Assembly (NCBI RefSeq): GCF_030815405.1
Contig: NZ_JAUSWX010000001.1
Span: 2,170,001 to 2,234,000, forward strand
Direction: 5' to 3'
Length of the DNA: 64,000 nt
Source of the DNA: Agromyces albus
Lineage (GTDB): Bacteria > Actinomycetota > Actinomycetes > Actinomycetales > Microbacteriaceae
The position numbers and the translations under genes are program-made. This document shows positions 1 to 64,000 of this stretch, one piece after another. The notes under the pieces are model-generated. The model saw only the letters and a list, made by a program, of their open reading frames with translations. It did no database searches and was not told the DNA's origin. Position 1 is the stretch's first letter, and each line of letters opens with the position of its first letter.

Positions 1-428
1 ACGTCGTTCGCGATCGTGTAGCCGAAGACGAATGCGTGGGCGTCTTCTTCGGCGACGTTCTTCGCGATGCGGCCGATGACGACCGCGAGCTCGCCCTCGT
101 GATCGACCTGCTTGCTCTGCCGGGGCAGCGCGATCGTGTCGTCGGGGCCGATGACCGAGGTGTTCGGCTTCAGGAAGAGCAGCGGCTCGGAGGGGGCGTC
201 GCCGCCCATCTCGGCCGCGTGGTCGCGGTAGTTCTTGCCGACCGCGACGATCTTCGAACGCGGGATCACGGGCGCGAGCAGCTTCGCGTCGGCGAGCCGC
301 ACGCGCTCGCCCGTGGTCTCGAACCCGGCGAACATCGGGTCGGCCTTCAGCACGACGAGCTCGTCCTCCTCTTCATCGACGACGCCGAATGCGATGGAAT
401 CGCCGTGACTGAATCGCGCGAGCTTCAT
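1..428 (-). CDS. Fumarylacetoacetate hydrolase (FAH) family protein, 3' end outside the window
   Basis: Only the N-terminal 142 codons are present; the gene runs off the left edge. The reading begins MKLARFSHGDSIAFG and contains the FAH-family hallmark KIVAVGKNYRDHAAEM followed by FLKP and HEGELAVVIGR, where the acidic residues of the last motif bind the divalent metal. Members act on 2-oxo acids (acylpyruvate hydrolysis, 2-hydroxypenta-2,4-dienoate hydration or oxaloacetate decarboxylation); the substrate cannot be told from this part. The start lies 4 bp after the stop of the upstream acetyltransferase gene, so the two are very likely cotranscribed with leuB and ilvE. Confidence 0.85.
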   Translation of the reverse strand, partial: MKLARFSHGDSIAFGVVDEEEDELVVLKADPMFAGFETTGERVRLADAKLLAPVIPRSKIVAVGKNYRDHAAEMGGDAPSEPLLFLKPNTSVIGPDDTIALPRQSKQVDHEGELAVVIGRIAKNVAEEDAHAFVFGYTIAND

Positions 429-432
429 GCGT

Positions 433-864
433 TCAGCCTAGCGGCGAGGCATTCGCGATCAGTCGCTTGCCGAGGCTCGCGACTTCGTCGACCTGATAGC
501 CGAGACGGCGATAGAACTCGATCACGCCTGCGTTCGTCGAACGCACCTGGAGGTTGAGCTTCGGGCACCCGAGCTCGGTGAGCAACCGCTCTGCCTCCTC
601 CATGAGTCGGGCACCGAGTCGTTCGCCGCGCCGCGATTCGTCGACCGCGAGGTAGTTCACCCAGCCGCGATGGCCGTCGTACCCGACCATCGCCGTCGCG
701 ATGACGACGCCGCCCGACTCCCCCACGAGGAAGAGCTCGGGCTGCACGGCGAGCTTGCGCTCGATGTCGCGATACGGGTCGTTCCATGGCACGACGAGGC
801 CCGCGGCGCACCACAGCTCGACGACGGCTTCGGTGTCGGCCCGATCGAACGCGCGGATGCGCAT
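433..864 (-). CDS. ypeA: GNAT-family N-acetyltransferase, YpeA-like
   Basis: This 143-residue protein starts MRIRAFDRAD and matches the enterobacterial YpeA plan along its length: PWNDPYRDIERKL at about 27-38, MVGYDGHRG at 59-67, the acetyl-CoA loop RRGERLGARL at 78-87, then GCPKLNLQVRSTN and the terminal YRRLGYQ...SLGKRLI. The natural substrate of this subfamily is not established. The reading frame stays open upstream for another 80 codons over the end of ilvE, but the family match begins only at the ATG at 864. It sits 23 bp after ilvE and 4 bp before the FAH gene, consistent with one operon. Confidence 0.88.
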   Translation of the reverse strand: MRIRAFDRADTEAVVELWCAAGLVVPWNDPYRDIERKLAVQPELFLVGESGGVVIATAMVGYDGHRGWVNYLAVDESRRGERLGARLMEEAERLLTELGCPKLNLQVRSTNAGVIEFYRRLGYQVDEVASLGKRLIANASPLG

Positions 865-887
865 GCCGGTCGGCGAGACCGCCGCGG

Positions 888-2003
888 TCACGCGTCGAGG
901 CGGGTCAACCACCCGTGGCGGTCTTCGACCCGTCCGTACTGGATGCCCGTGAGCTCTTCGCGCAGCGACAGCGCGAGCTCGCTCGACGCGGCCCCCGAGT
1001 GCACGATCTCGAAGTCGTCGGCGAGGAGTCGCCCGATCGGCACGACGACGGCGGCCGTGCCGCACGCGAAGGCGCCGACGATGTCGCCGGATGCCGCGCC
1101 CTCGCGCCACTCCGTCATGGTGACGCGGCGACGCTCGACGGCGTGCCCGCGATCGGCCGCGAGCTGCAGCACGGAGTCGCGCGTGATGCCCTCGAGGATC
1201 GAGTCGGACTCGGGGGTGACCAGGGTGCCGTCACGCTGCACGAACACGATGTTCATGCCGCCGAGTTCCTCGATGTACCCGTCGTTGTCGAGGAAGAGCA
1301 CCTGCTGGCAGCCTTTCGCGGATGCCTCGGCCTGGGGCAGCAGGCTCGAGGCGTAGTTGCCGCCGGTCTTCGCCGCTCCCGTGCCGCCCTTGCCGGCGCG
1401 CGCGTAGTCGGTCGACAGCCAGATGCTCACGGGCTGCACGCCGCCCGGGAAGTATGCCGCGGCCGGGCTCGCGATGACGTAGTAGCCGACCTTCTTCGCG
1501 GGACGCACGCCGAGGAACGCCTCTTTCGCGAACATGAACGGCCGCAGGTAGAGGCTCGTCTCGAGCGCACTCGGCACCCACGCGGCGTCGACGCCGATCA
1601 GCTGCTTGAGCGACTCGAGGAAGATCTCGCTCGGCAGCTCGGGCAGCGCCATGCGGCGTGCCGAGCGCTGCATGCGCGCGGCGTTCTCGTACGGGCGGAA
1701 GGTCCAGACCGAGCCGTCGGCATGGCGGTAGGCCTTCATGCCCTCGAAGATCTCCTGCGCGTAGTGGAAGACGGCGGCCGCGGGGTCGAGCTGGATGGGG
1801 CCGTAGGGCTGCACCCGGGGGCGGTGCCAGCCGCCCTTCTCCGACCAGCACAGGTCGATCATGTGGTCGGTGAAGTGGTTGCCGAATCCGGGGTCGGCGA
1901 GGATCACGTCGCGTTCGGCCTCGCTGCGCGAGGACTCGTTGCGGATGACCTGCCAGATAAGACCTGATGCGGAGGGGGCCTGGAGCGGGAGATTGATGGT
2001 CAT
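888..2003 (-). CDS. ilvE: Branched-chain amino acid aminotransferase
   Basis: The 371-residue fold-type IV PLP enzyme catalyses the last step of leucine, isoleucine and valine synthesis by transferring an amino group from glutamate to the 2-oxo acid. Visible motifs are VFHYAQEIFEGMKAYR at about 78-93, SLYLRPFMFA at 150-159, the PLP lysine K212 in GAAKTGGNYA, and LDNDGYIEELGGMNIVFV near 238-255, all typical of the actinobacterial IlvE class. A GAAGGA ribosome binding site lies about 7 bp before the ATG. It follows leuB by 29 bp on the same strand, so leucine and general branched-chain steps are coupled here. Confidence 0.96.
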   Translation of the reverse strand: MTINLPLQAPSASGLIWQVIRNESSRSEAERDVILADPGFGNHFTDHMIDLCWSEKGGWHRPRVQPYGPIQLDPAAAVFHYAQEIFEGMKAYRHADGSVWTFRPYENAARMQRSARRMALPELPSEIFLESLKQLIGVDAAWVPSALETSLYLRPFMFAKEAFLGVRPAKKVGYYVIASPAAAYFPGGVQPVSIWLSTDYARAGKGGTGAAKTGGNYASSLLPQAEASAKGCQQVLFLDNDGYIEELGGMNIVFVQRDGTLVTPESDSILEGITRDSVLQLAADRGHAVERRRVTMTEWREGAASGDIVGAFACGTAAVVVPIGRLLADDFEIVHSGAASSELALSLREELTGIQYGRVEDRHGWLTRLDA

Positions 2004-2032
2004 GGTGTCTTCCTTCGAGTACTCGGAATCTT

Positions 2033-3091
2033 CTACAGTGCGCCGAGGCGGGCGACGACGGCGTCGCCGACTTCGGAGGTCGAGCGTTTCGCGTCGCCGC
2101 GTTCGGCGATGTCGGCGGCGACCGCCCTCGTGACCCGCTGAGCCTGCTCCGTGAGGCCGAGGTGCTCGAGGAGCAGCGCGACGGAGAGGATCGCGGCTGT
2201 GGGGTCGGCGATGCCCTTCCCGGCGATGTCGGGTGCGGAACCGTGAACCGGCTCGAACATGCTGGGGAACCGGCCGTCGGGGTTGATGTTGCCCGAGGCT
2301 GCGAGGCCGATGCCGCCGCTGATTGCGCCGGCCAGATCGGTGAGAATGTCGCCGAAGAGGTTGTCCGTGACGATGACATCGAATCTAGCAGGATCCGTGA
2401 CGAGGAAGATCGTCGCCGCATCGACGTGCAGGTAGTCGACGGCGACGTCGGGGAACTCGATTGCGACGGCATCGACGGTGCGCTTCCAGAGGGAGCCGGC
2501 GAAGACGAGCACGTTCGTCTTGTGCACGAGCGTGAGTCGCTTGCGAGGGCGAGCGGATGCCGCAGCGAACGCGTAGCGCACGACGCGCTCCACCCCGTAG
2601 CCGGTGTTCACCGACACCTCGTTCGCGACCTCGTGCGGCGTGCCGACGCGGATCGCCCCGCCGTTGCCGACATACGGCCCCTCAGTGCCCTCACGGACGA
2701 CGAGGAAGTCGACGTCGCCCGGAGCGGCGAGCGGGCTCGTGACGCCCGGGTACAGCACCGTCGGACGCAGGTTGACGTAGTGGTCGAGCTCGAATCGGAG
2801 CTTGAGCAGGAGTCCACGCTCGATGTTCGCGCCGAGGAGTCGCGGATCGCCGGGGGCACCGCCGACGGCGCCGAGCAGGATCGCGTCGTGACCGGCGATC
2901 GCGGCGAGGTCGTCGTCGGTCATCACGTCGCCGGTCTCGAGGTAGCGGGAAGCGCCGAGCGAGAACTCCGTCTGCTCGAACGAGACCTCGCCACCGTCGG
3001 TGACGGCCGCGAGGGCCTTCAGCGCCTCGCCGACGACCTCGGGTCCGATCCCATCACCGGGAATGACCGCGAGCCTGACCGTGCCTACCAT
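2033..3091 (-). CDS. leuB: 3-isopropylmalate dehydrogenase
   Basis: The protein (352 residues) oxidatively decarboxylates 3-isopropylmalate with NAD in leucine synthesis. It shows the family signatures [12 protein letters not shown] near the N terminus, [13 protein letters not shown] for substrate binding, VHKTNVL, the metal-binding [14 protein letters not shown], and [18 protein letters not shown] for the nucleotide. The frame extends 21 codons further upstream, but the ATG at 3091 has an AAGGAG ribosome binding site five bases ahead and matches the family N terminus, so it is preferred. It heads a leftward run with ilvE, the YpeA-like gene and the FAH gene. Confidence 0.96.
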
Positions 3092-3229
3092 GAATTCTCC
3101 TTCGTGCGCCAGCCCTCCCAGCGTACTGTCCACGCGTGCGACCGATCGATACACTCGGCCTCAGGAAGAGGTATCCGCCTCATCGAAACGCGGCCTGCAT
3201 GGCCGCCGGAGAGAAAGCAGGAACCACCC

Positions 3230-3493
3230 ATGAGTCTCGGTCTCGGAATCGTGCTCTTCGTGATCGGCGCGATCCTCGCGTTCGCGCTCAACCTCACCGT
3301 CGACTGGATCGATCTCCAATTGGTCGGCTACATCCTGATGATCGCCGGAGTGATCGTGGTCATCCTCGGCATCATCCTGCTCGCCCGTCGTCGTCGTTCC
3401 GTGGCGACCTCCCACACGAGCGTCGACCCCGCTACGGGTGACCGCGCGACGCGCGCCGAACACTCGACTCCCGAGGACCCCACCGTTCTCTGA
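3230..3493 (+). CDS. Small two-helix membrane protein, DUF6458-like
   Basis: This 87-residue protein has two predicted membrane helices (about 3-21 and 32-52) joined by a short loop with VDWIDLQLVGYILM, followed by an arginine patch RRRR and a polar, disordered tail. The pattern resembles the small actinobacterial DUF6458 family, which has no known function. An AGCAGGA ribosome binding site precedes the ATG. It diverges from leuB across a 138-bp intergenic space and ends at a hairpin shared with the convergent MFS gene. Confidence 0.75.
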   Translation: MSLGLGIVLFVIGAILAFALNLTVDWIDLQLVGYILMIAGVIVVILGIILLARRRRSVATSHTSVDPATGDRATRAEHSTPEDPTVL

Positions 3494-3505
3494 GCAGTCC
3501 TGAGT

Positions 3506-3551
3506 CGAACGGCCGTCCCGGCACTCCCTGAGAGCTGAGGGCGGCCGTTCG
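3506..3551. terminator. Bidirectional hairpin between convergent genes
   Basis: A perfect 10-bp inverted repeat (CGAACGGCCG at 3506-3515, CGGCCGTTCG at 3542-3551) lies between the stops of the DUF6458-like gene and the convergent MFS gene. There is no clear T-run, so termination efficiency is uncertain. Confidence 0.55.
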
Positions 3552-3570
3552 CTGCTGTCACCGGGGCGCT

Positions 3571-5175
3571 TCAGTCGGCGTCGGATGCACCTGGGTTCTT
3601 GAGCGCCACCGCGGCGACGATCGCGGCTGCGATCATGAGCGCCACGCCGATGAGCGAGGTCACCACGACGCCGCCGTCGAAGGCATGGGCCGCGGATGCC
3701 GCGAGCTCGGCGCCGACCGCGGCGGGGATCCCCTCGGCCACGGTCACGGCACCCGCGAGCGTCTCTCGCGCGGCATCCGCCTGCTCGCCGGTGAGCACCG
3801 CAGGCAGCTCGATCCCCGCCCGGAAGTGCGCGGCGAGGATGCTGCCGAGCAGGGCCGTGCCGAGCACCGCACCGAGTTCGTACGCCGTCTCGGACACGGC
3901 GGAGGCGGCACCCGCCTTCGTCGGCGGCGCGCTCGAGAGGATCAGCTCGTTCGAGACGGTCTCGGCGGAGCCGATGCCGACACCGAGCAGCATGAAGGCG
4001 ATGACGATCGGCGCGATCGAGTGGGCGCTCGAATCGGCGCTCGTGAAGAGAGCGATCACGAGATATCCCGCCGCGGAGAGCACGAGTGCGATCGGCACCA
4101 GCACCCGCGGCCTGACCCGGCGAGCGATGGGCACGACGACCAGGCCCGCGATGATCATCGCGATGAGGCCCGGCAGGAGGGCGAGTCCGGCCGCGACCGG
4201 CGTGAGCCCCGCGATGAGTTGCAGGTGCTGCGACACGAAGTACAGGAACCCGACGAGCGCGATCACGCTGAAGAGGTTCACGAGCACCGCGCCGCCGAAC
4301 GACCCCTGCCGGAAGAGCCGCACGTCGAGCATCGGCGAATCGCTGCGCAGCTGCCGCCGCACGAACCACGCCGCGCAGGCGAGGCCGATCACGATCGCCG
4401 GCACGCCGAAGCCGCCGATTCCCTCGGTCGCGAGCGACTTGATGCCGTAGACGACCGGCCCCATCGCCGCGAGCGAGAGCACGGTGCTGACGACGTCGAT
4501 GCGGCCGGGAGCGGGGTCGCGGCTCTCGGGGATCAGCAGGGGCACGAGCACCAGCAGGGGCACGAGCACCGGCACGGCGAGGAGGAACACCGAGCCCCAC
4601 GCGAAGTGCTCGAGCAGGATGCCGCCGACGAGTGGCCCGAGCGCGCTGCCCGCCGCGAATCCCGACGCCCAGATCGCGATCGCGAGCCGCCGCTGTTCGC
4701 GATCGGTGAAGACCGCCCGCAGCAGCGAGAGCGTCGACGGCATGAGCATCGCGCCGAAGAAGCCGAGCGCGGCACGGGCCGCGATGAGCGCCTCAGCGGT
4801 CGGTGCGAACGCGGCGACGATCGACACGAGCGCGAACCCCGTCGAGCCGATGAGGAGCAGTCGGCGCCGTCCGAAGCGATCGCCGGTGCTGCCCATCGCG
4901 ACGAGGAGGCCGGCGAGCACGAGCGGATACGCGTCGATGATCCAGAGCTGCTGTGCAGCAGTCGGGGCGAGATCGCGCGCGATGGCGGGCAGCGCGAAGC
5001 TCAGCACGGTGTTGTCGACCGACACGAGCAGTACGGGCAGCATGAGCACGGCGAGCGCGGCCCACGCGCGCCGCGGTGCTCGCGGTGCCACGGTCGTGGG
5101 CGTGGGGGCCGTCGCGGCGGCGGGCCTCGTCGGCGTCTCGACTGTGCCGGTGTCAGTGCTTGTCGTGTTGATCAT
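3571..5175 (-). CDS. MFS drug exporter, DHA2 (14-helix) family
   Basis: The 534-residue protein is hydrophobic throughout after a 40-residue Thr/Pro/Ala-rich cytoplasmic leader. It has the DHA2 signatures LLVSVDNTVLSFALPAIARDL in helix 1, LWIIDAYPL in helix 2, GSTGDRFGRRRLLLIG (motif A) and LGPLVGGILLEHFAW (motif C), and the length fits a 14-helix proton-coupled multidrug exporter of the QacA/SmvA/LfrA type. The divergent TetR gene and the palindrome 13 bp ahead of the start imply ligand-induced expression. On the minus strand a TATAGT box inside the operator lies 12 bases before the ATG, giving a very short leader. Confidence 0.9.
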   Translation of the reverse strand: MINTTSTDTGTVETPTRPAAATAPTPTTVAPRAPRRAWAALAVLMLPVLLVSVDNTVLSFALPAIARDLAPTAAQQLWIIDAYPLVLAGLLVAMGSTGDRFGRRRLLLIGSTGFALVSIVAAFAPTAEALIAARAALGFFGAMLMPSTLSLLRAVFTDREQRRLAIAIWASGFAAGSALGPLVGGILLEHFAWGSVFLLAVPVLVPLLVLVPLLIPESRDPAPGRIDVVSTVLSLAAMGPVVYGIKSLATEGIGGFGVPAIVIGLACAAWFVRRQLRSDSPMLDVRLFRQGSFGGAVLVNLFSVIALVGFLYFVSQHLQLIAGLTPVAAGLALLPGLIAMIIAGLVVVPIARRVRPRVLVPIALVLSAAGYLVIALFTSADSSAHSIAPIVIAFMLLGVGIGSAETVSNELILSSAPPTKAGAASAVSETAYELGAVLGTALLGSILAAHFRAGIELPAVLTGEQADAARETLAGAVTVAEGIPAAVGAELAASAAHAFDGGVVVTSLIGVALMIAAAIVAAVALKNPGASDAD

Positions 5176-5187
5176 TCCGAATCCATT

Positions 5188-5211
5188 ACTATACCGTCCA
5201 GCCGGTATAGT
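5188..5211. promoter_or_regulatory. Palindromic operator between the MFS exporter and TetR genes
   Basis: An inverted repeat with 9-bp arms, ACTATACCG at 5188-5196 and CGGTATAGT at 5203-5211, separated by 6 bp, lies in the 77-bp divergent intergenic region. Its left arm supplies the TATAGT -10 box of the exporter on the minus strand, so a bound repressor would block that promoter and could also touch the tetR promoter, whose TACGAT box is at 5240-5245. Assignment to the adjacent TetR protein is inferred from position. Confidence 0.75.
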
Positions 5212-5252
5212 ATCAGAACCATGGAACGATATCGCTCGCTACGATCGAGCAC

Positions 5253-5825
5253 ATGAGCCGACCCCCTGCCGCCCGTGACGCCGTGCTCGATGCGTTCGAG
5301 CGCATCCTGATCGATGGCGGCGAGCGAGCCGCGACCCTCGACGCCACGGCCCGCGCAGCCGGCGTGTCGAAGGGCGGGCTGCTCTACCACTTCTCGTCGC
5401 GCGAAGCGCTTGTCGACGCGGTGCTCGCGCGCTTCCGCGAGCTCGTCGATACCGACATCGAGCAGCTCGAGCGCGCCCCTGAGGGCGCCGTCGCCCATTA
5501 CGTGCGCAGTGCCGTCGCCGTCGGCCATCCGCTCGACCGCGCCGGCGTCGCGGCGGCGCGACTCGCCCAAGCGGGCAGCGCACCCGCCGTCCGCGTGATC
5601 AGGGCGGTGCGCCAGCGCTGGCTCGGCGCCGTGCGCCGCCACGTCTCCGACCCCACGGTCGCCCTCGCGATCACCCTCATCGGCGACGGGCTCTACTACG
5701 ACTCCGCGTTGCACGGCGACGACGCCGAGACCGGCGTCGACGCGCCCCGCGCGGCGGAGATGGACTCGCTCATCGCGCTGCTCGAGCGGCTCGCCGCCGA
5801 GCCGCCCCGGGCGCCTACTCCGTGA
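5253..5825 (+). CDS. TetR-family transcriptional regulator of the adjacent exporter
   Basis: This 190-residue protein has a typical TetR helix-turn-helix at about 8-55 (ILIDGGERAATLDATARAAG then VSKGGLLYHFSSREAL) and an all-helical ligand domain after it. It is divergent from the DHA2 exporter with the palindromic operator between them, the standard layout for a self-regulated drug-efflux pair. A TACGAT box ends seven bases before the ATG, so the transcript is probably leaderless or nearly so. The 3' end overlaps that of convergent serA by 11 bp. Confidence 0.88.
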   Translation: MSRPPAARDAVLDAFERILIDGGERAATLDATARAAGVSKGGLLYHFSSREALVDAVLARFRELVDTDIEQLERAPEGAVAHYVRSAVAVGHPLDRAGVAAARLAQAGSAPAVRVIRAVRQRWLGAVRRHVSDPTVALAITLIGDGLYYDSALHGDDAETGVDAPRAAEMDSLIALLERLAAEPPRAPTP

Positions 5826-7404
5826 TGTCGATCTCGACGAGCACGTCGGCCTCGATGGCCTCGCGCACTCGCTCGAGCACCTCGGTGGGCACCGGCGAGT
5901 CGACGGTGAGCACGCTGAGCGCCTCGCCGCCCGCCTCACGCCGCGCGATCTGCATGCCGGCGATGTTGATGCCGGCGTCGCCGAACTCGCGGCCGTAGAT
6001 CGCCACGATGCCGGGACGATCGGTGTACTCCATGATGATGTGCGTCGACGCGATCGGCACCTCGATCTCGTACCCGTTCACGCCCACGAGCTTCTCGATC
6101 TGCTTCGTGCCGGTGAGGGTGCCCGACACCGAGAGCTGACGGCCGTCGGCGAGCGCGCCCGCGATCGTGATGACGTTGCGGTACTCGGGCGACTCCGCCT
6201 CGGTGATCAGGCGAACCGAGACGCCGCGTTGCTCAGCGAGCAACGGTGCATTCACATACGAAACCGTCTCACTCACGATCTTCGTGAAAATGCCCTTGAG
6301 GGCCGCGAGCTTGAAGACGCTGACGTCGTAGTCGACGAGCTCACCGCGCACCTCGACGTCGACGCTCGTGAGCGCGGCATCCGCAAGTCCGGCGAAGAGC
6401 TGGCCGAGCTTCTCGACGAGCGGGATGCCGGGACGCACGTAGGGATCGATGACGCCGCCGGCGACGTTCACCGCATCGGGCACCAGCTCGCCGGCGAGCG
6501 CCAGGCGCACCGACTTCGCGACCGACACGCCCGCCTTCTCCTGCGCCTCGTCGGTCGAGGCGCCGAGGTGCGGCGTGACGATGACGTTCGGCAGCGACAG
6601 CAGCGGCGACTCGCGCGGCGGCTCCGAGACGAAGACGTCGAGGCCGGCGCCGGCGATGCGGCGAGCGACGAGCGCCTCGTAGAGCGCGTCTTCATCGATG
6701 AGCCCGCCACGGGCGACGTTCACGAGGAACGCCGTGGGCTTCATCCGCTCGAACTGCTCAGTGCTGATCATGCCCGTGGTCTCGGGCGTCTTCGGCATGT
6801 GGATCGTGATGAAGTCGCTGCGCTCGAGGAGCTCGTCGAGGCTCACGGTCTGCACCCCGAGCTGCTGGGCTCGCGCGGCCGTGATGTAGGGGTCGTAGGC
6901 GATGACCTCTGTGCCGAACGCCTGGAGGCGGGCGGCGATGAGGGCGCCGATGCGACCGAGGCCGATGATGCCGATGGTCTTCTCGTAGAGCTCGACGCCC
7001 GTGTAGTGCGAGCGCTTCCACTCGCCCTGGGCGAGCGCCGCGTGCGCCGCCGGAATGTGGCGGGCGAGGCTCAGGATGTGTCCGACAGTGAGCTCGGCGG
7101 CGGAGATGATGTTCGACGTCGGCGCGTTCACGACCATGACGCCGGCCGTCGTGGCCGCCTTGATGTCGACGTTGTCGAGCCCGACGCCCGCACGCGCGAT
7201 GACCTTGAGCCTCGGTGCGGCGGCGATCGCCTCGGCGTCGACCTTCGTCGCGGAACGCACGAGGATCGCATTCGCGTCGGAGAGCGCCGCGAGCAGCGCT
7301 GGACGATCGGTGCCGTCGACGTTGCGAACGTCGAAGTCGGGCCCGAGCGCATCGACGGTGGCGGGTGAGAGTTCTTCTGCGATCAGCACGACCGGCTTTG
7401 ACAC
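5815..7404 (-). CDS. serA: D-3-phosphoglycerate dehydrogenase, long form with ACT domain
   Basis: This NAD-dependent enzyme performs the first committed step of serine synthesis. The 529 residues fit the long actinobacterial type: split substrate domain, Rossmann fold with GIIGLGRIG at about 145-153, catalytic arginine in VNVARGGLIDEDAL, HLGASTDEAQ with the catalytic His, an intervening ASB domain from about 320, and a C-terminal ACT domain (GINIAGMQIARREAGG) for serine feedback. The GTG at 7404 gives VSKPVVLIAEELS and is preceded by AAAGGA; the 19 extra codons upstream have no family support. Confidence 0.96.
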   Translation of the reverse strand: MSKPVVLIAEELSPATVDALGPDFDVRNVDGTDRPALLAALSDANAILVRSATKVDAEAIAAAPRLKVIARAGVGLDNVDIKAATTAGVMVVNAPTSNIISAAELTVGHILSLARHIPAAHAALAQGEWKRSHYTGVELYEKTIGIIGLGRIGALIAARLQAFGTEVIAYDPYITAARAQQLGVQTVSLDELLERSDFITIHMPKTPETTGMISTEQFERMKPTAFLVNVARGGLIDEDALYEALVARRIAGAGLDVFVSEPPRESPLLSLPNVIVTPHLGASTDEAQEKAGVSVAKSVRLALAGELVPDAVNVAGGVIDPYVRPGIPLVEKLGQLFAGLADAALTSVDVEVRGELVDYDVSVFKLAALKGIFTKIVSETVSYVNAPLLAEQRGVSVRLITEAESPEYRNVITIAGALADGRQLSVSGTLTGTKQIEKLVGVNGYEIEVPIASTHIIMEYTDRPGIVAIYGREFGDAGINIAGMQIARREAGGEALSVLTVDSPVPTEVLERVREAIEADVLVEIDITE

Positions 7405-7479
7405 GACGAATCGATTCCTTTGGCCAGAGGGGGATGACGAGCGTCGCAATCGCTGACGCAATCACGTGAAACTCTAGCC

Positions 7480-7497
7480 GAGCCCGCCGGAGGGCTC
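7480..7497. terminator. Possible short terminator hairpin
   Basis: GAGCCC (7480-7485) and GGGCTC (7492-7497) form a short hairpin in the 148-bp space downstream of the leftward small membrane protein pair and upstream of serA. It lacks a T-run and the arms are short. Confidence 0.3.
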
Positions 7498-7552
7498 CGA
7501 CTTCGTGACGGCGGGAGACACCGCCGGCCGCGGCGATGAGGCGGCACGAGGG

Positions 7553-7957
7553 TCAGGCGAGCGGCACCCAGCGGGTGAATGCGGCGATGATGTCCATGCT
7601 GAGCGCGGCCGACACACCGAGTCCGACCGCGTAGAACGCGATCTGCACGATCGGGCCGCGACGCCGACCGAACGCGAACGCGGCCGCGAACAGGGCGAGC
7701 GGAAGCACGATGGCGAGCACGAGCAGGAACCAGCCGAAGCCGTTGATGCCGGCCTCGAGGTGAGCGGCGAGCGTCGACATGCCGATGAGGTTGCCGAGCG
7801 CCTCCCACACGTCGTAGGCGTAGAAGAGGCCGAAGAGCACGGCGAGCGTGACGGCGAGCCAGAGCGGCGTGCCGGACACCCGCGACCGGGTCGTCGACGC
7901 GTCGTCGACGCCGGTGGGCTCGCGACGCACCGGCTCCTCCCCTGCTCCGGCGCTCAT
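7553..7957 (-). CDS. Uncharacterised membrane protein
   Basis: I do not recognise a family for this 134-residue protein. After about 30 polar residues it has roughly three membrane segments: LWLAVTLAVLFGLFYAYDVW, FLLVLAIVLPLALFAAAFAF and VQIAFYAVGLGVSAALSMDII. The ATG at 7957 overlaps the TGA of the upstream gene in the ATGA arrangement, which fixes the start and implies translational coupling. It may be a partner of the upstream membrane protein. Confidence 0.75.
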   Translation of the reverse strand: MSAGAGEEPVRREPTGVDDASTTRSRVSGTPLWLAVTLAVLFGLFYAYDVWEALGNLIGMSTLAAHLEAGINGFGWFLLVLAIVLPLALFAAAFAFGRRRGPIVQIAFYAVGLGVSAALSMDIIAAFTRWVPLA

Positions 7958-8442
7958 GCGGTGACCCCGGTTCCGAGCAGGAACGGCAGCGGCACGAGCA
8001 CGATCGCTCCGGCGACGAGCCAGAGGATCCTCACCCGGGAGCGCCCCTGCGACAGCCAGAGCGTGATCCCGAACCACAGGGGAACCGCGAGCACCGCCAG
8101 CCAGCCGCCGAGCCCGAACATGAACTGTGCCACGGGATCGACCGAGCCGGTCGAGAGCCGCGTGGCCACGATGATCCAGCCGACGGCGTACAGCAGGTAC
8201 ACGCCGCCGAGCACCCCGAGCACGACGAGTTCGACCGATCCGGTCGGCGAAGCGGCATCCGCTCGGTCTGTCGATGACGTCGTCGAGGAGCCGGATGCCG
8301 CTGCGCTGGCGTCGCCGTCAAATGAGGGTGCGTTCGGTTCAGTGGGAGCCGCGGGACTGCCGATCGTCTTCCAGCCCGGAGCGAGCGTCGGATCGTCGTC
8401 GCCCTCCCACCGAAGGGCGTCGTCGTCGGAGTCGCGGGTCAT
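7954..8442 (-). CDS. Uncharacterised membrane protein with acidic N terminus
   Basis: The 162-residue protein opens with MTRDSDDDALRWEGDDDPT and about 65 polar, Ser/Thr/Asp-rich residues, then three membrane helices (VELVVLGVLGGVYLLYAVGWI, GWLAVLAVPLWFGITLWL and ILWLVAGAIVLVPLPFLL). Its stop overlaps the start of the next membrane protein gene by 4 bp. No function can be assigned; similar paired small membrane proteins occur in actinobacteria. It is the first pair met when leaving serA towards the accessory block. Confidence 0.75.
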   Translation of the reverse strand: MTRDSDDDALRWEGDDDPTLAPGWKTIGSPAAPTEPNAPSFDGDASAAASGSSTTSSTDRADAASPTGSVELVVLGVLGGVYLLYAVGWIIVATRLSTGSVDPVAQFMFGLGGWLAVLAVPLWFGITLWLSQGRSRVRILWLVAGAIVLVPLPFLLGTGVTA

Positions 8443-8497
8443 GTCCTCAGCCTAGCGATCACGACGACGACGCACTGGGCGGCGATTCCGTGAGGGC

Positions 8498-8878
8498 TCA
8501 ATGGCCAGTCATCTGGAGTCGTCGCTCGCTCAGGTCGCGGTAGGCGTCCCCGACGACCGGGCCGCCGATGCCGGCGCGACGCTCAGCCAGGTCGCGATAG
8601 GTGTCGCCGGCCATCGGTCCGCCGACGCCGGCGCGGCGCTCCGCCTGATCGAGGTAGAGCCCGGTTCGTGCTTGCGCGCCGTCACGGGACATAGCCGCCC
8701 GGCGCTCTGCGAGGTCGAGGTATGCAGCTCGCTGCTCCACGATCTGGGCGTCGGACAGCCGATCGGAATCGGGCTCGGTGATCTGCCGTTGCCCTGCACA
8801 GGAGGAGAGGGCAAGGCCGGCAGAAGCCGCAAGAAGCGCGGCGGCGATGATGCGTTGGATCTTCTGTGACGTGTTCAT
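8498..8878 (-). CDS. Small lipoprotein with four tandem Y-x-D-x-A-E-R-R repeats (lipoprotein A)
   Basis: This 126-residue protein has a lipoprotein signal peptide ending in the lipobox LSSC, so it should be anchored to the outer face of the membrane. The mature part consists mostly of four repeats of about 20 residues, each built on YLDLAERRA, with the last three linked by G-(V/I)-GGP-x-x-GD. No known family is recognised. It diverges from the STAND regulator A gene; a weak GAACCT box lies six bases before the ATG and four 11-bp-spaced heptads lie directly upstream, so it is probably leaderless and a target of that regulator. A GTG two codons upstream is the alternative start. Confidence 0.78.
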   Translation of the reverse strand: MNTSQKIQRIIAAALLAASAGLALSSCAGQRQITEPDSDRLSDAQIVEQRAAYLDLAERRAAMSRDGAQARTGLYLDQAERRAGVGGPMAGDTYRDLAERRAGIGGPVVGDAYRDLSERRLQMTGH

Positions 8879-8884
8879 GACCAC

Positions 8885-8991
8885 AGGTTCGCGGCCGTCG
8901 GTATGCCCCCGGGTTTGGTTCGGTATGGAACGGGTATGGCCGCCTCCCGCCTGTCGTTGACAACCGCCATGGCCGCGCCCACACTGCAGGT
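8885..8991. promoter_or_regulatory. Divergent promoter and four-heptad operator A
   Basis: Read on the plus strand, heptads CGGTATG (8899-8905), a degenerate CGGGTTT (8910-8916), CGGTATG (8921-8927) and GGGTATG (8932-8938) repeat every 11 bp. The heptad nearest the lipoprotein ends exactly 8 bp from that gene's GAACCT -10 box (8885-8890), the spacing known for SARP-activated promoters. Rightwards, TTGACA (8957-8962), a 17-bp spacer and CACACT (8980-8985) end six bases before the GTG start at 8992, so the regulator mRNA should be leaderless. The same layout recurs at 15683-15789. Confidence 0.8.
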
Positions 8992-11900
8992 GTGGAGATC
9001 CGAGTGCTCGGTGACCTCACGATCGACGGCGGGCGACTCAGTCCGAAAGAGCGTTCCCTGCTCGCCGCCCTCGTCCTCCGGGCTGGCAACGTCGTCACAC
9101 CGCCTGAGTTGGCCGATGCGGTGTGGGGCGACGAGCTCCCGAGCACTTGGCCGAAACAGGTGCAGGCCTTTGTCGTCCAGATCCGCCGAGCACTGGGCTC
9201 GACGTCCATCGCCACGACACGTGGCGGCTACCGACTCCGGATCGATCCCGACTCGATCGATGCCGTCCGCTATGAGCGGCTCATCGAGATCGCCGGCGTC
9301 CACCGTGCAAACGGGGACCCAGTGCGTGCCATCGATGTGCTTGAGCGAGCAGCCTCACTCTGGAGCGGAGCGCCGTACTCGGACCTCGGCGAGTGGCCGG
9401 CCGCGATCGCAGAGGCGGAACGCCTCGAGGAGATCAGGAAGTCCGCAGAGGAGGACCTGCAGGCGGCAAGGCTCGAGGGTGGCGAGCACCGGGCCGTCGT
9501 CCCCGACGCGGAGCGCCTGGTCAAGGCCGATCCTCTTCGCGAACGGCGGTGGGCGATCCTCGTGACGGCGCTCTATCGGAGCGGCCGTCAGGCCGACGCC
9601 CTTGCCACACTGCGGAGCGCGCGGGAGCGGCTGGCTGACGAGCTTGGCATAGAACCCGGAGCAGAACTCGTTGCGCTCGAATCGGCGATCCTGCATCAGG
9701 ATGCCTCGCTCGACGCGCCATTGAGACCCGAGCTCACGAGTGCTGACTGCCCCTACCGCGGCCTGCAGCCGTTCGGCACTGACGATGCCGAAGAGTTCTT
9801 CGGGCGGGATGCCGACGTCCAAGCTGCGCTGGCCCGGCTCTCGGGTTTGCCCTTCCTCGCCATCTCCGGGGCATCCGGGGCCGGGAAATCCTCGCTGGTG
9901 CTGGCCGGTATCGTCCCCGCACTCCGGGCTCGCGGTGATCTCGTGGTCGTCCTCGGCTCGGGGGCGACGCCGATCGCTCGACTCCGAGACGCATTGTCTG
10001 GTCGAGGCAACGCCGACGTCGTCGTCATCGACCAGTTCGAAGAGCTGTTCCACTCCGGCCTCCCTGACGCGCACGTGGCCGAGTTCTCTGCTCTGATCGC
10101 GGATGCCGTCGCAGTGGGACAGCGAGTGATCGTCGCCGTACGCGCTGACTTCCTCAGCTCATGCGCAGCGGAGCCGAGCATCGGGCCGCTGTTCGCGGCG
10201 GGTGTCCACCTCGTCGGTCCGCTCGGTCCCGACGGGCTTCGCAGTGCCATCGAGGAGCCGGCCCGCCTCGCCGGGCTCCGTCTTGAGCCGGGGCTCGTCG
10301 AGCTGATCCTGCGAGATGCCGCCGGCGCGCCGGGCGTGCTCCCCCACGTCTCGCACGCCCTCGTGGAGACCTGGCTGCGCCGTGAGGGTGCCACGCTCAC
10401 GGTCGCCGGGTACGAGGATTCCGGCGGCATCTCGGGCGCGATCGCCAAATCGGCCGACCAGCTCTACTTGTCGCTCGATCCCGACGCACGAGCGACCTGC
10501 CGAGCCACGTTCCTGCGACTCGTCGAGATCAGCGCTGACGGGGCGCCGATGCGCCGGCGTATCCCGATCACCCCGATGCGGCAGGATGCAGCGCACGACC
10601 GAGTGCTCACGAGTCTGGCACGGGCCCGCTTGGTGAGCGCCGATGAGGACTCGCTCATCGTCGCGCACGAGTCGCTCGCGACGGCGTGGCCACGCCTTCG
10701 CGGATGGCTCGAGGACGACACCGAGGGTGTTCGCGCGATGAGCGCGCTCGCGAGCGCAGTGAGCACCTGGGAGGCGGATGGTCGACCCGACGAGGACTTG
10801 TACCGTGGAGCCCGCCTCAACGCCGTCCTCGCATGGCGCGATGCCGCAGACCCCGAACTCACCGAATCGGAAGTCGACTTCCTCGAGGCATCCGCGGAGC
10901 AGGAGCGTGCCGCCATCGACGAGATCGAGCACCGTGCCAAGCACGACCGGAGGCAGAACCGACGACTGCGCGTGCTGCTGGCCGCGGCCGTGACGCTGTT
11001 CGCCGTCGCCGTCACCGCAGGTGGGTTCGTCGCGGCCGGCTCGACCGAGACCGCTCACCAGCGGGAGACGGCCCAGATCGAGGCCCTCACGAGCACGGCA
11101 CTGTCGCTTCGCGGAACGGACCGGGACGTCGCGGCCCTGCTCGCGGCGGAAGCCCACCGACGGTGGCCAGACGACCCTCGCACGCGCTCTGCGCTCATGG
11201 GCGCCATGACGAGTTCCCACGGCCTTCTCGCGACGACGCATCTCGAGGGCGTTGACGGCATGTCGGGCACCCTCATCCCGGGAACTCGGCGCGCGGTCGC
11301 CGTGACCGCGGACGGGTCCGCGGTGTACGACATCGATTCCGGTGCGCTCGTGCACCCCGTCGACCTGCCGAAGGAGAGTCCCGACACCGACAGCCGGTAC
11401 GGTCCAGCGGTCAGTGGAAATGGAGCGCGGGTCGCGAATGCGGATCGGATCCTCGACGACACCGATACGCAGGTGGGGATTCGGCTCTCCGTTGCCGACC
11501 TCGCGACCGGGGCCCTGATCCGCCCAACGATTGAGCTCGACTTCCCGCTCAGTTCCATCACGATGAACCACGGAGGCGACCTGATCGCCGCGATCGACCA
11601 GATCGGCACGCTGCGGCTCATCGATGCGGACACCGGGCTAATCCGGCAGGTCACCGGCACCTCCGTCCACGATGCGCAAGACGCCACGGACCGCGCCGGT
11701 GCTGTGCGCTTCATCCCCAACGGACGACTCGTCTACGGCACCGTCGAGGGGCCGCTGCAGGTGGTGGACCCGGACGCGGCTGCCGTGGTCGCCACGGTGC
11801 CCATGCCCGCGGAGTCGACGAACGTCTCCATGACGGTCGTCTCGGACACGCGCGTCATCACGGCGGGCGACCAATGGATCTCGTCCATCGACATCGCCGC

Positions 11901-13206
11901 GGGCCGGGTCGACTGGTCGCAGCAGTTGCTGACCACGACCGACGATCCGTGCCCCTGGGTGACGGCATCCGTCGAACTCCGGACCGTGTACTGCGGCGAC
12001 CTGTTCGGTCACATCGACGAGCGGAGCCTCGACACCGGCGCGCCGACCGAGCGCTCATTCGACCCGCAACTCGGGTTCGTCGGCACCATGTCCGTCGTGG
12101 AAGACCGGCAGGAGCTCGTGGTCGTCGGCCGTGGCACGGCGATCACGCGCTGGAAGCTCGACGGGTCCGGTGCCGTCACACGGGTCCTCGCGCCCGGTTG
12201 GGTGATCCGAGATAGGTACTCGCCGGCCGGTTCGAGCCTTGTCGTCGCCCGCCGAGCGGATGGCGTGGAGTGGTGGGGGGACTACCGCGAGTTCGCGGTG
12301 CTCGACACACGCACGGAGGAGCTGCTTCTGCGCGTTCCCACCCCCTCATTCGGGGTCATGTGGGCGGGCGAGTCAACCCTGGTCGGCGACTTCGGCGGCG
12401 TCGGACCGCGCCGAACCGGCTACCTCGACATCCGCACCGGAGAGAGCTATTCGGGTGATCCACTCCCCGAGCACGTGGAGAGCGTCTGGATGAATGCCCG
12501 AGGGGACCGGATGCACGTCGGCCGGCCCGGCGGCGAGATCTGGACGATCGACCCGACGACCGGGCGCCGCACCGAACCCACCATGCAGACCGACGGCGGC
12601 TATCCGGTCCTCATCTCGACGAGTCCCGATGGCAGCCGCGTGCTCGTGACAAGCTGGAACAAGGAGTACACGCCCGATTCGATCCTCTTCGACGGGGCGA
12701 CCGGCGAACGGATCCGCAAAGGGCTCGTAGGCATCGGCAGGACGGCTCTGACGGCGCGGGACGAGATCGCCACCATCTTTCGGCTCCAATCCGTCGTCCG
12801 CTACGACGCCGACACGTTCGAGCAGATCGGGGCCCTTCCAGGCGCCTCCGGGGGCCTCGACACCCTGAACGTCAGCGCCGACGGCCGCATCCTGAGCACG
12901 TATTCCCTGGACAACACGGTGACCCTCTACGACCTCGTGGGCGGCGTGCAGCTCGGCGACCCCATCCCTGTATTTGGCGAGTGGAACTACGAGATGGGGG
13001 GCGTGTACTCAGGAGTGCTTCGCGCCGATGGAACAGAACTCGCCGTCAACGTGCCGGCGGGCATCGCGGTGTGGGATCTCCGGCCGTCATCGCAGGCGGA
13101 TGCCGCCTGCAGGATGGCCGGTCGCGATCTCACGCGCGACGAGTGGATCGCCTATCTCTCCGACCTCGGTCCCTACCGATCGACGTGTGGCTTCGGCGGC
13201 GAGTGA
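8992..13206 (+). CDS. SARP-like regulator fused to nSTAND1 ATPase, membrane segment and WD40-like propeller (regulator A)
   Basis: The 1404-residue protein has, in order: an OmpR-type winged helix (about 1-90), a BTAD helical repeat domain (about 95-240), an nSTAND1 NTPase opening with CPYRGLQPFGTDDAEEFFGRD near 252, Walker A GASGAGKSS at about 295-303, Walker B VVVIDQFEELF at about 342, a helical region, one membrane helix at about 661-684, and a beta-propeller of WD40-like blades to the end. The terminal ACRMAGRDLTRDEW...YRSTC is a known feature of nSTAND1-WD40 proteins. With the DNA-binding part inside, the propeller would be outside the cell. It probably senses an external signal and controls the divergent lipoprotein gene. 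Confidence 0.88.
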   Translation: MEIRVLGDLTIDGGRLSPKERSLLAALVLRAGNVVTPPELADAVWGDELPSTWPKQVQAFVVQIRRALGSTSIATTRGGYRLRIDPDSIDAVRYERLIEIAGVHRANGDPVRAIDVLERAASLWSGAPYSDLGEWPAAIAEAERLEEIRKSAEEDLQAARLEGGEHRAVVPDAERLVKADPLRERRWAILVTALYRSGRQADALATLRSARERLADELGIEPGAELVALESAILHQDASLDAPLRPELTSADCPYRGLQPFGTDDAEEFFGRDADVQAALARLSGLPFLAISGASGAGKSSLVLAGIVPALRARGDLVVVLGSGATPIARLRDALSGRGNADVVVIDQFEELFHSGLPDAHVAEFSALIADAVAVGQRVIVAVRADFLSSCAAEPSIGPLFAAGVHLVGPLGPDGLRSAIEEPARLAGLRLEPGLVELILRDAAGAPGVLPHVSHALVETWLRREGATLTVAGYEDSGGISGAIAKSADQLYLSLDPDARATCRATFLRLVEISADGAPMRRRIPITPMRQDAAHDRVLTSLARARLVSADEDSLIVAHESLATAWPRLRGWLEDDTEGVRAMSALASAVSTWEADGRPDEDLYRGARLNAVLAWRDAADPELTESEVDFLEASAEQERAAIDEIEHRAKHDRRQNRRLRVLLAAAVTLFAVAVTAGGFVAAGSTETAHQRETAQIEALTSTALSLRGTDRDVAALLAAEAHRRWPDDPRTRSALMGAMTSSHGLLATTHLEGVDGMSGTLIPGTRRAVAVTADGSAVYDIDSGALVHPVDLPKESPDTDSRYGPAVSGNGARVANADRILDDTDTQVGIRLSVADLATGALIRPTIELDFPLSSITMNHGGDLIAAIDQIGTLRLIDADTGLIRQVTGTSVHDAQDATDRAGAVRFIPNGRLVYGTVEGPLQVVDPDAAAVVATVPMPAESTNVSMTVVSDTRVITAGDQWISSIDIAAGRVDWSQQLLTTTDDPCPWVTASVELRTVYCGDLFGHIDERSLDTGAPTERSFDPQLGFVGTMSVVEDRQELVVVGRGTAITRWKLDGSGAVTRVLAPGWVIRDRYSPAGSSLVVARRADGVEWWGDYREFAVLDTRTEELLLRVPTPSFGVMWAGESTLVGDFGGVGPRRTGYLDIRTGESYSGDPLPEHVESVWMNARGDRMHVGRPGGEIWTIDPTTGRRTEPTMQTDGGYPVLISTSPDGSRVLVTSWNKEYTPDSILFDGATGERIRKGLVGIGRTALTARDEIATIFRLQSVVRYDADTFEQIGALPGASGGLDTLNVSADGRILSTYSLDNTVTLYDLVGGVQLGDPIPVFGEWNYEMGGVYSGVLRADGTELAVNVPAGIAVWDLRPSSQADAACRMAGRDLTRDEWIAYLSDLGPYRSTCGFGGE

Positions 13207-13217
13207 GCCGACGACCC

Positions 13218-14636
13218 CTAGCCCTCGGCGAGACACCGGCCATCGACCCGCGGCCGCGCGACGCCGAACTCGAAGTCCACCTTCGCGCCCTCGACGGCCC
13301 CCAGCTCACCACTGCTGAAGTTCGGCTCCCCGTGCATCGTCTCAGGACCGCCCAGACCGAGTTCCGCCCACGCCAGCGCGATGCGGTCGACGGCGGCGAT
13401 GTTGAGTTCCGTGACCTCGCGGTCGTGTTCGTCACTCGTCGTGTCGGTGATGACCCCCATCGCGAGCTCGGCGTCGATGCGAAGACGGATGCCGCCATCG
13501 CAGGCTTCCTCGATCACCGGCACGGCCGGCGAGTCGCGCCAGAATGCCTCGGGCCCCGCGGCCTCAACGGCTGCGGCCGCGAGTGCGGCGAACTGCCGGC
13601 GGCTCTCCGCGACGCCCGGCACCCGTTCGTCGGCGCGGGGTTCCTGACCGGGGAATCCGGTGCCGGGGTCAGCGGGCGCGTCGTCTTCGTCGGGCAAGTC
13701 GGCGTCGCCGCGAGACTCCGCCGCCGGGGCGACGGGCTCGTGGAGTGCCGCGCTGACGACGAACGCGAGTCCGCAGAGCGCGACGAGAACGACGCCCGCG
13801 CACGCCGCGATGACCAGTGCTCGCGACCGAAACGGGCCCAGCGCCGCGAGGAGCGCCGCGAAGAGCAGCACACCGGTTGCGACGAGTCCGAGGAGCTGCA
13901 GCGATTCGAGCCACTGCGGCGCGAGCCGCAGCGCGGTGTCGCCCTGCCAGCAGAACCCCTGCACCGGGAACGATTGGGACCGGAACGCACCTCCACCGAG
14001 CGGCGCACACGCGTCATCGGGGTCGTACCACCCCCAAGCCCGAGCGGCCGAGGTGGCGGCGTGCAGTGTTGTGGCGGCGAACCCGCCGGCGACGGCGGCG
14101 AGCATGGCGGCGACCCAGGCATTCGGCTCCGGCAGCGGCCGGCGGGCGCGGCGCCGTGCCCACGCGTGGGCGGCGATGCCGATCGCGACCGAGACCCCGA
14201 GCCACGCGAAGAACGCCGGCGCCGTGACGAACGCCGCGTCACGACCCTCAGGTCGCCAGGATTGGGCGATCACCCAGACCCACCCAGCTCCGGGGACGGC
14301 GGCGAGGGCGGCGCCGACGCCCACGGCAGTCTCTCGGGCCGCTCGGCTCCAATCGAGGGCGCGGGCCACGAGGAGACCGAACGCGCCGCCCGCTCCACCG
14401 AACACGGCGGCGAGGACGAACGCGGCCATGAACGGCGGCGTCAGGAAGAGTAGCGGTGGGAACACGGCGCTGCCGGCGAGCAGCAGCCCGGCGACGATCG
14501 AGCCCACCGCCACGGCGCACGAGAACAGTCGCGCGGCTTCGACGAGTGCGCCGCCGGGCTCACCGTCGGGCTGAGCCTTCACCAGCTTCCCGCGGTCGTC
14601 TTCCTCCACGTCGGTTCCTGCGGCAGCGTCACTCAC
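13218..14636 (-). CDS. Multi-pass membrane protein with extracellular C-terminal domain, unknown function
   Basis: The 472-residue protein has an acidic cytoplasmic start, about eight hydrophobic segments between residues 35 and 310, and then a soluble region of about 150 residues beginning with a D/E/P-rich linker (DADLPDEDDAPADPG). That tail has the look of a secreted alpha/beta domain, but I recognise no family. The GTG start overlaps the TGA of cutC by 4 bp (GTGA), so it is translationally coupled downstream of cutC. It ends 12 bp from the end of the convergent regulator A gene. Confidence 0.75.
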   Translation of the reverse strand: MSDAAAGTDVEEDDRGKLVKAQPDGEPGGALVEAARLFSCAVAVGSIVAGLLLAGSAVFPPLLFLTPPFMAAFVLAAVFGGAGGAFGLLVARALDWSRAARETAVGVGAALAAVPGAGWVWVIAQSWRPEGRDAAFVTAPAFFAWLGVSVAIGIAAHAWARRRARRPLPEPNAWVAAMLAAVAGGFAATTLHAATSAARAWGWYDPDDACAPLGGGAFRSQSFPVQGFCWQGDTALRLAPQWLESLQLLGLVATGVLLFAALLAALGPFRSRALVIAACAGVVLVALCGLAFVVSAALHEPVAPAAESRGDADLPDEDDAPADPGTGFPGQEPRADERVPGVAESRRQFAALAAAAVEAAGPEAFWRDSPAVPVIEEACDGGIRLRIDAELAMGVITDTTSDEHDREVTELNIAAVDRIALAWAELGLGGPETMHGEPNFSSGELGAVEGAKVDFEFGVARPRVDGRCLAEG

Positions 14637-15388
14637 GCGCGCACCGAGGCCTGCGCCGCAGCGACGGCAGCGCGCACGAGCTCCGCGTCGGTGGCGTCGA
14701 AGCCGATCTCGCCGCCGCCCGGCCCGCTCGGTCCGCCTCGTTCGTCGTGGCGACGAGCTGACAGGTGCACCGCGTCGACGCCGATTGCCGCAAGCGCCCC
14801 GATGTCGTCGACGCCGACGCCCCCGCCGGCCATCACCTCGACGCTGCCGCGAACCTCCGACGCCATTCGCGCGAGCGTCGGCAGGCCGGCACGGCAGTCC
14901 GCTGCACCCCCGGAGGTGAGCACGCGACGCACGCCCGTGCCCGCGAGCGCGGCGACGGCGGCGAGCGGGTCCGTGGCGGCGTCGACCGCCCGGTGCACCG
15001 TGACGTCGAGCCCGGCTGCGGCATCGAGGAACGCGACGATCGTGGCGAGGTCGAGCGCACCGGCATCCGTCAGCGCGCCGACGACCACGCCGTCGGCACC
15101 GAGCGACCGGGCTGAGCGGATGTCGCGCACGATCGCCTCGACCTCATCGCGGTCGTACACGAATCCCCCACCACGCGGGCGCACGAGCACGTGAACGAAC
15201 GACGCTGCGGATGCCGCGCGCGCAAGCTCCACGGCGGCCTCGACGAGCCCCGCCGACGGCGTCAGCCCACCGAGCCCGAGCGCCTGGCAGAGCTCGACGC
15301 GAGCGGCGCCGCCGCCGAGCGCGATGCGGACGCCCGCGGCATCCTGGACGGCGATCTCGACGGGAAGGAATCCTGGCACCCTTGCCAC
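14633..15388 (-). CDS. cutC: CutC-family TIM-barrel protein
   Basis: The 251 residues match CutC along their length: PVEIAVQDAAG, RVELCQALGLGGLTPS at about 31-46, VHVLVRPRGGGFVYD, VVGALTDAG, VTVHRAVDAA, RRVLTSGG and the glycine-rich VEVMAGGGVGVDDI. CutC was named for copper homeostasis in E. coli, but its biochemical role remains uncertain. A truncated second copy lies at 20690-20866 in the same orientation, marking a likely segmental duplication. The next gene in the same direction overlaps its stop codon. Confidence 0.9.
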   Translation of the reverse strand: MARVPGFLPVEIAVQDAAGVRIALGGGAARVELCQALGLGGLTPSAGLVEAAVELARAASAASFVHVLVRPRGGGFVYDRDEVEAIVRDIRSARSLGADGVVVGALTDAGALDLATIVAFLDAAAGLDVTVHRAVDAATDPLAAVAALAGTGVRRVLTSGGAADCRAGLPTLARMASEVRGSVEVMAGGGVGVDDIGALAAIGVDAVHLSARRHDERGGPSGPGGGEIGFDATDAELVRAAVAAAQASVRA

Positions 15389-15433
15389 GCTACCGGCTCG
15401 AGTGCGAGTGGCCCGTTCCCGGAGGAAACGCCC

Positions 15434-15463
15434 CAGCGGGGCCGGCCTGAGCCGACCCCGCTG
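15434..15463. terminator. Hairpin downstream of lipoprotein B
   Basis: CAGCGGGG (15434-15441) pairs with CCCCGCTG (15456-15463), with a nested CGGC/GCCG stem in the loop. It lies just after the stop of the leftward lipoprotein B gene and before cutC, so it probably ends the lipoprotein transcript. Its core is nearly repeated at 20646-20673. Confidence 0.55.
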
Positions 15464-15487
15464 TGGGGAGTGACGTGTGGGGAGTGC

Positions 15488-15676
15488 TCAGCGAGCGGCG
15501 TCGGCGCGTTCGATGAGCTCGTCGACATACCGGTCGGCGCTCTCCCGCAGGAGGGTGCGATTGAGGCCGGGGTCGGCAGCGGGCGATGCGGTTGCGCAGC
15601 CTGCGAGTCCGACCATGGCCGCGACGAGTACGAGACCGGCCGCGAGGACCTTGCGGGTGTTCTGTGTGTGTTCCAT
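15488..15676 (-). CDS. Small lipoprotein paired with regulator B (lipoprotein B)
   Basis: The 62-residue precursor has a lipoprotein signal MEHTQNTRKVLAAGLV with lipobox LAGC, leaving a mature peptide of about 37 residues that ends DRYVDELIERADAAR. That end resembles one copy of the repeat in lipoprotein A (YLDLAERRA), which suggests common ancestry. The ATG lies six bases after a CAGCGT box and 21 bp from the first operator heptad, exactly as in lipoprotein A. A longer reading upstream crosses the operator and is not supported. Function unknown. Confidence 0.75.
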   Translation of the reverse strand: MEHTQNTRKVLAAGLVLVAAMVGLAGCATASPAADPGLNRTLLRESADRYVDELIERADAAR

Positions 15677-15682
15677 GTCTCC

Positions 15683-15789
15683 ACGCTGACGAGGACCGGT
15701 ATGAATGCGGGTGGCCGCCGGTATGAGCGCGGTATGAACGCCGGCGCTCCGCCATTGACACCGCCCCACGCGACTCCCACACTGCAGGT
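15683..15789. promoter_or_regulatory. Divergent promoter and four-heptad operator B
   Basis: Heptads CGGTATG (15697-15703), degenerate CGGGTGG (15708-15714), CGGTATG (15719-15725) and CGGTATG (15730-15736) repeat every 11 bp. The first ends 8 bp from the CAGCGT -10 box (15683-15688) of lipoprotein B. Rightwards, TTGACA (15755-15760), 17 bp, and CACACT (15778-15783) end six bases before the GTG at 15790. Every spacing equals that in operator A, while much of the sequence between the elements differs. Confidence 0.8.
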
Positions 15790-18700
15790 GTGAGCATCAA
15801 TGTGCTCGGGGCGCTGTCGACGGATGCCGGGGCGCTCAGCCCGCAGGAACGGGCGGTGGTCGCCGCACTCGCGGTGAATCCCGGACATGAGATGAGCCCC
15901 GGGAACCTCGCGGAGGCCTGCTGGGGCGAGTCGGTTCCCCGCACGTGGCCGAAGCAGGTGCAAGCACTCGTGTCCCGCGTCCGCCGCCGGCTCGGACCGC
16001 AGAGCATCATGACGACCACGCAGGGCTACGCACTCAGCGTCGCGCCCGAGACGATCGACTCCGTGCGCTTCGAGCGACTCGTCGATCGAGCCCGCGAACA
16101 GCAGGGTCAGGGTGACCCGGAACGAGCGATCACGAGATACGAGCAGGCGCTTGCACTCTGGCGTGGTCCTCCCTTCTCCGACGTCGCCGCGTGGCCGCCC
16201 GCGTCCATCGGGGCCGCACGTCTTGACGAGATCCGGCGGGCGGCGGAAGAGGACCTGCTCGAGGCGCACCTCGCCTGCGGCGAGCACCACAGCGTGATCG
16301 CGGAGGCCGAGAGGCTCGTGCGTGCCGAGCCCCTCTCGGAGCGACGCTGGGCGATCCTCGCACTCGCGCTCTACCGCAGCGGTCGCCAGGCGGATGCGCT
16401 CGCGGCCCTCCGGCGCATGCGGGACGAACTCGACTCGCGACTCGGAGTCGACCCTGGCCCTGAGAGCACGTCGCTCGAGACCCAGATCCTGCGCCAGGAC
16501 CCGCGGCTCGATGCACCGCCGCCCCTGCGAGAGGCGCGGGCTGCAAACCCGTACAAGGGGCTGCGTCCCTTCACGCCCGATGACGCAGCCGACTACTTCG
16601 GCCGCGAACCCGAGATCGCGATCGTGCTCGACCGCCTCGACGAGGCGCACCTCGTCGCCGTCGTCGGCCCGTCGGGGAGCGGCAAGTCCTCGCTCGTCCT
16701 CGCGGGGGTCGTTCCCCGGCTCAGGGACCGCGGCCGCTCCCCCGTGCTCATCACGCCGGGCACCGGCCGGCGTACGGGCGACATCGTCATCATCGACCAG
16801 TTCGAGGAGCTCTTCCAGCTCGGATGGCCGCCCGGCGACATCGCCGCCTACTGCGAGTCCGTCGCAGATGTCGTCGCCGCCGGTCACGATGTCATCCTCA
16901 CGTTGCGCTCAGACGCCCTCGATCGCTGCGTTGCCGATCCCCGGCTCGGTCCGCTCATCCGCGAAGGACTCGTCGTCCTCGGCCCGCCGAGTGCGGAAGC
17001 CCTGCGTTCGGCAATCGTCGAGCCGGCGCGGTTCTCCGGTCTGCGGGTGGAGCACGGGCTGACCGAGCTCATCCTCCGCGACGCCGTCAACGAACCCGGA
17101 GTGCTGCCCCTCCTCTCCCACGCCCTCGCTGAGACCTGGCAACGACGTGAGGGGGCGGTACTCACGGTGGAGGCGTACGAGTCGGTCGGGGGCATCCGCG
17201 GGGCGATCGCACGGTCGGCCGAAGAGCTGTACGCCGCGCTCGCTCCTGCCGAGCGGACCCAGTGCCAGGCCCTCCTGCGGCGACTCGTGTCGCTCACGCC
17301 GGATGGACGCGCCGTGCCGCGCCGGGTGGCCGTCGGCCCGCTTCGATCGGAGCCGCACCGGTCGGCGATCATCGCACGACTCGCGAGCGCGCGGCTGGTG
17401 AGCGTGACCGACGAGACGATCACCGTCGCCCATGAATCCCTCGCGACGGCCTGGCCACGCCTGCACTCCTGGCTCGAAGAGGATGCAGAGGGCGCACGCA
17501 CCCTCGCGCACCTGACCGCCGCTGCCGAATCGTGGGAAGAGGCCGGCCGACCGGCCGACGAGCTCTACCGCGGCGCTCGCCTCCGCACCGCCCTCGAGTG
17601 GCGCGACTCGTCGTCGCCCGACCTCACGGCGACCGAATCCGCCTTCCTCGACACGTCTGCGGAGCGCGAGTCCGCAGACGAGCACCGCACCGCCGAACGC
17701 GCCCGGCGCGAACGGCGCCAGCGCCGGCTCCGGCGCATCCTGCTCCACGGTCGTGCTCGTCGTTGCGTCGGTCGCCGCGACCGTCCTCGCCGTGCGCGGC
17801 GCCGACGACGCGGCACGGCAACGCGAGTCAGCGGACATCGAGAGGTTGGTCGGGACCTCGCTGTCGCTGCGGTCATCGCAGCGCACGGTCGCAGCGCTCC
17901 TCGCCGTCGAGGCGCACACCCGCTGGCCCGAGGACCCGCGGACTCGCACCGCCCTCATGGGCACGTTCACGGCGTCCCCCGGGTTGCTCGGGACAGCCAC
18001 CATCGCCGACACAGGGCGGATCGCCGCCCACACGGTCCCAGGAACGGGCGAAGCCGTCGTCATGCGCGACGACGGAACTGCGGGGATCTACGAGATCGCG
18101 ACGGCGCGACCGCTCCATGAACTCGAGATCGCACCGAGTCTGTCCAAGCTCCCATGGCGGCCGCTCGTCGCGGTCAGCGCGGATGGGGGTACTGCAGTAT
18201 TCGTGCGAGCATCGTACGTCTCGGAACTCATCGCCGTGGATCTCGCATCAGGGGATGCGATCGGTCCGACCTTGACGCTGAGCGTTGACGCTGCTGACGT
18301 GGCTGTTGATTCCGCGGGATCATTCGCCGTCGTCGCCGGCATCGACGGTCGCATTCGCGCCGTCGACCTGAGCTCGATGCGCGCCTCCGTGGTCGAGTAT
18401 CCTGTGGCGACCCGTGTGGCTGGCGCGGAGACCAGCGCGGCTTCTGTCGCGTTCCTCGACGACGACCGACTCGTCATCGGATCCATCGATGCCGTTGGCA
18501 TCGTGGACGTTGCGGCGAGAGATCGCGGCCCTCGGTTCGCGCTTCCGCCCGGGTTCGCGAACCGTGCGATCGCCCCGGTCGGCTCTGTGGTCGTCACGGC
18601 CGGCGACAGGGGCATCCTCGCCATGGACGGAGCGTCAGGAGCGGTGCTGTGGAGGCAGGAGATCGACCAGTGGTCATCGGCATGCACGTCGCTGTCGGTC

Positions 18701-19876
18701 TCCATGACACGTGGCGCCGCATGGTGCGGCAGCCAAGCGGGTGAGGTCGTCCAATACGATCTCGCGACCGGATCGACGACCGCACGGTTCCCGCAACGTG
18801 CGAGCGGCGTCTTCCCGAGTGCCGACGGGACCGAGGTCGTGATGACGGGGACGGAAGAACCTGTGCTCTCGCGGTGGGCCCTCGACGGCCGAGGTGCGAT
18901 CACCCGGGTGATCGCACGCGGATCAACCGGGATAGGCGGATACGACCCGGATGGTTCGGCGCTGCTTGTCGTGGATGACTCCGCCCGTGTGCATGTCTGG
19001 GACCCGCGCACCGACGCCAGCCGTGTCGTGCTTCCAGGCGACACCTTCGGCCACGTCTGGGCAGGCATCGATGCGCTGCTCGTGAACGTGGATGGTCGCG
19101 CCAAGCCGACATTGCTTGACGCGACGACGGGCGAGCTCCTTCCGAGCGACGGAGTCCCCGAGTTCTCATTCACCGAGTTGACGTGGACCTCCGGCCGTCG
19201 AGTCCAAGTCGTCGAGCAAGGGGCTGGTCTTGTGGTCGTCGAACCAACCACCGGCGAGCGCGTGTCCGGGCCGTTCAATCTCGACTCGATGCCGAACTCG
19301 GTCAGTTCGCTTCCAGATGACTCCGGCCTGCTCGTCACGACGGCGCACGACGGCGTCTTCACCACCCGGATGTTGGACGCGGAGAGCGGTGAACCCGTCT
19401 CGCCTGACCTGGTCGGTCCCGAGATCACCACGCTCGTGGGGGATGCCGTCGTCGTGGGAGCCGAGGGGAGTCGCCTGCTGACCTACGCGATCGACGACTT
19501 CGCCGTGATGGGCTCGCTGCCCAGCACCTCCGCCGGCACGAGAACGCTGCAGGCGAGCGCGGATGGCCGTACGCTGCTGGCGACCGGGATCGACGGTTCG
19601 GCCTCGTTGTTCGATCTCGAGAGCGGACTCCGTCTCGGTGACGCGATCCCGTCGGCCGGCGAGGTCGGGTTCGCGGCGTCGCTGCGACCCGACGGCCGTG
19701 AGCTCGCCGTCGTCCTCGCCGACGGCATGCAACTCTGGGATCTCGATTCCGGGGCCCAGGCCGAAGCGGCGTGCCGGGTCGCAGGACGCGATCTCACGCG
19801 CGAGGAGTGGGACGAGCACCTCGGCGCGATCGCACCCTATCGCTCGACGTGCGGGTTCGGGCTGGCCGGCGACTGA
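15790..19876 (+). pseudogene. SARP-nSTAND1-propeller regulator B, interrupted by a frameshift
   Basis: This is a paralogue of regulator A. The first reading frame gives winged helix, BTAD and nSTAND1 (NPYKGLRPFTPDDAADYFGRE; Walker A GPSGSGKSS near 292; Walker B IVIIDQFEELF near 331) up to RRLRRILLH at residue 653. Homology then moves to the next frame: from the GTG at 17753 the propeller frame MLVVASVAATVLAVRG runs to 19876 and ends ACRVAGRDLTREEW. One extra G near 17749-17750 explains the shift; without it the protein would be about 1361 residues. The break falls at the start of the membrane helix. It could be a true lesion, a sequencing error, or two separate proteins (15790-18120, with about 120 meaningless terminal residues, and 17753-19876). 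Confidence 0.8.
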
Positions 19877-19964
19877 TCGCTCGCCGACCGCGACACCCAC
19901 TCCCCCATCGAGCCGCGGGGAACTCTACCGCCCGGACGACCGCCCAAGGGTGCAGAATCAACTC

Positions 19965-20636
19965 ATGACCGACCGCAACGAGCGAGTTCGTCTTGCCATC
20001 TACTCCGCCCTCGCCGCCACCGGGCGCCTTCCGTCCGCGACGGCGTTGGCCGAGGAGACGGCCCTCTCCGACTCCGAGCTCGATGAGGCGATGGAGGATC
20101 TCGCCGCAGCCAGGCATCTCGTGTTCGGCGACGAACACGAGATCGTCCTCGCCCACCCGTTCGCCACCCGCAACTTCGCATTCTCGGTGATGGGCGATCG
20201 AACGCTCTGGTGGGGCGGATGCGCTTGGGACGCCTTCGCCATCCCGAACCTCGTATCCGACGAGCCGGCGGCGCTCGTCGCGACGACGTGCCCCGCGTGC
20301 GGCACGGCCCACTCGTGGACGGTGACCACCGACGGGCCTCCGATGGGGACGCAAGTCGCCCATTTCCTCACACCGATGGCGCACGTCTGGGATGACGTCG
20401 TGCACGCCTGCGAGAACCAGCGCATCTTCTGCGACGAGTCCTGCGTCGACCGGTGGCTCACGGACACGGGCAACGAACGAGGTGCCGTGTTCGACCTCGC
20501 CACGCTCTGGAGACTGGCGTCGAACTGGTATACCGGTCGCCTCGGAACCCCGTATCGACGCCGGGAGCCCAAGGAGGCAGCGGAGTACTTCGCGAGCGTC
20601 GGCCTCATCGGGCCGTTCTGGGGCAACGCGCCCTGA
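19965..20636 (+). CDS. MerB-like (organomercurial lyase family) protein
   Basis: This 223-residue protein has a short helical N-terminal domain (winged-helix-like, about 5-60) followed by a MerB-type core. C86-A-W-D89 in WGGCAWDAFAIPNL aligns with the catalytic Cys and Asp of MerB (C96, D99), and IFCDESC (C156, C160) lies where MerB has its second catalytic Cys (C159). An extra TCPAC pair (C109, C112) may bind a metal. MerB cleaves carbon-mercury bonds, but no merA, merR or merT is nearby, so the substrate here is uncertain. The ATG at 19965 matches the family N terminus. Confidence 0.75.
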   Translation: MTDRNERVRLAIYSALAATGRLPSATALAEETALSDSELDEAMEDLAAARHLVFGDEHEIVLAHPFATRNFAFSVMGDRTLWWGGCAWDAFAIPNLVSDEPAALVATTCPACGTAHSWTVTTDGPPMGTQVAHFLTPMAHVWDDVVHACENQRIFCDESCVDRWLTDTGNERGAVFDLATLWRLASNWYTGRLGTPYRRREPKEAAEYFASVGLIGPFWGNAP

Positions 20637-20645
20637 AGCACGAAC

Positions 20646-20673
20646 GGCGGGGCCGGCCGAAGCCGACCCCGCC
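20646..20673. terminator. Hairpin after the MerB-like gene
   Basis: GGCGGGG (20646-20652) pairs with CCCCGCC (20667-20673) 10 bp after the stop codon. The loop nearly repeats that of the hairpin at 15434-15463, so the two may be copies. No T-run is present. Confidence 0.5.
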
Positions 20674-20689
20674 GCGCGGAGTCAAGCGG

Positions 20690-20866
20690 GTAGCGGATGC
20701 CGCGGCCGCCGCCTTGACGGCCGCCTCGACGAGCCCGGCCGACGGGGTGAGCCCGCCGAGCCCGAGCGCCTGGCAGAGCTCGACGCGGCCAGCTCCGGCT
20801 TCGAGGGCGATGCGCACTCCCGCGGTGTTACACGGCGATCTCGACGGGAAGAGGCGGAGCGACCAT
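20690..20866 (-). pseudogene. Truncated cutC relic
   Basis: Only about 55 N-terminal codons of a cutC gene remain. The piece reads MVAPPLPVEIAV, then a stop caused by a net 2-bp loss, then in the next frame TAGVRIALEAGAGRVELCQ and LGLGGLTPSAGLVEAAV, nearly identical to the intact CutC encoded at 14633-15388; homology stops near 20690. Orientation relative to regulator B is the same as that of intact cutC relative to regulator A. The 306-bp stretch between the MerB-like gene and the next lipoprotein holds only the hairpin, this relic and a promoter. Confidence 0.82.
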
Positions 20867-20907
20867 CCTCGACAGGCTTCCCGCCCGCTCGCGCGTTTCG
20901 CCGCGCA

Positions 20908-20942
20908 TTGACGCGACCCTGCTGTGGGCGCAACATATTTGC
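20908..20942 (+). promoter_or_regulatory. Leaderless promoter for the downstream lipoprotein
   Basis: TTGACG (20908-20913), a 17-bp spacer and CAACAT (20931-20936) end six bases before the ATG at 20943. This is the same geometry as the promoters of regulators A and B and predicts that transcription begins at the start codon. Confidence 0.55.
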
Positions 20943-21548
20943 ATGGACGTCGATGCATGGGGGATGCGTTCGCACGGTGACTCCTCTGTCGCGGCGCCCC
21001 GACGTTGCAGCGGCAGAGTGCGTGCAGCGCTCGCGGGTGCGCTGATCCTCGTGACCGCGCTCGCCGGATGCAGCGCTGATTCTCGCTCGCCGGGTGGCAG
21101 GAGCTCCTCGGCGAGCCCGACTGAGGCGAACGGCATGGGCGACAACGACGGCGGCGGGGCCGTGCACGAAGTCACGTTCGACGAGCTCCTCGAGGATCCG
21201 GCGACATTCGTCGGGCAGCCCGTGCGCGTGACCGGCAGCGTGTACTTCGTCGCCGAGTGCCCGCCGCCCGGAAGCGCAAACACCGACTGCGTGCTGTTCG
21301 GCTACCTCGCCGGTCCCGCCCGACGCACACTCATCGCCGCCGACGTGGGCCAGACGATCGCCCTCGCCGAGGGCGGCAGGAGGCTCAGCTGTCTGGAGGG
21401 CAGCCTGCCCACACCGACCTGCGGTGATTGGGCGAGCGAGTCGACGTATACGATCGACGGTATCGTGCAACAGCAGGTGCTCGGCGGCCGGGAGACCTCG
21501 CTCGTGCAGCTCGACGTGTCAGAGAAGAGCGCGCCGCAACCCTGGTGA
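20943..21548 (+). CDS. Lipoprotein of unknown function
   Basis: The 201-residue precursor has an N-terminal stretch of about 26 residues, a hydrophobic core (AALAGALILVTALAGC) with a clear lipobox, and a Ser/Gly/Pro-rich linker. The exported domain from about residue 75 (VTFDELLEDPATFVGQPVRVTGSVYFV) looks like a small OB-fold-type beta barrel, with four cysteines that could form two disulfides. No specific family is claimed. The promoter spacing supports the ATG at 20943, though MRSHGDSS at 20964 would give a more usual signal peptide length. Confidence 0.7.
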   Translation: MDVDAWGMRSHGDSSVAAPRRCSGRVRAALAGALILVTALAGCSADSRSPGGRSSSASPTEANGMGDNDGGGAVHEVTFDELLEDPATFVGQPVRVTGSVYFVAECPPPGSANTDCVLFGYLAGPARRTLIAADVGQTIALAEGGRRLSCLEGSLPTPTCGDWASESTYTIDGIVQQQVLGGRETSLVQLDVSEKSAPQPW

Positions 21549-21681
21549 CCTCCGAATTGGGGGGTAGCCCATCGTCCATTCGGGTCTGGACACATGCGGG
21601 ACACGGGGCCAATATCTGCGGTGTCGAGCGCGTTCGAAGTGGGATGGGGGAACGTCCCCGAGCGCGCCGAGGGGGTTGGTC

Positions 21682-24600
21682 ATGACCGAACGATTTGTCG
21701 CGCGCGCGGCACGGGGATCGCACTCGCGGAAGGCGGCCGCGGTCATCGCGGCATTCGCGTTCGTCGGGGTGACGTTGTTCGCCTTTCCGGTTGAAGCAGC
21801 GACGATCGACGCCGATTACGTGGCACAGGGACCGTCGCCGATCACGGGCGGCCAGGTCGAGTCGGTCACTCCGAACAATGAAGTGGCCGGCGCGGTGCAG
21901 ACCGTCGTCGCCCACCCGAGCGATCCGAACATCGCGTGGGTCGGCACGGTCAACGGCGGCGTCTGGCGCACCTTCAACGCCACCGCAGCCTCACCCACCT
22001 GGACACCGCTCACGGATCAGCAGGCGAGCCTGTCGATCGGTGCGCTCGAACTCGACCCGACGGTCGCGACCAACACCGTCCTCCTCGCGGGCATCGGCCG
22101 GGTGAGCTCGTTCGGCCGCATCTCCGGACCGCTCAACGGCCTGCTGCGCACAGCCGATGCCGGAACGACCTGGACCCCGCTCGGCGCGGCCCAGCTCGCG
22201 GGCGAGAGCATCTCCGGGGTCGCACCCCGTGGCGCGACGATCGTCGTCGCCTCGAACGGCAACACCAACGCCAACGGCGCGGGGCAGGGCGGCATCTACC
22301 GGAGCACCGACGGCGGCGCGAACTTCACGCGTCTTTCGGGCAACGGCACGAGCGGACTCCCCAACGTCGGCGTCTTCGACCTCGTCGGCGACCGCTCGAA
22401 CAACGCTGTGCTCTACGCAGGCACCCAGCAGGGCATCTTCCGCAGTACCGACACCGGACTCAACTGGCAGAACGTCACGAATCAGGTCACCGGCATCGGC
22501 AACGCGACCACGAACAACCTCGAGTTCGCGGTCCACAACAGCGCCGGCAACAATGTCGTCTACGCCGGCGTCATCAACAACGGCCAGCTGAACGGCCTCT
22601 GGCGGTCGGTCGACCAGGGTGCCAACTGGGTGCAACTCGACACGCCGGTCACGAACGAGGGCGGCACGATCGTCGGCCTCCAGCCGCGTGAGAAGCCGGG
22701 GAGCCAAGGTGCCGTGCACTTCTCAATGCTCGCCGATCCCACCGACCCGACCCTCGTGTACGTCGGCGGCGACCGCCAGCCGAACAACAACGGCTTCCCG
22801 AACTCCGTCGGGGCGAACACGTTCAGCGGGCGATTGTTCCGGTGCGACTCGGCCCTCGCCGCGAACACGCAGTGCACGTCCCTGACCCACAACGGCACGG
22901 CGAACAACAGCTCACCGCACGCCGACTCTCGGGAGATGGTCTTCGACGCCAACGGCGACATCCTCGAGGGCGACGACGGCGGTGTCTACCGCCAGACCGA
23001 TCCCTCGACGACGAACGGCGCCTGGCAGTCGATCAACGGCAACCTCCAGATCGGCGAACACCATTCCTGCGGCTACGACAGCGTCGGCGAGATCATCCTC
23101 TGCGGTGACCAGGACACCGGCGCTCCCGAGCAGTCTGCATCCGGCAGCGCGAGCTGGACAACATTGAGTGCCGGCGACGGCGGCTTCGTCGCCGTCAACG
23201 ACGCGGGCGCCTCCTCGATCCGCTTCAGCAGCTCGAACAGCTTCGGCGCCGGTTCCTTCCTCCGGCGCACCTGCACGGCCGCGAACGTCTGCGTGAACTC
23301 CGCGCCGGGCTTCAACGTCGTCGGTCAGGGCCAGACGATCCAGAACTTCGAGGTCGACGGCGCCGGCAATTCGACGCTGCCCCTGTACACGCCGCTCGCC
23401 ATCAACACGATCGACCCGACGCGCTTCATCGTCACGTCGAACCGTGTCTACGAGTCGACCGATTCGCTCGACAACCTCAACATCATCGTCAACACCCTCG
23501 GCGCGAACACGGGGACCACGAGGGCGATCGCGTACGGCGGTCGTGCCGGCGGTGCCAACAACCCGGGCGTGCTGTGGTTCGGCGACTCTGGCGGCCGGCT
23601 GTTCCTGCGCAGCGGCGGCGCCGGCGCGCCGGCCCAGCTGCCCGGCTGGACGAACGGTGCGGCGAGCGACATCATCCTGAACCCCGAGAACTGGGCCGAC
23701 GCGTTCGTCTCGTCGGGCACGCAGGTGTTCCACACCGTCGACGCCGGCGGGACCTTCACGAACGTGACCGGCAACCTCGGCGCACTGGCTCCGGCCGCGA
23801 ACGTGCGCTCGCTCGAGATTGTGCCGGTGCCCGGAACGGATGTCCTGGCGCTCCTGGCCGGCACCGACTCCGGCGTCTTCGTGAGCCAGACGCAGAACCT
23901 CGGCGTCTGGGCCGAACTCGGCTCCTCGCTCCCCAACACGATCGCGTTCGACCTCCACGTCGACGCGGCCGACGATGTGCTGCTCGTCGGCACCATGGGT
24001 CGCGGGACCTGGCTCGTGGAGGACATCGAGGATGTCATCCCGATCGCGGACGTGCGCGTCGCGAAGACCGACTCCCCCGACCCGGTCATCGCCGGCGAGG
24101 AACTGTTCTACACGGTGACCGTGACGAATGACGGTCCGGATGCCTCGGCAGGGGTGGTCGTCGTCGACGACCTGCCCGACGAGGTGACGTACCTGTCCGA
24201 CGACGGCGGCTGCACCTACGACGCGCTCGACCATCAGCTCACCTGTGCGGTCGGCGACATCCCTGCGGGCGAGAGCCGCTCCTTCGTCATCAAGACGCGG
24301 GTCCTCGCCGACACGGTCGTCGATGAGGACGACGGGACGCTCCTCATCGAGAACCGCGTGTCGGTCTCGGGAGCGAGCGTCGACGGCAACCTCGCGAACA
24401 ACACGTTCGTGCAGCGCACGTTCGTGCAGGAGCGCAGCGACCTGAAGGTGACGAAGGTGTGCACGCCCGACGACGAGCTGCCGGCAGGCGAAACCGGCAC
24501 CTGCACGATCTTCGTGGACAACCTCGGCCCGTCGTCGGCTCGCGACATCGTCGTGACGGACGCCAACCTCAGCGACGGAGCGTTCACGTTCGGTGCCATC

Positions 24601-26055
24601 ACGCCGAGCCAAGGAACCTGCGGCGCGCCCGTCGGCGGCGTGATCACGTGCCAGCTCGGCGACCTCGCAGCTGCGTCGCCCACCGCAACTGGTCGGGCCA
24701 CCATCGCCGTCGAGGTCTCGGCGAACGAGGACGTCGACATCAACGACGTCGTCACGGTGACCTCGCCTACACCCGACCCGGACCAGTCGAACAACCAGGC
24801 CGAGGGGTCGCTCAGCGTGATGGCGGTGGCCGACCTGTCGGTCGACAAGTCCGGTCCCGCGACCGCGACGGCCGGAACGGACATCACGTACACCCTGTCG
24901 ATCGTGAACGACGGCCCCTCGACGGCGCAGGGCCTCGTCGCAACCGACGTCGTCTCGACCGGGGTGCAGATCCTCTCCGTGAGCGGCTCCGACGGCGCCA
25001 CGTGCAACGCGGGGGTGCCGGGCGACGCGCAACTGCCCAGCCTCTGCTCCTTCGGCAACCTCGCTCCCGGGGATGCGCGGACGATGACGGTGCAGGTGCA
25101 CGTGCTGCCCGCCTTTGTCGGCGCACTCCACGACGACGCGCGGGTCACGAGCTCGACGTTCGACAACGATCTCTCCGACAACCTCGACACGATCGTCACC
25201 GAAGTGACGGGCTCGGCCGACCTGTCGATCACGAAGTCGGACTCGCCCGACCCGGTGCTCGCGGGTGACGAGCTCACCTACACGATCAACGTGACGAACA
25301 GCGGCCCGTCGACGGCGAACGACGTCGAGATCACGGATGAGCTTCCCAACGGCACCACCTTCGTTGAAGGGGTCGACGGCAACGGCGCCACCGTGTGTGC
25401 ACTCGTGCAGCCGGGCACAGTGATCTGCGACCTCGGTTCGATGGCGCCGGCGGCATCAGTGATTGTCTACCTCACCGTCACGGTCGACCCATCGTTGCCG
25501 CCGGACGCGGTGCTCGAGAACACCGCGACGGTGACCTCATCGACCCCTGATCCCGACCTCTCCGACAACGCCGTCACCGAATCGACGAACGTCGACACCG
25601 CGGCCGACATCTGGATCGACAAGACCGCAGTGCAGCGCTCGGGCAACCCGGCACCCATGATCGTCTACACCTTGACCGTGCACAACGACACAGGATGCGA
25701 GTCGGATGCCCAGTCGACCCCGACGCCGACCTGCGGCACCGGCGGTCCGTCGGATGCCCAGGACATCGTGGTGACCGACGTGCTGCCACTCACCGGGAAG
25801 AAGATCGTCGTCCAGTTCATCTCGCCGCAGTGCACCTACGACAAGCCCACGCATGTCGTGACCTGCACGGCCGATGAGCTGCCGGCGGGCGCGACGGTGC
25901 AATTCGTCATCGAAGCTCAGGCGAGCGGCAGCGTGGGGACGATCCTGAACACGTCGTCGGTCACGAGCTCGACCTTCGATCCCGAAGCCGGCAATAACAC
26001 CGACAGCGCCTCCCTCATCATGAAGGGCGGCACCGGCAAGGGCAGCAAGGGGTAA
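21682..26055 (+). CDS. Large secreted protein: BNR/Asp-box beta-propeller followed by five DUF11 domains
   Basis: This 1457-residue protein has a signal peptide ending near FAFPVEA|ATI. Residues about 40-785 form a sortilin/BNR-type propeller with Asp-box repeats such as GGIYRSTDGGANF, GIFRSTDTGLNW and GLWRSVDQGANW. Five DUF11 immunoglobulin-like domains follow (about 790-905, 916-1045, 1050-1172, 1176-1302, 1306-1443), most opening with AD(L/V)-x-(V/I)-x-K and containing YTVTVTNDGP-like strands. The end (KGGTGKGSKG) lacks an LPXTG motif or membrane anchor, so it should be released or held non-covalently. GAGGGGG precedes the ATG at 21682. Likely a cell-surface or extracellular binding protein; enzymatic activity is not evident. 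Confidence 0.85.
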   Translation: MTERFVARAARGSHSRKAAAVIAAFAFVGVTLFAFPVEAATIDADYVAQGPSPITGGQVESVTPNNEVAGAVQTVVAHPSDPNIAWVGTVNGGVWRTFNATAASPTWTPLTDQQASLSIGALELDPTVATNTVLLAGIGRVSSFGRISGPLNGLLRTADAGTTWTPLGAAQLAGESISGVAPRGATIVVASNGNTNANGAGQGGIYRSTDGGANFTRLSGNGTSGLPNVGVFDLVGDRSNNAVLYAGTQQGIFRSTDTGLNWQNVTNQVTGIGNATTNNLEFAVHNSAGNNVVYAGVINNGQLNGLWRSVDQGANWVQLDTPVTNEGGTIVGLQPREKPGSQGAVHFSMLADPTDPTLVYVGGDRQPNNNGFPNSVGANTFSGRLFRCDSALAANTQCTSLTHNGTANNSSPHADSREMVFDANGDILEGDDGGVYRQTDPSTTNGAWQSINGNLQIGEHHSCGYDSVGEIILCGDQDTGAPEQSASGSASWTTLSAGDGGFVAVNDAGASSIRFSSSNSFGAGSFLRRTCTAANVCVNSAPGFNVVGQGQTIQNFEVDGAGNSTLPLYTPLAINTIDPTRFIVTSNRVYESTDSLDNLNIIVNTLGANTGTTRAIAYGGRAGGANNPGVLWFGDSGGRLFLRSGGAGAPAQLPGWTNGAASDIILNPENWADAFVSSGTQVFHTVDAGGTFTNVTGNLGALAPAANVRSLEIVPVPGTDVLALLAGTDSGVFVSQTQNLGVWAELGSSLPNTIAFDLHVDAADDVLLVGTMGRGTWLVEDIEDVIPIADVRVAKTDSPDPVIAGEELFYTVTVTNDGPDASAGVVVVDDLPDEVTYLSDDGGCTYDALDHQLTCAVGDIPAGESRSFVIKTRVLADTVVDEDDGTLLIENRVSVSGASVDGNLANNTFVQRTFVQERSDLKVTKVCTPDDELPAGETGTCTIFVDNLGPSSARDIVVTDANLSDGAFTFGAITPSQGTCGAPVGGVITCQLGDLAAASPTATGRATIAVEVSANEDVDINDVVTVTSPTPDPDQSNNQAEGSLSVMAVADLSVDKSGPATATAGTDITYTLSIVNDGPSTAQGLVATDVVSTGVQILSVSGSDGATCNAGVPGDAQLPSLCSFGNLAPGDARTMTVQVHVLPAFVGALHDDARVTSSTFDNDLSDNLDTIVTEVTGSADLSITKSDSPDPVLAGDELTYTINVTNSGPSTANDVEITDELPNGTTFVEGVDGNGATVCALVQPGTVICDLGSMAPAASVIVYLTVTVDPSLPPDAVLENTATVTSSTPDPDLSDNAVTESTNVDTAADIWIDKTAVQRSGNPAPMIVYTLTVHNDTGCESDAQSTPTPTCGTGGPSDAQDIVVTDVLPLTGKKIVVQFISPQCTYDKPTHVVTCTADELPAGATVQFVIEAQASGSVGTILNTSSVTSSTFDPEAGNNTDSASLIMKGGTGKGSKG

Positions 26056-26071
26056 GGCCGGCGAACCAAGC

Positions 26072-26108
26072 GAACGGCCCGCTCCGGATGCTCCGGGGCG
26101 GGCCGTTC
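26072..26108. terminator. Bidirectional terminator hairpin
   Basis: A perfect 11-bp inverted repeat, GAACGGCCCGC (26072-26082) and GCGGGCCGTTC (26098-26108), lies between the convergent ends of the DUF11 gene and ilvC. Confidence 0.7.
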
Positions 26109-26126
26109 AGTTCAGATGGAGTGCGC

Positions 26127-27697
<1,571 letters not shown>

Positions 27698-27699
27698 GT

Positions 27700-29514
27700 C
27701 TAGTCCTCCTCGGAGAATGCGGGCGAGTGGTCTCTGGCGTACTGGATGTAGCTGTTCGAGACGCCCTGCGGCACCATCGGCCACACCATCGCGTCGGCGC
27801 TCACCACGAAGTCGATCACGACGGGGCGGTCGTTCGTCTCGAGCGCGAGCTTGATCGCCGCGTCGATCTCTTCTTCCTTCGTCACCCGGATGCCGAGCGC
27901 GCCGTATGCCTCGGCGAGTGCGACGAAATCGGGGATGCGCACGCTGTCGTGGCCCGTGTTCAGGTCGGTGTTCGAGTAGCGGCCGTCATAGAAGAGCGTC
28001 TGCCACTGGCGCACCATGCCGAGCGAGGAGTTGTTGATGATGGCGACCTTGATCGGGATGTCGTTCAGGGTGCACGTGGCGAGCTCCTGGTTCGTCATCT
28101 GGAAGCATCCGTCGCCGTCGATGGCCCAGACCACGCGATCGGGCTCGGCGACCTTCGCGCCCATCGCAGCCGGCACCGCGTAGCCCATGGTGCCCGCACC
28201 GCCCGAGTTCAGCCAGGAGTTCGGGCGCTCGTACTTGATGAACTGCGCGGCCCACATCTGGTGCTGGCCGACGCCGGCGGCGTAGATGCCCTCGGGGCCG
28301 GTGAGCTCGCCGATGCGCTGGATCACGAGTTGCGGAGCCAAGAGGCCGTCGGAGGGAGTCGAGAAGCCGAGCGGGAACTCCGAACTCAACCCGTCGAGCA
28401 TGGCCCACCATTCGGCGACGTCGGGCGTCGTGGTGCGGGTCGCCTCGCGGTAGGCCGCGAGCAGGTCGACGATCACGTCTTTCGCGTCGCCCACGATCGG
28501 CACGTCGGCGGTGCGGATCTTCGAGATCTCGGCCGGATCGACGTCGACGTGCACGACCTTGGCGTTCGGCGCGAAGAGCGCCGCCTTGCCGGTGACGCGA
28601 TCGTCGAACCGCGCGCCGAGCGCGATGAGGAGGTCGGCCTCCTGCAGCGCGATGACGGCGGGCACCGTGCCGTGCATGCCGGGCATGCCGAGGTGCTGCG
28701 GGTGCGAATCGGGGAACGCGCCGCGCGCCATGAGTGTGGTCACGACGGGCGCGTTGGTCGCCTCGGCGAGCTCGATGAGCTCGGCCGACGCACGGGAACG
28801 GATGACGCCTCCGCCGACGTAGAGCACGGGGCGCTTCGCCTCGGCGAACAGCTGTGCCGCGGCAGCGACCTGCTTGCCGTGCGCCTTCATGATCGGGCGG
28901 TAGCCGGGCAGGTCGATCTTCGGCGGCCAGTGGAACTCGAACGTGGCCTGCTGGGCGTCTTTCGTGATGTCGACGAGCACGGGTCCGGGGCGGCCGGTCG
29001 TGGCGATGTGGTACGCCGCGGCGATCGTCGAGGGGATCTCGGCGGGGTCCTTCACGAGGAAGGAGTGCTTCGTGATGGGCATCGTGATGCCCACGATGTC
29101 GGCCTCCTGGAACGCGTCGGTGCCCATCAGGTTCGAGAACACCTGGCCCGTGATGGCGAGGATCGGCACGCTGTCCATGTGCGCGTCGGCGATCGCCGTG
29201 ACGAGGTTCGTGGCGCCGGGGCCCGAGGTCGCGATCGCAACGCCGAGCTTCCCGGATGACGCGGCGTAGCCCTCGGCCGCGTGGCCGGCGCCCTGCTCGT
29301 GCCGCACGAGGATGTGACGGAGCTTCTTGCTGTCGAGCAGCGGGTCGTAGACGGGGAGGATCGCGCCGCCCGGCAGCCCGAAGACGTCGGTGATGCCGAG
29401 CATCTCGAGTGAGCGCACGACGCCTTCGGCGCCGGTGATCTTCTCGGGCGCACCGGTGGGCGCACCGGTCGGCGGTGCGGTGGGCGACGGCACGGGGATG
29501 GATTCCGTGGTCAT
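27700..29514 (-). CDS. ilvB: Acetolactate synthase large (catalytic) subunit
   Basis: This 604-residue ThDP enzyme condenses two pyruvates, or pyruvate and 2-oxobutyrate. The catalytic glutamate is E73 in [15 protein letters not shown], the ThDP/Mg motif is [14 protein letters not shown]...IINN in the C-terminal third, and [10 protein letters not shown] marks the PYR domain. A Thr/Pro-rich leader of about 25 residues precedes the core. The ATG at 29514 with AGGAA upstream is chosen; the frame continues 48 codons into the intergenic space. It lies 43 bp after ilvD. Confidence 0.97.
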
Positions 29515-29557
29515 TCGGTTCCTGTTCTGTGCAACGAGGTGTGCGGGAAGCGCAGCA

Positions 29558-31252
29558 CTAGCCCGTGGATGCGCCTTCGGCGGCGGAACGCACGAGCTTC
29601 GAGTACTTCGCGAGGACGCCACGGGTATAGCGCGGAGGAAGCGGAGCCCAGCCTTCACGGCGGGCAGCCAGCTCGGCGTCGTCGACCAGTAGGTCGATCG
29701 TGCGAGCTGCGATATCGACCCGTATCAGATCACCATCGCGCACGAATGCAATCGGACCAGCGTCGACTGCTTCGGGTGCCAGATGGCCGATGCAGAGGCC
29801 GGTTGTGCCGCCTGAGAATCGACCGTCCGTCAAGAGTAGTACATCTTTTCCGAGTCCGGCGCCCTTGATGGCGGCGGTGATGGCGAGCATCTCGCGCATG
29901 CCGGGCCCACCCTTGGGGCCTTCGTAGCGGATCACCACGACATCGCCGTGCGTGATCTTGCCCTCGGTGAGCGCGTCCATCGCCGCGCGTTCCCGCTCGA
30001 ACACCCGCGCCGGCCCCTCGAAGGTCGCCGCGTCGAAGCCGGCCGTCTTCACGACCGCGCCCTCGGGTGCCAGCGACCCGTGCAGGATCGTGAGGCCGCC
30101 GGTCTCGTGGATCGGGTTGTCGAGCGTGCGCAGCACCTCGCCGTCGAGCGGCGGGATGTTCATCTCGGCGAGATTCTCGGCGAGCGTTTTGCCAGTGACG
30201 GTGAGCGCATCGCCGTGCATGAGTCCGGCGTCGAGCAGTGCCTTCATGAGCACGGGCAGGCCGCCGCGGCGATCGACGTCGTTCATGACGTACTTGCCGA
30301 ACGGCTTCAGGTCGCCGATGTGCGGCACCTTCGAGCCGATGCGGTTGAAGTCGTCGAGCGAGAGGTCGACCTCGGCCTCGTGGGCGATCGCGAGCAGGTG
30401 CAGCACGATGTTCGTGGAGCCGCCGAGGGCCATGCCCACCGCGATCGCGTTCTCGAAGGCCTGCTTGGTGAGGATCTGCCGCGCGGTGATGCCGTGCTTG
30501 AGGAGGTTGACGACGGCCTCGCCGGAGCGGTGCGCGTAGTAGTCGCGGCGACGATCGGCGGATGCCGGTGACGCGGAGCCCGGCAGCGACAGCCCGAGGG
30601 CCTCGGCGACCGAGGCCATGGTGTTGGCGGTGTACATGCCGCCGCAGGCGCCCTCGCCGGGCGCGAAGGCGCACTCGATGCGGTGTGCGTCTTCGGCGCT
30701 CATCGTGCCGGCCTTCACCGCGCCGACCGCCTCGAACGAGTCGATGATCGTGATGTCCTTCTCGGTGCCGTCGGAGAGCCGCACCCATCCGGGTGCGATC
30801 GACCCCGCGTAGAGGAACACCGAGGCGAGATCGAGTCGGGCCGCTGCCATGAGCATGCCGGGGATCGACTTGTCGCAGCCCGCGAGGAGCACCGAGCCGT
30901 CGAGGCGCTCGGCCTGCATGACGACCTCGACCGAGTCGGCGATGACCTCGCGCGAGACGAGCGAGAAGTGCATGCCCTCATGCCCCATCGAGATGCCGTC
31001 GGAGACCGAGACGGTGCCGAACTGCAGCGGGTATCCGCCGCCGCCGTGCACGCCCTCTTTCGCGGCCTGCGCGAGGCGGCCGAGCGACAGGTTGCAGGGC
31101 GTGATCTCGTTCCACGAGCTCGCGATGCCGATCTGCGGCTTGTCCCAGTCGGCATCGCCCATGCCGACGGCGCGGAGCATGCCCCGGCTCGTCATGGCCT
31201 CGATGCCGTCGGTGACGGTACGACTACGCGGTTTGGGATCGAACTCGGGCAT
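29558..31252 (-). CDS. ilvD: Dihydroxy-acid dehydratase
   Basis: The 564-residue iron-sulfur enzyme dehydrates dihydroxy acids to the 2-oxo acids used by IlvE. Cluster-binding cysteines are visible at C53 ([11 protein letters not shown]), C126 ([12 protein letters not shown]) and C203 ([12 protein letters not shown]), and the C-terminal [19 protein letters not shown] is intact. The start at 31252 ([16 protein letters not shown]) matches the family. It lies 10 bp after the trehalose gene on the same strand, leaving no room for a separate promoter immediately in front. Confidence 0.97.
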
Positions 31253-31262
31253 GCCTTCGAGT

Positions 31263-33515
31263 CTATGTCCAGCGCGACGGTCGCCCGCGCGCCATGTCAC
31301 GGGCATCGGCGAGGCGCTCGAGCAGTTCGGCGACGTCTTCCGTGCTCTTCACGCGGTGCGTGGCGAGCGACTTGCCCTGGCCGACCTTGACGCCGACATC
31401 CTCGTACTCCAGAGCCGCGAACGCGTCTTCGTCGGTGACGTCGTCGCCGACGTAGAACACCGCGCTCGAGCCGGCGTGCTGCCGGAGCCGGGTGAGGGCT
31501 TCGCCCTTGTCGCCGGGGCGCACCGAGAACTCGAGCACCCCTTTGCCGCCGCGCACGCTGAGCTCGGGCACCTCGGCCTCGACACGCTCGCGCGCCGTGC
31601 GCTGCAGCGTCGCGCCGATGTTCGCGGGCACGCGTCGGGTGTGCAGCGCGAGACCGGCCGGTTTCCACTCGACCCAGGCCCCTTCGGCACCGGATGCCAC
31701 TTCTTCGAGGATGTGCGTGAGGCGCTCGAGTCCGGCGAGCTCGGCATCGCGCAGGTCGATCGTGACGCCGCCGCTGTCGAGTTGCAACTCGACACCGTGC
31801 GATCCGCTGAGGAGCGTTCCCTGCGGCGGGTCCGCGACTTCGCGCAGGCTCTGCAGCGCTCGCCCCGACACGATCGCAACCCTCGTGTCGTCGGCGGCGG
31901 CGAGACGTTCGATCGCCGCGCGGGCGCGTTTGGTGGCCCGCGCGTCTTCGGGCCGGTCGACGAGCGGAGCGAGAGTGCCGTCGAAGTCGAGGGCGACGAG
32001 CAGGCGCTCGGTGCCGGCGATGCGGTTGAGCGCGGCCGTGAGTCCCTCGGGTACGCCGGGCGCGATGATGCCGCTCCCGGTGAGCGTCTTCAGGAACGTG
32101 GCCGACCAGTTGGCGACGTCGTTCTCCCGCACTCGCTTGCGCAGGGCTCGCATGCGGCGGGCCCGCTCGCGCTGCGGCATCTCGATCGCCTCGACGATCG
32201 CGTCCTTCAGGCCCTCGATGTCGTGCGGATTGACGAGCACGGCTTGCCTGAGCTCGTCGGATGCCCCGGTGAACTCGCTGAGCAGCAGCACCCCGCGCTC
32301 GTCGAACCGGCACGCGACGTACTCCTTGGCGACGAGGTTCATGCCGTCGCGCAACGCGGTGACGAGCATGACGTCGGCCGCGAGGTAGAGGGCCACCATC
32401 TCTTCCCGGGGGTACCCGTGATGGAGATAGGCGATCGCCTGGTGTCCGAGCGTGGAATGGTCGCCGTTCAGCCGGCCCACCATGAGCTCGATCTCGTCGC
32501 GAAGCAGGCGATAGGTCTCGACGCGTTCACGGGAGGGGCTCGCGACCTGCACGAGTGTGACGTCTTCGACCGAGAGCCGCTCGTCGCGGAGCAGCTCGCC
32601 GAACGCCTTCAGCCGATGCCGGATGCCCTTCGTGTAGTCGAGCCGGTCGACGCCGAGGATGATCGTCTTGGGATCGCCGAGGCTCGCCCGGATCTCCTTC
32701 GCCCGCGCCTGCACCTCGGGGCGGCGCGCGATCTCCTCGAAACCGGCCGCGTCGATCGAGATCGGGAAGTGGCGGGCCACGACGTGCCGAACGTGGTCGT
32801 TGCCGTCGGGCACGTCGATGACGGTGCCGCGCGTGGCGTATCCGAACAGCCGGCGCACGGCCCTCATGAAGTTGCCGGCGTCGGCCGACCGCTGGAAGCC
32901 GATGACGTCGGCGCCGAGCAGTCCGTCGACGACCTGGCGCCGCCACGGGAGCTGGGAGTAGATGCCGTAGGCCGGGAACGGGATGTGGTTGAAGAACCCG
33001 ATCACGAGGTCGGGGCGGCTCTCGCGAAGCATCCGCGGCACGAGCTGGAGCTGGTAGTCCTGCACCCACACGACGGCGCCGTGGGAGGCGGCGCGCGCGG
33101 CGGCCTCGGCGAAGCGTCGATTGACGCGAACGTACGAGTCCCACCACTCGCGGTGGAACGACGGCGGCGCGATGACGTCGTGGTAGAGCGGCCAGAGCGT
33201 GTCGTTCGAGAAGCCCTCGTAGTACTCCTCGAGCTCGTCGGCCGAGAGTGGCACGGGGATGATCGAGATGCCGTCGTGCTCGAACGGGTCGAACTCCATG
33301 TCGGCGACGCCCGCCCAGCCCACCCAGGCGCCCTCGGTCGTGCGCATGATGGGCTCGAGTGCGGTGACGAGGCCACCTGGCGAGCCCTTCCACGTAGTGG
33401 ACCCGTCTGGGGCGCGCTCATAGTCGACGGGAAGGCGATTCGACACGACGATCATGTCGTACGCCGCGTCGATATAGAGGTCGTCGCTCGGTGTCGGTTC
33501 GGGGGCGTGCTGCAT
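31263..33515 (-). CDS. Fused trehalose-6-phosphate synthase/phosphatase (OtsA-OtsB)
   Basis: A 750-residue bifunctional protein for trehalose synthesis from UDP-glucose and glucose 6-phosphate. The first part (about 20-485) is a GT20 synthase with [49 protein letters not shown] and [10 protein letters not shown]. The second part (about 495-750) is a HAD phosphatase with [12 protein letters not shown] near 506, SGSHGVEL and [14 protein letters not shown]. Both catalytic motif sets are complete, so both activities are expected. AAGGGA precedes the ATG. Trehalose is a compatible solute, and the gene is tightly followed by ilvD. Confidence 0.94.
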
Positions 33516-33625
33516 CTGGCGGATGTCCCTTCGCTTGCCTCAGGCTAACAGTGCACCGTTCACGGGCGGGAACGGCCGCGATGTACCTCCCACCGCGCGG
33601 ACGACGCGGCTAGAATGCCGCCCTG

Positions 33626-34486
33626 ATGATCCGCATCGGCATGAGCACGACGTGCGTCTACCCGCTCGAGCCCGAGCACGCCTTCCGGCTCGCGAAGCTC
33701 GCGGGCTTCGACGGCATCGAGATCATGGTGACGCAAGAGGAGTCGACGCAGCAGGCCGAGCATCTCCTCGAGCTCTCGCGACGGTACGCCCTGCCGATCC
33801 TGTCGGTGCACGCTCCGGTGCTGCTCCTCACGCACTTCGTTTGGGGGCGCGACCCGCGCGTGAAGCTCGAGCGCACCACTGAGCTCGCCGCGGCGGTCGG
33901 CGCGGAGTCGGTCGTCGTGCACCCTCCTTTCCGCTGGCAGGCGACCTACGCGCTCGACTTCCTGCGGATCGTGCGCGAGATCTCTGCCGAGCACAGAGTC
34001 GTCATCGCCGTCGAGAACATGTTCCCTTGGCGCGCCGCGGGCAAGAACCTCAAGGCGTACGCCCCCGGATGGGATCCGCGCATCATGGACTGCGACGCGG
34101 TGACCCTCGACTTCTCGCATGCCGCCCTCTCGGGCGTCGACAGCCTCGAGTTCGTGAACGACCTCGGCGCGCGGCTTCGGCACGTGCACCTCTGCGACGG
34201 ATCCGGCGCGATCGGCGAGGGCCAGATCTTCGACGAGCACCTGCTGCCCGGACACGGCCGCGAGCCCGTCGCCGAGGTGCTCGAGACGCTCGAGGCGCGC
34301 GGCTGGAGCGGCTCGATCGTTGCCGAGGTGAACACCCGCAAGGCCAAGAGCGAGCGTGAACGGCTCGAGCTGCTGCGCGAGACGCTCGAGTTCGCCCGCA
34401 CCCACACGCACCAGTCGAAGCGGCGCCGGGCGCTCACCCGATCCCGGCGCGCGCTCGAGGCGCTCCTGCCGGGTTCGCGCCACTGA
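33626..34486 (+). CDS. Sugar phosphate isomerase/epimerase-like TIM-barrel protein
   Basis: The 286-residue protein belongs to the xylose isomerase-like (AP endonuclease 2) TIM-barrel family. Metal-ligand positions are recognisable in FDGIEIMV, LSVHAPVLL, VVVHPPFRW, VIAVENMF, LDFSHAAL, HVHLCDGSG and AEVNTRK. The basic C-terminal tail (QSKRRRALTRSRRALE) is unusual. Substrate unknown. A TAGAAT box at 33611-33616 lies nine bases before the ATG, implying a near-leaderless mRNA. It diverges from the trehalose gene and converges on the YhgE/Pip gene. Confidence 0.85.
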   Translation: MIRIGMSTTCVYPLEPEHAFRLAKLAGFDGIEIMVTQEESTQQAEHLLELSRRYALPILSVHAPVLLLTHFVWGRDPRVKLERTTELAAAVGAESVVVHPPFRWQATYALDFLRIVREISAEHRVVIAVENMFPWRAAGKNLKAYAPGWDPRIMDCDAVTLDFSHAALSGVDSLEFVNDLGARLRHVHLCDGSGAIGEGQIFDEHLLPGHGREPVAEVLETLEARGWSGSIVAEVNTRKAKSERERLELLRETLEFARTHTHQSKRRRALTRSRRALEALLPGSRH

Positions 34487-34491
34487 GCTCG

Positions 34492-36411
34492 TCAGCCGAG
34501 GGCGGCTGAGGCGAAGCCGATCGAGCGGATGCCGCGACGCCTCGCCACGACCATCGCCGTGGCGATGAGGCCGGCGAGTCCGAACAGCGCGACCATTCCC
34601 GCGGCAGTGCCCACGGCTCCCCCGCCGGCACCCGCGACGATCGCCTGCATGCCCCGCACAGCCCAGGTGAGCGGCAGGAACGGGCTGATGGCCTGGAATG
34701 GCCCGCTCAGCACCTCCACCGGATAGAGGCCACCGGATGCCGCGAGCTGCAATGCGACGACCACGAGCGAGACGAGCATGCCCGCACGTCCGAGCGCGAT
34801 GCTCAGGAACGCGTGGATCGCGGTGAAGGCGAGCGCGAGGAGCGCCGCGAAGGCGAATGTTTGCGGAAGCACGGCCCATGAGACGCCGAGCGCGGTATGC
34901 AGCAACGCGACGACCGCGACCGCTTGCGCGAGGCCGACGAGGCCGGCGCGAGCGAGCGTGCGGGAGACGAGCCCGCCGGTCGAGGCGGTGCTGCGGAGCG
35001 CGTCGCGACTGAACGGGCGGAAGACGAGGAACATCGCCATCGCCCCGATCCACAGCCCGATCGGCACGAACAGCATGCCGATGACCTCGCCGGTCGAGTC
35101 GATCTCGTGGTCGCGCGCGGCGTCGACGACGACCGGCTCCGACACGACGTCGGCCGTCGTCGCGGCGTCGATGTCGGTGAGCGCTGAGGCGCTCTCGGCC
35201 CCGCTCGTGAGGCCGGAGGCGAGGCTGCCGGCGCCGTCGGCGAGCTGCGTGGCGCCGCTCGCGGCATCCGCAGTGCCCGTGGAGAGCTCGCCGAGCCCGC
35301 TCGCAAGCGAATCGACACCGTTCGCGAGCCCGTCGGCGCCCGAACGCAGCTGCTCCGACCCGCCGGCGAGCTGCGCGGCGCCGGTGCCGATCTCGTCGAT
35401 GCCGCCCTGCAGCTGGTCGACGCCTTCACCGGTCTTCGTCACGAGGAGGTCGCCGCCTGCCGCGAGCTGGTCGAGGCCTGCCGCGTACTCGACGACGCTC
35501 TGCGCGGCCGTGCCGGAGGGATCCGCGGCGAGGAGCGGCGCGAGGCCCGCGGCGAGCGCGTCGAAGCCGTCGGCGGCGGCGTGCACGCTCGTCACGTACT
35601 CCGCGGTGCCGGATGTGAGGCCGTCGAGCCCTCCTGCCTGCTGCTGCAATTGCCCGAGTCCGCCGGCGAGCGAGTCGACGCCCGAGGTGTACTCCCCCAC
35701 GCCGTCGGCGTAGGCGTACGCCCCGCTCGCGGCATCCGCTGCGCCCGACGCGGCCGAGGCGACGCCGGTCGAGAGCTCGCCGAGTCCGCCGGCGAGCGAG
35801 CCCACGCCGCTCGAGAGCTCGGTCGCGCCGGTCGCGGCGTCGCCGAGCGAGCCGCCGAGCGAGGCGAGGTTCGAGTAGAAGCCCTCGAGATACCGGGCGG
35901 TGAGCTCACGGCCGAAGGCGGCGGTCATGGCGTCGCCGACGGATTGCGCCACCGACCCCGCGAGGTAGCCGTGCGCGTCGTCGGTGCGGATGTCGAGCTG
36001 GGCCCGGGTCGGCGCGTCACCCGCGAGCGAGGTCACGGCGTCGGAGAAATCGGCGGGAACGGTGAGCACGGCGTAGGCATCGCCGCTCGCGAGCAGCTCT
36101 GCGGCCTCCTCGTCGTTCGAGATCGACCAGTCGAACCCGGTGCTCGCGGGGCCCGTGAGCTCCGTCACGAGCTGGCGGCCCGCGAGCACGGGCTGTTCGG
36201 TGCCGTCGGCGCCGGTCATCGTGACCATCTCGTCGTTGTTCACGACGACCGCCGGGATCGTGTCGAGCCGGTCGCCCGAACCGCCGAGCGCTCCCGAGAA
36301 GAGGCCGGCGACCGCGAGCGGCACGACGATGACGGCCGCGAGGAGTGCGCCGTAGCGCACGCGGCGTTGCGCCGGCGTGGTGCCGAGCAGGGGCTGGAGT
36401 CGGGAGCTCAT
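34492..36411 (-). CDS. YhgE/Pip-family membrane protein (ABC-2-like)
   Basis: The 639-residue protein starts with a cytoplasmic segment and helix 1 (GALLAAVIVVPLAVAGLFSG), followed by an extracellular domain opening IPAVVVNNDE, typical of YhgE/Pip. Residues about 195-430 are a long repeat region rich in Leu-Gly-Ser-Ala with a short period (LSxGxGxLAxGLGELSTG), predicted to form an extended helical or coiled rod. Five or six C-terminal helices resemble ABC-2 permeases. The start overlaps the stop of the MMPL gene by 4 bp. Family members include phage receptors and a secretion-related accessory protein; the role here is unproven. Confidence 0.86.
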   Translation of the reverse strand: MSSRLQPLLGTTPAQRRVRYGALLAAVIVVPLAVAGLFSGALGGSGDRLDTIPAVVVNNDEMVTMTGADGTEQPVLAGRQLVTELTGPASTGFDWSISNDEEAAELLASGDAYAVLTVPADFSDAVTSLAGDAPTRAQLDIRTDDAHGYLAGSVAQSVGDAMTAAFGRELTARYLEGFYSNLASLGGSLGDAATGATELSSGVGSLAGGLGELSTGVASAASGAADAASGAYAYADGVGEYTSGVDSLAGGLGQLQQQAGGLDGLTSGTAEYVTSVHAAADGFDALAAGLAPLLAADPSGTAAQSVVEYAAGLDQLAAGGDLLVTKTGEGVDQLQGGIDEIGTGAAQLAGGSEQLRSGADGLANGVDSLASGLGELSTGTADAASGATQLADGAGSLASGLTSGAESASALTDIDAATTADVVSEPVVVDAARDHEIDSTGEVIGMLFVPIGLWIGAMAMFLVFRPFSRDALRSTASTGGLVSRTLARAGLVGLAQAVAVVALLHTALGVSWAVLPQTFAFAALLALAFTAIHAFLSIALGRAGMLVSLVVVALQLAASGGLYPVEVLSGPFQAISPFLPLTWAVRGMQAIVAGAGGGAVGTAAGMVALFGLAGLIATAMVVARRRGIRSIGFASAALG

Positions 36412-39311
36412 CGGAGGGCCTCCTGGGTGGCTGGGTCGAGTTCGAGGATGCGGATGCCGCGACCGGCGAGTTCCGAGCCGGGCGCGGGCAGCGCCGCGTC
36501 AGCGCCGACTCCCGCGATAAGGGTCACCCCGGCGGGAACGAGGCGCGCGGCCGCTTCCCAGAGGGCGATACCCGAGCTGCCTGGATCGTCGAGGTCGACG
36601 ACGACGGCCTTCGGGCGTTCGGCGAGGGCGGCGGCGAGGGCGACGATCGTGCGATCGGTCGCGTCGAGTGCGGCGAGCGGCGTGTCGGTGCCGAAGCGGG
36701 GTCCGTCGTCGTCGTGCCCTGCGGCCTCCGCGGCGCGATCGGTCCAGCTGCGCACGAGGGCAGGTGACGGCGCCAGGCGGTACCACGGGCGTGTCGCGTC
36801 GAGGCGTGTCGCGATGAGCTCTCCGACACTGCGGGGGCCTGCGACATCCGCTGCCGCTCCGGCGAGCGCCACGGACTGCAGCACGTCACGACTGCCGGAG
36901 GGAAGCGGATGCCCCAGCACGGCGAGCCGGCCCGAGACGGGTGCGAGCCGCCCGGCGAGCGTCGCCGCGACCACACGCCGGTCGACGGCCTCACCGCGGA
37001 TGGAGAGCAGTGCGCCCTTCGGAACCTCGACCGAGACCGGGCCGATGGGGCGCTCGGGCAGGCCGAACACGGCGAGGTCGGCGTTGACGGCCGCGGGCCG
37101 CGACGCCGCCCACGCGACCTGGTCGAGGTGGGCCCGGAGCCCCTCGCCCTCGATGTCGACGTCGGGCAACCGCTTCGCGAGCCACTTCGGCAGCCACCAG
37201 GCGGCACGGCCGGCGAGCGCCATCGCGGCGGGCACGAGCGTCATCCGCACGAGGAACGCGTCGAACGCGACGCCGACGGCGAGCGCGAAGGCGATGCCCT
37301 TGATCACCCCGGAGCCCTCGGGCACGAAGGCGAAGAACACGAAGAACATGATGAGCGCGGCGGCCGTCACGACCCGCGAGGCGTGCTGGAACCCATGCAC
37401 GACCGCCTGGCGCGGCTCGCCCGCCGGATTCTGCTTCAGCGAGCGCACGTACTCCTCGCGCATCCCCGAGACGAGGAACACCTCGTAGTCCATTGCGAGG
37501 CCGAACAGCACCGCCATCAGGAGGATCGGCAGAAAGCTCAGGATCGGGCCGGGTTGCACGTGCAGGAGGTCGGCGAACCACCCCCACTGGAAGATCGCGA
37601 CCGTCACGCCGATCGCGCCGAACGCCGACAGGAGGAACCCGAGCGCGGCCTTCACCGGCACGAACACCGAGCGGAACACCATGAGCAGCAGCACGATCGA
37701 GAGCCCCACGACGATGAGCGCGAACGGGATCAGCGCGTCGGTCAGACGGTTCGAGATGTCGATCGAGACGGCCGTATAGCCCGTCACGGCGATGGGCGTG
37801 CCGAAGTCGGCCTCGATCGACGGCGCGAGCTCTCGGATGCGTTCGACGAGGTCCTTCGTCTCGGGCGCGTCGGGGGCGCTCTCGGGGACGACCTGGATGA
37901 TCGCCGTGTCGGCGGTCTCGTTGGGCATGCCGTCGCCGACGTACGCGACGTCGTCCAGCTCGGCGATGCGAGTGCCGACGGCGTCGAGGTCGCTGAAGAT
38001 GTCGGTCGTCTGGGTGATGTCGACCGTGACGATGAGCGGGCCGTTGTAGCCGGGTCCGAACCCGGCGTCGAGCATGTCGTAGGCCTCGCGCTGCGTCGAC
38101 CCGGCGGGCTCCGACGCGCCGCTCGGGAGGTTCAGGTCGAGGCTCGCGGCGGGGATCGCGGCCGTGCCGAGCACGCCGACGACGAGCACGACGAAGACGA
38201 CGGGCGCCTTCAGCACGAGGTCGACCCAGCGACGGCCGAGGGTTCGTGTGCCGCCCTCGTCGCTCGCGTTCGCCCGGCGGTGCACTCGGCTGCCGGGCTT
38301 CGGCGCGAGCCCCCTGCCCAACACCCCGAGGAGCGCCGGCAGCAGCGTGACGGCGCCGGCGACCGCGATGAACACGGCGAAGGCCGCCGCGATGCCCATG
38401 ACGCTGAGGAACGGGATGCCGACGATGAGCAGGCCGAGCAACGCGATGATCACGGTGAGCCCAGCGAAGACGACCGCACCGCCCGCCGTGGCGACGGCCT
38501 CGGCGGCGCTCTCTTCAGGAGTGTGGCCGCGCGCGAGCTGCGTGCGGTGCCGGGAGAGGATGAAGAGCGCGTAGTCGATGCCCACGGCGAGCCCGATCAT
38601 CACCGCGAGCATCGGGGCCGTGCTCGACACGGTCGCGAACGCGGCGGCGATCGAGATGCCGCCGAACGCGGCGCCCACCCCGACGAGCGCGGTGAGCAGC
38701 GGCATGCCGGCCGAGACCAGCGAGCCGAACGTGATGAGGAGCACGACCGCGGCGAAGAGCACGCCGAAGATCTCGGTGATCGTGAGGCCGAAGCTCGTCT
38801 CCTGGAACACCTCGCCGCCGAACGCGACCGTGAGCCCGGCGTCTCGCCCGGTGTCACCGGTGGTGGTGACGGCGTCGATCGTGTCGGTCGTGACATCCGA
38901 GGTCTGGCCGTCGAACTGCACCTGGATGAAGGCGGTGCGGTCGTCGTGCGAGACCTGGTCGCCGGCGTACTCGTCGAACGGCCCGAGCACGCTCGCCACG
39001 CCGTCGACGCGCTCGAGCTCGGCCTCCATGGCCTCGATCGCACTGCGGTAGGCCTCGTCGTCGACGGATGCCCCATCGGGCGTCTCCACGACGGCCTTCG
39101 CCGACGCGCCGGCCGTCTGCGGGAACACGGCGGCGAGCTGGTCGATCGCGGTCTGCGATTCGGTGCCGGGAATCGCGTAGGACTCCTGGAGCTGGCCGCC
39201 GAGCCCGACGCCGGCGCCGACGAGGGCGCCGAGGGCGAGCACCCAGGCGGCGATGACGAGCCAGGCCCTGCGGAACGCGAAGCGACCGAGGCGGTGGAGG
39301 AGGAGGGCCAT
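36408..39311 (-). CDS. MMPL/RND transporter with C-terminal degenerate ABC-ATPase-like domain
   Basis: The 967-residue protein has two MMPL halves of about six helices each (first helix FAFRRAWLVIAAWVLALG; GIDYALFILSRHR and FGLAMDYEVFLVSGMREEY mark helix 4 of each half), with extracytoplasmic loops after helices 1 and 7. After residue about 745 a soluble tail resembles an ABC nucleotide-binding domain that has lost its motifs: SIRGEAVDRRVVAATLAGRL where Walker A should be, LAALDATDRTIVALAAALAE for the signature helix, and AVVVDLDDPGSS for Walker B. Start at 39311 is preferred over 40 extra codons upstream that cross the tetR end. It is followed by an overlapping YhgE/Pip gene. Confidence 0.88.
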   Translation of the reverse strand: MALLLHRLGRFAFRRAWLVIAAWVLALGALVGAGVGLGGQLQESYAIPGTESQTAIDQLAAVFPQTAGASAKAVVETPDGASVDDEAYRSAIEAMEAELERVDGVASVLGPFDEYAGDQVSHDDRTAFIQVQFDGQTSDVTTDTIDAVTTTGDTGRDAGLTVAFGGEVFQETSFGLTITEIFGVLFAAVVLLITFGSLVSAGMPLLTALVGVGAAFGGISIAAAFATVSSTAPMLAVMIGLAVGIDYALFILSRHRTQLARGHTPEESAAEAVATAGGAVVFAGLTVIIALLGLLIVGIPFLSVMGIAAAFAVFIAVAGAVTLLPALLGVLGRGLAPKPGSRVHRRANASDEGGTRTLGRRWVDLVLKAPVVFVVLVVGVLGTAAIPAASLDLNLPSGASEPAGSTQREAYDMLDAGFGPGYNGPLIVTVDITQTTDIFSDLDAVGTRIAELDDVAYVGDGMPNETADTAIIQVVPESAPDAPETKDLVERIRELAPSIEADFGTPIAVTGYTAVSIDISNRLTDALIPFALIVVGLSIVLLLMVFRSVFVPVKAALGFLLSAFGAIGVTVAIFQWGWFADLLHVQPGPILSFLPILLMAVLFGLAMDYEVFLVSGMREEYVRSLKQNPAGEPRQAVVHGFQHASRVVTAAALIMFFVFFAFVPEGSGVIKGIAFALAVGVAFDAFLVRMTLVPAAMALAGRAAWWLPKWLAKRLPDVDIEGEGLRAHLDQVAWAASRPAAVNADLAVFGLPERPIGPVSVEVPKGALLSIRGEAVDRRVVAATLAGRLAPVSGRLAVLGHPLPSGSRDVLQSVALAGAAADVAGPRSVGELIATRLDATRPWYRLAPSPALVRSWTDRAAEAAGHDDDGPRFGTDTPLAALDATDRTIVALAAALAERPKAVVVDLDDPGSSGIALWEAAARLVPAGVTLIAGVGADAALPAPGSELAGRGIRILELDPATQEALR

Positions 39312-39318
39312 GTGATGC

Positions 39319-39918
39319 CTATCGCGTCGAGGGGCCGTCGGCCGGGAGGAGGAGTTCGGACAAGACGGTGATGAGTGCTGCGCGCACCTCGGCGTCGTCG
39401 AACTGATGGTCTTCGTCGCGGAAGGTCGCACCCGCCACGAGCATGTACGCGGCGCCCGCGAGCGCGACGCCGAAGCGGATGTTCTCGACGACGGTGGCGT
39501 CGTCGGCGCAGATCGAGTCGGCGATGCCGCGAATGGCGGTGTTCGCGCGCTGGACGACCGGGATGTCGAGCAGCGACTGCCCCTGGTTCACGAAGGTGTG
39601 CACGGCGAGGCGGTTGCCGAGCAGGAAGTCGACGAACCGCTCGATGAAGACGGCGCGCGCCTCAGGTGAGCGACCGCCCGCGACGAAGTCGCCGAGCAGG
39701 ACCTCGAGGTCGTCGATCGCGGGACCGATCGCCGATTCGAGCAGCGCCTCTTTCGAGGCGAAGTGGTAGAGCACGCTCGACTTCGAGTAGCCGGCGTGGT
39801 CGGCGATCTGCTGCAGCGAGGTCGCGGCGAAGCCGACGGTCGAGAACTGCTCGAGGGCGACCTGTCGAAGTTCGTCGGCCGGGCGCACGCGAGACGTGGC
39901 TTGGGCATCGGTTGGCAT
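39319..39918 (-). CDS. TetR-family regulator of the MMPL/YhgE operon
   Basis: This 199-residue protein has a TetR helix-turn-helix at about 17-60 (LEQFSTVGFAATSLQQIADH, AGYSKSSVLYHFASKEALLE) and a helical effector domain. A TACGTT box on the minus strand ends six bases before the ATG at 39918, so the mRNA is probably leaderless; the GTG at 39957 lies inside the operator and is rejected. It is first in the tetR-MMPL-YhgE run, with 7 bp to the next gene, so it likely represses its own operon. Confidence 0.88.
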   Translation of the reverse strand: MPTDAQATSRVRPADELRQVALEQFSTVGFAATSLQQIADHAGYSKSSVLYHFASKEALLESAIGPAIDDLEVLLGDFVAGGRSPEARAVFIERFVDFLLGNRLAVHTFVNQGQSLLDIPVVQRANTAIRGIADSICADDATVVENIRFGVALAGAAYMLVAGATFRDEDHQFDDAEVRAALITVLSELLLPADGPSTR

Positions 39919-39933
39919 GGGTCGAACGTACCT

Positions 39934-39971
39934 TGACCGATCGGTCAGATTCTGCACGATCGGTCAGATTC
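39934..39971. promoter_or_regulatory. TetR operator with palindrome and direct repeat
   Basis: A perfect 14-bp palindrome TGACCGATCGGTCA occupies 39934-39947. Overlapping it, the 14-mer GATCGGTCAGATTC occurs at 39939-39952 and again at 39958-39971, 19 bp apart. The palindrome begins 3 bp upstream of the TACGTT -10 box (39925-39930) of the tetR gene, so a bound repressor would cover the -35 region. It is also 70 to 83 bp ahead of the rightward small gene at 40017. Confidence 0.75.
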
Positions 39972-40016
39972 ACGGATGACTCCCAGACACCGGAGTCGAA
40001 CGAGTAGCGTTGCGGC

Positions 40017-40217
40017 ATGCGCAAGTACCTCTTCAGCGGGGCCGTGCTCACGGCGATCTTCGGTGGTGTCGGCGTCGTGCGTGCCACCGCGGCCGGTCCG
40101 CGCGACTGGCGTCTTGCTCTCATGTGGGTCTCGTGGCTCGCGAGCCTCGCGATCGCGATCGGCACCGTGTCCGACGAGTCGAAGCGAGCCGAGCTCGAGC
40201 GGGAATTCCGCCAATAG
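40017..40217 (+). CDS. Small membrane protein
   Basis: A 66-residue protein with two membrane helices (YLFSGAVLTAIFGGVGVVRA and WRLALMWVSWLASLAIAIGTV) and a charged C terminus (DESKRAELEREFRQ). No family is recognised. TAGCGT at 40005-40010 ends six bases before the ATG, which supports the start and a leaderless transcript. It diverges from tetR. Confidence 0.7.
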   Translation: MRKYLFSGAVLTAIFGGVGVVRATAAGPRDWRLALMWVSWLASLAIAIGTVSDESKRAELEREFRQ

Positions 40218-40326
40218 GGGCGCCCAACGCGCGCTCCGCGGCGTGTCACTCGAAATCCGTGACGTGGTACCCGAGACTGGGACGAACGACCCGATCCGTC
40301 GTTCCGCACCACCGAGAGGGGTCACG

Positions 40327-40761
40327 ATGTTCCGCCGCTGGCGCCGCGCGAGGCTTGCCGCACAAGCCGCCGCACACGCTGCCCTTCCCGCACCGCGACA
40401 GAACGCGGCCGACTTGCGCGGCGAACACATCTTCGAGCTCCTGAACGCGAAGCTCTCCGAGTTCATCGGCCCGTCCGGCAGCTGGTCGCTCGTGCGCCGC
40501 GCCGACGGCGACACCGACCGGATCTTCCACGCGATGCTCACGCACCAGATCGCCGCGGAGCTCACTCGCTCGATCCTCGAGGAGCGCGACGCGGTCACCG
40601 TCGTCGTGCCCGCGGGCGAGGAGTCGCTCGCGCTCAGCTGGACCCCGTCGCCGCTCGTCATGTGGGCCGACCCCGTCGAGGTGCCCGCCGATTCGGATGC
40701 CGCCGAGGCCGCCGCGCTCCCCTCGATCGGCACCGCGCACGTCGAGTCCCGCGCGGCCTGA
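40327..40761 (+). CDS. Uncharacterised soluble protein
   Basis: The 144-residue protein has a basic, alanine-rich N terminus (MFRRWRRARLAAQAAAHAA) that could be an amphipathic helix, then a mixed alpha/beta region with IFELLNAKLSEFIGPSGSW and an acidic end. I recognise no family. GAGAGGGG five bases before the ATG at 40327 is a strong ribosome binding site and fixes the start against the longer open frame. It is the last gene before the biotin operon. Confidence 0.7.
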   Translation: MFRRWRRARLAAQAAAHAALPAPRQNAADLRGEHIFELLNAKLSEFIGPSGSWSLVRRADGDTDRIFHAMLTHQIAAELTRSILEERDAVTVVVPAGEESLALSWTPSPLVMWADPVEVPADSDAAEAAALPSIGTAHVESRAA

Positions 40762-40821
40762 GTCGCCCCTCCGTTCGGGCAGCTCGCCCTGCGGGCACCC
40801 CTCGGCCACGGCGCTCGTCCA

Positions 40822-40838
40822 AAATCGGCACCCGATTT
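40822..40838. promoter_or_regulatory. Inverted repeat upstream of bioY
   Basis: AAATCGG (40822-40828) and CCGATTT (40832-40838) form perfect 7-bp arms around 3 bp, about 90 bp before bioY in the 167-bp gap. It is AT-richer than its surroundings and does not match the BioQ consensus (TGAAC-N3-GTTCA). It could be an operator for biotin-dependent control; this is inference from position. Confidence 0.4.
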
Positions 40839-40928
40839 CTGTACGGCGACCGCGAGCACGGCCCTCCCAGCCCGCCGTAGCGTGAATTCCGCCGTCTCCT
40901 CGGCCAACGCTTCGACCCGGAGGACTTC

Positions 40929-41588
40929 GTGACCCGTCGCATCCCCGCTCGCGATCTCGCACAGATCGCCGTCTTCGCCGCGCTCATCGCGGCGCTCGGC
41001 CTCCCCGGCGCCCTGCCGATCGGCACGACCGGCGTCCCGATCACCTTCCAGACGCTCGGCGTGATGCTCGCCGGCGCGATCCTCGGCGCTCGCAAGGGCT
41101 TCCTCACGCTGCTGCTGTTCGAAGGGCTCGTCGCCGCCGGTCTGCCGCTGCTCGCCGGCGGACGCGGCGGTCTCGGTGTCTTCGTCGGTCCGTCGGCCGG
41201 GTACCTGCTCGGCTGGTTGCTCGGAGCCTTGGTCATCGGCTGGTTCACGGCGCGACTCCTTCCCAGGTACCGCGTCTTCCCTGCCATCTGCGCGACCGTG
41301 CTCGGCGGCATCGTCGTCATCTACGCGCTCGGCGTGCCGTGGATGGCGTCGGCCACCGGGGTGCCGTTCTGGGTCGCGCTCGGCGGCTCCACCGTCTTCC
41401 TGCCCGGCGACATCCTCAAGGTCGTCGTCACCGTGCTCGTCGCGAAGCAGGTGCATCGCGCCTGGCCCGGCCTCATCGCCATTCGCTCGTGGCCGTGGTC
41501 TCGCGCGGTCAACGCGACGACTGAGCCCGCTCCGTCGACCCCTCGTCCGGCCTCAGCCGAAGTCGCCTCAGCGCCGCACTCGGAGTGA
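40929..41588 (+). CDS. bioY: Biotin transporter substrate-binding (S) component BioY
   Basis: BioY is the membrane S-component that captures biotin for ECF-type uptake. The 219-residue protein shows the family motifs LPIGTTGVPITFQTLGVMLAGAILG and GGRGGLGVFVGPSAGYLLGW, with six membrane helices, and an extended Pro/Ser/Thr-rich cytoplasmic tail of about 35 residues. GGAGG precedes the GTG start. It opens a five-gene run ending with bioM and bioN, all spaced by 4 bp or overlapping. Confidence 0.95.
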   Translation: MTRRIPARDLAQIAVFAALIAALGLPGALPIGTTGVPITFQTLGVMLAGAILGARKGFLTLLLFEGLVAAGLPLLAGGRGGLGVFVGPSAGYLLGWLLGALVIGWFTARLLPRYRVFPAICATVLGGIVVIYALGVPWMASATGVPFWVALGGSTVFLPGDILKVVVTVLVAKQVHRAWPGLIAIRSWPWSRAVNATTEPAPSTPRPASAEVASAPHSE

Positions 41589-41592
41589 CGGC

Positions 41593-42831
41593 GTGATCGG
41601 CTGGCTCGACGGCGACGGTGAGGCGATCCGCTTCACCGGCCGCTCGTTGAGCCGTGCCGAATTGCGCCGGCTCGTGGCATCCGTCGCCGAGCAGTTCGAC
41701 CGCTCGCCGGGGCCGGTGCTCGCGCACGACGCCGACCCCGTCGCCCAGCTGGTAACCGTGCTCGCCGCGCTCGAGGCGAAGCGTGTCGTCGTCGTCGCCG
41801 ACCCCGCGCAGGCTGCTCCCGTCGTGAGTTCGCTGCCGCCCGGCACCGAGCTCGTGCTCATGACGAGCGGATCGTCGGGCAATGCCCGGCCCGTCGCCCG
41901 CACGCTCGCCTCGTGGACGGCGTCGTTCGAGCCCTTCACCGGGCTCACCGGGGCCTGCCGTGCCCGGCGCGACGACCGCACAGAGCCGCCGGTCATCGCG
42001 ATCACCGGGCCGCTGCACGTCTCGATGCAGCTCTTCGCCGCCCTGCACGCGCTCTGGAGCGGTGCGGTGCTCGTCGACGACCTCGCCGGGGCCGACCTCG
42101 TGCACGCGACGCCGACGACGCTCGAGCGTCTCGTCTCGCTCGGGCACCGCCCGCGACGTGTCGTCGTCGCGGGCAGCGCACTCCCGCCCTCGACTCTCGC
42201 ATCGGCTCGCGCCGCCGGCATCGGGGTGACCGAGTACTACGGCGCCGCCGAGCTCTCGTTCGTCGCCGCGGTCGACCACTCGCGCGACGACGCCGAGGGC
42301 TCCGGCGCGCTCGGGCCGTTCCCGGGCGTCGAGGTCGACGTGCGCGCGGGCGAACTGTGGGCCCGCTCCCCCTACCTCTCGCTCGGGTACGCCGGCGTGG
42401 ACGGGCCGTTCCGACGGGACGCGCACGGCTTCGCGACGGTCGGCGATCGAGCGGATGCCGCCCCGAACGGCAGCCTCGTCGTGCGCGGCCGCGGCGACTC
42501 CGCCGTGACCGTCTCGGGCACCACGGTGCTCGCCGAAGACGTCGAGGCCGCCCTCACCGAACTCGCGGGCGTTCGAGCTGCGGCCGTGATCGCCGTGCCG
42601 CACGCCCTGCACGGACACGTGCCGGTCGCGGTGCTCGAACTCGCCGCGTCGGCGGATCGCGCACGCATCATCACCGAAGCGCGCTCGCGCCTCACGGCGC
42701 CCGAGCTCCCCCGACGCTGGTACGCGATCGAGTCGCTTCCGCGCACGACCTCGGGCAAGGTCGCGCGCGCCGCGCTCGGCGTCGCCCTCGCCGCCGGAGC
42801 CCTCGACGACGATCGGTTCGGCCGCGCATGA
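41593..42831 (+). CDS. Acyl-CoA ligase-like (AMP-binding) protein of the biotin operon
   Basis: This 412-residue member of the ANL adenylating superfamily is short for the family (usually above 450). The phosphate-binding loop is LMTSGSSGNARPVART, without the usual lysine; EYYGAAELSFVA matches the adenine-binding motif, and PRTTSGKVAR near the end keeps the catalytic lysine. The GTG start lies 4 bp after bioY and the stop overlaps the thiolase start. The Bacillus yhfU-yhfT-yhfS cluster (BioY, ligase, thiolase) has the same content, so a role in pimelate or biotin-precursor metabolism is plausible but unproven. Confidence 0.85.
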   Translation: MIGWLDGDGEAIRFTGRSLSRAELRRLVASVAEQFDRSPGPVLAHDADPVAQLVTVLAALEAKRVVVVADPAQAAPVVSSLPPGTELVLMTSGSSGNARPVARTLASWTASFEPFTGLTGACRARRDDRTEPPVIAITGPLHVSMQLFAALHALWSGAVLVDDLAGADLVHATPTTLERLVSLGHRPRRVVVAGSALPPSTLASARAAGIGVTEYYGAAELSFVAAVDHSRDDAEGSGALGPFPGVEVDVRAGELWARSPYLSLGYAGVDGPFRRDAHGFATVGDRADAAPNGSLVVRGRGDSAVTVSGTTVLAEDVEAALTELAGVRAAAVIAVPHALHGHVPVAVLELAASADRARIITEARSRLTAPELPRRWYAIESLPRTTSGKVARAALGVALAAGALDDDRFGRA

Positions 42832-43988
42832 TCCGCACCATCGCCACCGACGCGCCCGTCATCGTCGCCGCTCGACGCACCGCCGTGGCCACCGCCGGCC
42901 GCGGATTCGCAGGCCACACCGTCGACGCGCTCGCGGCGCCCGTGCTCGCCGCCGCCGCGGCATCCGTCGCGCCCGCGGGCATCGCCGTCGACGACGTCGT
43001 GCTCGGCAATTGCCTCGGCCCAGGCGGCGACGTCGCGCGCATCTCGGCACTCCGCGCTGGGCTCGGCCACGGCGTTCCGGGGGTCACGGTCGACCGCCAG
43101 TGCGGCTCGGGACTCGACGCGGTGATGCAGGCCGCCTCCCGTGTGCGCGGCGGCGACGCAGAGCTCGTGCTCGCCGGCGGCGCGGAGTCGGCCTCGACGG
43201 CGCCATGGCGGTACTGGCCACCCGAGACCGGCGACGGAGCGCCGACGCGGCGCTACGAGCGAGCCCCCTTCGCCCCCATCGGCACTCCCGACCCCGAGAT
43301 GGGACCCGCCGCCGACGACCTCGCCGCCCGATCGGGCGTGACGCGCGAGCGCCAGGATGCCTGGGCCGCCCGTTCGCACCGCCTCGCCGCGGCAGCGCAG
43401 GCATCCGGCGCCTTCGACGCCGAGATCGTGACACTCGACCGGATCGCCGCCGACGACCGCCCGCGCGATCGACTCGACGAGCGCACGCTCTCGCGGTTCC
43501 ACCCCGCATTCGGCCCCGACGGCACGGTCACGGCGGGCAACTCGTGCGGCATCTCCGACGGCGCCGCCGCGATGGCCGTCACGACCGAGGCCGTGCGTCG
43601 GCGTCTCGGGCTCCCCGGCCTGCGCGTGATCGCCGCCGCGACCACCGGGTCCGATCCCGCGCTTCCCGGGATCGGGGCGGCACCGGCGATCCTCCGGGCG
43701 CTCGAGCGGTGCGGGGCATCCGTCGCCGACCTCGGCTTCGTCGAGATCACCGAGGCCTTCGCCGCACAGCTGCTCGCGGTGAGCGACGCCGTCGGTCTCG
43801 ATGAGGGAACGATCTCGGGCGACGGCGGCGCGATCGCGCTCGGGCACCCGTGGGGCGCGTCGGGGGCGATCCTCCTGGTGCGGCTCGCGGCCCGGATGCA
43901 CGCCTCAGACGACTCGCGGCTCGGTCTGGCAGCATGTTCGATCGGTGGCGGGCAGGGCGTGGCGATGATCGTGGAGCGGGTGGCATGA
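42828..43988 (+). CDS. Thiolase (acetyl-CoA acyltransferase family) of the biotin operon
   Basis: The 386-residue protein has the thiolase active sites: nucleophile C92 in VDRQCGSGLDAVM, the NEAF-like variant ITEAFAAQLL, GHPWGASGA with the catalytic His, and CSIGGGQG with the second Cys. The first residue of the usual N-E-A-F motif is T here. Thiolases form or split 3-oxoacyl-CoA. ATGA overlaps on both sides couple it to the ligase and to bioM. As in the Bacillus yhfS-yhfT-yhfU set, linkage with BioY points to a biotin-related acyl-CoA pathway. Confidence 0.88.
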   Translation: MIRTIATDAPVIVAARRTAVATAGRGFAGHTVDALAAPVLAAAAASVAPAGIAVDDVVLGNCLGPGGDVARISALRAGLGHGVPGVTVDRQCGSGLDAVMQAASRVRGGDAELVLAGGAESASTAPWRYWPPETGDGAPTRRYERAPFAPIGTPDPEMGPAADDLAARSGVTRERQDAWAARSHRLAAAAQASGAFDAEIVTLDRIAADDRPRDRLDERTLSRFHPAFGPDGTVTAGNSCGISDGAAAMAVTTEAVRRRLGLPGLRVIAAATTGSDPALPGIGAAPAILRALERCGASVADLGFVEITEAFAAQLLAVSDAVGLDEGTISGDGGAIALGHPWGASGAILLVRLAARMHASDDSRLGLAACSIGGGQGVAMIVERVA

Positions 43989-44665
43989 GCGTGATCGAGT
44001 TCAGCGGGGTCGAGCACTCCTACGGCGAGCGGCCGGTGCTGCGCGGCGTCGACCTCGTGCTCGGCGAAGGCCGCATCGGCATCGTGGGCGCCAACGGATC
44101 GGGCAAGTCGACGCTCGCCCGCATGATCAACGGCCTCGTCACTCCCGACCGAGGCACGGTCACCGTCGACGGCCTCGACGTCGCGCGGCAGGGACGCGAG
44201 GTGCGCCGCCGGGTCGGATTCGTGTTCACCAATCCCGACAACCAGATCGTCATGCCGACGGTCTCGGAAGACGTCGCGTTCACCTTGCGCAAGAGCGGGC
44301 TGTCGAAGCCGGTTGTCGCGGAGCGGGTGTCCTCGACGCTCGAGCGTTTCGGGCTCGCCGCCCACGCCGAGCACCCCGCGCATCGCCTCTCGGGCGGGCA
44401 GAAGCAACTGCTCGCGCTCGCGTCGGTACTCGTCGCCGAGCCCTCCGTCGTCGTCGCCGACGAACCGACGACCCTGCTCGACGCTCGCAACGCGCGCCTC
44501 ATCGGCGAGATGCTGAGCTCGCTCGAGCAGCAGGTCGTCGTGGTCACGCACCAGCTCGAGCTCCTCGACGGCTTCGACCGGGTCGTCGTCATCGATGATG
44601 GCCGCATCGTCGCCGACGACACTCCGGATGCCGCGCTCGGCGCCTATCGGAGCCTCATCGCATGA
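43985..44665 (+). CDS. bioM: Biotin ECF transporter ATP-binding subunit
   Basis: This 226-residue ABC ATPase powers biotin uptake with BioY and BioN. Walker A is GANGSGKST (35-43), the signature RLSGGQKQ is at about 134-141, Walker B VVVADEP at about 155-161, and the ECF-type Q-loop reads FVFTNPDNQIV. The start overlaps the thiolase stop and its end overlaps the bioN start by 4 bp. Confidence 0.94.
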   Translation: MSVIEFSGVEHSYGERPVLRGVDLVLGEGRIGIVGANGSGKSTLARMINGLVTPDRGTVTVDGLDVARQGREVRRRVGFVFTNPDNQIVMPTVSEDVAFTLRKSGLSKPVVAERVSSTLERFGLAAHAEHPAHRLSGGQKQLLALASVLVAEPSVVVADEPTTLLDARNARLIGEMLSSLEQQVVVVTHQLELLDGFDRVVVIDDGRIVADDTPDAALGAYRSLIA

Positions 44666-45255
44666 TCGGCCTCTACGTTCCCGGGAGCACCCTCGTGCAT
44701 CGTGCACCCGCGCTCGCCAAGCTCGGGGTGCTCGCCGTCACGATCTCCGTGATCACGGTGCTCCAGGAGCCATGGCAGCTCGCCGCAGCCGTGGGCGGCG
44801 TCGGCGTGCTCTTCCTCGCTGCGCGCATCCCGCCGCACATGGTGTGGCGGCACGTCGTGCCGATCCTGTGGCTGCTCGCGATCGCGGTGCCCGTGCAGGC
44901 CCTGTTCGCCGGGTGGACGGCGGCGCTCATGATGGGAGGTCGCGTCGCGGCATCCGTCGCCCTTGCCGCACTCTTCACCCTCACGACGACCGTCTCCAGC
45001 GTGCTCGACGCGTGCCAGCGGCTCCTCCGGCCGTTCCGGCGCTGGATCGACGGCGACCGCGTCGGCCTGCTGCTCGCCCTCACGATCCGCTGCGTGCCGT
45101 TGACCGCAGAGATCGTGCGCGAAGTGATCGAGGCGCGGCGTGCGCGAGGAGCGACCGGGTCGCTCACGGCGCTCGCGGTGCCCGTGATCGTGCGATCGCT
45201 GCAGTCGGCCGAGGCGCTCGGCGAGGCGCTCGTGGCGCGCGGCCTCGATGACTGA
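44662..45255 (+). CDS. bioN: Biotin ECF transporter transmembrane (T) subunit
   Basis: A 197-residue EcfT/CbiQ-type membrane protein with about five helices. The two Ala-Arg-Gly coupling motifs that contact the ATPase are present as EARRARGAT (about 149-157) and EALVARGLDD at the C terminus. It begins with MIGLYVPGSTLVHR, a typical EcfT opening. It completes the BioY-BioM-BioN transporter. Confidence 0.93.
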   Translation: MIGLYVPGSTLVHRAPALAKLGVLAVTISVITVLQEPWQLAAAVGGVGVLFLAARIPPHMVWRHVVPILWLLAIAVPVQALFAGWTAALMMGGRVAASVALAALFTLTTTVSSVLDACQRLLRPFRRWIDGDRVGLLLALTIRCVPLTAEIVREVIEARRARGATGSLTALAVPVIVRSLQSAEALGEALVARGLDD

Positions 45256-45289
45256 GAGCCGGTTGGCACAGTCGTGACATGATCGCGGT

Positions 45290-46228
45290 GTGGCCGAACG
45301 ACTGATGCTCCTCGACACCGCTTCGCTGTACTTCCGCGCGTTCTACGGCGTGCCCGATTCGCTCAAGGCTCCCGACGGCACACCTGTCAACGCCGTGCGC
45401 GGGCTGCTCGACATCATCGCGCGGCTCGTGGCCGAGTATGAGCCGACGCATCTCGTGGCGTGCTGGGACGACGACTGGCGCCCGCACTGGCGCGTCGAGC
45501 TGATCCCGAGCTACAAGGCGCACCGCGTCGCCGAGGTCGTGCCGCTCGGCCCCGACGTCGAGGTGACGCCCGACCCGCTCGAGGCGCAGATCCCGATGAT
45601 CCGGCAGGTGCTCGGCACGCTCGGCATCCCGATCGTCGGCGCCACCTACCACGAGGCTGATGATGTCATCGGCAGCCTCGCGACTCAGGCCACGATCCCG
45701 GTCGATATCGTCACGGGCGACCGCGATCTCTTCCAGCTCGTCGACGACGCGAGGGGCGTGCGCGTCATCTACACAGCGCGCGGCATGAGCAAGCTCGAGG
45801 TGGTGACCGACGTCACGGTCGTCGGCAAGTACGGCGTGCTCCCCTCCCAGTACGTCGACTTCTCCGTGCTGCGCGGCGACGCCTCCGACGGGCTGCCCGG
45901 CGTCGTCGGCATCGGCGAGAAGACGGCCGCAAGCCTGCTCCAGCAGTTCGTCGACCTCGACGCGCTCATCGCCGCCGCAGAAGATCCCACCGCGCCGCTC
46001 TCGGCAACGATCCGGGCGCGGATGACCGCGGCGGCGGCATACCTCGAGGTCGCCCCGACCGTCGTCGAGGTCGTGCGCGACCTCGACCTCGGCGAGATCG
46101 ACGGGCGCATCCGGCCGCTTGACGCCAAAGCCGTCGCCGAGATCGAACGCCTCGCGACCGAGTGGAACCTCGGCGGCTCGGCGCAGCGGGCATTGCGTGC
46201 CCTCGGCAACGAGGTCACGACCGAGTGA
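45290..46228 (+). CDS. 5'-3' exonuclease (polymerase I N-terminal domain-like)
   Basis: The 312-residue protein is a stand-alone FEN/5'-3' exonuclease. It shows the metal-binding acidic motifs LMLLDTASLYFRAFY, VACWDDDWRPHWR, YHEADDVIGSLA and TGDRDLFQLV, then the helix-hairpin-helix DNA grip GDASDGLPGVVGIGEKTA. It would act on flap or RNA-primer ends alongside the Pol I exonuclease. The GTG start lies six bases after a CATGAT box, which suggests a leaderless transcript. Confidence 0.9.
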   Translation: MAERLMLLDTASLYFRAFYGVPDSLKAPDGTPVNAVRGLLDIIARLVAEYEPTHLVACWDDDWRPHWRVELIPSYKAHRVAEVVPLGPDVEVTPDPLEAQIPMIRQVLGTLGIPIVGATYHEADDVIGSLATQATIPVDIVTGDRDLFQLVDDARGVRVIYTARGMSKLEVVTDVTVVGKYGVLPSQYVDFSVLRGDASDGLPGVVGIGEKTAASLLQQFVDLDALIAAAEDPTAPLSATIRARMTAAAAYLEVAPTVVEVVRDLDLGEIDGRIRPLDAKAVAEIERLATEWNLGGSAQRALRALGNEVTTE

Positions 46229-46241
46229 GTTGCTTGACCGA

Positions 46242-46475
46242 TCACAGAAGCCCGCGCACGGTGGCGATGATCGCGACGCTCGTGAACACGATCCCGAAGA
46301 TGCACGCGAAGATGCCCAGCACTCGATATATCGAGTCGGGGTATCGCACTCGTACGAACGCGCCGGTGAGCGAAAAGCGTTTCCGAAGGTAGGCGTCGAA
46401 GTCGTTGGCGCGTCGAGGGAACAGGATCAGCAGCACGCCGAACAGGACGAAGAGCAGCCCGGCCGCCATCAGCAC
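46242..46475 (-). CDS. Small two-helix membrane protein
   Basis: A 77-residue protein with helix 1 (AAGLLFVLFGVLLILF), a short basic loop containing YLRKRFSLTGAFVRVRYPDS, and helix 2 (VLGIFACIFGIVFTSVAII). No family recognised. It converges on the exonuclease gene with a 13-bp gap. Confidence 0.65.
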   Translation of the reverse strand: MLMAAGLLFVLFGVLLILFPRRANDFDAYLRKRFSLTGAFVRVRYPDSIYRVLGIFACIFGIVFTSVAIIATVRGLL

Positions 46476-46525
46476 GATCTCACGCCCCTGTTCGAAGTTC
46501 GCCGAACTCGTTCGCGGTGGAAATG

Positions 46526-46558
46526 AAAAAGCCCCGAACCCGGCGAGAGGTTCGAGGC
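46526..46558 (-). terminator. Rho-independent terminator of tRNA-Lys
   Basis: On the minus strand GCCTCGAACC pairs with GGTTCGGGGC (one mismatch) over a short loop and is followed by TTTTT (46526-46530 read on the plus strand as A). It lies just downstream of the tRNA. Confidence 0.75.
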
Positions 46559-46565
46559 AGTTCCG

Positions 46566-46638
46566 TGCACCCCCTGGGACTTGAACCCAGAACCCACTGA
46601 TTAAGAGTCAGTTGCTCTGCCGATTGAGCTAGAGGTGC
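46566..46638 (-). tRNA. tRNA-Lys (anticodon CTT)
   Basis: The 73-nt cloverleaf has acceptor GCACCTC pairing with GGGGTGC and discriminator A at 46566, D-arm stem GCTC/GAGC, anticodon stem ACTGA/TCAGT with loop CTCTTAA (anticodon CTT for AAG lysine codons), and T-arm CTGGG-TTCAAGT-CCCAG. The 3' CCA is not encoded. Confidence 0.96.
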
Positions 46639-46774
46639 ATGATTCAGGAGGTTTTCACAACCCGAACCGACGGACCACGTTATCAGGAGAAGTGGGGAGA
46701 ACGCCAATCGAGGGAGCGCCACGGCGGCGTGAATCGAGGCGGCCGGCGACGACGCGGCCCGATAGCCTGAATCG

Positions 46775-47620
46775 GTGACCGACAGCCTCGCCGACGACCT
46801 CACCCTCGCCCTCGAACTCGCCGACCTCGCCGATGCGGTCTCGCTCGCCAGATTCCGCGCCATCGATCTCGACGTGCAGACGAAACCCGATCGCACGCCC
46901 GTCACCGAAGCCGATCTGGCGGTCGAGCGGGCGATCCTCGATCGCATCGCGGCGGCCCGTCCCGACGACGGCACCTTCGGCGAGGAGTTCGGCATCGAGG
47001 GTGAGTCGAACCGCCAGTGGATCATCGACCCGATCGACGGCACCTCGAACTTCCTGCGCGGGGTGCCCGTCTGGGGCACGCTCATCGCTCTCGCGATCGA
47101 CGGCGTGCCGGTCGTCGGCGTGGCGTCATCGCCGGCCATGAAGCGGCGCTGGTGGGCGGCCACCGGCATGGGCGCGTGGACCAGCTCGTCGGCTGCGGAG
47201 CTCGGCGCGAGCGAGTCGGCGACGGATGCGGCATCCGGAGCATTCCCCGATGCCCGCCGTCTGCGCGTGTCGGGCGTCGAGCAGCTCGCCGATGCCTCAC
47301 TCAGCTTCCAGAGCCTCGCCCAGTGGCGCGACGCCGGCTACCTCGACCAACTGCTTGCCCTTTCGGAACAGGTGTGGCGCGACCGCGCCTACGGCGACCT
47401 CTGGGCCTACGCCCTGCTCGCCGAGGGGCTCATCGACGTCGTCAGCGAGTTCGACGTGAAGCCCTACGACCTGGCCGCCCTCATCCCCATCGTCGAGGAG
47501 GCCGGCGGCCGCTTCACGTCGGTGACCGGCGAACCTGGCCCTTGGCATGGCAGCTCGCTCGCCACCAACGGCCTGCTGCACGACGCCGTGCTCACCGCCC
47601 TCACGACCCACGAGAACTGA
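46775..47620 (+). CDS. hisN: Histidinol-phosphatase, inositol-monophosphatase family
   Basis: This 281-residue metal-dependent phosphatase matches the actinobacterial HisN type, which removes phosphate from histidinol phosphate in histidine synthesis. Motifs: KPDRTPVTEADLAVE at about 37-51, GEEFG, WIIDPIDGTSNFLRG at about 83-97, and the C-terminal LIDVVSEFDVKPYDLAALIPIVEEAGG. A related inositol-phosphate role cannot be excluded. TAGCCT (46763-46768) ends six bases before the GTG start, so the mRNA is probably leaderless. Confidence 0.88.
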   Translation: MTDSLADDLTLALELADLADAVSLARFRAIDLDVQTKPDRTPVTEADLAVERAILDRIAAARPDDGTFGEEFGIEGESNRQWIIDPIDGTSNFLRGVPVWGTLIALAIDGVPVVGVASSPAMKRRWWAATGMGAWTSSSAAELGASESATDAASGAFPDARRLRVSGVEQLADASLSFQSLAQWRDAGYLDQLLALSEQVWRDRAYGDLWAYALLAEGLIDVVSEFDVKPYDLAALIPIVEEAGGRFTSVTGEPGPWHGSSLATNGLLHDAVLTALTTHEN

Positions 47621-47632
47621 CAGGAGACCCAG

Positions 47633-48556
47633 TTGGAGATCTGCATCTTCACCGAGCCGCAGCAGGGTGCGAGCTACGACGACCAGCTCGCGCAGGCGAG
47701 CGCGACCGAGCGACTCGGATTCGACGGCTGGTTCCGCTCCGACCATTACCTCGCGATGGACGACAGCGACGGGATGCCGGGACCGACGGATGCCTGGACC
47801 ACCCTCGCCGGCCTCGCCCGTGAGACCCGCCGAATCCGGCTCGGTACCCTCGTCTCCTCGGCGACCTTCCGGCACCCGAGCATCCTCGCGATCCAGGTCG
47901 CCCAGGTCGACGCGATGTCGGGCGGTCGGGTCGAGCTCGGCCTCGGCACGGGCTGGTTCGCCGAGGAGCACGCCGCCTACGGCATTCCGTTCCCCGAGAA
48001 GCGATTCGGCTTGCTCGAGGAGCAGCTCGACGTCGTGACCGGACTCTGGTCGACGCCCGTCGGCAGCCGATTCGACTTCTCGGGCGAGCACTACACGCTC
48101 GAGGGCTCGCCGGCACTGCCGAAGCCCGTGCAGCCGCGCGTGCCCATCATCGTGGGCGGCAACGGACCCCGCCGCACACCCGCCATCGCCGCGCGCTACG
48201 CGAGCGAGTTCAATATCGGGTTCCGCGGTGAAGGCCGCATCGCCGAGACCTTCGACGGCGTGCGTCGCGCGTGCGAAGCGATCGATCGCGACCCCGAGAC
48301 GCTGCGAACGACCGTCGCGTTGCCCACCGTCGTTGCGACGAACGAGGCCGACTACCACCGCCGGCTCAAGGCGATCGACGCCGACCCCGACACGTTCGCA
48401 GACGTCAACGTGGCGGGCACGCCCGAGGCGGCGATCGAGAAGCTGCTCCGCCTCAAGGGGCTCGGCGCCGATCGCGTCTACCTGCAACTCGTCGACATGA
48501 CCGACCTCGATCACCTCGAACTCATCGCGGCGGAAGTGCTCCCGCACCTCAACTGA
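47633..48556 (+). CDS. LLM-class F420-dependent oxidoreductase
   Basis: The 307-residue luciferase-like (bacterial luciferase family) TIM barrel shows GFDGWFRSDHYL, RRIRLGTLVSSATFRHPSILA, MSGGRVELGLGTGWF and VPIIVGGNGPRRTPAIAARYASEFNIG, typical of the actinobacterial F420-using subfamily. The substrate is unknown. A TTG start is preceded by AGGAG at seven bases. It follows hisN by 12 bp. Confidence 0.88.
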   Translation: MEICIFTEPQQGASYDDQLAQASATERLGFDGWFRSDHYLAMDDSDGMPGPTDAWTTLAGLARETRRIRLGTLVSSATFRHPSILAIQVAQVDAMSGGRVELGLGTGWFAEEHAAYGIPFPEKRFGLLEEQLDVVTGLWSTPVGSRFDFSGEHYTLEGSPALPKPVQPRVPIIVGGNGPRRTPAIAARYASEFNIGFRGEGRIAETFDGVRRACEAIDRDPETLRTTVALPTVVATNEADYHRRLKAIDADPDTFADVNVAGTPEAAIEKLLRLKGLGADRVYLQLVDMTDLDHLELIAAEVLPHLN

Positions 48557-48728
48557 GCCTCAGGCCTGTCCCCCCTTTCGGGTACACGCCAGCGGTGGCG
48601 CCCGCCGCAGTCCGCCCGATAAGGTGACACCGAATCCACGCTCGAGTCAGGCCGTTCGGCCTGCCCACCACGTCACGACCGACTATGTCGGTGCTGGCGA
48701 GCACCCCTTGAATCGAGAGGCGACCTCC

Positions 48729-49253
48729 GTGTCCACAGCCCAGCGCCGCACCCTCGTGCGCGTCCTCACCGCCATCACCGCGGTCGCCATCGCTGTGCCG
48801 CTCAGCGGCTGCAGCATCGTCGGCAACCTGCTCGAGGGCTCGGCGCCTCAGGCCGAGCGCGACGAGACCACCAAGGAGATCGTCGAGGAGGGCCAGGCCG
48901 ACGTCTTCACCCTCCGGGTCGGCGATTGCATGAACGAAGTCTCCGAGGAGCTCGTCTCCGAGGTGCCCGTCGTGCCGTGCGACCAGCCCCACGACGAAGA
49001 GGTGTACTTCGACTTCACCCTCACGGGCGACGAATTCCCCGGTGACGACGCCATCCAGACCGAGGCCGACAACACCTGCCTCGTCGAGTTCGACCGCTTC
49101 GTCGGCCTCGCCTACGACTCGTCGACGCTCGACTTCTACGCGTACCGCCCCTCGGAGGAGAGCTGGACCCAGCTCGCCGACCGCATCGTCTCGTGCGTCA
49201 TCTTCGACCCGGCCGGCCAGGTCACGGGCTCCCTCGCGGGCACGGCCTACTGA
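48729..49253 (+). CDS. Lipoprotein with septum-formation-like domain
   Basis: The 174-residue precursor has signal peptide RRTLVRVLTAITAVAIAVPL with lipobox LSGC. The exported part (FTLRVGDCMNEVSEELVSEVPVVPCDQPHDEEVYFDF) matches the actinobacterial septum-formation family, in which paired cysteines and the PHD/E motif recur. The GTG start with GAGAGG nine bases ahead is preferred; the frame extends 35 codons upstream without a usable signal. Exact role unknown. Confidence 0.82.
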   Translation: MSTAQRRTLVRVLTAITAVAIAVPLSGCSIVGNLLEGSAPQAERDETTKEIVEEGQADVFTLRVGDCMNEVSEELVSEVPVVPCDQPHDEEVYFDFTLTGDEFPGDDAIQTEADNTCLVEFDRFVGLAYDSSTLDFYAYRPSEESWTQLADRIVSCVIFDPAGQVTGSLAGTAY

Positions 49254-49328
49254 GATCGACGGATGCCGCGTGCGCGCCCGAAGGCGCAGCCGCGCGGCAT
49301 CCGGCAGGTCAACGATGCCGGCGCATGA

Positions 49329-49373
49329 CGAAGGCCCGGAACCCTGCGATTTCCGCATGGTTCCGGGCCTTCG
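49329..49373. terminator. Bidirectional terminator between the lipoprotein gene and tmRNA
   Basis: Perfect 15-bp arms, CGAAGGCCCGGAACC (49329-49343) and GGTTCCGGGCCTTCG (49359-49373), lie between convergent genes and about 26 bp after the tmRNA 3' end. Confidence 0.8.
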
Positions 49374-49398
49374 ATCCTCAGTGTGCGACAACGGCCGA

Positions 49399-49768
49399 TG
49401 GTGGAGATGGGGGGAATTGAACCCCCGTCCATCGCTGTGATTCCACGCCTTCTCCGGGCGCATCCTGTGCAGGCGTTCTACTCGGCCTCGACCTTTGCCA
49501 CAGGCACCTAAGTCGACAGGCCCAGCCTGAAGAAAGTCCCACACTTCGCTCAGGCGACGACGCGCAGCAAGTTCCCTAGATGACGCCAGCAACCGGGGCG
49601 GAAACAAACCCGGGCTGACGGACTATCGGACTCGCTTAAGCAGCGAGCGCGAAGTCAGACTGCGTCTTATTGGCAGTTATATTTTTTCAGAGATCGTTAA
49701 CGAGATAACCCTGAATCCTCGGCCCGCTTCTCGTGGGTTCGCAGGCGATGTCGAAACCGATCATCCCC
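49399..49768 (-). ncRNA. ssrA: Transfer-messenger RNA
   Basis: The 370-nt RNA begins GGGGATGATCGGTTTCGAC at 49768, and its 3' end pairs as CATCTCC with encoded ACCA at 49399; the T-arm reads GGGGGTTCAATTCCCCC. The tag frame at 49674-49636 encodes ANKTQSDFALAA followed by TAA, a normal actinobacterial degradation tag ending in two alanines. It works with SmpB (gene at 55225-55701) to rescue stalled ribosomes. No convincing -10 box lies six bases before the mature 5' end, as expected for a processed RNA. Confidence 0.97.
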
Positions 49769-49966
49769 ATGTCGCGCCGTGCTGATCGAGATCAGTTGCG
49801 GCGAGCCGTTGTCGCACACTGTGGAGTTTCCAACCCGCGCAAACCTTACGGCTGCACGGCCTTACAGACTACAACAGGTGCTGTGCCCCTGTCATTCCCT
49901 CGAGTGCTCGGCAACCGTTCACGTGCTCGTAACCTAAGACCGACCTCGTGCCCGTAGCGTCCCGGC

Positions 49967-50050
49967 ATGGGAACTCCCGAGACGATGACGCTGCTCGCGA
50001 CGCGATGCAGGCACGAAGGCGGCGCGCGGCGTCGTCACGGAGCCGCATGA
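49967..50050 (+). CDS. Possible leaderless 27-codon upstream ORF coupled to the GH92 gene
   Basis: TAGCGT (49955-49960) ends six bases before an ATG at 49967. The frame MGTPETMTLLATRCRHEGGA runs 27 codons and its TGA overlaps the GH92 ATG in the ATGA manner. This would let ribosomes from a leaderless mRNA reinitiate on the large gene. The remaining 150 bp or so back to the tmRNA hold no other feature I can support. Confidence 0.35.
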   Translation: MGTPETMTLLATRCRHEGGARRRHGAA

Positions 50051-52242
50051 TCGGGCGGGTCGATCCGTTCATCGGCACCGAGGTCACCGACCTGCCGCCG
50101 CAGACCGGCGTCGCGGCGTCATGGTGGTGGCCGAAGCCGCAGGTCGGCAACACGCACCCGGGGGCGACGTATCCGCTGGGCATGGTGTCGGCGTGCGCGT
50201 ACTCCGGCGCGTACCCGACGGGCTACGGGCGTTACGACCTCAGCACCGAGGGCGTTCCGACGACGATCCACGATTCGGCCGTGGCATCCGGATTCACGCA
50301 CTTCCAGCAGTCCGGAACCGGCGCGATCCGCAAGTACTACAACTACTTCCGGGTGAGCCCGATGATCGAGCCGCTCGATGAGCTGGGGCGCAACTGGGCG
50401 ATCGTCGACGAGGTCGCGGAGCCCGGGTACTACGCAGCGACGCTCGACTCCGGCATCCGCGCAGAACTCACCGTGGGCCCGAAGAGCGCCGTGCACCGCT
50501 ACACGTTCCCCCGTCATCGCAGTGCGCGCATCGTCATCGACTTCTCGCTCGGCGGGCTCGCCATCCCGCACGGCGAGACCATCCCCTTGCGGGCGAAGCT
50601 CGAATCCGTGGCGCCCGGCGTCGCGCAGGGCGAGATCGTCGTCGAGGGCACGCCGCTCGCGGTCTACATCGAATGCGACGCCAAGCATTGGCGGCAGATG
50701 CTCTGGTACGACCGGCGACTCATGCCCGGTGGCACTCGGCTCGACTTCGATCACATCCGGCCCACCACCCTGCGGCCGTTCGGCCTGATGTGGGCGGGCC
50801 CGAGCGAGCCGGGCCAGAGCGTCGAGGTGCGCATCGGATTCTCGCTCAGGGGCGTCGAGCAGGCTCGCGAGAACCTCCGGCGCGACTGCGGCGTCGGCCC
50901 GGCGCGCTTCCCGCAGCGTCGCGACCGCACGAAGAAGACCTGGCGACGGCACTTGAAGTCGATCACGATCGACACACCGTCGGCCGATCGGCAGACGGTG
51001 TTCTCGACCGCGTTGTACCACTCGCTCATCAAGCCGTGCCTCGCGCCCGAGGAGAGCCCGTTCTGGCCGACCGAGGGGCCATTTGTCTACGACCTGAGCA
51101 CGATGTGGGATATCTACCGCACCCAGCTGCCGCTTCTCACCGCCCTCCTGCCCGAGCGGGCGGTCGAGCTCGGCACGGCGCTCCTCACGATCTGCGAGGA
51201 GGAGGGAAACTTCCCGATCGGATACCGGATGGCGCGTGGCAGCGATCGCTTCTCGCGGCAGGGCAGCGCACTCGCGCAGACCTTCCTCGCCGACCTCTGC
51301 CAGCTCGGTCTTCCGGGCATCGACTGGGACTGGGCACTCGTGCACATGCACACCGACCTGCGCCGCACCTACGGCGAGGACTTCCTCCTTCGCGGCGTCG
51401 CGCATCCGATCAGCCACACCCTCGACATCGCCTTCGGCTACTGGTGCACCGCGAAGGTGGCGGCACGCGTGGGCGATCGCGCCCTCGCCGACGAGTTCAC
51501 AGCCCTCGCTGCAGGGTGGGTGAACGCGTTCGACGACACCACGGGGCTCCTGCTCGACTCGACCTTCTACGAGGGCAGCCGCTACAACTACTCGTTCCGG
51601 CTCCTGCACGACATGCGGAACCGTATCGGCCTCGCCGGCGGCGACGACGCCTTTGTGAGCATGCTCGACGCCTTCTTCGGCTTCGGCGCCGAGCCCGTGC
51701 AGCAGCCGGGCGTGCGACCCGGCCTCGAGGAACTCGCGAACGGCTACGCCCTCGGCCGTTTCGAGGGCCTCAACAACGAGCCCGACATGGAGGCGCCTTG
51801 GGCCTACCAGTACGCCGGCCGCCCCGACCGCACGGCCGACGTCGTGCACGCCGCGGTGCAGCAGCAGTTCGGAACGGGTCGCGGCGGGCTACCGGGCAAT
51901 GACGACTCCGGCGGGCTCAGCTCGTGGTACGTCTGGGCGTCGCTCGGACTCTTCCCGGTGGCCGGCCAGAACCTGTTCCTCCTGAACGCCCCGTCGTTCG
52001 CCGAAGCCGAGATCCGGCTCGGCGACGACACCCTCTCGATCGAGACGACGGGGTTTGTGGAACCACGGCCCGATGGGCCCGCCCAATATGTACAATCGGT
52101 GTCGCTCAACGGCGATCCGCTCGAGCGCAGCTGGCTTCGCGGTGACGAATTGCACCGCGGCGGCCGATTACGCGTGGATCTCGGGCCCGAGCCCGGCAGC
52201 TGGGGGGTACGTGACCGTCCCCCCTCGGCCTCGTCCGACTGA
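50047..52242 (+). CDS. Glycoside hydrolase family 92 protein (alpha-mannosidase)
   Basis: The 731-residue protein matches GH92, calcium-dependent inverting exo-alpha-mannosidases. It starts RVDPFIGTEVTD, the usual mature N terminus, and has VGNTHPGATYPLGM, FTHFQQSGTGAI, YDLSTMWDIYRTQLPLL and the catalytic-region motif GLPGNDDSGGLSSWYVWASLGLFPV near 613. No signal peptide is present, so it would act inside the cell, unlike many secreted homologues. The ATG at 50047 is favoured; starts at 50005 or GTG 49948 are possible. A GT4 gene follows 33 bp later. Confidence 0.88.
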   Translation: MIGRVDPFIGTEVTDLPPQTGVAASWWWPKPQVGNTHPGATYPLGMVSACAYSGAYPTGYGRYDLSTEGVPTTIHDSAVASGFTHFQQSGTGAIRKYYNYFRVSPMIEPLDELGRNWAIVDEVAEPGYYAATLDSGIRAELTVGPKSAVHRYTFPRHRSARIVIDFSLGGLAIPHGETIPLRAKLESVAPGVAQGEIVVEGTPLAVYIECDAKHWRQMLWYDRRLMPGGTRLDFDHIRPTTLRPFGLMWAGPSEPGQSVEVRIGFSLRGVEQARENLRRDCGVGPARFPQRRDRTKKTWRRHLKSITIDTPSADRQTVFSTALYHSLIKPCLAPEESPFWPTEGPFVYDLSTMWDIYRTQLPLLTALLPERAVELGTALLTICEEEGNFPIGYRMARGSDRFSRQGSALAQTFLADLCQLGLPGIDWDWALVHMHTDLRRTYGEDFLLRGVAHPISHTLDIAFGYWCTAKVAARVGDRALADEFTALAAGWVNAFDDTTGLLLDSTFYEGSRYNYSFRLLHDMRNRIGLAGGDDAFVSMLDAFFGFGAEPVQQPGVRPGLEELANGYALGRFEGLNNEPDMEAPWAYQYAGRPDRTADVVHAAVQQQFGTGRGGLPGNDDSGGLSSWYVWASLGLFPVAGQNLFLLNAPSFAEAEIRLGDDTLSIETTGFVEPRPDGPAQYVQSVSLNGDPLERSWLRGDELHRGGRLRVDLGPEPGSWGVRDRPPSASSD

Positions 52243-52275
52243 CCTCTGAACGTATCCGACCGCGAAGGAGCCGCC

Positions 52276-53565
52276 ATGAGCACCAAACCCCGCAACCGAC
52301 TCGTCATCGTGAACCGCGCCGATCCCGTGATCTGCGGCCATTCGGTCGAGGGACGAAACCTCGCCGAGGCCGCCCTCGAACGAGGCTTCGATGAGGTGCG
52401 CATCGTCACGTGGCCCATCGAGCGACTCGAGGCCACGGGCCTTCCACTGAAGCCGCTCGACCGGATGCTCCCCTATAGCGAGGGCATCATCGTCGAGCGC
52501 CCCGAACCGGTCGGCGACTACAAGGTGCCCGACGGACGCTACCTCGCGGGCATCACCGGCCGGCTCGTCGAGCTCTTCACCGACGGGGTGCCCACCGTGT
52601 GCCTCTCGCTCTACCTCAGCCCCCACACGGTGGCCGTCACCGACGCCGTGCGCGCGGCGTGGAGCACGGGTCTGCCCGTAAACGTCACGACGATCGCCGA
52701 GGCAGTGGGGTCGGATGTCACGAACGTCGTTCGCTCGTGCGTCGACGAGGGGCACTTCGGCGCGGCTGCCCACATCCTCTCGAGCTACCTCGCGCAAGAC
52801 CACTGTGTCGCGGTCTCGGAGTACACGCGCGAGCTCATCATCGCCTCGGCAGCCGAGATCGACGCCTTCCACGGCACCCGCTTCGCGGACCAGTGCCGCG
52901 AGCGCATCCGGATCTCCTACCCCGCGATCGACACCTCGCAATATCTCGACCTCGACCCCGACCTCATCGACGGCGTGCTCGCTGCGCGAGGGCTCGAGCG
53001 CGACGGCTACGTGCTCTTCCTCTCGCGCCTTACGAAGGCGAAGGGCGTCGACGACCTCATCGCCGGCTTCGAGCGCACTCAGGCGAATGAGCGCCTGCAG
53101 CTCGTGATCGCGGGGCGCGGCCCCGAGGCCGAGGCGCTCCGCGAGCTGGCTGCTGCCTCCCCGCTCGCCGATCGCATCGTCTTCCTCGACGATGTCGACG
53201 ACGCCGAGAAGCCATATCTCATGGCCGGTTGCGCCACCTACGTGCTGCCGAGCAAGCCTCGCCCCGAGTTCGTCGAGACGTTCGGCATCGCGCTCGCCGA
53301 GAAGATGCTCGCGGGCGGCGGCGCGGTCATCACGACCGAGACCGGCGGCATCCTCGAGGCGGTCGGCGAGCACGCGATCATCGTGCCCGTCGACGACCCC
53401 AACGCCATCGCCGCGGCGATCGACGAGTCCCTCGCGCTCGACCCCGACGAACGGCTCGCTCGTGCTGCCCGGGCCCGCGCCTTCGCCCTGCAGTTCGACC
53501 GCGGCGCGGTCTTCGAGCGGCTCTTCGACGAGGCCGGGCTGCTTCCGGTGCGCACGCTCGCCTGA
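52276..53565 (+). CDS. GT4-family glycosyltransferase
   Basis: The 429-residue GT-B fold protein has an N-terminal acceptor domain (RADPVICGHSVEGRNLAEAA) and a C-terminal donor domain with VLFLSRLTKAKGVDDLIAGF, LVIAGRGPEAEALREL and the EX7E motif in RPEFVETFGIALAEKMLAGG. It would move a sugar from a nucleotide donor; acceptor unknown. Its position directly after a cytoplasmic GH92 suggests a shared glycan or glycoconjugate function. Confidence 0.87.
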   Translation: MSTKPRNRLVIVNRADPVICGHSVEGRNLAEAALERGFDEVRIVTWPIERLEATGLPLKPLDRMLPYSEGIIVERPEPVGDYKVPDGRYLAGITGRLVELFTDGVPTVCLSLYLSPHTVAVTDAVRAAWSTGLPVNVTTIAEAVGSDVTNVVRSCVDEGHFGAAAHILSSYLAQDHCVAVSEYTRELIIASAAEIDAFHGTRFADQCRERIRISYPAIDTSQYLDLDPDLIDGVLAARGLERDGYVLFLSRLTKAKGVDDLIAGFERTQANERLQLVIAGRGPEAEALRELAAASPLADRIVFLDDVDDAEKPYLMAGCATYVLPSKPRPEFVETFGIALAEKMLAGGGAVITTETGGILEAVGEHAIIVPVDDPNAIAAAIDESLALDPDERLARAARARAFALQFDRGAVFERLFDEAGLLPVRTLA

Positions 53566-53686
53566 CGCGCTCGGCGGGTCGTTCGCCGGTGTCGTTCGGC
53601 GCTCCCCCGTATGCTGAGGGCGACCGTGCTCGGGCGCGGCCGCGGGTGCATCGAGGCGCCCGGCGCACGCGTTGAGAGGGGCCATC

Positions 53687-54361
53687 ATGCCGACCACGAT
53701 CGCCGTCAGGGGCAACGCCGAAGAGCGCATCGATCCCGAGCTCGGGGCCGTCTCCCTCTCGGTCGGTGCGTCAGGTGCCGAACGCGAGCACACCCTCGCT
53801 GGTACGACCGAGGCGCATGAGCGCCTCATCGGCGACGTGCTGGAGCTCGAGGCATCCGGAGCGCTCGACACCTGGTCGGCCGGTCAGCTTCGCGTGTGGT
53901 CGCACCGACCGTGGAACGCCGAGGGCAAGCAACTGCCAGTCGTGCACGCGGCGAGCGCTGAACTCGAGGTGGTGTTCAGCGATCTCGAGCGCCTCGGCGA
54001 GTGGGTGAGCGAGATCTCGCTTCGCAGTTCGGTCACGGTCGGCGGCATCGAGTGGAAGCTCACGGATGCCACCCGCCGCACCATCGAGGAGGAGGCCCAG
54101 CGTGCCGCGGTCGCCGATGCAGTCGCGAAGGCCGCCGTCTACGCCGCCGCACTCGGACTCGGCTCCCCCACGCCGATCGAGCTCGCCGACACCGGACTCC
54201 TCACCATCCAGCAGCTCCCACCCGGCGTCGGTGTGGAACGCATGTTCGCGATGCGGGGCGCCGCGGATGCTGCGGGTGGCGCGTCACCCGCGCAGTTCAC
54301 GCCCGCGAAGCTCGTGATCGCCGCGTCGGTCGATGCCCGCTTCGCGGCCGAGCCCGAGTGA
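53687..54361 (+). CDS. SIMPL (DUF541) domain protein
   Basis: The 224-residue protein belongs to the SIMPL family: TIAVRGNAEERIDPELGAVSLSV at the start, a central region with EVVFSDLERLGEWVSEI, and the helix-rich RRTIEEEAQRAAVADAVAKAAVYAAALGLG. Most homologues are periplasmic or secreted; this one lacks a signal peptide. Function is poorly known. GAGAGGGG precedes the ATG at 53687. Confidence 0.82.
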   Translation: MPTTIAVRGNAEERIDPELGAVSLSVGASGAEREHTLAGTTEAHERLIGDVLELEASGALDTWSAGQLRVWSHRPWNAEGKQLPVVHAASAELEVVFSDLERLGEWVSEISLRSSVTVGGIEWKLTDATRRTIEEEAQRAAVADAVAKAAVYAAALGLGSPTPIELADTGLLTIQQLPPGVGVERMFAMRGAADAAGGASPAQFTPAKLVIAASVDARFAAEPE

Positions 54362-54385
54362 CCGACCGTCGACGGTAGGCCGCAG

Positions 54386-55126
54386 TCAACGCAAGTCGTC
54401 GATGAGCAGCGCCTCGAGTGCCGCGAGATCCGCGAGCTGGAGACCCGAGGCGAGCAGGTATTCGCGCGTCGAACCGTGCTCGCGCTCGATGGTGTCGAGC
54501 ACCCCTTCGATCGCCTCGCGTGGGCTGCCGCCCATGAGCGTGCGGAGTTCTGGGCTGTCGGGCACTCCGAACCGGCCGACCATGGTCACCATCTCTTCGA
54601 GCCACTCGCCGGCCAGGTTCGACTCCGTCACGACGTAGTCGGCGATGACGGACTCGCGATCGACGCCCACCGCCATGAGCGCGAGCGCGACGACGATGCC
54701 GGTGCGATCCTTGCCTGCGGTGCAATGCACCACCACCGCGCGCTCCCCCGCACTCGCGATCTCGCGTAAGGCGCTCACGACGACCGAGGTGTGCTGGGTC
54801 ACGATGCGGTGATAGAGCGCATCAAGCGAGATTCCACCGGCACCCTGCGAGGCGCCCGAGCCCTCGAAGACCGGCAGCCGCAGCACCTCGACCTCGAGAC
54901 CCTTGAGGTCGTCGGGCATGTACTCGGCCTCGTTCTCGTCACGTAGGTCGATGACGATGCCCACCCCGAGCTCGCGGAGCACGGCGCGGCCGGCCTCGCC
55001 GAGGCGATGCAGCCCGTCGGAGCGGAAGAGCACACCCTCGCGCACCGTTCCCGTGACCGCCGGCAACCCACCGACGTCGCGGAAGTTGAACGTGCCGGGA
55101 ACCGGAATTCGGGTGGAGATCTCCAT
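54386..55126 (-). CDS. Tyrosine-protein phosphatase, PtpB/LipA-like family
   Basis: The 246-residue protein has the phosphatase loop VVHCTAGKDRTGIVVA (C-x5-R) at about 131-146 and the N-terminal NFRDVGGLP plus LFRSDGLHRL, which define the actinobacterial Y-phosphatase 3 type that includes mycobacterial PtpB. Protein or phosphoinositide substrates are possible. The start at 55126 gives MEISTRIPVPGTFNFRDVGG; longer frames upstream lack homology. It lies 98 bp after smpB on the same strand. Confidence 0.88.
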   Translation of the reverse strand: MEISTRIPVPGTFNFRDVGGLPAVTGTVREGVLFRSDGLHRLGEAGRAVLRELGVGIVIDLRDENEAEYMPDDLKGLEVEVLRLPVFEGSGASQGAGGISLDALYHRIVTQHTSVVVSALREIASAGERAVVVHCTAGKDRTGIVVALALMAVGVDRESVIADYVVTESNLAGEWLEEMVTMVGRFGVPDSPELRTLMGGSPREAIEGVLDTIEREHGSTREYLLASGLQLADLAALEALLIDDLR

Positions 55127-55224
55127 CGCGATGAGCCTACCTCGCAGGCACGACACGGTGCCGGGCGCATCCGGGCGCCGACGAGCGACGCGCGCTCGCG
55201 GCATCCGTCGCCGAGCCTCGCCGA

Positions 55225-55701
55225 TCAGTCGCCGAGGTTGCGGCGGCTCGAGATGGCGCGATCGGCCTCGCGCTTGTCTTGGCGCTCTCGCAGCGCCTGC
55301 CGCTTGTCGTACTCGCGCTTGCCCTTCGCGACCGCGATCTCGACCTTGGCCTTGCCGTCGCTGAAGTAGATCGAGAGCGGCACGAGCGTGTAGCCGCCCT
55401 GGCTCGTGCGGTGGCTGATCTTCACGATCTCGTGCTTGTGCAGCAGGAGCTTGCGCTTGCGCCTCGGGGCGTGGTTGTTCCACGTGCCTTCGGTGTATTG
55501 CGGGATGTGCACCGCGTCGAGCCACATCTCGCCGCCGTCGATGAACGCGTACCCGTCGACGAGTGACGCGCGGCCCTCGCGCAGCGACTTCACCTCGGTG
55601 CCGGTGAGCACGATGCCAGCTTCGTAGGTGTCCTCGATCGTGTAATCGTGGCGCGCCTTGCGGTTGGTCGCCACGACCTGCTGACCGCGTTCCCTGGGCA
55701 C
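55225..55701 (-). CDS. smpB: SsrA-binding protein
   Basis: The 158-residue SmpB binds tmRNA and carries it to stalled ribosomes. Motifs: [61 protein letters not shown] and the basic helical tail with [19 protein letters not shown] start with GAGGGAG six bases ahead is chosen over an ATG-equivalent five codons upstream. It lies downstream of ftsE-ftsX, with ssrA 5.5 kb away on the same strand. Confidence 0.96.
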
Positions 55702-55803
55702 GGTGTGCTCCCTCACTCGAATTGCGTTTGCTGATGGATGCCGCCGGCGATCGCCGAGGCAGCCGTTCAGTCTAACGGATGCCGCGGCATCCGTTCGCCG
55801 TGC

Positions 55804-56715
55804 TCAGACCTTGAGGTAGCGGGTGATCGCGACGCCCGCCGAGACCGCCGCGAGCAGCACCCCCACGAGGATGAGCAGCGGCACCACGATGAGCGCGTCG
55901 GTGAGGTCGACGAACGTGAACGACAGGTTATCGGCCAGGTAGCCCTGCACGAAGAACTCCACGACCGCGACGACCGCTCCGCCCGCCAGCAGCGAACCGA
56001 TGAGCCCTGCGAACACCCCCTCGAGTATGAAGGGCGTCTGGATGAAGCGGTTGGATGCCCCGACGAGCCGCATGATGCCGAGCTCGCGCCGTCGCGAGAA
56101 TGCCGAGAGCCGAATCGTGGTGGCGATCAGCAGCGCGGCCGCGACGAGCATGATCGACGCGATCGCGATCGCCGTGTAGCTCGCCGCGTTCAGCACGTCG
56201 AAGATCTGGTCGAGGTAACTTCGTTGGTCGACCACTTGCTCGACTCCGGCCATGCCCGCGAGGCTCTCGACGAGCACCGCGGATTGCGAGGGCTCGACGA
56301 GGTTCACCCAGAACGTCTCGTTGAGCACTTCGGGCGTCACATAGTCGGCTGCGGGCGTGCCGGCGAACTGCTCCTGGAAGTTCTCGTACGCCTGCTCGTG
56401 GTCTTCGAAGTAGAACTCGTCGATGAACGGGGCGAGCGTCTCGGACTCGAGCTGCTGCTGGATCGCCGCCTGCTGCTCGTCGGTAGCCTCACCGTCGGTG
56501 CAGCCTGCCGTGGTCGACACGGCCGTGCAGAGATACACCGCCACTTGCGCGCGGTCGTACCAGTAGTTCTTCATCTGGCCGATCTGCAACTGCAGCAAGG
56601 CGGCGGTGCCCACGAACGTGAGCGAGATGAACGTGACGAGCACGACCGAGACCACCATCGAGGCGTTGCGGCGGAGGCCGCTGGCCGCCTCCGAGAGCAC
56701 GAGACCGATCCTCAT
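55804..56715 (-). CDS. ftsX: Cell division ABC transporter permease FtsX
   Basis: FtsX, with FtsE, controls peptidoglycan hydrolases at the septum. The 303-residue protein has a cytoplasmic N terminus, helix 1 (VVSVVLVTFISLTFVGTAA), a large extracellular domain of about 140 residues with one Cys pair (C63, C72), and three C-terminal helices with SRRRELGIMRLVGASNRFIQTPF between them. It overlaps ftsE by 4 bp. Confidence 0.95.
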   Translation of the reverse strand: MRIGLVLSEAASGLRRNASMVVSVVLVTFISLTFVGTAALLQLQIGQMKNYWYDRAQVAVYLCTAVSTTAGCTDGEATDEQQAAIQQQLESETLAPFIDEFYFEDHEQAYENFQEQFAGTPAADYVTPEVLNETFWVNLVEPSQSAVLVESLAGMAGVEQVVDQRSYLDQIFDVLNAASYTAIAIASIMLVAAALLIATTIRLSAFSRRRELGIMRLVGASNRFIQTPFILEGVFAGLIGSLLAGGAVVAVVEFFVQGYLADNLSFTFVDLTDALIVVPLLILVGVLLAAVSAGVAITRYLKV

Positions 56716-57755
56716 TTGGTCGGCCCCACTTCCTGGTCGTCGTCGCCTTCGCGCGGGCCGCCCGGGGCCCGAAGGCCGAGCCGCTCCGCGAGCGTCAGAT
56801 GTTCGTGTGCCGTTGCATCGGGCTTCGAGCCGGGCCTCGCCGGTCGTTTGCCCGTCGAAGGCGCCGCGTCGTCGTCAGCTGCCGGCGTGATGGGCACCGA
56901 TGCGGTCGCTGCGGCCGTGATGGCGGCCGCGGCATCCGTCACGTCATCGTGCACCTCGGGTTCGACGTAGAGCGGCTGCGCCTCGCGCATGACCTCGATG
57001 GGCACCTTGGGCGCGGCCGACGTGATCGGCTCGTCGGTGGGCGCCTTGGCTTCGTCGCCCGAGTCGGGCAGCGACGCGCCGTAGCCGGAGCTGCGCTCGT
57101 CGCGCACGATGTCGCCCGCGACGAGCTCGATGACGCGACGCTGCATCTGGTCGACGATGCCCGCCTCGTGCGTGGCCATGACCACGGTGGTGCCGCCCGC
57201 GTTGATGCGCTCGAGCAGGGTCATGATGCCGGCGCTCGTGACCGGGTCGAGGTTTCCCGTGGGCTCGTCGGCGAGGAGGATCTGCGGCTTGTTGACGATG
57301 GCGCGCGCGATCGCGACACGCTGCTGCTCGCCGCCCGAGAGCTCGTGCGGCATCCGCTTGCCCTTGCCGTCGAGACCGACGAGCTTCAGCGTCTCGGGAA
57401 CAGCCGACTGGATGAAGCCGCGCGACTTGCCGATGACCCGCAGGGTGAATGCGACGTTCTCGAAGACCGACTTGTTCGGCAGCAGGCGGAAGTCCTGGAA
57501 CACGACGCCGAGGTCGCGACGGAAGTAGGGCACCTTCCGGCTCGAGATCGAGCCGAGGTCTTGGCCGAGCACGTGGATGGAGCCGCGCGTGGGCTTATCC
57601 TCTTTGAGGATGAGCCGCAGGAAGGTCGACTTGCCGGAACCGGATGCGCCGACGAGGAACACGAACTCGCTGCGGAGGATCTCCACCCCGAGGTCGTTCA
57701 GCGCGGGCCTCGCCTGGCCCGGGTAGGTCTTGGTCACAGCGTCGAAACGGATCAT
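56712..57755 (-). CDS. ftsE: Cell division ATP-binding protein FtsE with long C-terminal extension
   Basis: The first 225 residues are a standard FtsE ATPase: Walker A GASGSGKST (36-44), Q-loop VVFQDFRLLP, signature ELSGGEQQR (138-146) and Walker B ILLADEP (159-165). A further 120 residues, rich in Ala, Pro, Asp and Thr, follow; most FtsE proteins stop near 230. The extension ends with a hydrophobic/charged element (HLTLAERLGLRAP). Start ATG 57755 (MIRFDAVTKTYPG) is supported by homology. It precedes ftsX with a 4-bp overlap. Confidence 0.95.
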   Translation of the reverse strand: MIRFDAVTKTYPGQARPALNDLGVEILRSEFVFLVGASGSGKSTFLRLILKEDKPTRGSIHVLGQDLGSISSRKVPYFRRDLGVVFQDFRLLPNKSVFENVAFTLRVIGKSRGFIQSAVPETLKLVGLDGKGKRMPHELSGGEQQRVAIARAIVNKPQILLADEPTGNLDPVTSAGIMTLLERINAGGTTVVMATHEAGIVDQMQRRVIELVAGDIVRDERSSGYGASLPDSGDEAKAPTDEPITSAAPKVPIEVMREAQPLYVEPEVHDDVTDAAAAITAAATASVPITPAADDDAAPSTGKRPARPGSKPDATAHEHLTLAERLGLRAPGGPREGDDDQEVGPTK

Positions 57756-57863
57756 CGCAGTCGAGCTTAAGCAGCGCGCCCGCTGTCGGCACCACGACTC
57801 GCCCAACTCACAGCGAACCGCCGTTGCCGCCGTTGCCCGGTGCGCGCTCGGGTTCGACGCCGA

Positions 57864-58595
57864 TCACTCGCTCGCCCTCTTGCGGGCTGCGGCGACGAAC
57901 GCCCCGATGAGCCAGAGTCCCTCGGGATCGAGGCGTTCCTCGGGGTGCCACTGCACGCCGAGGCAGAAGGAGCCGTCGGAGGATTCGATCGCCTCGATGA
58001 CGCCGTCGGGAGCGGTCGCGGAGACGACGAGGCCCTCGCCGAGTTCGCCGACGCCCTGGTGGTGGTGTGAGGCGATCTCGAACGACAGCTCGTGCGTGAG
58101 CGTGCTCAGCAACGAGCCCGGCTCGATCGTCACGTGGTGTGGGGTGTACTTGCCGATGATGTCTCGGTGAATCGCGAGATCGACGCGGTCGCCGAGGTGC
58201 TGCTCGAGCGTGCCGCCCATCGCCACGTTGAGCACCTGGAGGCCTCGGCAGGCACCGAAGACGGGCATGCCCCGAGCGTGCGCCAGGCGCGTGAGGGCAA
58301 TTTCGAGCTCATCGCGCACGCGCAGCGGCGGGTCGTTCGTCGGGTGCGCCTCGCTGCCGTAGATGTCCGCATCGAGGTCGCGACCGCCGGGCAGGAACAG
58401 GCCGTCGATGCGGTCGAGAACGCGCTCGGGTTCGGCGATGTGCACGTCGAGGCTCGGGATGAGCAGCGGTGCGGCACCCGCCTGCTCGAGAGCAGCGACG
58501 TATCGGTGCGGCAAGCCGTCGTTCGGGATGTCAACCCAGGCGCCCGACGTCACTGCCTTACGGTCGGCGACGAGGCCGATGACGGGAACGGTCAT
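57864..58595 (-). CDS. Gamma-glutamyl-gamma-aminobutyrate hydrolase family protein (class I GATase-like)
   Basis: The 243-residue protein has the class I amidotransferase triad: nucleophile Cys in PVFGACRGLQVLN, and His/Glu in CLGVQWHPEERLD; FLPGGRDLDADIYG is typical of the PuuD-like branch. It may hydrolyse gamma-glutamyl compounds from polyamine breakdown. The ATG at 58595 with GGGGG upstream is preferred to the GTG two codons earlier. It lies between prfB and ftsE, an insertion into the usual prfB-ftsE-ftsX order. Confidence 0.87.
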   Translation of the reverse strand: MTVPVIGLVADRKAVTSGAWVDIPNDGLPHRYVAALEQAGAAPLLIPSLDVHIAEPERVLDRIDGLFLPGGRDLDADIYGSEAHPTNDPPLRVRDELEIALTRLAHARGMPVFGACRGLQVLNVAMGGTLEQHLGDRVDLAIHRDIIGKYTPHHVTIEPGSLLSTLTHELSFEIASHHHQGVGELGEGLVVSATAPDGVIEAIESSDGSFCLGVQWHPEERLDPEGLWLIGAFVAAARKRASE

Positions 58596-58620
58596 GCGCA
58601 CCCCCGGAGGTTGCGTGCTC

Positions 58621-59727
58621 TCAGTCCTGCTTCTGCTTGCGCCACTTGATGCCGGCGGCGATGAACCCGTCGAGGTCGCCGTCGAAGACGGCGGACGGGT
58701 TGTTCACCTCGTGTTCGGTGCGAAGGTCTTTCACCATCTGGTACGGCGCGAGCACGTAGGAGCGCATCTGGTCGCCCCAGCTCGCGGTGATGGTGCCCGC
58801 GAGCTCTTTCTTCTGCGCAGCCTCTTGCTCCTTCTGGAGCAGGAGCAGCCGTGACTGCAGCACGCGCATGGCGGCGGCGCGGTTCTGGATCTGCGACTTC
58901 TCGTTCTGCATCGAGACGACGGTGCCGGTGGGGAGGTGGGTGAGGCGCACCGCCGAGTCGGTGGTGTTCACCGACTGGCCGCCGGGACCGCTCGAGCGGA
59001 ACACGTCGACGCGGATGTCGTTCTCGGGGATCTCGATCGCCTCGGTCTCCTCCATGAGCGGGATGACCTCGACCGCCGCGAAGCTGGTCTGGCGCTTGCC
59101 GGCCTGGCCGAACGGGCTCATGCGCACGAGGCGATGCGTGCCCGCCTCGACGGAGAGGGTGCCGAACGCATAGGGCGCATCGATCTCGAAGGTGGCCGAC
59201 TTGATGCCCGCCTCTTCGGCGTAGCTCGTGTCCATGACCTTGGCGGAGTAGTTGTGCTTCTCGGCCCAGCGCAGGTACATGCGCATGAGCATCTCGGCGA
59301 AGTCGGCAGCGTCGACGCCGCCGGCGCCGGCGCGGATCGTGATCACCGCGGGGCGATTGTCCCACTCGCCGTCGAGCAGGGTCTGCACCTCGAGTTGGCC
59401 GATCGTCTTCTGCAGCGACTCGAGCTCGGCGCGCGACTCGAGTGCGCTCTCTTCGTCTTCGGCCTCGTTCGCGAGCTCGATGAGCACCTCGAGGTCATCG
59501 AGGCGGGACTCGATGCTCTTCACGCGCGCGAGCTCGGACTGGCGGTGGCTGAGCGCGCTCGTCACCTTCTGGGCGTTGTCGGTGTCGTCCCAGAGGTCGG
59601 GCGCTCCGGCGAGCGCTGAGAGCCGCTCGATCTCCGACTGAAGTGAGTCGACGTCGACGACGGAGCGGATGTCGCGGAAAGTGGAGCGCAGCGCGGCGAT
59701 CTCCTGCGTGAGGTCAAGATCCAACAT
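58621..59727 (-). CDS. prfB: Peptide chain release factor 2
   Basis: RF2 terminates translation at UGA and UAA. The 368-residue protein has the stop-codon-reading SPF motif (204-206) and the catalytic GGQ (249-251) in [10 protein letters not shown]. The reading is continuous from the ATG; there is no in-frame UGA and therefore no autoregulatory frameshift as in E. coli. GGGAAGG precedes the start. It heads the leftward prfB-ftsE-ftsX-smpB neighbourhood. Confidence 0.97.
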
Positions 59728-59800
59728 GGCCTTCCCAGCCTAGCCGTGACGGCGTGGCCCTGCGTCCGGGACATCCACCCCAAGCAATAGCATCGAAGGG

Positions 59801-61087
59801 ATGACCGACACCACGCCTCCGTACTCCTGGCGTGCGATCATCCTCCCGGCCTACCTGCCGACCCTGCTGTTCTCGCTCGGCGAGGGCGCGATGATCCCGG
59901 TTATCCCCGTGGTCGCCACCGAGCGCGGCGCGTCGCTCGCACTCGCCGGGCTCATCGCCGCGATGCTCATGGTCGGTGAGCTCGTCGGCGACCTGCCGGC
60001 GGGGTGGCTCGTGGCGCGCATCGGCGAGCGCAACGCGATGATGGGCGGAGCGCTCCTCGCGGTCATCGCCGTGCTCATCGCGCTCGCCGCGCCCACGACG
60101 TTCGCGCTCGCCATCGGCGTCTTCCTGCTCGGCCTCGCGACGGCGGTGTTCGGCCTGGCCCGGCACGCGTTCCTCACGAGCTACGTGCCAGAACGCACCC
60201 GGGCGCGGGCGCTCTCGACGCTCGCGGGCGTCTTCCGCGGTGGCCACGCGGCGGGCCCGTTCGTCGCCGCTGCCCTCATCGCGTGGACCGGCTCCGCAGA
60301 GATCGTGTTCTGGGTGCTCGTCGCGAGCTCGTTCGCGGTCGTCGTGGTGCTGCTCGTGCTGCCCGACCCCGAGCGCGTGTTCGGCGCGGCTCGGCTCGCG
60401 CGCGCGGCATCCGTTTCGGGTGAACCGCTCACCGAAGGCGAAGCCGAAGCGGATGCCGCGTCGCACGGCGTCTTCCGTGCGATCGTCACGCATCGCGGGG
60501 TGCTCGCCCGCATCGGCAGCGGCGTCGGACTGCTCGCCGCGATCCGCGCGAGCCGCACCGTCATTATTCCGCTCTGGGCGGTGTCGATCGGGATGCCGCC
60601 CGAGACGGCCGCGCTCGTGATCGGCGTTGCGGCGGCGATCGACTTCGCGCTGTTCTACGTGAGCGGCCAGATCATGGACCGCTTCGGCCGGCTCTGGAGC
60701 GCGGTGCCCGGGCTCATCGGCCTCGGCACCGGCCACCTCGTGCTCGCGCTCACGCATGACCTGCCCGGCAATGAGGTGTGGTTCGCCGTGGTCGCGGTGC
60801 TGCTCGGCGTGGCGAACGGGCTCTCGAGCGGGGTCATCCTCACGCTCGGCGCCGACCTCGCGCCGAAGATGAACCCGGCACCGTTCCTCGGCGCCTTCCG
60901 CACAATCGGCGACGCCGGCGGGGCGGCGGCGCCACTCATCGTCGCGGGCGTGACGTCGCTGGTGTCGATCATGGCGGCGAGCGCCACGATGGGCGTGCTC
61001 GGGCTCGTCGGCGCGGTGGTCATGTGGCGGTACATCCCGCGATACGTGCCGCGTCGGCCGCACCGGCCCTACTCGTCGGGCGGGTAG
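59801..61087 (+). CDS. MFS transporter
   Basis: The 428-residue protein has about 12 membrane helices and the MFS motif A variant DLPAGWLVARIGERNAMM between helices 2 and 3. A cytoplasmic loop near the middle (ASVSGEPLTEGEAEADAASHG) separates the two halves. The substrate is not evident. TAGCAT ends seven bases before the ATG. It diverges from prfB. Confidence 0.88.
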   Translation: MTDTTPPYSWRAIILPAYLPTLLFSLGEGAMIPVIPVVATERGASLALAGLIAAMLMVGELVGDLPAGWLVARIGERNAMMGGALLAVIAVLIALAAPTTFALAIGVFLLGLATAVFGLARHAFLTSYVPERTRARALSTLAGVFRGGHAAGPFVAAALIAWTGSAEIVFWVLVASSFAVVVVLLVLPDPERVFGAARLARAASVSGEPLTEGEAEADAASHGVFRAIVTHRGVLARIGSGVGLLAAIRASRTVIIPLWAVSIGMPPETAALVIGVAAAIDFALFYVSGQIMDRFGRLWSAVPGLIGLGTGHLVLALTHDLPGNEVWFAVVAVLLGVANGLSSGVILTLGADLAPKMNPAPFLGAFRTIGDAGGAAAPLIVAGVTSLVSIMAASATMGVLGLVGAVVMWRYIPRYVPRRPHRPYSSGG

Positions 61088-61156
61088 CGACCCCGAGAGG
61101 CGAGGCATATGCTCGGCTCAGGTGAGGATGATTCACCAAGCCGGGAGGCGCGCCCG

Positions 61157-61819
61157 ATGACGGATCTCGATGAACTTGTCAGAGCAGCAGAGGCGCGTTG
61201 GCTGGCTGCCTTCGAATCAGGCCCGACCGAACCGCCGAGTCGTGTGCTCGTCCGTGGCGATACGGCTCCCGACGCCGAACTCGTCGACTCGAGCGGTGCG
61301 CCGCGACGGCTTTCGGAGTTCTGGGCTGCGGGCCCTGCGCTCGTGATGTTCTGGCGTCACTTCGGCTGCAGCTGCGGCATGGATCGCGCTCATCGGCTCG
61401 TCGAGGAGCTCGACGACTACCACGCCGCCGGCCTTCGGGTCGTGATCGTGGGCCAAGGCGAGCCCGAGCGCGCGGCCGCGTACGCGTCGAAGCACGGCAT
61501 CACCGTGCCGCTTCTCGTCGACCCGAGCGCCGACGTGTACCGGGCGTACGGCGTCGGCCACTACCAACCCGAGCAGGCGCTGTTCGACGCGCCCGCGGAG
61601 TACCTCGCACACTCACGCGAAACCGGCCAGAGCTTCCTCGAGGCTCGGCGCGAGCAAGGCCGGCCGCCCGTCGACGACCCCTGGCGGGCGGCGGCGGAAT
61701 TCGTGATCGATCAGGCCGGCATCGTGCGGTTGGGCTACTCGTACCAGTACTGCGAGGACTTCCCCGACCCGCGGGTGCTCACCGCCGCGGCTCGGCTCGC
61801 GCAGAGCCCAGGCGGGTAG
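61157..61819 (+). CDS. Peroxiredoxin-like (AhpC/TSA family 2) protein
   Basis: The 220-residue thioredoxin-fold protein shows DTAPDAELVDSSG, then LVMFWRHFGCSCGMDRAHRL, where the catalytic position reads Cys-Ser-Cys, as in the peroxiredoxin-like family 2 (PRXL2/AhpC-TSA_2). The C-terminal FVIDQAGIVRLGYSYQYCEDFPDP is characteristic of this group. It likely reduces peroxides or disulfides. GGGAGG lies eight bases before the ATG at 61157. Confidence 0.83.
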   Translation: MTDLDELVRAAEARWLAAFESGPTEPPSRVLVRGDTAPDAELVDSSGAPRRLSEFWAAGPALVMFWRHFGCSCGMDRAHRLVEELDDYHAAGLRVVIVGQGEPERAAAYASKHGITVPLLVDPSADVYRAYGVGHYQPEQALFDAPAEYLAHSRETGQSFLEARREQGRPPVDDPWRAAAEFVIDQAGIVRLGYSYQYCEDFPDPRVLTAAARLAQSPGG

Positions 61820-61833
61820 CCGCTTCGCGCGGG

Positions 61834-62745
61834 TCAGCCCCGCTTCGCCGTGGCGTCATCGAGCTCCTCATGCGCCTGCTCCGCGGCCTTCGCGGCTCGC
61901 CCTCGATCGCGCTCGGTGGATCGCGCGCGGCGTTCGGCCTCGGTGATCTCACGACGCACCTCGTCGAGGCGAGCACTGAGCTCCTCGCGCTCGTCGCGCA
62001 ACGCCTCGAGGCGACCCTCGGCCTCCTCCGCCTGTTCTGTGGCGGCTCGCAGTTCCTTGTCGGCCTCCTCGGCACGGGCACGAGCCTCACGCACCTTGAA
62101 CTCCGCCCGCGCCTTAGCGTGCTCACGGGCTTCGCGCTCGGATTCCTCGGTCGCCGCACGCTCGTCGGTCTTCGTGTCTCTCGTGGCAGTCTCGGCACGG
62201 CGACGCTCGCGCTTCGGCCGGGCTGACGCGGCGAGCGGCGCACCTGCCACCGCACCGTCGAGGTCGACGGGGTCGAACCCGACCGCTTGGAGCCCGCGAA
62301 TGAGCCGGCCGCTCCGCACCGCATCGCCCGCCGGCTCGTCGACCGTGCCCGCGGCGAGGGTCTGCTCCACCTCGTCGAGCACCGCGCGGGAGGCGTCGCG
62401 GTCGAACTCCTCGGCGATCGCCGACGCGGTGTCGAGGAGCTCGCCGATGAGTCCGCGCCGCTCGCGTGCGAGCCGGTTCAGCTGCCGCCCGTCGCCGCGG
62501 GCCTGCGACTGGCGGAGTTCGGCGCCCAAGTCGAGCAGGTCGTCGATCTCGTCGCTCTTGCGCCGCACGAGCTGATTGACGAGGAACGCCGCGGGCGACG
62601 GCTTGCGCAGCTCCTGGATGCGCGCGGCGAGCTCGCGATCATCGGGCTTCACTTCGCGCACACGGGCGTTGCGCGCGGCGGTGAACTCCTCAGGAGCGAG
62701 CCCGTAGAGGTGGTCGGCGTCTTCGTTGAGCGCGTCGGTCGCCAT
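61834..62745 (-). CDS. Coiled-coil protein of an uncharacterised actinobacterial family
   Basis: The 303-residue protein has a conserved-looking N-terminal region (LYGLAPEEFTAARNARVREV, then ELRKPSPAAFLVNQLVRR) that I associate with a widespread actinobacterial family of unknown function, and a long charged coiled coil from about 180 to 295 rich in Glu, Arg and Ala. No enzymatic motif is visible. The ATG at 62745 is chosen; an ATG three codons earlier is possible. It converges on the peroxiredoxin-like gene. Confidence 0.8.
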   Translation of the reverse strand: MATDALNEDADHLYGLAPEEFTAARNARVREVKPDDRELAARIQELRKPSPAAFLVNQLVRRKSDEIDDLLDLGAELRQSQARGDGRQLNRLARERRGLIGELLDTASAIAEEFDRDASRAVLDEVEQTLAAGTVDEPAGDAVRSGRLIRGLQAVGFDPVDLDGAVAGAPLAASARPKRERRRAETATRDTKTDERAATEESEREAREHAKARAEFKVREARARAEEADKELRAATEQAEEAEGRLEALRDEREELSARLDEVRREITEAERRARSTERDRGRAAKAAEQAHEELDDATAKRG

Positions 62746-62767
62746 GCCACCCATCTTCCCGCTTCAC

Positions 62768-62803
62768 ACGGATGCCGCGAGGAGGAGTTTCTGCGGCATC
62801 CGT
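62768..62803. terminator. Terminator-like hairpin
   Basis: ACGGATGCCGC (62768-62778) and GCGGCATCCGT (62793-62803) form an 11-bp perfect stem just after the stop of the leftward small membrane protein gene at 62813. The arms contain the GGATGCC word that is common across the window. Confidence 0.6.
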
Positions 62804-62812
62804 CACGTGCGT

Positions 62813-63097
62813 TCAGCCCGCGGGAGCAGGCAGGGTGAGGAGAATGACGTCGAACACGAGCACGAACGCGGCGACGATCACGGCGGCGAGCGCGAGCGCT
62901 CCCCCGGTCAGCGACGGCTCGCGTTTGAGCTCGCGACGCGCCACCAGACCGAGCACGAGGCCTGCGGCGGCGAGCACGAGCGCCACGATCGCCGGCATCA
63001 ACAGCGCACCGACGGCGAGCACGAGCGCGGTCACGGCCTTCCATGAGTAGCGCGGGCTGCCCGAGCCGGGGCCCCGCTTCGGCGCGCCGTCGGTCAT
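62813..63097 (-). CDS. Small membrane protein
   Basis: A 94-residue protein with a polar N terminus (MTDGAPKRGPGSGSPRYSWK) and about three hydrophobic segments (AVTALVLAVGALLMPAIVAL, VLAAAGLVLGLVA, LALAAVIVAAFVLVFDVILL), resembling DUF4190-type proteins. Function unknown. It starts 4 bp after the PPOX-class gene, so they are likely cotranscribed. Confidence 0.7.
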   Translation of the reverse strand: MTDGAPKRGPGSGSPRYSWKAVTALVLAVGALLMPAIVALVLAAAGLVLGLVARRELKREPSLTGGALALAAVIVAAFVLVFDVILLTLPAPAG

Positions 63098-63101
63098 GAG
63101 C

Positions 63102-63512
63102 TCAGCGACCGTTGACCTTCTCGACGCTCATCACGAGGATGACGCGGTCGTCCTTGTCGGCGGGCGCCTCTTGATCGGGGTTGCCGTAGCGCTGTCCGAG
63201 GTGCACGTAGAACGCGCCCTCCGGGTCGGCGATCACCTCGGTGAGACGCCCGCGCACCTCGACGTACTTGAAGGCGTTCGCCGGATCGATCGCCTCGAGC
63301 GTCATGAGGGGATTTGCCTGCAGGTGGCGGAACTTCGCGCGCTTCGTCGTGTGGGTGAAACGGATGACGCCGGCGTCGCCGTCGAACTCGAACCACATGG
63401 GGTTCACCTGCACGCTGCCGTCGGGCCGCACCGTGGCGAGGTGGCCGAAGACCGGCGCGGAGAGGATGCGAGTGAAGTGATCGGAGATCTCGATGGTGGT
63501 CTGAATCGTCAT
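63102..63512 (-). CDS. PPOX-class (F420/flavin-dependent) oxidoreductase
   Basis: The 136-residue split-barrel protein resembles the pyridoxamine-phosphate-oxidase-like class that often uses F420: FGHLATVRPDGSVQVNPMWFEFDG, IRFTHTTKRAKFRHLQANP and YVEVRGRLTEVIADPEGAF. The substrate is unknown. The ATG at 63512 matches the family start; six more codons upstream lack support. Confidence 0.85.
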   Translation of the reverse strand: MTIQTTIEISDHFTRILSAPVFGHLATVRPDGSVQVNPMWFEFDGDAGVIRFTHTTKRAKFRHLQANPLMTLEAIDPANAFKYVEVRGRLTEVIADPEGAFYVHLGQRYGNPDQEAPADKDDRVILVMSVEKVNGR

Positions 63513-63540
63513 CGCTCCAGTCAACCGCATTCCCGGGCGC

Positions 63541-63993
63541 TCAGTGGAACACCGAGCGAGCAGTCGCTGTCACCTCGATCGGCACCGCCACCGGCACAAG
63601 CTCAGTGTGGACCGGCGCGTACCAGACGCCCCGCAGCGTGACCGTCGCACTCTGGCCATCGTCGGATGCCGCCCGAATGACGGAGACATCCTCGAGGCTG
63701 CGCGCGGCATCGCCCAGGTATTCGACGACCGCTTCGCTGACACCGGCGGAGTCGAGTTCGAGCGAGAGGCGATCGTCGTCGATGCGCACCGTATCGAGGC
63801 TCCACGCCTCGGCTCCCGCGAGCGCCGCGCCGTCGGCGAGCGTGAAGAGCCGTTTGCGCTCGAGGTACAGCGACGTCGCCGAGACCACGACCATCACGAG
63901 CGAGAGCCCGAGGAAGCAATAGAAGATCGTGAGGAGCAGCGTGGACCCCCGCTCGTCGTCACGGTCGAGTGCCCCGCGAATGCGCCGGATCAT
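63541..63993 (-). CDS. TadE/TadG-like pilus-assembly protein
   Basis: The 150-residue protein has the Tad-type N-terminal pattern: a basic segment, DDERGSTLLL, one membrane helix (TIFYCFLGLSLVMVVVSATS) and LYLERKRLFTLADGAALAGAEA, typical of putative Flp pilus-assembly TadE/G-like proteins that line the pseudopilus or surface apparatus. The rest is an exported beta-rich domain. Other tad genes would be expected beyond the right edge. Only 7 bp of the window remain upstream. Confidence 0.8.
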   Translation of the reverse strand: MIRRIRGALDRDDERGSTLLLTIFYCFLGLSLVMVVVSATSLYLERKRLFTLADGAALAGAEAWSLDTVRIDDDRLSLELDSAGVSEAVVEYLGDAARSLEDVSVIRAASDDGQSATVTLRGVWYAPVHTELVPVAVPIEVTATARSVFH

Positions 63994-64000
63994 GTGCCGC

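Follow-up and report, generated by a model that had tools for sequence, protein, structure and literature searches.

Regulators of the SARP family are known mainly for controlling antibiotic genes. AfsR-AfsS of Streptomyces coelicolor resembles the loci described here in several respects: a wHTH-BTAD head joined to a STAND-type NTPase, direct repeats phased at 11 bp, and a target that is the adjacent gene for a small protein. It differs in that AfsR, in the passages on its architecture, is given TPRs at its end and no membrane helix (PMC10936776), and in that AfsS is presented as sigma-factor-like and not as a lipoprotein (PMC10972967, text on AfsS). Both regulators studied here fall well short of the NCBIfam AfsR equivalog NF053617 (cut-off 1430 bits; 160.8 for regulator A and 143.7 for the first frame of regulator B). 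Transmembrane regulators of the ToxR/CadC type share a cytoplasmic wHTH, one membrane helix and an external sensor domain, whereas the present regulators have BTAD and an NTPase between head and membrane, and a tandem propeller predicted to be external. The words BTAD, SARP, propeller and WD40 are absent from the main text of a TTR survey (PMC10269533). Co-component systems (ToxR/ToxS, VtrA/VtrC) likewise pair a transmembrane regulator with an adjoining gene for a fast-evolving partner; as summarised in PMC9214523, the VtrA and VtrC genes partly overlap and encode an obligate heterodimer sensor. The present partner, in contrast, is divergent, often very small, repeat-bearing and probably the regulated output. 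Finally, nSTAND1 conflict NTPases have the nSTAND1 domain in common with our regulators, which differ by their SARP head and by having no effector domain that we could find.

The first-pass annotation knew of no description of such regulator-lipoprotein pairs, and we too found none in searches of an open-access library. Such a switch of soil actinobacteria, in which a transmembrane DNA-binding protein with a predicted outside sensor is encoded divergently from a small exported protein that it probably turns on, is apparently undescribed.

Here we analyse two such loci in a window of 64,000 nucleotides from Agromyces albus. We propose, with a probability of roughly 0.7, that they encode a membrane-tethered AfsR-like (SARP) activator with a dedicated exported lipoprotein as output. 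The tandem propeller outside the cell would sense a signal, which would pass through the single membrane helix and switch the cytoplasmic nSTAND1 ATPase. The wHTH-BTAD head could then attach to the three repeats, phased at 11 bp, in the gap beside its gene, and thereby fire the leaderless promoter from which the small exported lipoprotein is divergently expressed, with the regulator gene itself transcribed from a promoter that has its own consensus -35. The proposal draws on architecture, topology signals, pairing and the operator with its helix covariation, all read from sequence.

Results

Two divergent loci and the regulator architecture

Twin loci of one plan had been described by the first-pass annotation. 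Both are indeed divergent, with a gap of 113 bp each between a small lipoprotein gene and a regulator gene, and both have the same domain order, but the coding sequence of regulator B is interrupted by a frameshift near the membrane helix, which leaves two overlapping frames (Table 1). These two loci are the only matches to regulator A in this genome (E ≤ 0.001). Programmed frameshifting was considered and set aside because L050, the closest of the compared relatives of regulator B, has an uninterrupted 1373-aa frame, and because other copies are broken at other places. The frameshift may be an assembly error; as it parts head from propeller, regulator B is probably inactive or altered in this genome.

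Table 1. Positions of the genes and intergenic elements of the two loci in the window.
Feature	Position	Strand	Description
Lipoprotein A	8498..8878	-	126 aa; ATG at 8878, start picked from conservation
-10-like element, lipoprotein A	8885..8890	-	GAACCT, 6 nt before ATG; leaderless layout
Putative operator A	8900..8943	+	Three direct repeats GGTATG at 8900, 8922, 8933; spacing 22 + 11
Predicted promoter of regulator A	8957..8985	+	TTGACA (8957-8962), 17 nt, CACACT (8980-8985)
Regulator A	8992..13206	+	1404 aa, intact; wHTH-BTAD-nSTAND1-TM-tandem-propeller
Membrane helix of regulator A	10972..11040	+	RRQNRRLR before it; conserved, hydrophobic
Outer part of regulator A (helical neck, tandem beta-propellers), predicted external	11041..13203	+	AlphaFold2, Foldseek
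Lipoprotein B	15488..15676	-	62 aa
-10-like element, lipoprotein B	15683..15688	-	CAGCGT, 6 nt upstream of ATG
Putative operator B	15698..15741	+	GGTATGA-type direct repeats at 15698, 15720, 15731; 22 + 11
Predicted promoter of regulator B	15755..15783	+	TTGACA (15755-15760), 17 nt, CACACT (15778-15783)
Regulator B, first frame	15790..18120	+	wHTH-BTAD-nSTAND1; out of frame from membrane-helix region onward
Regulator B, second frame	17753..19876	+	Rest of membrane-helix region and propellers; off-frame relative to first part

Regulator A consists of a wHTH (residues 15-82), BTAD (89-234), nSTAND1 (254-600), a membrane helix (approximately 661-679) and a neck with propellers (684-1404). The SARP arrangement of an OmpR-type wHTH followed by BTAD was found in both regulators by profile search (regulator A, PF00486 at E 1e-9 and PF03704 at E 2e-35; both profiles likewise exceed their cut-offs in regulator B). 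The nSTAND1 domain of regulator A matches PF20703 (E 5e-98), and the Walker A GASGSGKSS and Walker B IDQFEE motifs are the consensus of 19 aligned proteins, with key residues invariant. By domain and Walker motifs the regulators class as STAND NTPases (nSTAND1), predicted to bind ATP. Profile searches also gave propeller-type domain matches, and AlphaFold2 models the outer part of regulator A as a helical neck followed by tandem propellers (pLDDT 90.6, pTM 0.89). The best PDB folds for this model (Foldseek) include tandem WD40 proteins; E-values were strong, but over the full model with both propellers the TM-scores by query length were low, at 0.28-0.36 among the matches listed, and the result was used for fold assignment only.

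The propellers very probably lie outside the cell

A positive-inside charge bias at the helix was observed for 47/48 proteins of a first set. A second set showed the helix in 52/54 and the bias in 51/54, giving 98/102 for the bias when pooled. The number of cysteines C-terminal to the helix is even in 48/49 and 51/52 proteins (99/101 pooled) but N-terminal to it in only 23/52 and 28/52, the rows being related and not independent proteins. Cys 987, 1001, 1373 and 1399 of regulator A are kept in 48/48 aligned relatives. A simple hydropathy scan also flagged other segments in 23/48 proteins. On the basis of the charge bias and the even cysteine number past the helix, the propellers very probably lie outside, in agreement with the earlier proposal of a one-protein transmembrane regulator with its DNA-binding end in the cytoplasm. 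By predicted topology, regulator A is a transmembrane one-component regulator; the frameshifted regulator B is not.

WD40-STAND proteins without a membrane helix exist, and the propeller could by analogy be cytoplasmic, the helix being a mere anchor or an artefact. Given the charge bias and the cysteine parity, we regard this as most improbable. With an external propeller, the SARP family would gain a transmembrane branch.

Regulators and exported products are paired across a wider family

The twin loci belong to a wider family. The first-pass annotation had proposed tabulating lipoprotein genes beside homologous regulators; by inspection, such a gene diverges from 35 of the 39 regulators in Agromyces, the partners including a product of only 47 aa and two of 253-254 aa. 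The refuting case named in that annotation, homologous regulators never adjoining a lipoprotein gene, is thus not what is seen. An automatic pairing rule recovered 31/39 Agromyces regulators and 53/109 regulators overall, against 5/330 control genes. When rule and inspection were combined for the 109 regulators, the product carried a signal or membrane segment in 91 cases and was cytoplasmic in 6, and a partner gene was not found for 12. At six Microbacterium loci the product has no signal peptide. A product is present in 84/90 rows with an operator and in 13/19 without. From 194 relatives the best 80 were taken (72 loci), and of these L067-L077, L084, L092, L096, L098, L100, L101 and L119 were omitted as copies of genus loci already included. 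At least 12/398 genomes of the family (E 1e-100) and at least 17/396 of the phylum gave a match; these counts may be low since two candidates were scored per genome, and several matches span the nSTAND1 part only.

Within the genus, presence is patchy (about 24/60 genomes), several genomes have neighbouring copies in arrays of 2-4, and 5/38 evaluable Agromyces copies are broken. Internal TGA codons in L034_3989, L038_2629 and L046_7328 were rejected as breaks, the stops sitting at the natural end. Patchiness, arrays and broken copies would suit a conflict or surface-identity cassette, in which lipoproteins diversify under recognition by phages or rivals and the regulator is their switch, as would the longer branches of the propeller tree relative to the cytoplasmic-half tree and the occurrence of nSTAND1 in putative conflict systems (PMC8195603, in its treatment of nSTAND1). 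However, profile searches found no effector, nuclease or toxin domain in the regulators, and the output resembles a transcription switch. The neighbours, a serA-like (5815-7461) and a cutC-like gene (14633-15388) assigned by eye, are presumably housekeeping genes. We consider a conflict cassette distinctly improbable.

A putative SARP-type operator in the intergenic gap

Both gaps share a twin promoter layout and a triple direct repeat, features absent from the first-pass annotation. In the 4.27-Mb genome the triple repeat (≤3 mismatches) matches twice, both times at these loci, while the pattern read backwards, as a control, matches once. SARP repeats are described as spaced by 11/22 bp, with 8 bp to the -10 (PMC10936776, on the general rule). 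The geometry found here is that of a SARP operator, and binding is predicted: the spacing is 22 + 11, and at both window loci 9 nt separate the -10-like element on the lipoprotein side from the core of the closest repeat. Alignment of 25 Agromyces-type promoters gave the consensus xAnnnTG-N5/6-CATG for the lipoprotein side, without a clear -35, whose place is occupied by a repeat. We infer activation rather than repression of the lipoprotein gene, with nSTAND1 as the switch and the propeller as the sensor. The leaderless spacing is of Agromyces type; at most other loci the product starts at least 50 nt from the nearest repeat.

An 11-bp repeat pair lies 40-70 bp before the regulator start in 92/114 rows. 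Identical heptamers at 0/+22/+33 occur in 30/112, and for each of these 30 none of 200 shuffles was as good. Repeats agree more within a locus than between loci (0.60 vs 0.41; 0/2000 permutations, 49 loci).

On the regulator side, TTGAC stands 34-37 bp before the start in 107/114 rows, and the regulator A transcript probably starts at the GTG. The window repeats end 13 bp before this -35. An AfsR-like reading of the repeats, in which the conserved bases lie on the 5' side of the variable ones, orients the array towards the regulator, so that they may act on the promoter of the regulator itself. The repeats might then serve mainly autoregulation, the lipoprotein gene being a passive neighbour, and the 6/90 operator rows in which no product was found fit such a role. 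Against it, a -35 is present in the regulator promoter but replaced by a repeat in the lipoprotein promoter of Agromyces, the 9-nt gap to the lipoprotein -10 recurs at both window loci, and regulator-lipoprotein pairing is far above control. Autoregulation as the main function seems improbable.

Operator bases covary with the recognition helix

Among 74 dereplicated proteins (of 92), residue 58 was the top wHTH-column partner of operator base 2 (z 24) and residue 59 that of base 6 (z 17). Residues 58 and 59 lie in the recognition helix and align with AfsR R87 and T88. According to PMC10936776, T88 contacts a base and R87 the backbone, and altering the T88-contacted base left binding unimpaired. 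There are exceptions to the code: the strongest partner of base 8 is residue 18, and five different operators occur among the 17 QGC proteins. The covariation is partly phylogenetic: an independent-pairs test found 3-4 pairs on supported branches, too few, with the second trait almost never opposite. Matching changes in helix and operator probably insulate every unit of regulator, operator and lipoprotein from its paralogues.

Operator geometry together with this covariation makes the lipoprotein the probable product of the regulator, as had been suggested earlier. With a likely target gene for each regulator, activation by an external signal through a membrane helix and a STAND ATPase becomes directly testable. 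The many natural pairs of operator and DNA-binding domain may constitute a specificity code that can be read.

Lipoproteins with short repeated motifs

Lipoproteins A and B each have a signal peptide, a lipobox (..LALSSC and ..VGLAGC, respectively) and a Cys near residue 20-30, and lipidation is predicted. In lipoprotein A these are followed by four copies of Y-x-D-x-[AS]-E-R-R, a repetition that the first-pass annotation does not mention, and 59/64 of its relatives carry 2-4 motif copies. Lipoprotein B has one copy of SADRYVDELIERA, and a repeat test detected no significant internal repeat in it; its nearest relative, in L050, has three copies of the SADRYVDELIERA motif. Internal peptide repeats were significant in 17/33 Agromyces products tested, and motifs differ among paralogues within one genome.

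The first-pass annotation had raised the possibility of a signal from the lipoprotein back to the propeller. In such a closed loop, the peptide motifs would be the ligand of the neighbouring propeller, for feedback or private self-recognition. Lipoprotein and propeller would share one side of the membrane, the motifs are short and multiple, paralogues of one genome carry different ones, and copies adjoin in several genomes. We found no specific support for this idea, however, as lipoprotein similarity tracks propeller and cytoplasmic half about equally: distances between lipoproteins show partial correlations of 0.28 with the former and 0.22 with the latter (partial Mantel, 0/2000 permutations for both), and motif class needs 10 changes on the propeller tree and 9 on the cytoplasmic-half tree. 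In the apparent recombinant L034_10293, whose propeller groups elsewhere, the motif has stayed that of its relatives by cytoplasmic half, and the six Microbacterium products lacking a signal peptide also speak against a loop, which we hold to be rather unlikely. Its extension to private self-signalling, where surface-tethered motif strings would be read by their own propeller and arrays with exclusive operators would form insulated channels for identity or envelope state, is in our view unlikely.

For lipoprotein A, AlphaFold2 (47 rows) gave helices only, at low confidence (pLDDT 64, pTM 0.27), and no globular fold was predicted in this model. Cys27 is invariant across 47 aligned rows.

Architecture and topology of the regulators

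The two window regulators, A and B, are encoded divergently from the small genes for lipoproteins A and B, respectively. Pfam assigns to regulator A a winged helix-turn-helix (wHTH, residues 15-82), a BTAD domain (89-234) and an nSTAND1 domain (254-600), and a membrane helix lies at approximately residues 661-679. The C-terminal region was modelled by AlphaFold2 from a 48-row alignment (pLDDT 90.6, pTM 0.89), and tandem WD40 propellers, for example Pwp2 and Utp21, rank among the best PDB fold matches of the model.

Features of the two regulator loci and their surroundings in the window
Feature	Position	Description
Regulator A	8992-13206	single open frame, 1404 aa
cutC-like 5' region	14633-15388	span of the cutC-like gene, which holds the first copy
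Regulator B	15790 (start)	plan as regulator A; reading frame shifts in membrane-helix region
cutC-like 5' region	20647-20825	second, partial copy, downstream of regulator B
Repeat protein	21676-26055	downstream of locus B; 1459 aa, repeated modules, probably secreted

Positive charge was greater N-terminal to the helix in 47 of 48 proteins, the exception having its top-scoring segment elsewhere; in a second set, the helix was found in 52/54 and the same bias in 51/54. Hydropathy alone also flagged another segment in 23/48. The number of cysteines after the helix was even in 48/49 and 51/52 proteins, and that before the helix in 23/52 and 28/52, many of these rows being kin; four cysteines are present in all 48 aligned proteins. 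The even counts suggest disulphides, and therefore that the region following the helix is located outside the cell. Two proteins (L065 and L066) are without the helix and likewise without the operator, the three direct repeats between regulator and lipoprotein genes. In contrast, a shorter related group of approximately 1120 aa (L059, L060 and L061) has both helix and even cysteine numbers; neither operator nor lipoprotein partner was found for these, making the group a natural control.

The divergent partner gene

An automatic rule, requiring a divergent gene that starts 40-300 bp upstream and encodes a lipobox-bearing signal peptide, identified a lipoprotein partner for 31/39 Agromyces regulators and 53/109 regulators in total, compared with 5/330 other genes of the same loci. 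With inspection, 35 of the 39 Agromyces regulators have one, including one whose product has 47 aa and two with products of 253-254 aa; those without are L033_1949, L034_19497, L036_12051 and L052_7266. Beyond Agromyces, partners also include secreted proteins. Nocardioides partners are small lipoproteins, those of Kribbella combine a signal peptide with a C-terminal hydrophobic segment, and in Cryobacterium, Arthrobacter and Cellulomonas larger lipoproteins (237-246 aa) adjoin shorter regulators (~1130 aa). At six Microbacterium-type loci (L081, L082, L088, L144, L145 and L151), the lipoprotein is replaced by a divergent small protein without signal peptide, of 68-70 aa in the latter four; at L088_6001 a lipoprotein gene follows it. 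Across the 109 regulators, 91 products carry a signal or membrane segment, 6 are cytoplasmic and for 12 none was found, although some of the longer ones could belong to unrelated neighbouring genes. A product is present for 84/90 regulators with an operator, versus 13/19 without. In L062 and L113, the regulator is divergent from a secreted 260-aa protein that appears PD40-like by eye, and the triple repeat was not seen upstream of the regulator.

Intergenic repeats and the recognition helix

Both window loci have a lipoprotein-regulator gap of 113 bp containing GGTATG-N16-GGTATG-N5-GGTATG, the last repeat beginning 59 bp upstream of the regulator start. Allowing up to 3 mismatches, the triple repeat matched the genome twice, in these two gaps; the pattern read backwards, as a control, matched once. 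On the regulator side the repeats are followed by TTGACA, 17 nt, CACACT and, 6 nt further on, GTG. On the lipoprotein side a -10-like element lies 9 nt from the nearest repeat and 6 nt from the ATG. Among the aligned loci, TTGAC occurs 34-37 bp upstream of the regulator start in 107/114 rows, and the last repeat is most often at 59-61 bp; in Nocardioides and others it is at 48-50 bp, one helical turn less.

Recognition helices and repeats were aligned for 74 dereplicated proteins. Helix types were paired with operators as follows: QAF with GGTATGG (2/2), QAL with GGTATGA (4/5; regulator B is one of these, as is L033_1949 from the A clade), QAS with GGTATGC (9/12), QIA/QIC with GGTATCC (5/5), KTS/KTA with GGTACTC (7/9) and RNS/RNA with GATATCC (7/7); the QGC group (n = 17) is mixed, with five operator sequences. 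By mutual information, the top partner of base 6 is residue 59 and that of bases 2 and 5 is residue 58; base 7 scores best with residues 56, 52 and 60, and base 8 with residue 18. Residues 59 and 58 align with T88 and R87 of AfsR, a SARP of Streptomyces coelicolor, which are reported to contact a base and the backbone, respectively, binding being unimpaired when the T88-contacted base was changed (PMC10936776). The covariation and this alignment of contacts provide evidence that each regulator reads the repeats of its own intergenic region, with scores inflated by relatedness and independent pairs few.

Proposed mechanism

At the level of sequence, the analysis demonstrates the conserved unit, the operator, the covariation and the topology signals. 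A signal would be sensed at the propeller, the ATPase might act as switch, and the lipoprotein promoter would be activated. Activation is favoured because the lipoprotein side is missing a -35 element and has the spacing of a SARP promoter; the repeat orientation, if read as in AfsR, would point to the regulator gene and speaks against certainty on this point. Its location would allow the lipoprotein to feed back on the propeller, but this idea gained no specific support, since the lipoprotein tracks both regulator halves alike.

All the domains are known already, as are large SARPs, transmembrane one-component regulators and nSTAND1 proteins. Full-text searches of an open-access library returned no description of a regulator that combines them with a tandem propeller outside the cell, a partner of its own that is usually exported, and a private operator code.

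Copy number, spread and product repeats

At E <= 0.001, the only matches to regulator A in its own single-contig genome of 4.27 Mb are itself and the two pieces of regulator B. Locus B looks damaged in this genome, with head and propeller in separate frames. The partial cutC-like copy matches the first over stretches of 133 nt (83% identity) and 36 nt (86%), a pattern that a duplication around cutC accompanying locus B would leave. By reading of matches, 24/60 genomes of the genus (own included) hold full-length or broken copies, several in arrays of 2-4 neighbours. Of the evaluable Agromyces regulator copies, 5/38 are broken, at differing sites, so gain and loss may be frequent. The best 80 of 194 relatives include Microbacterium, Demequina, Kribbella, Nocardioides, Knoellia, Cellulomonas, Cryobacterium and Arthrobacter, among others, as well as MAGs of Acidimicrobiales and Chloroflexota.

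Lipoprotein A contains the motif Y-x-D-x-[AS]-E-R-R four times. Among 64 proteins of its type (own included), the motif occurs four times in 28, three times in 20, twice in 11 and once in 4, and is absent from 1. Motifs differ at other loci (e.g. DNDPRGHH, SADRYVxELxxRA, ADRIxE and DDDLSP). Internal repeats were significant by shuffling (p < 0.01) in 25/79 rows, of which L065 lies outside this family and L143 is a copy, and in 17/33 Agromyces products. Lipoprotein B has one motif copy and its L050 relative three; compared with window locus B, L050 shows tandem amplification of the operator block as well as of the lipoprotein repeat, upstream of position 7198.
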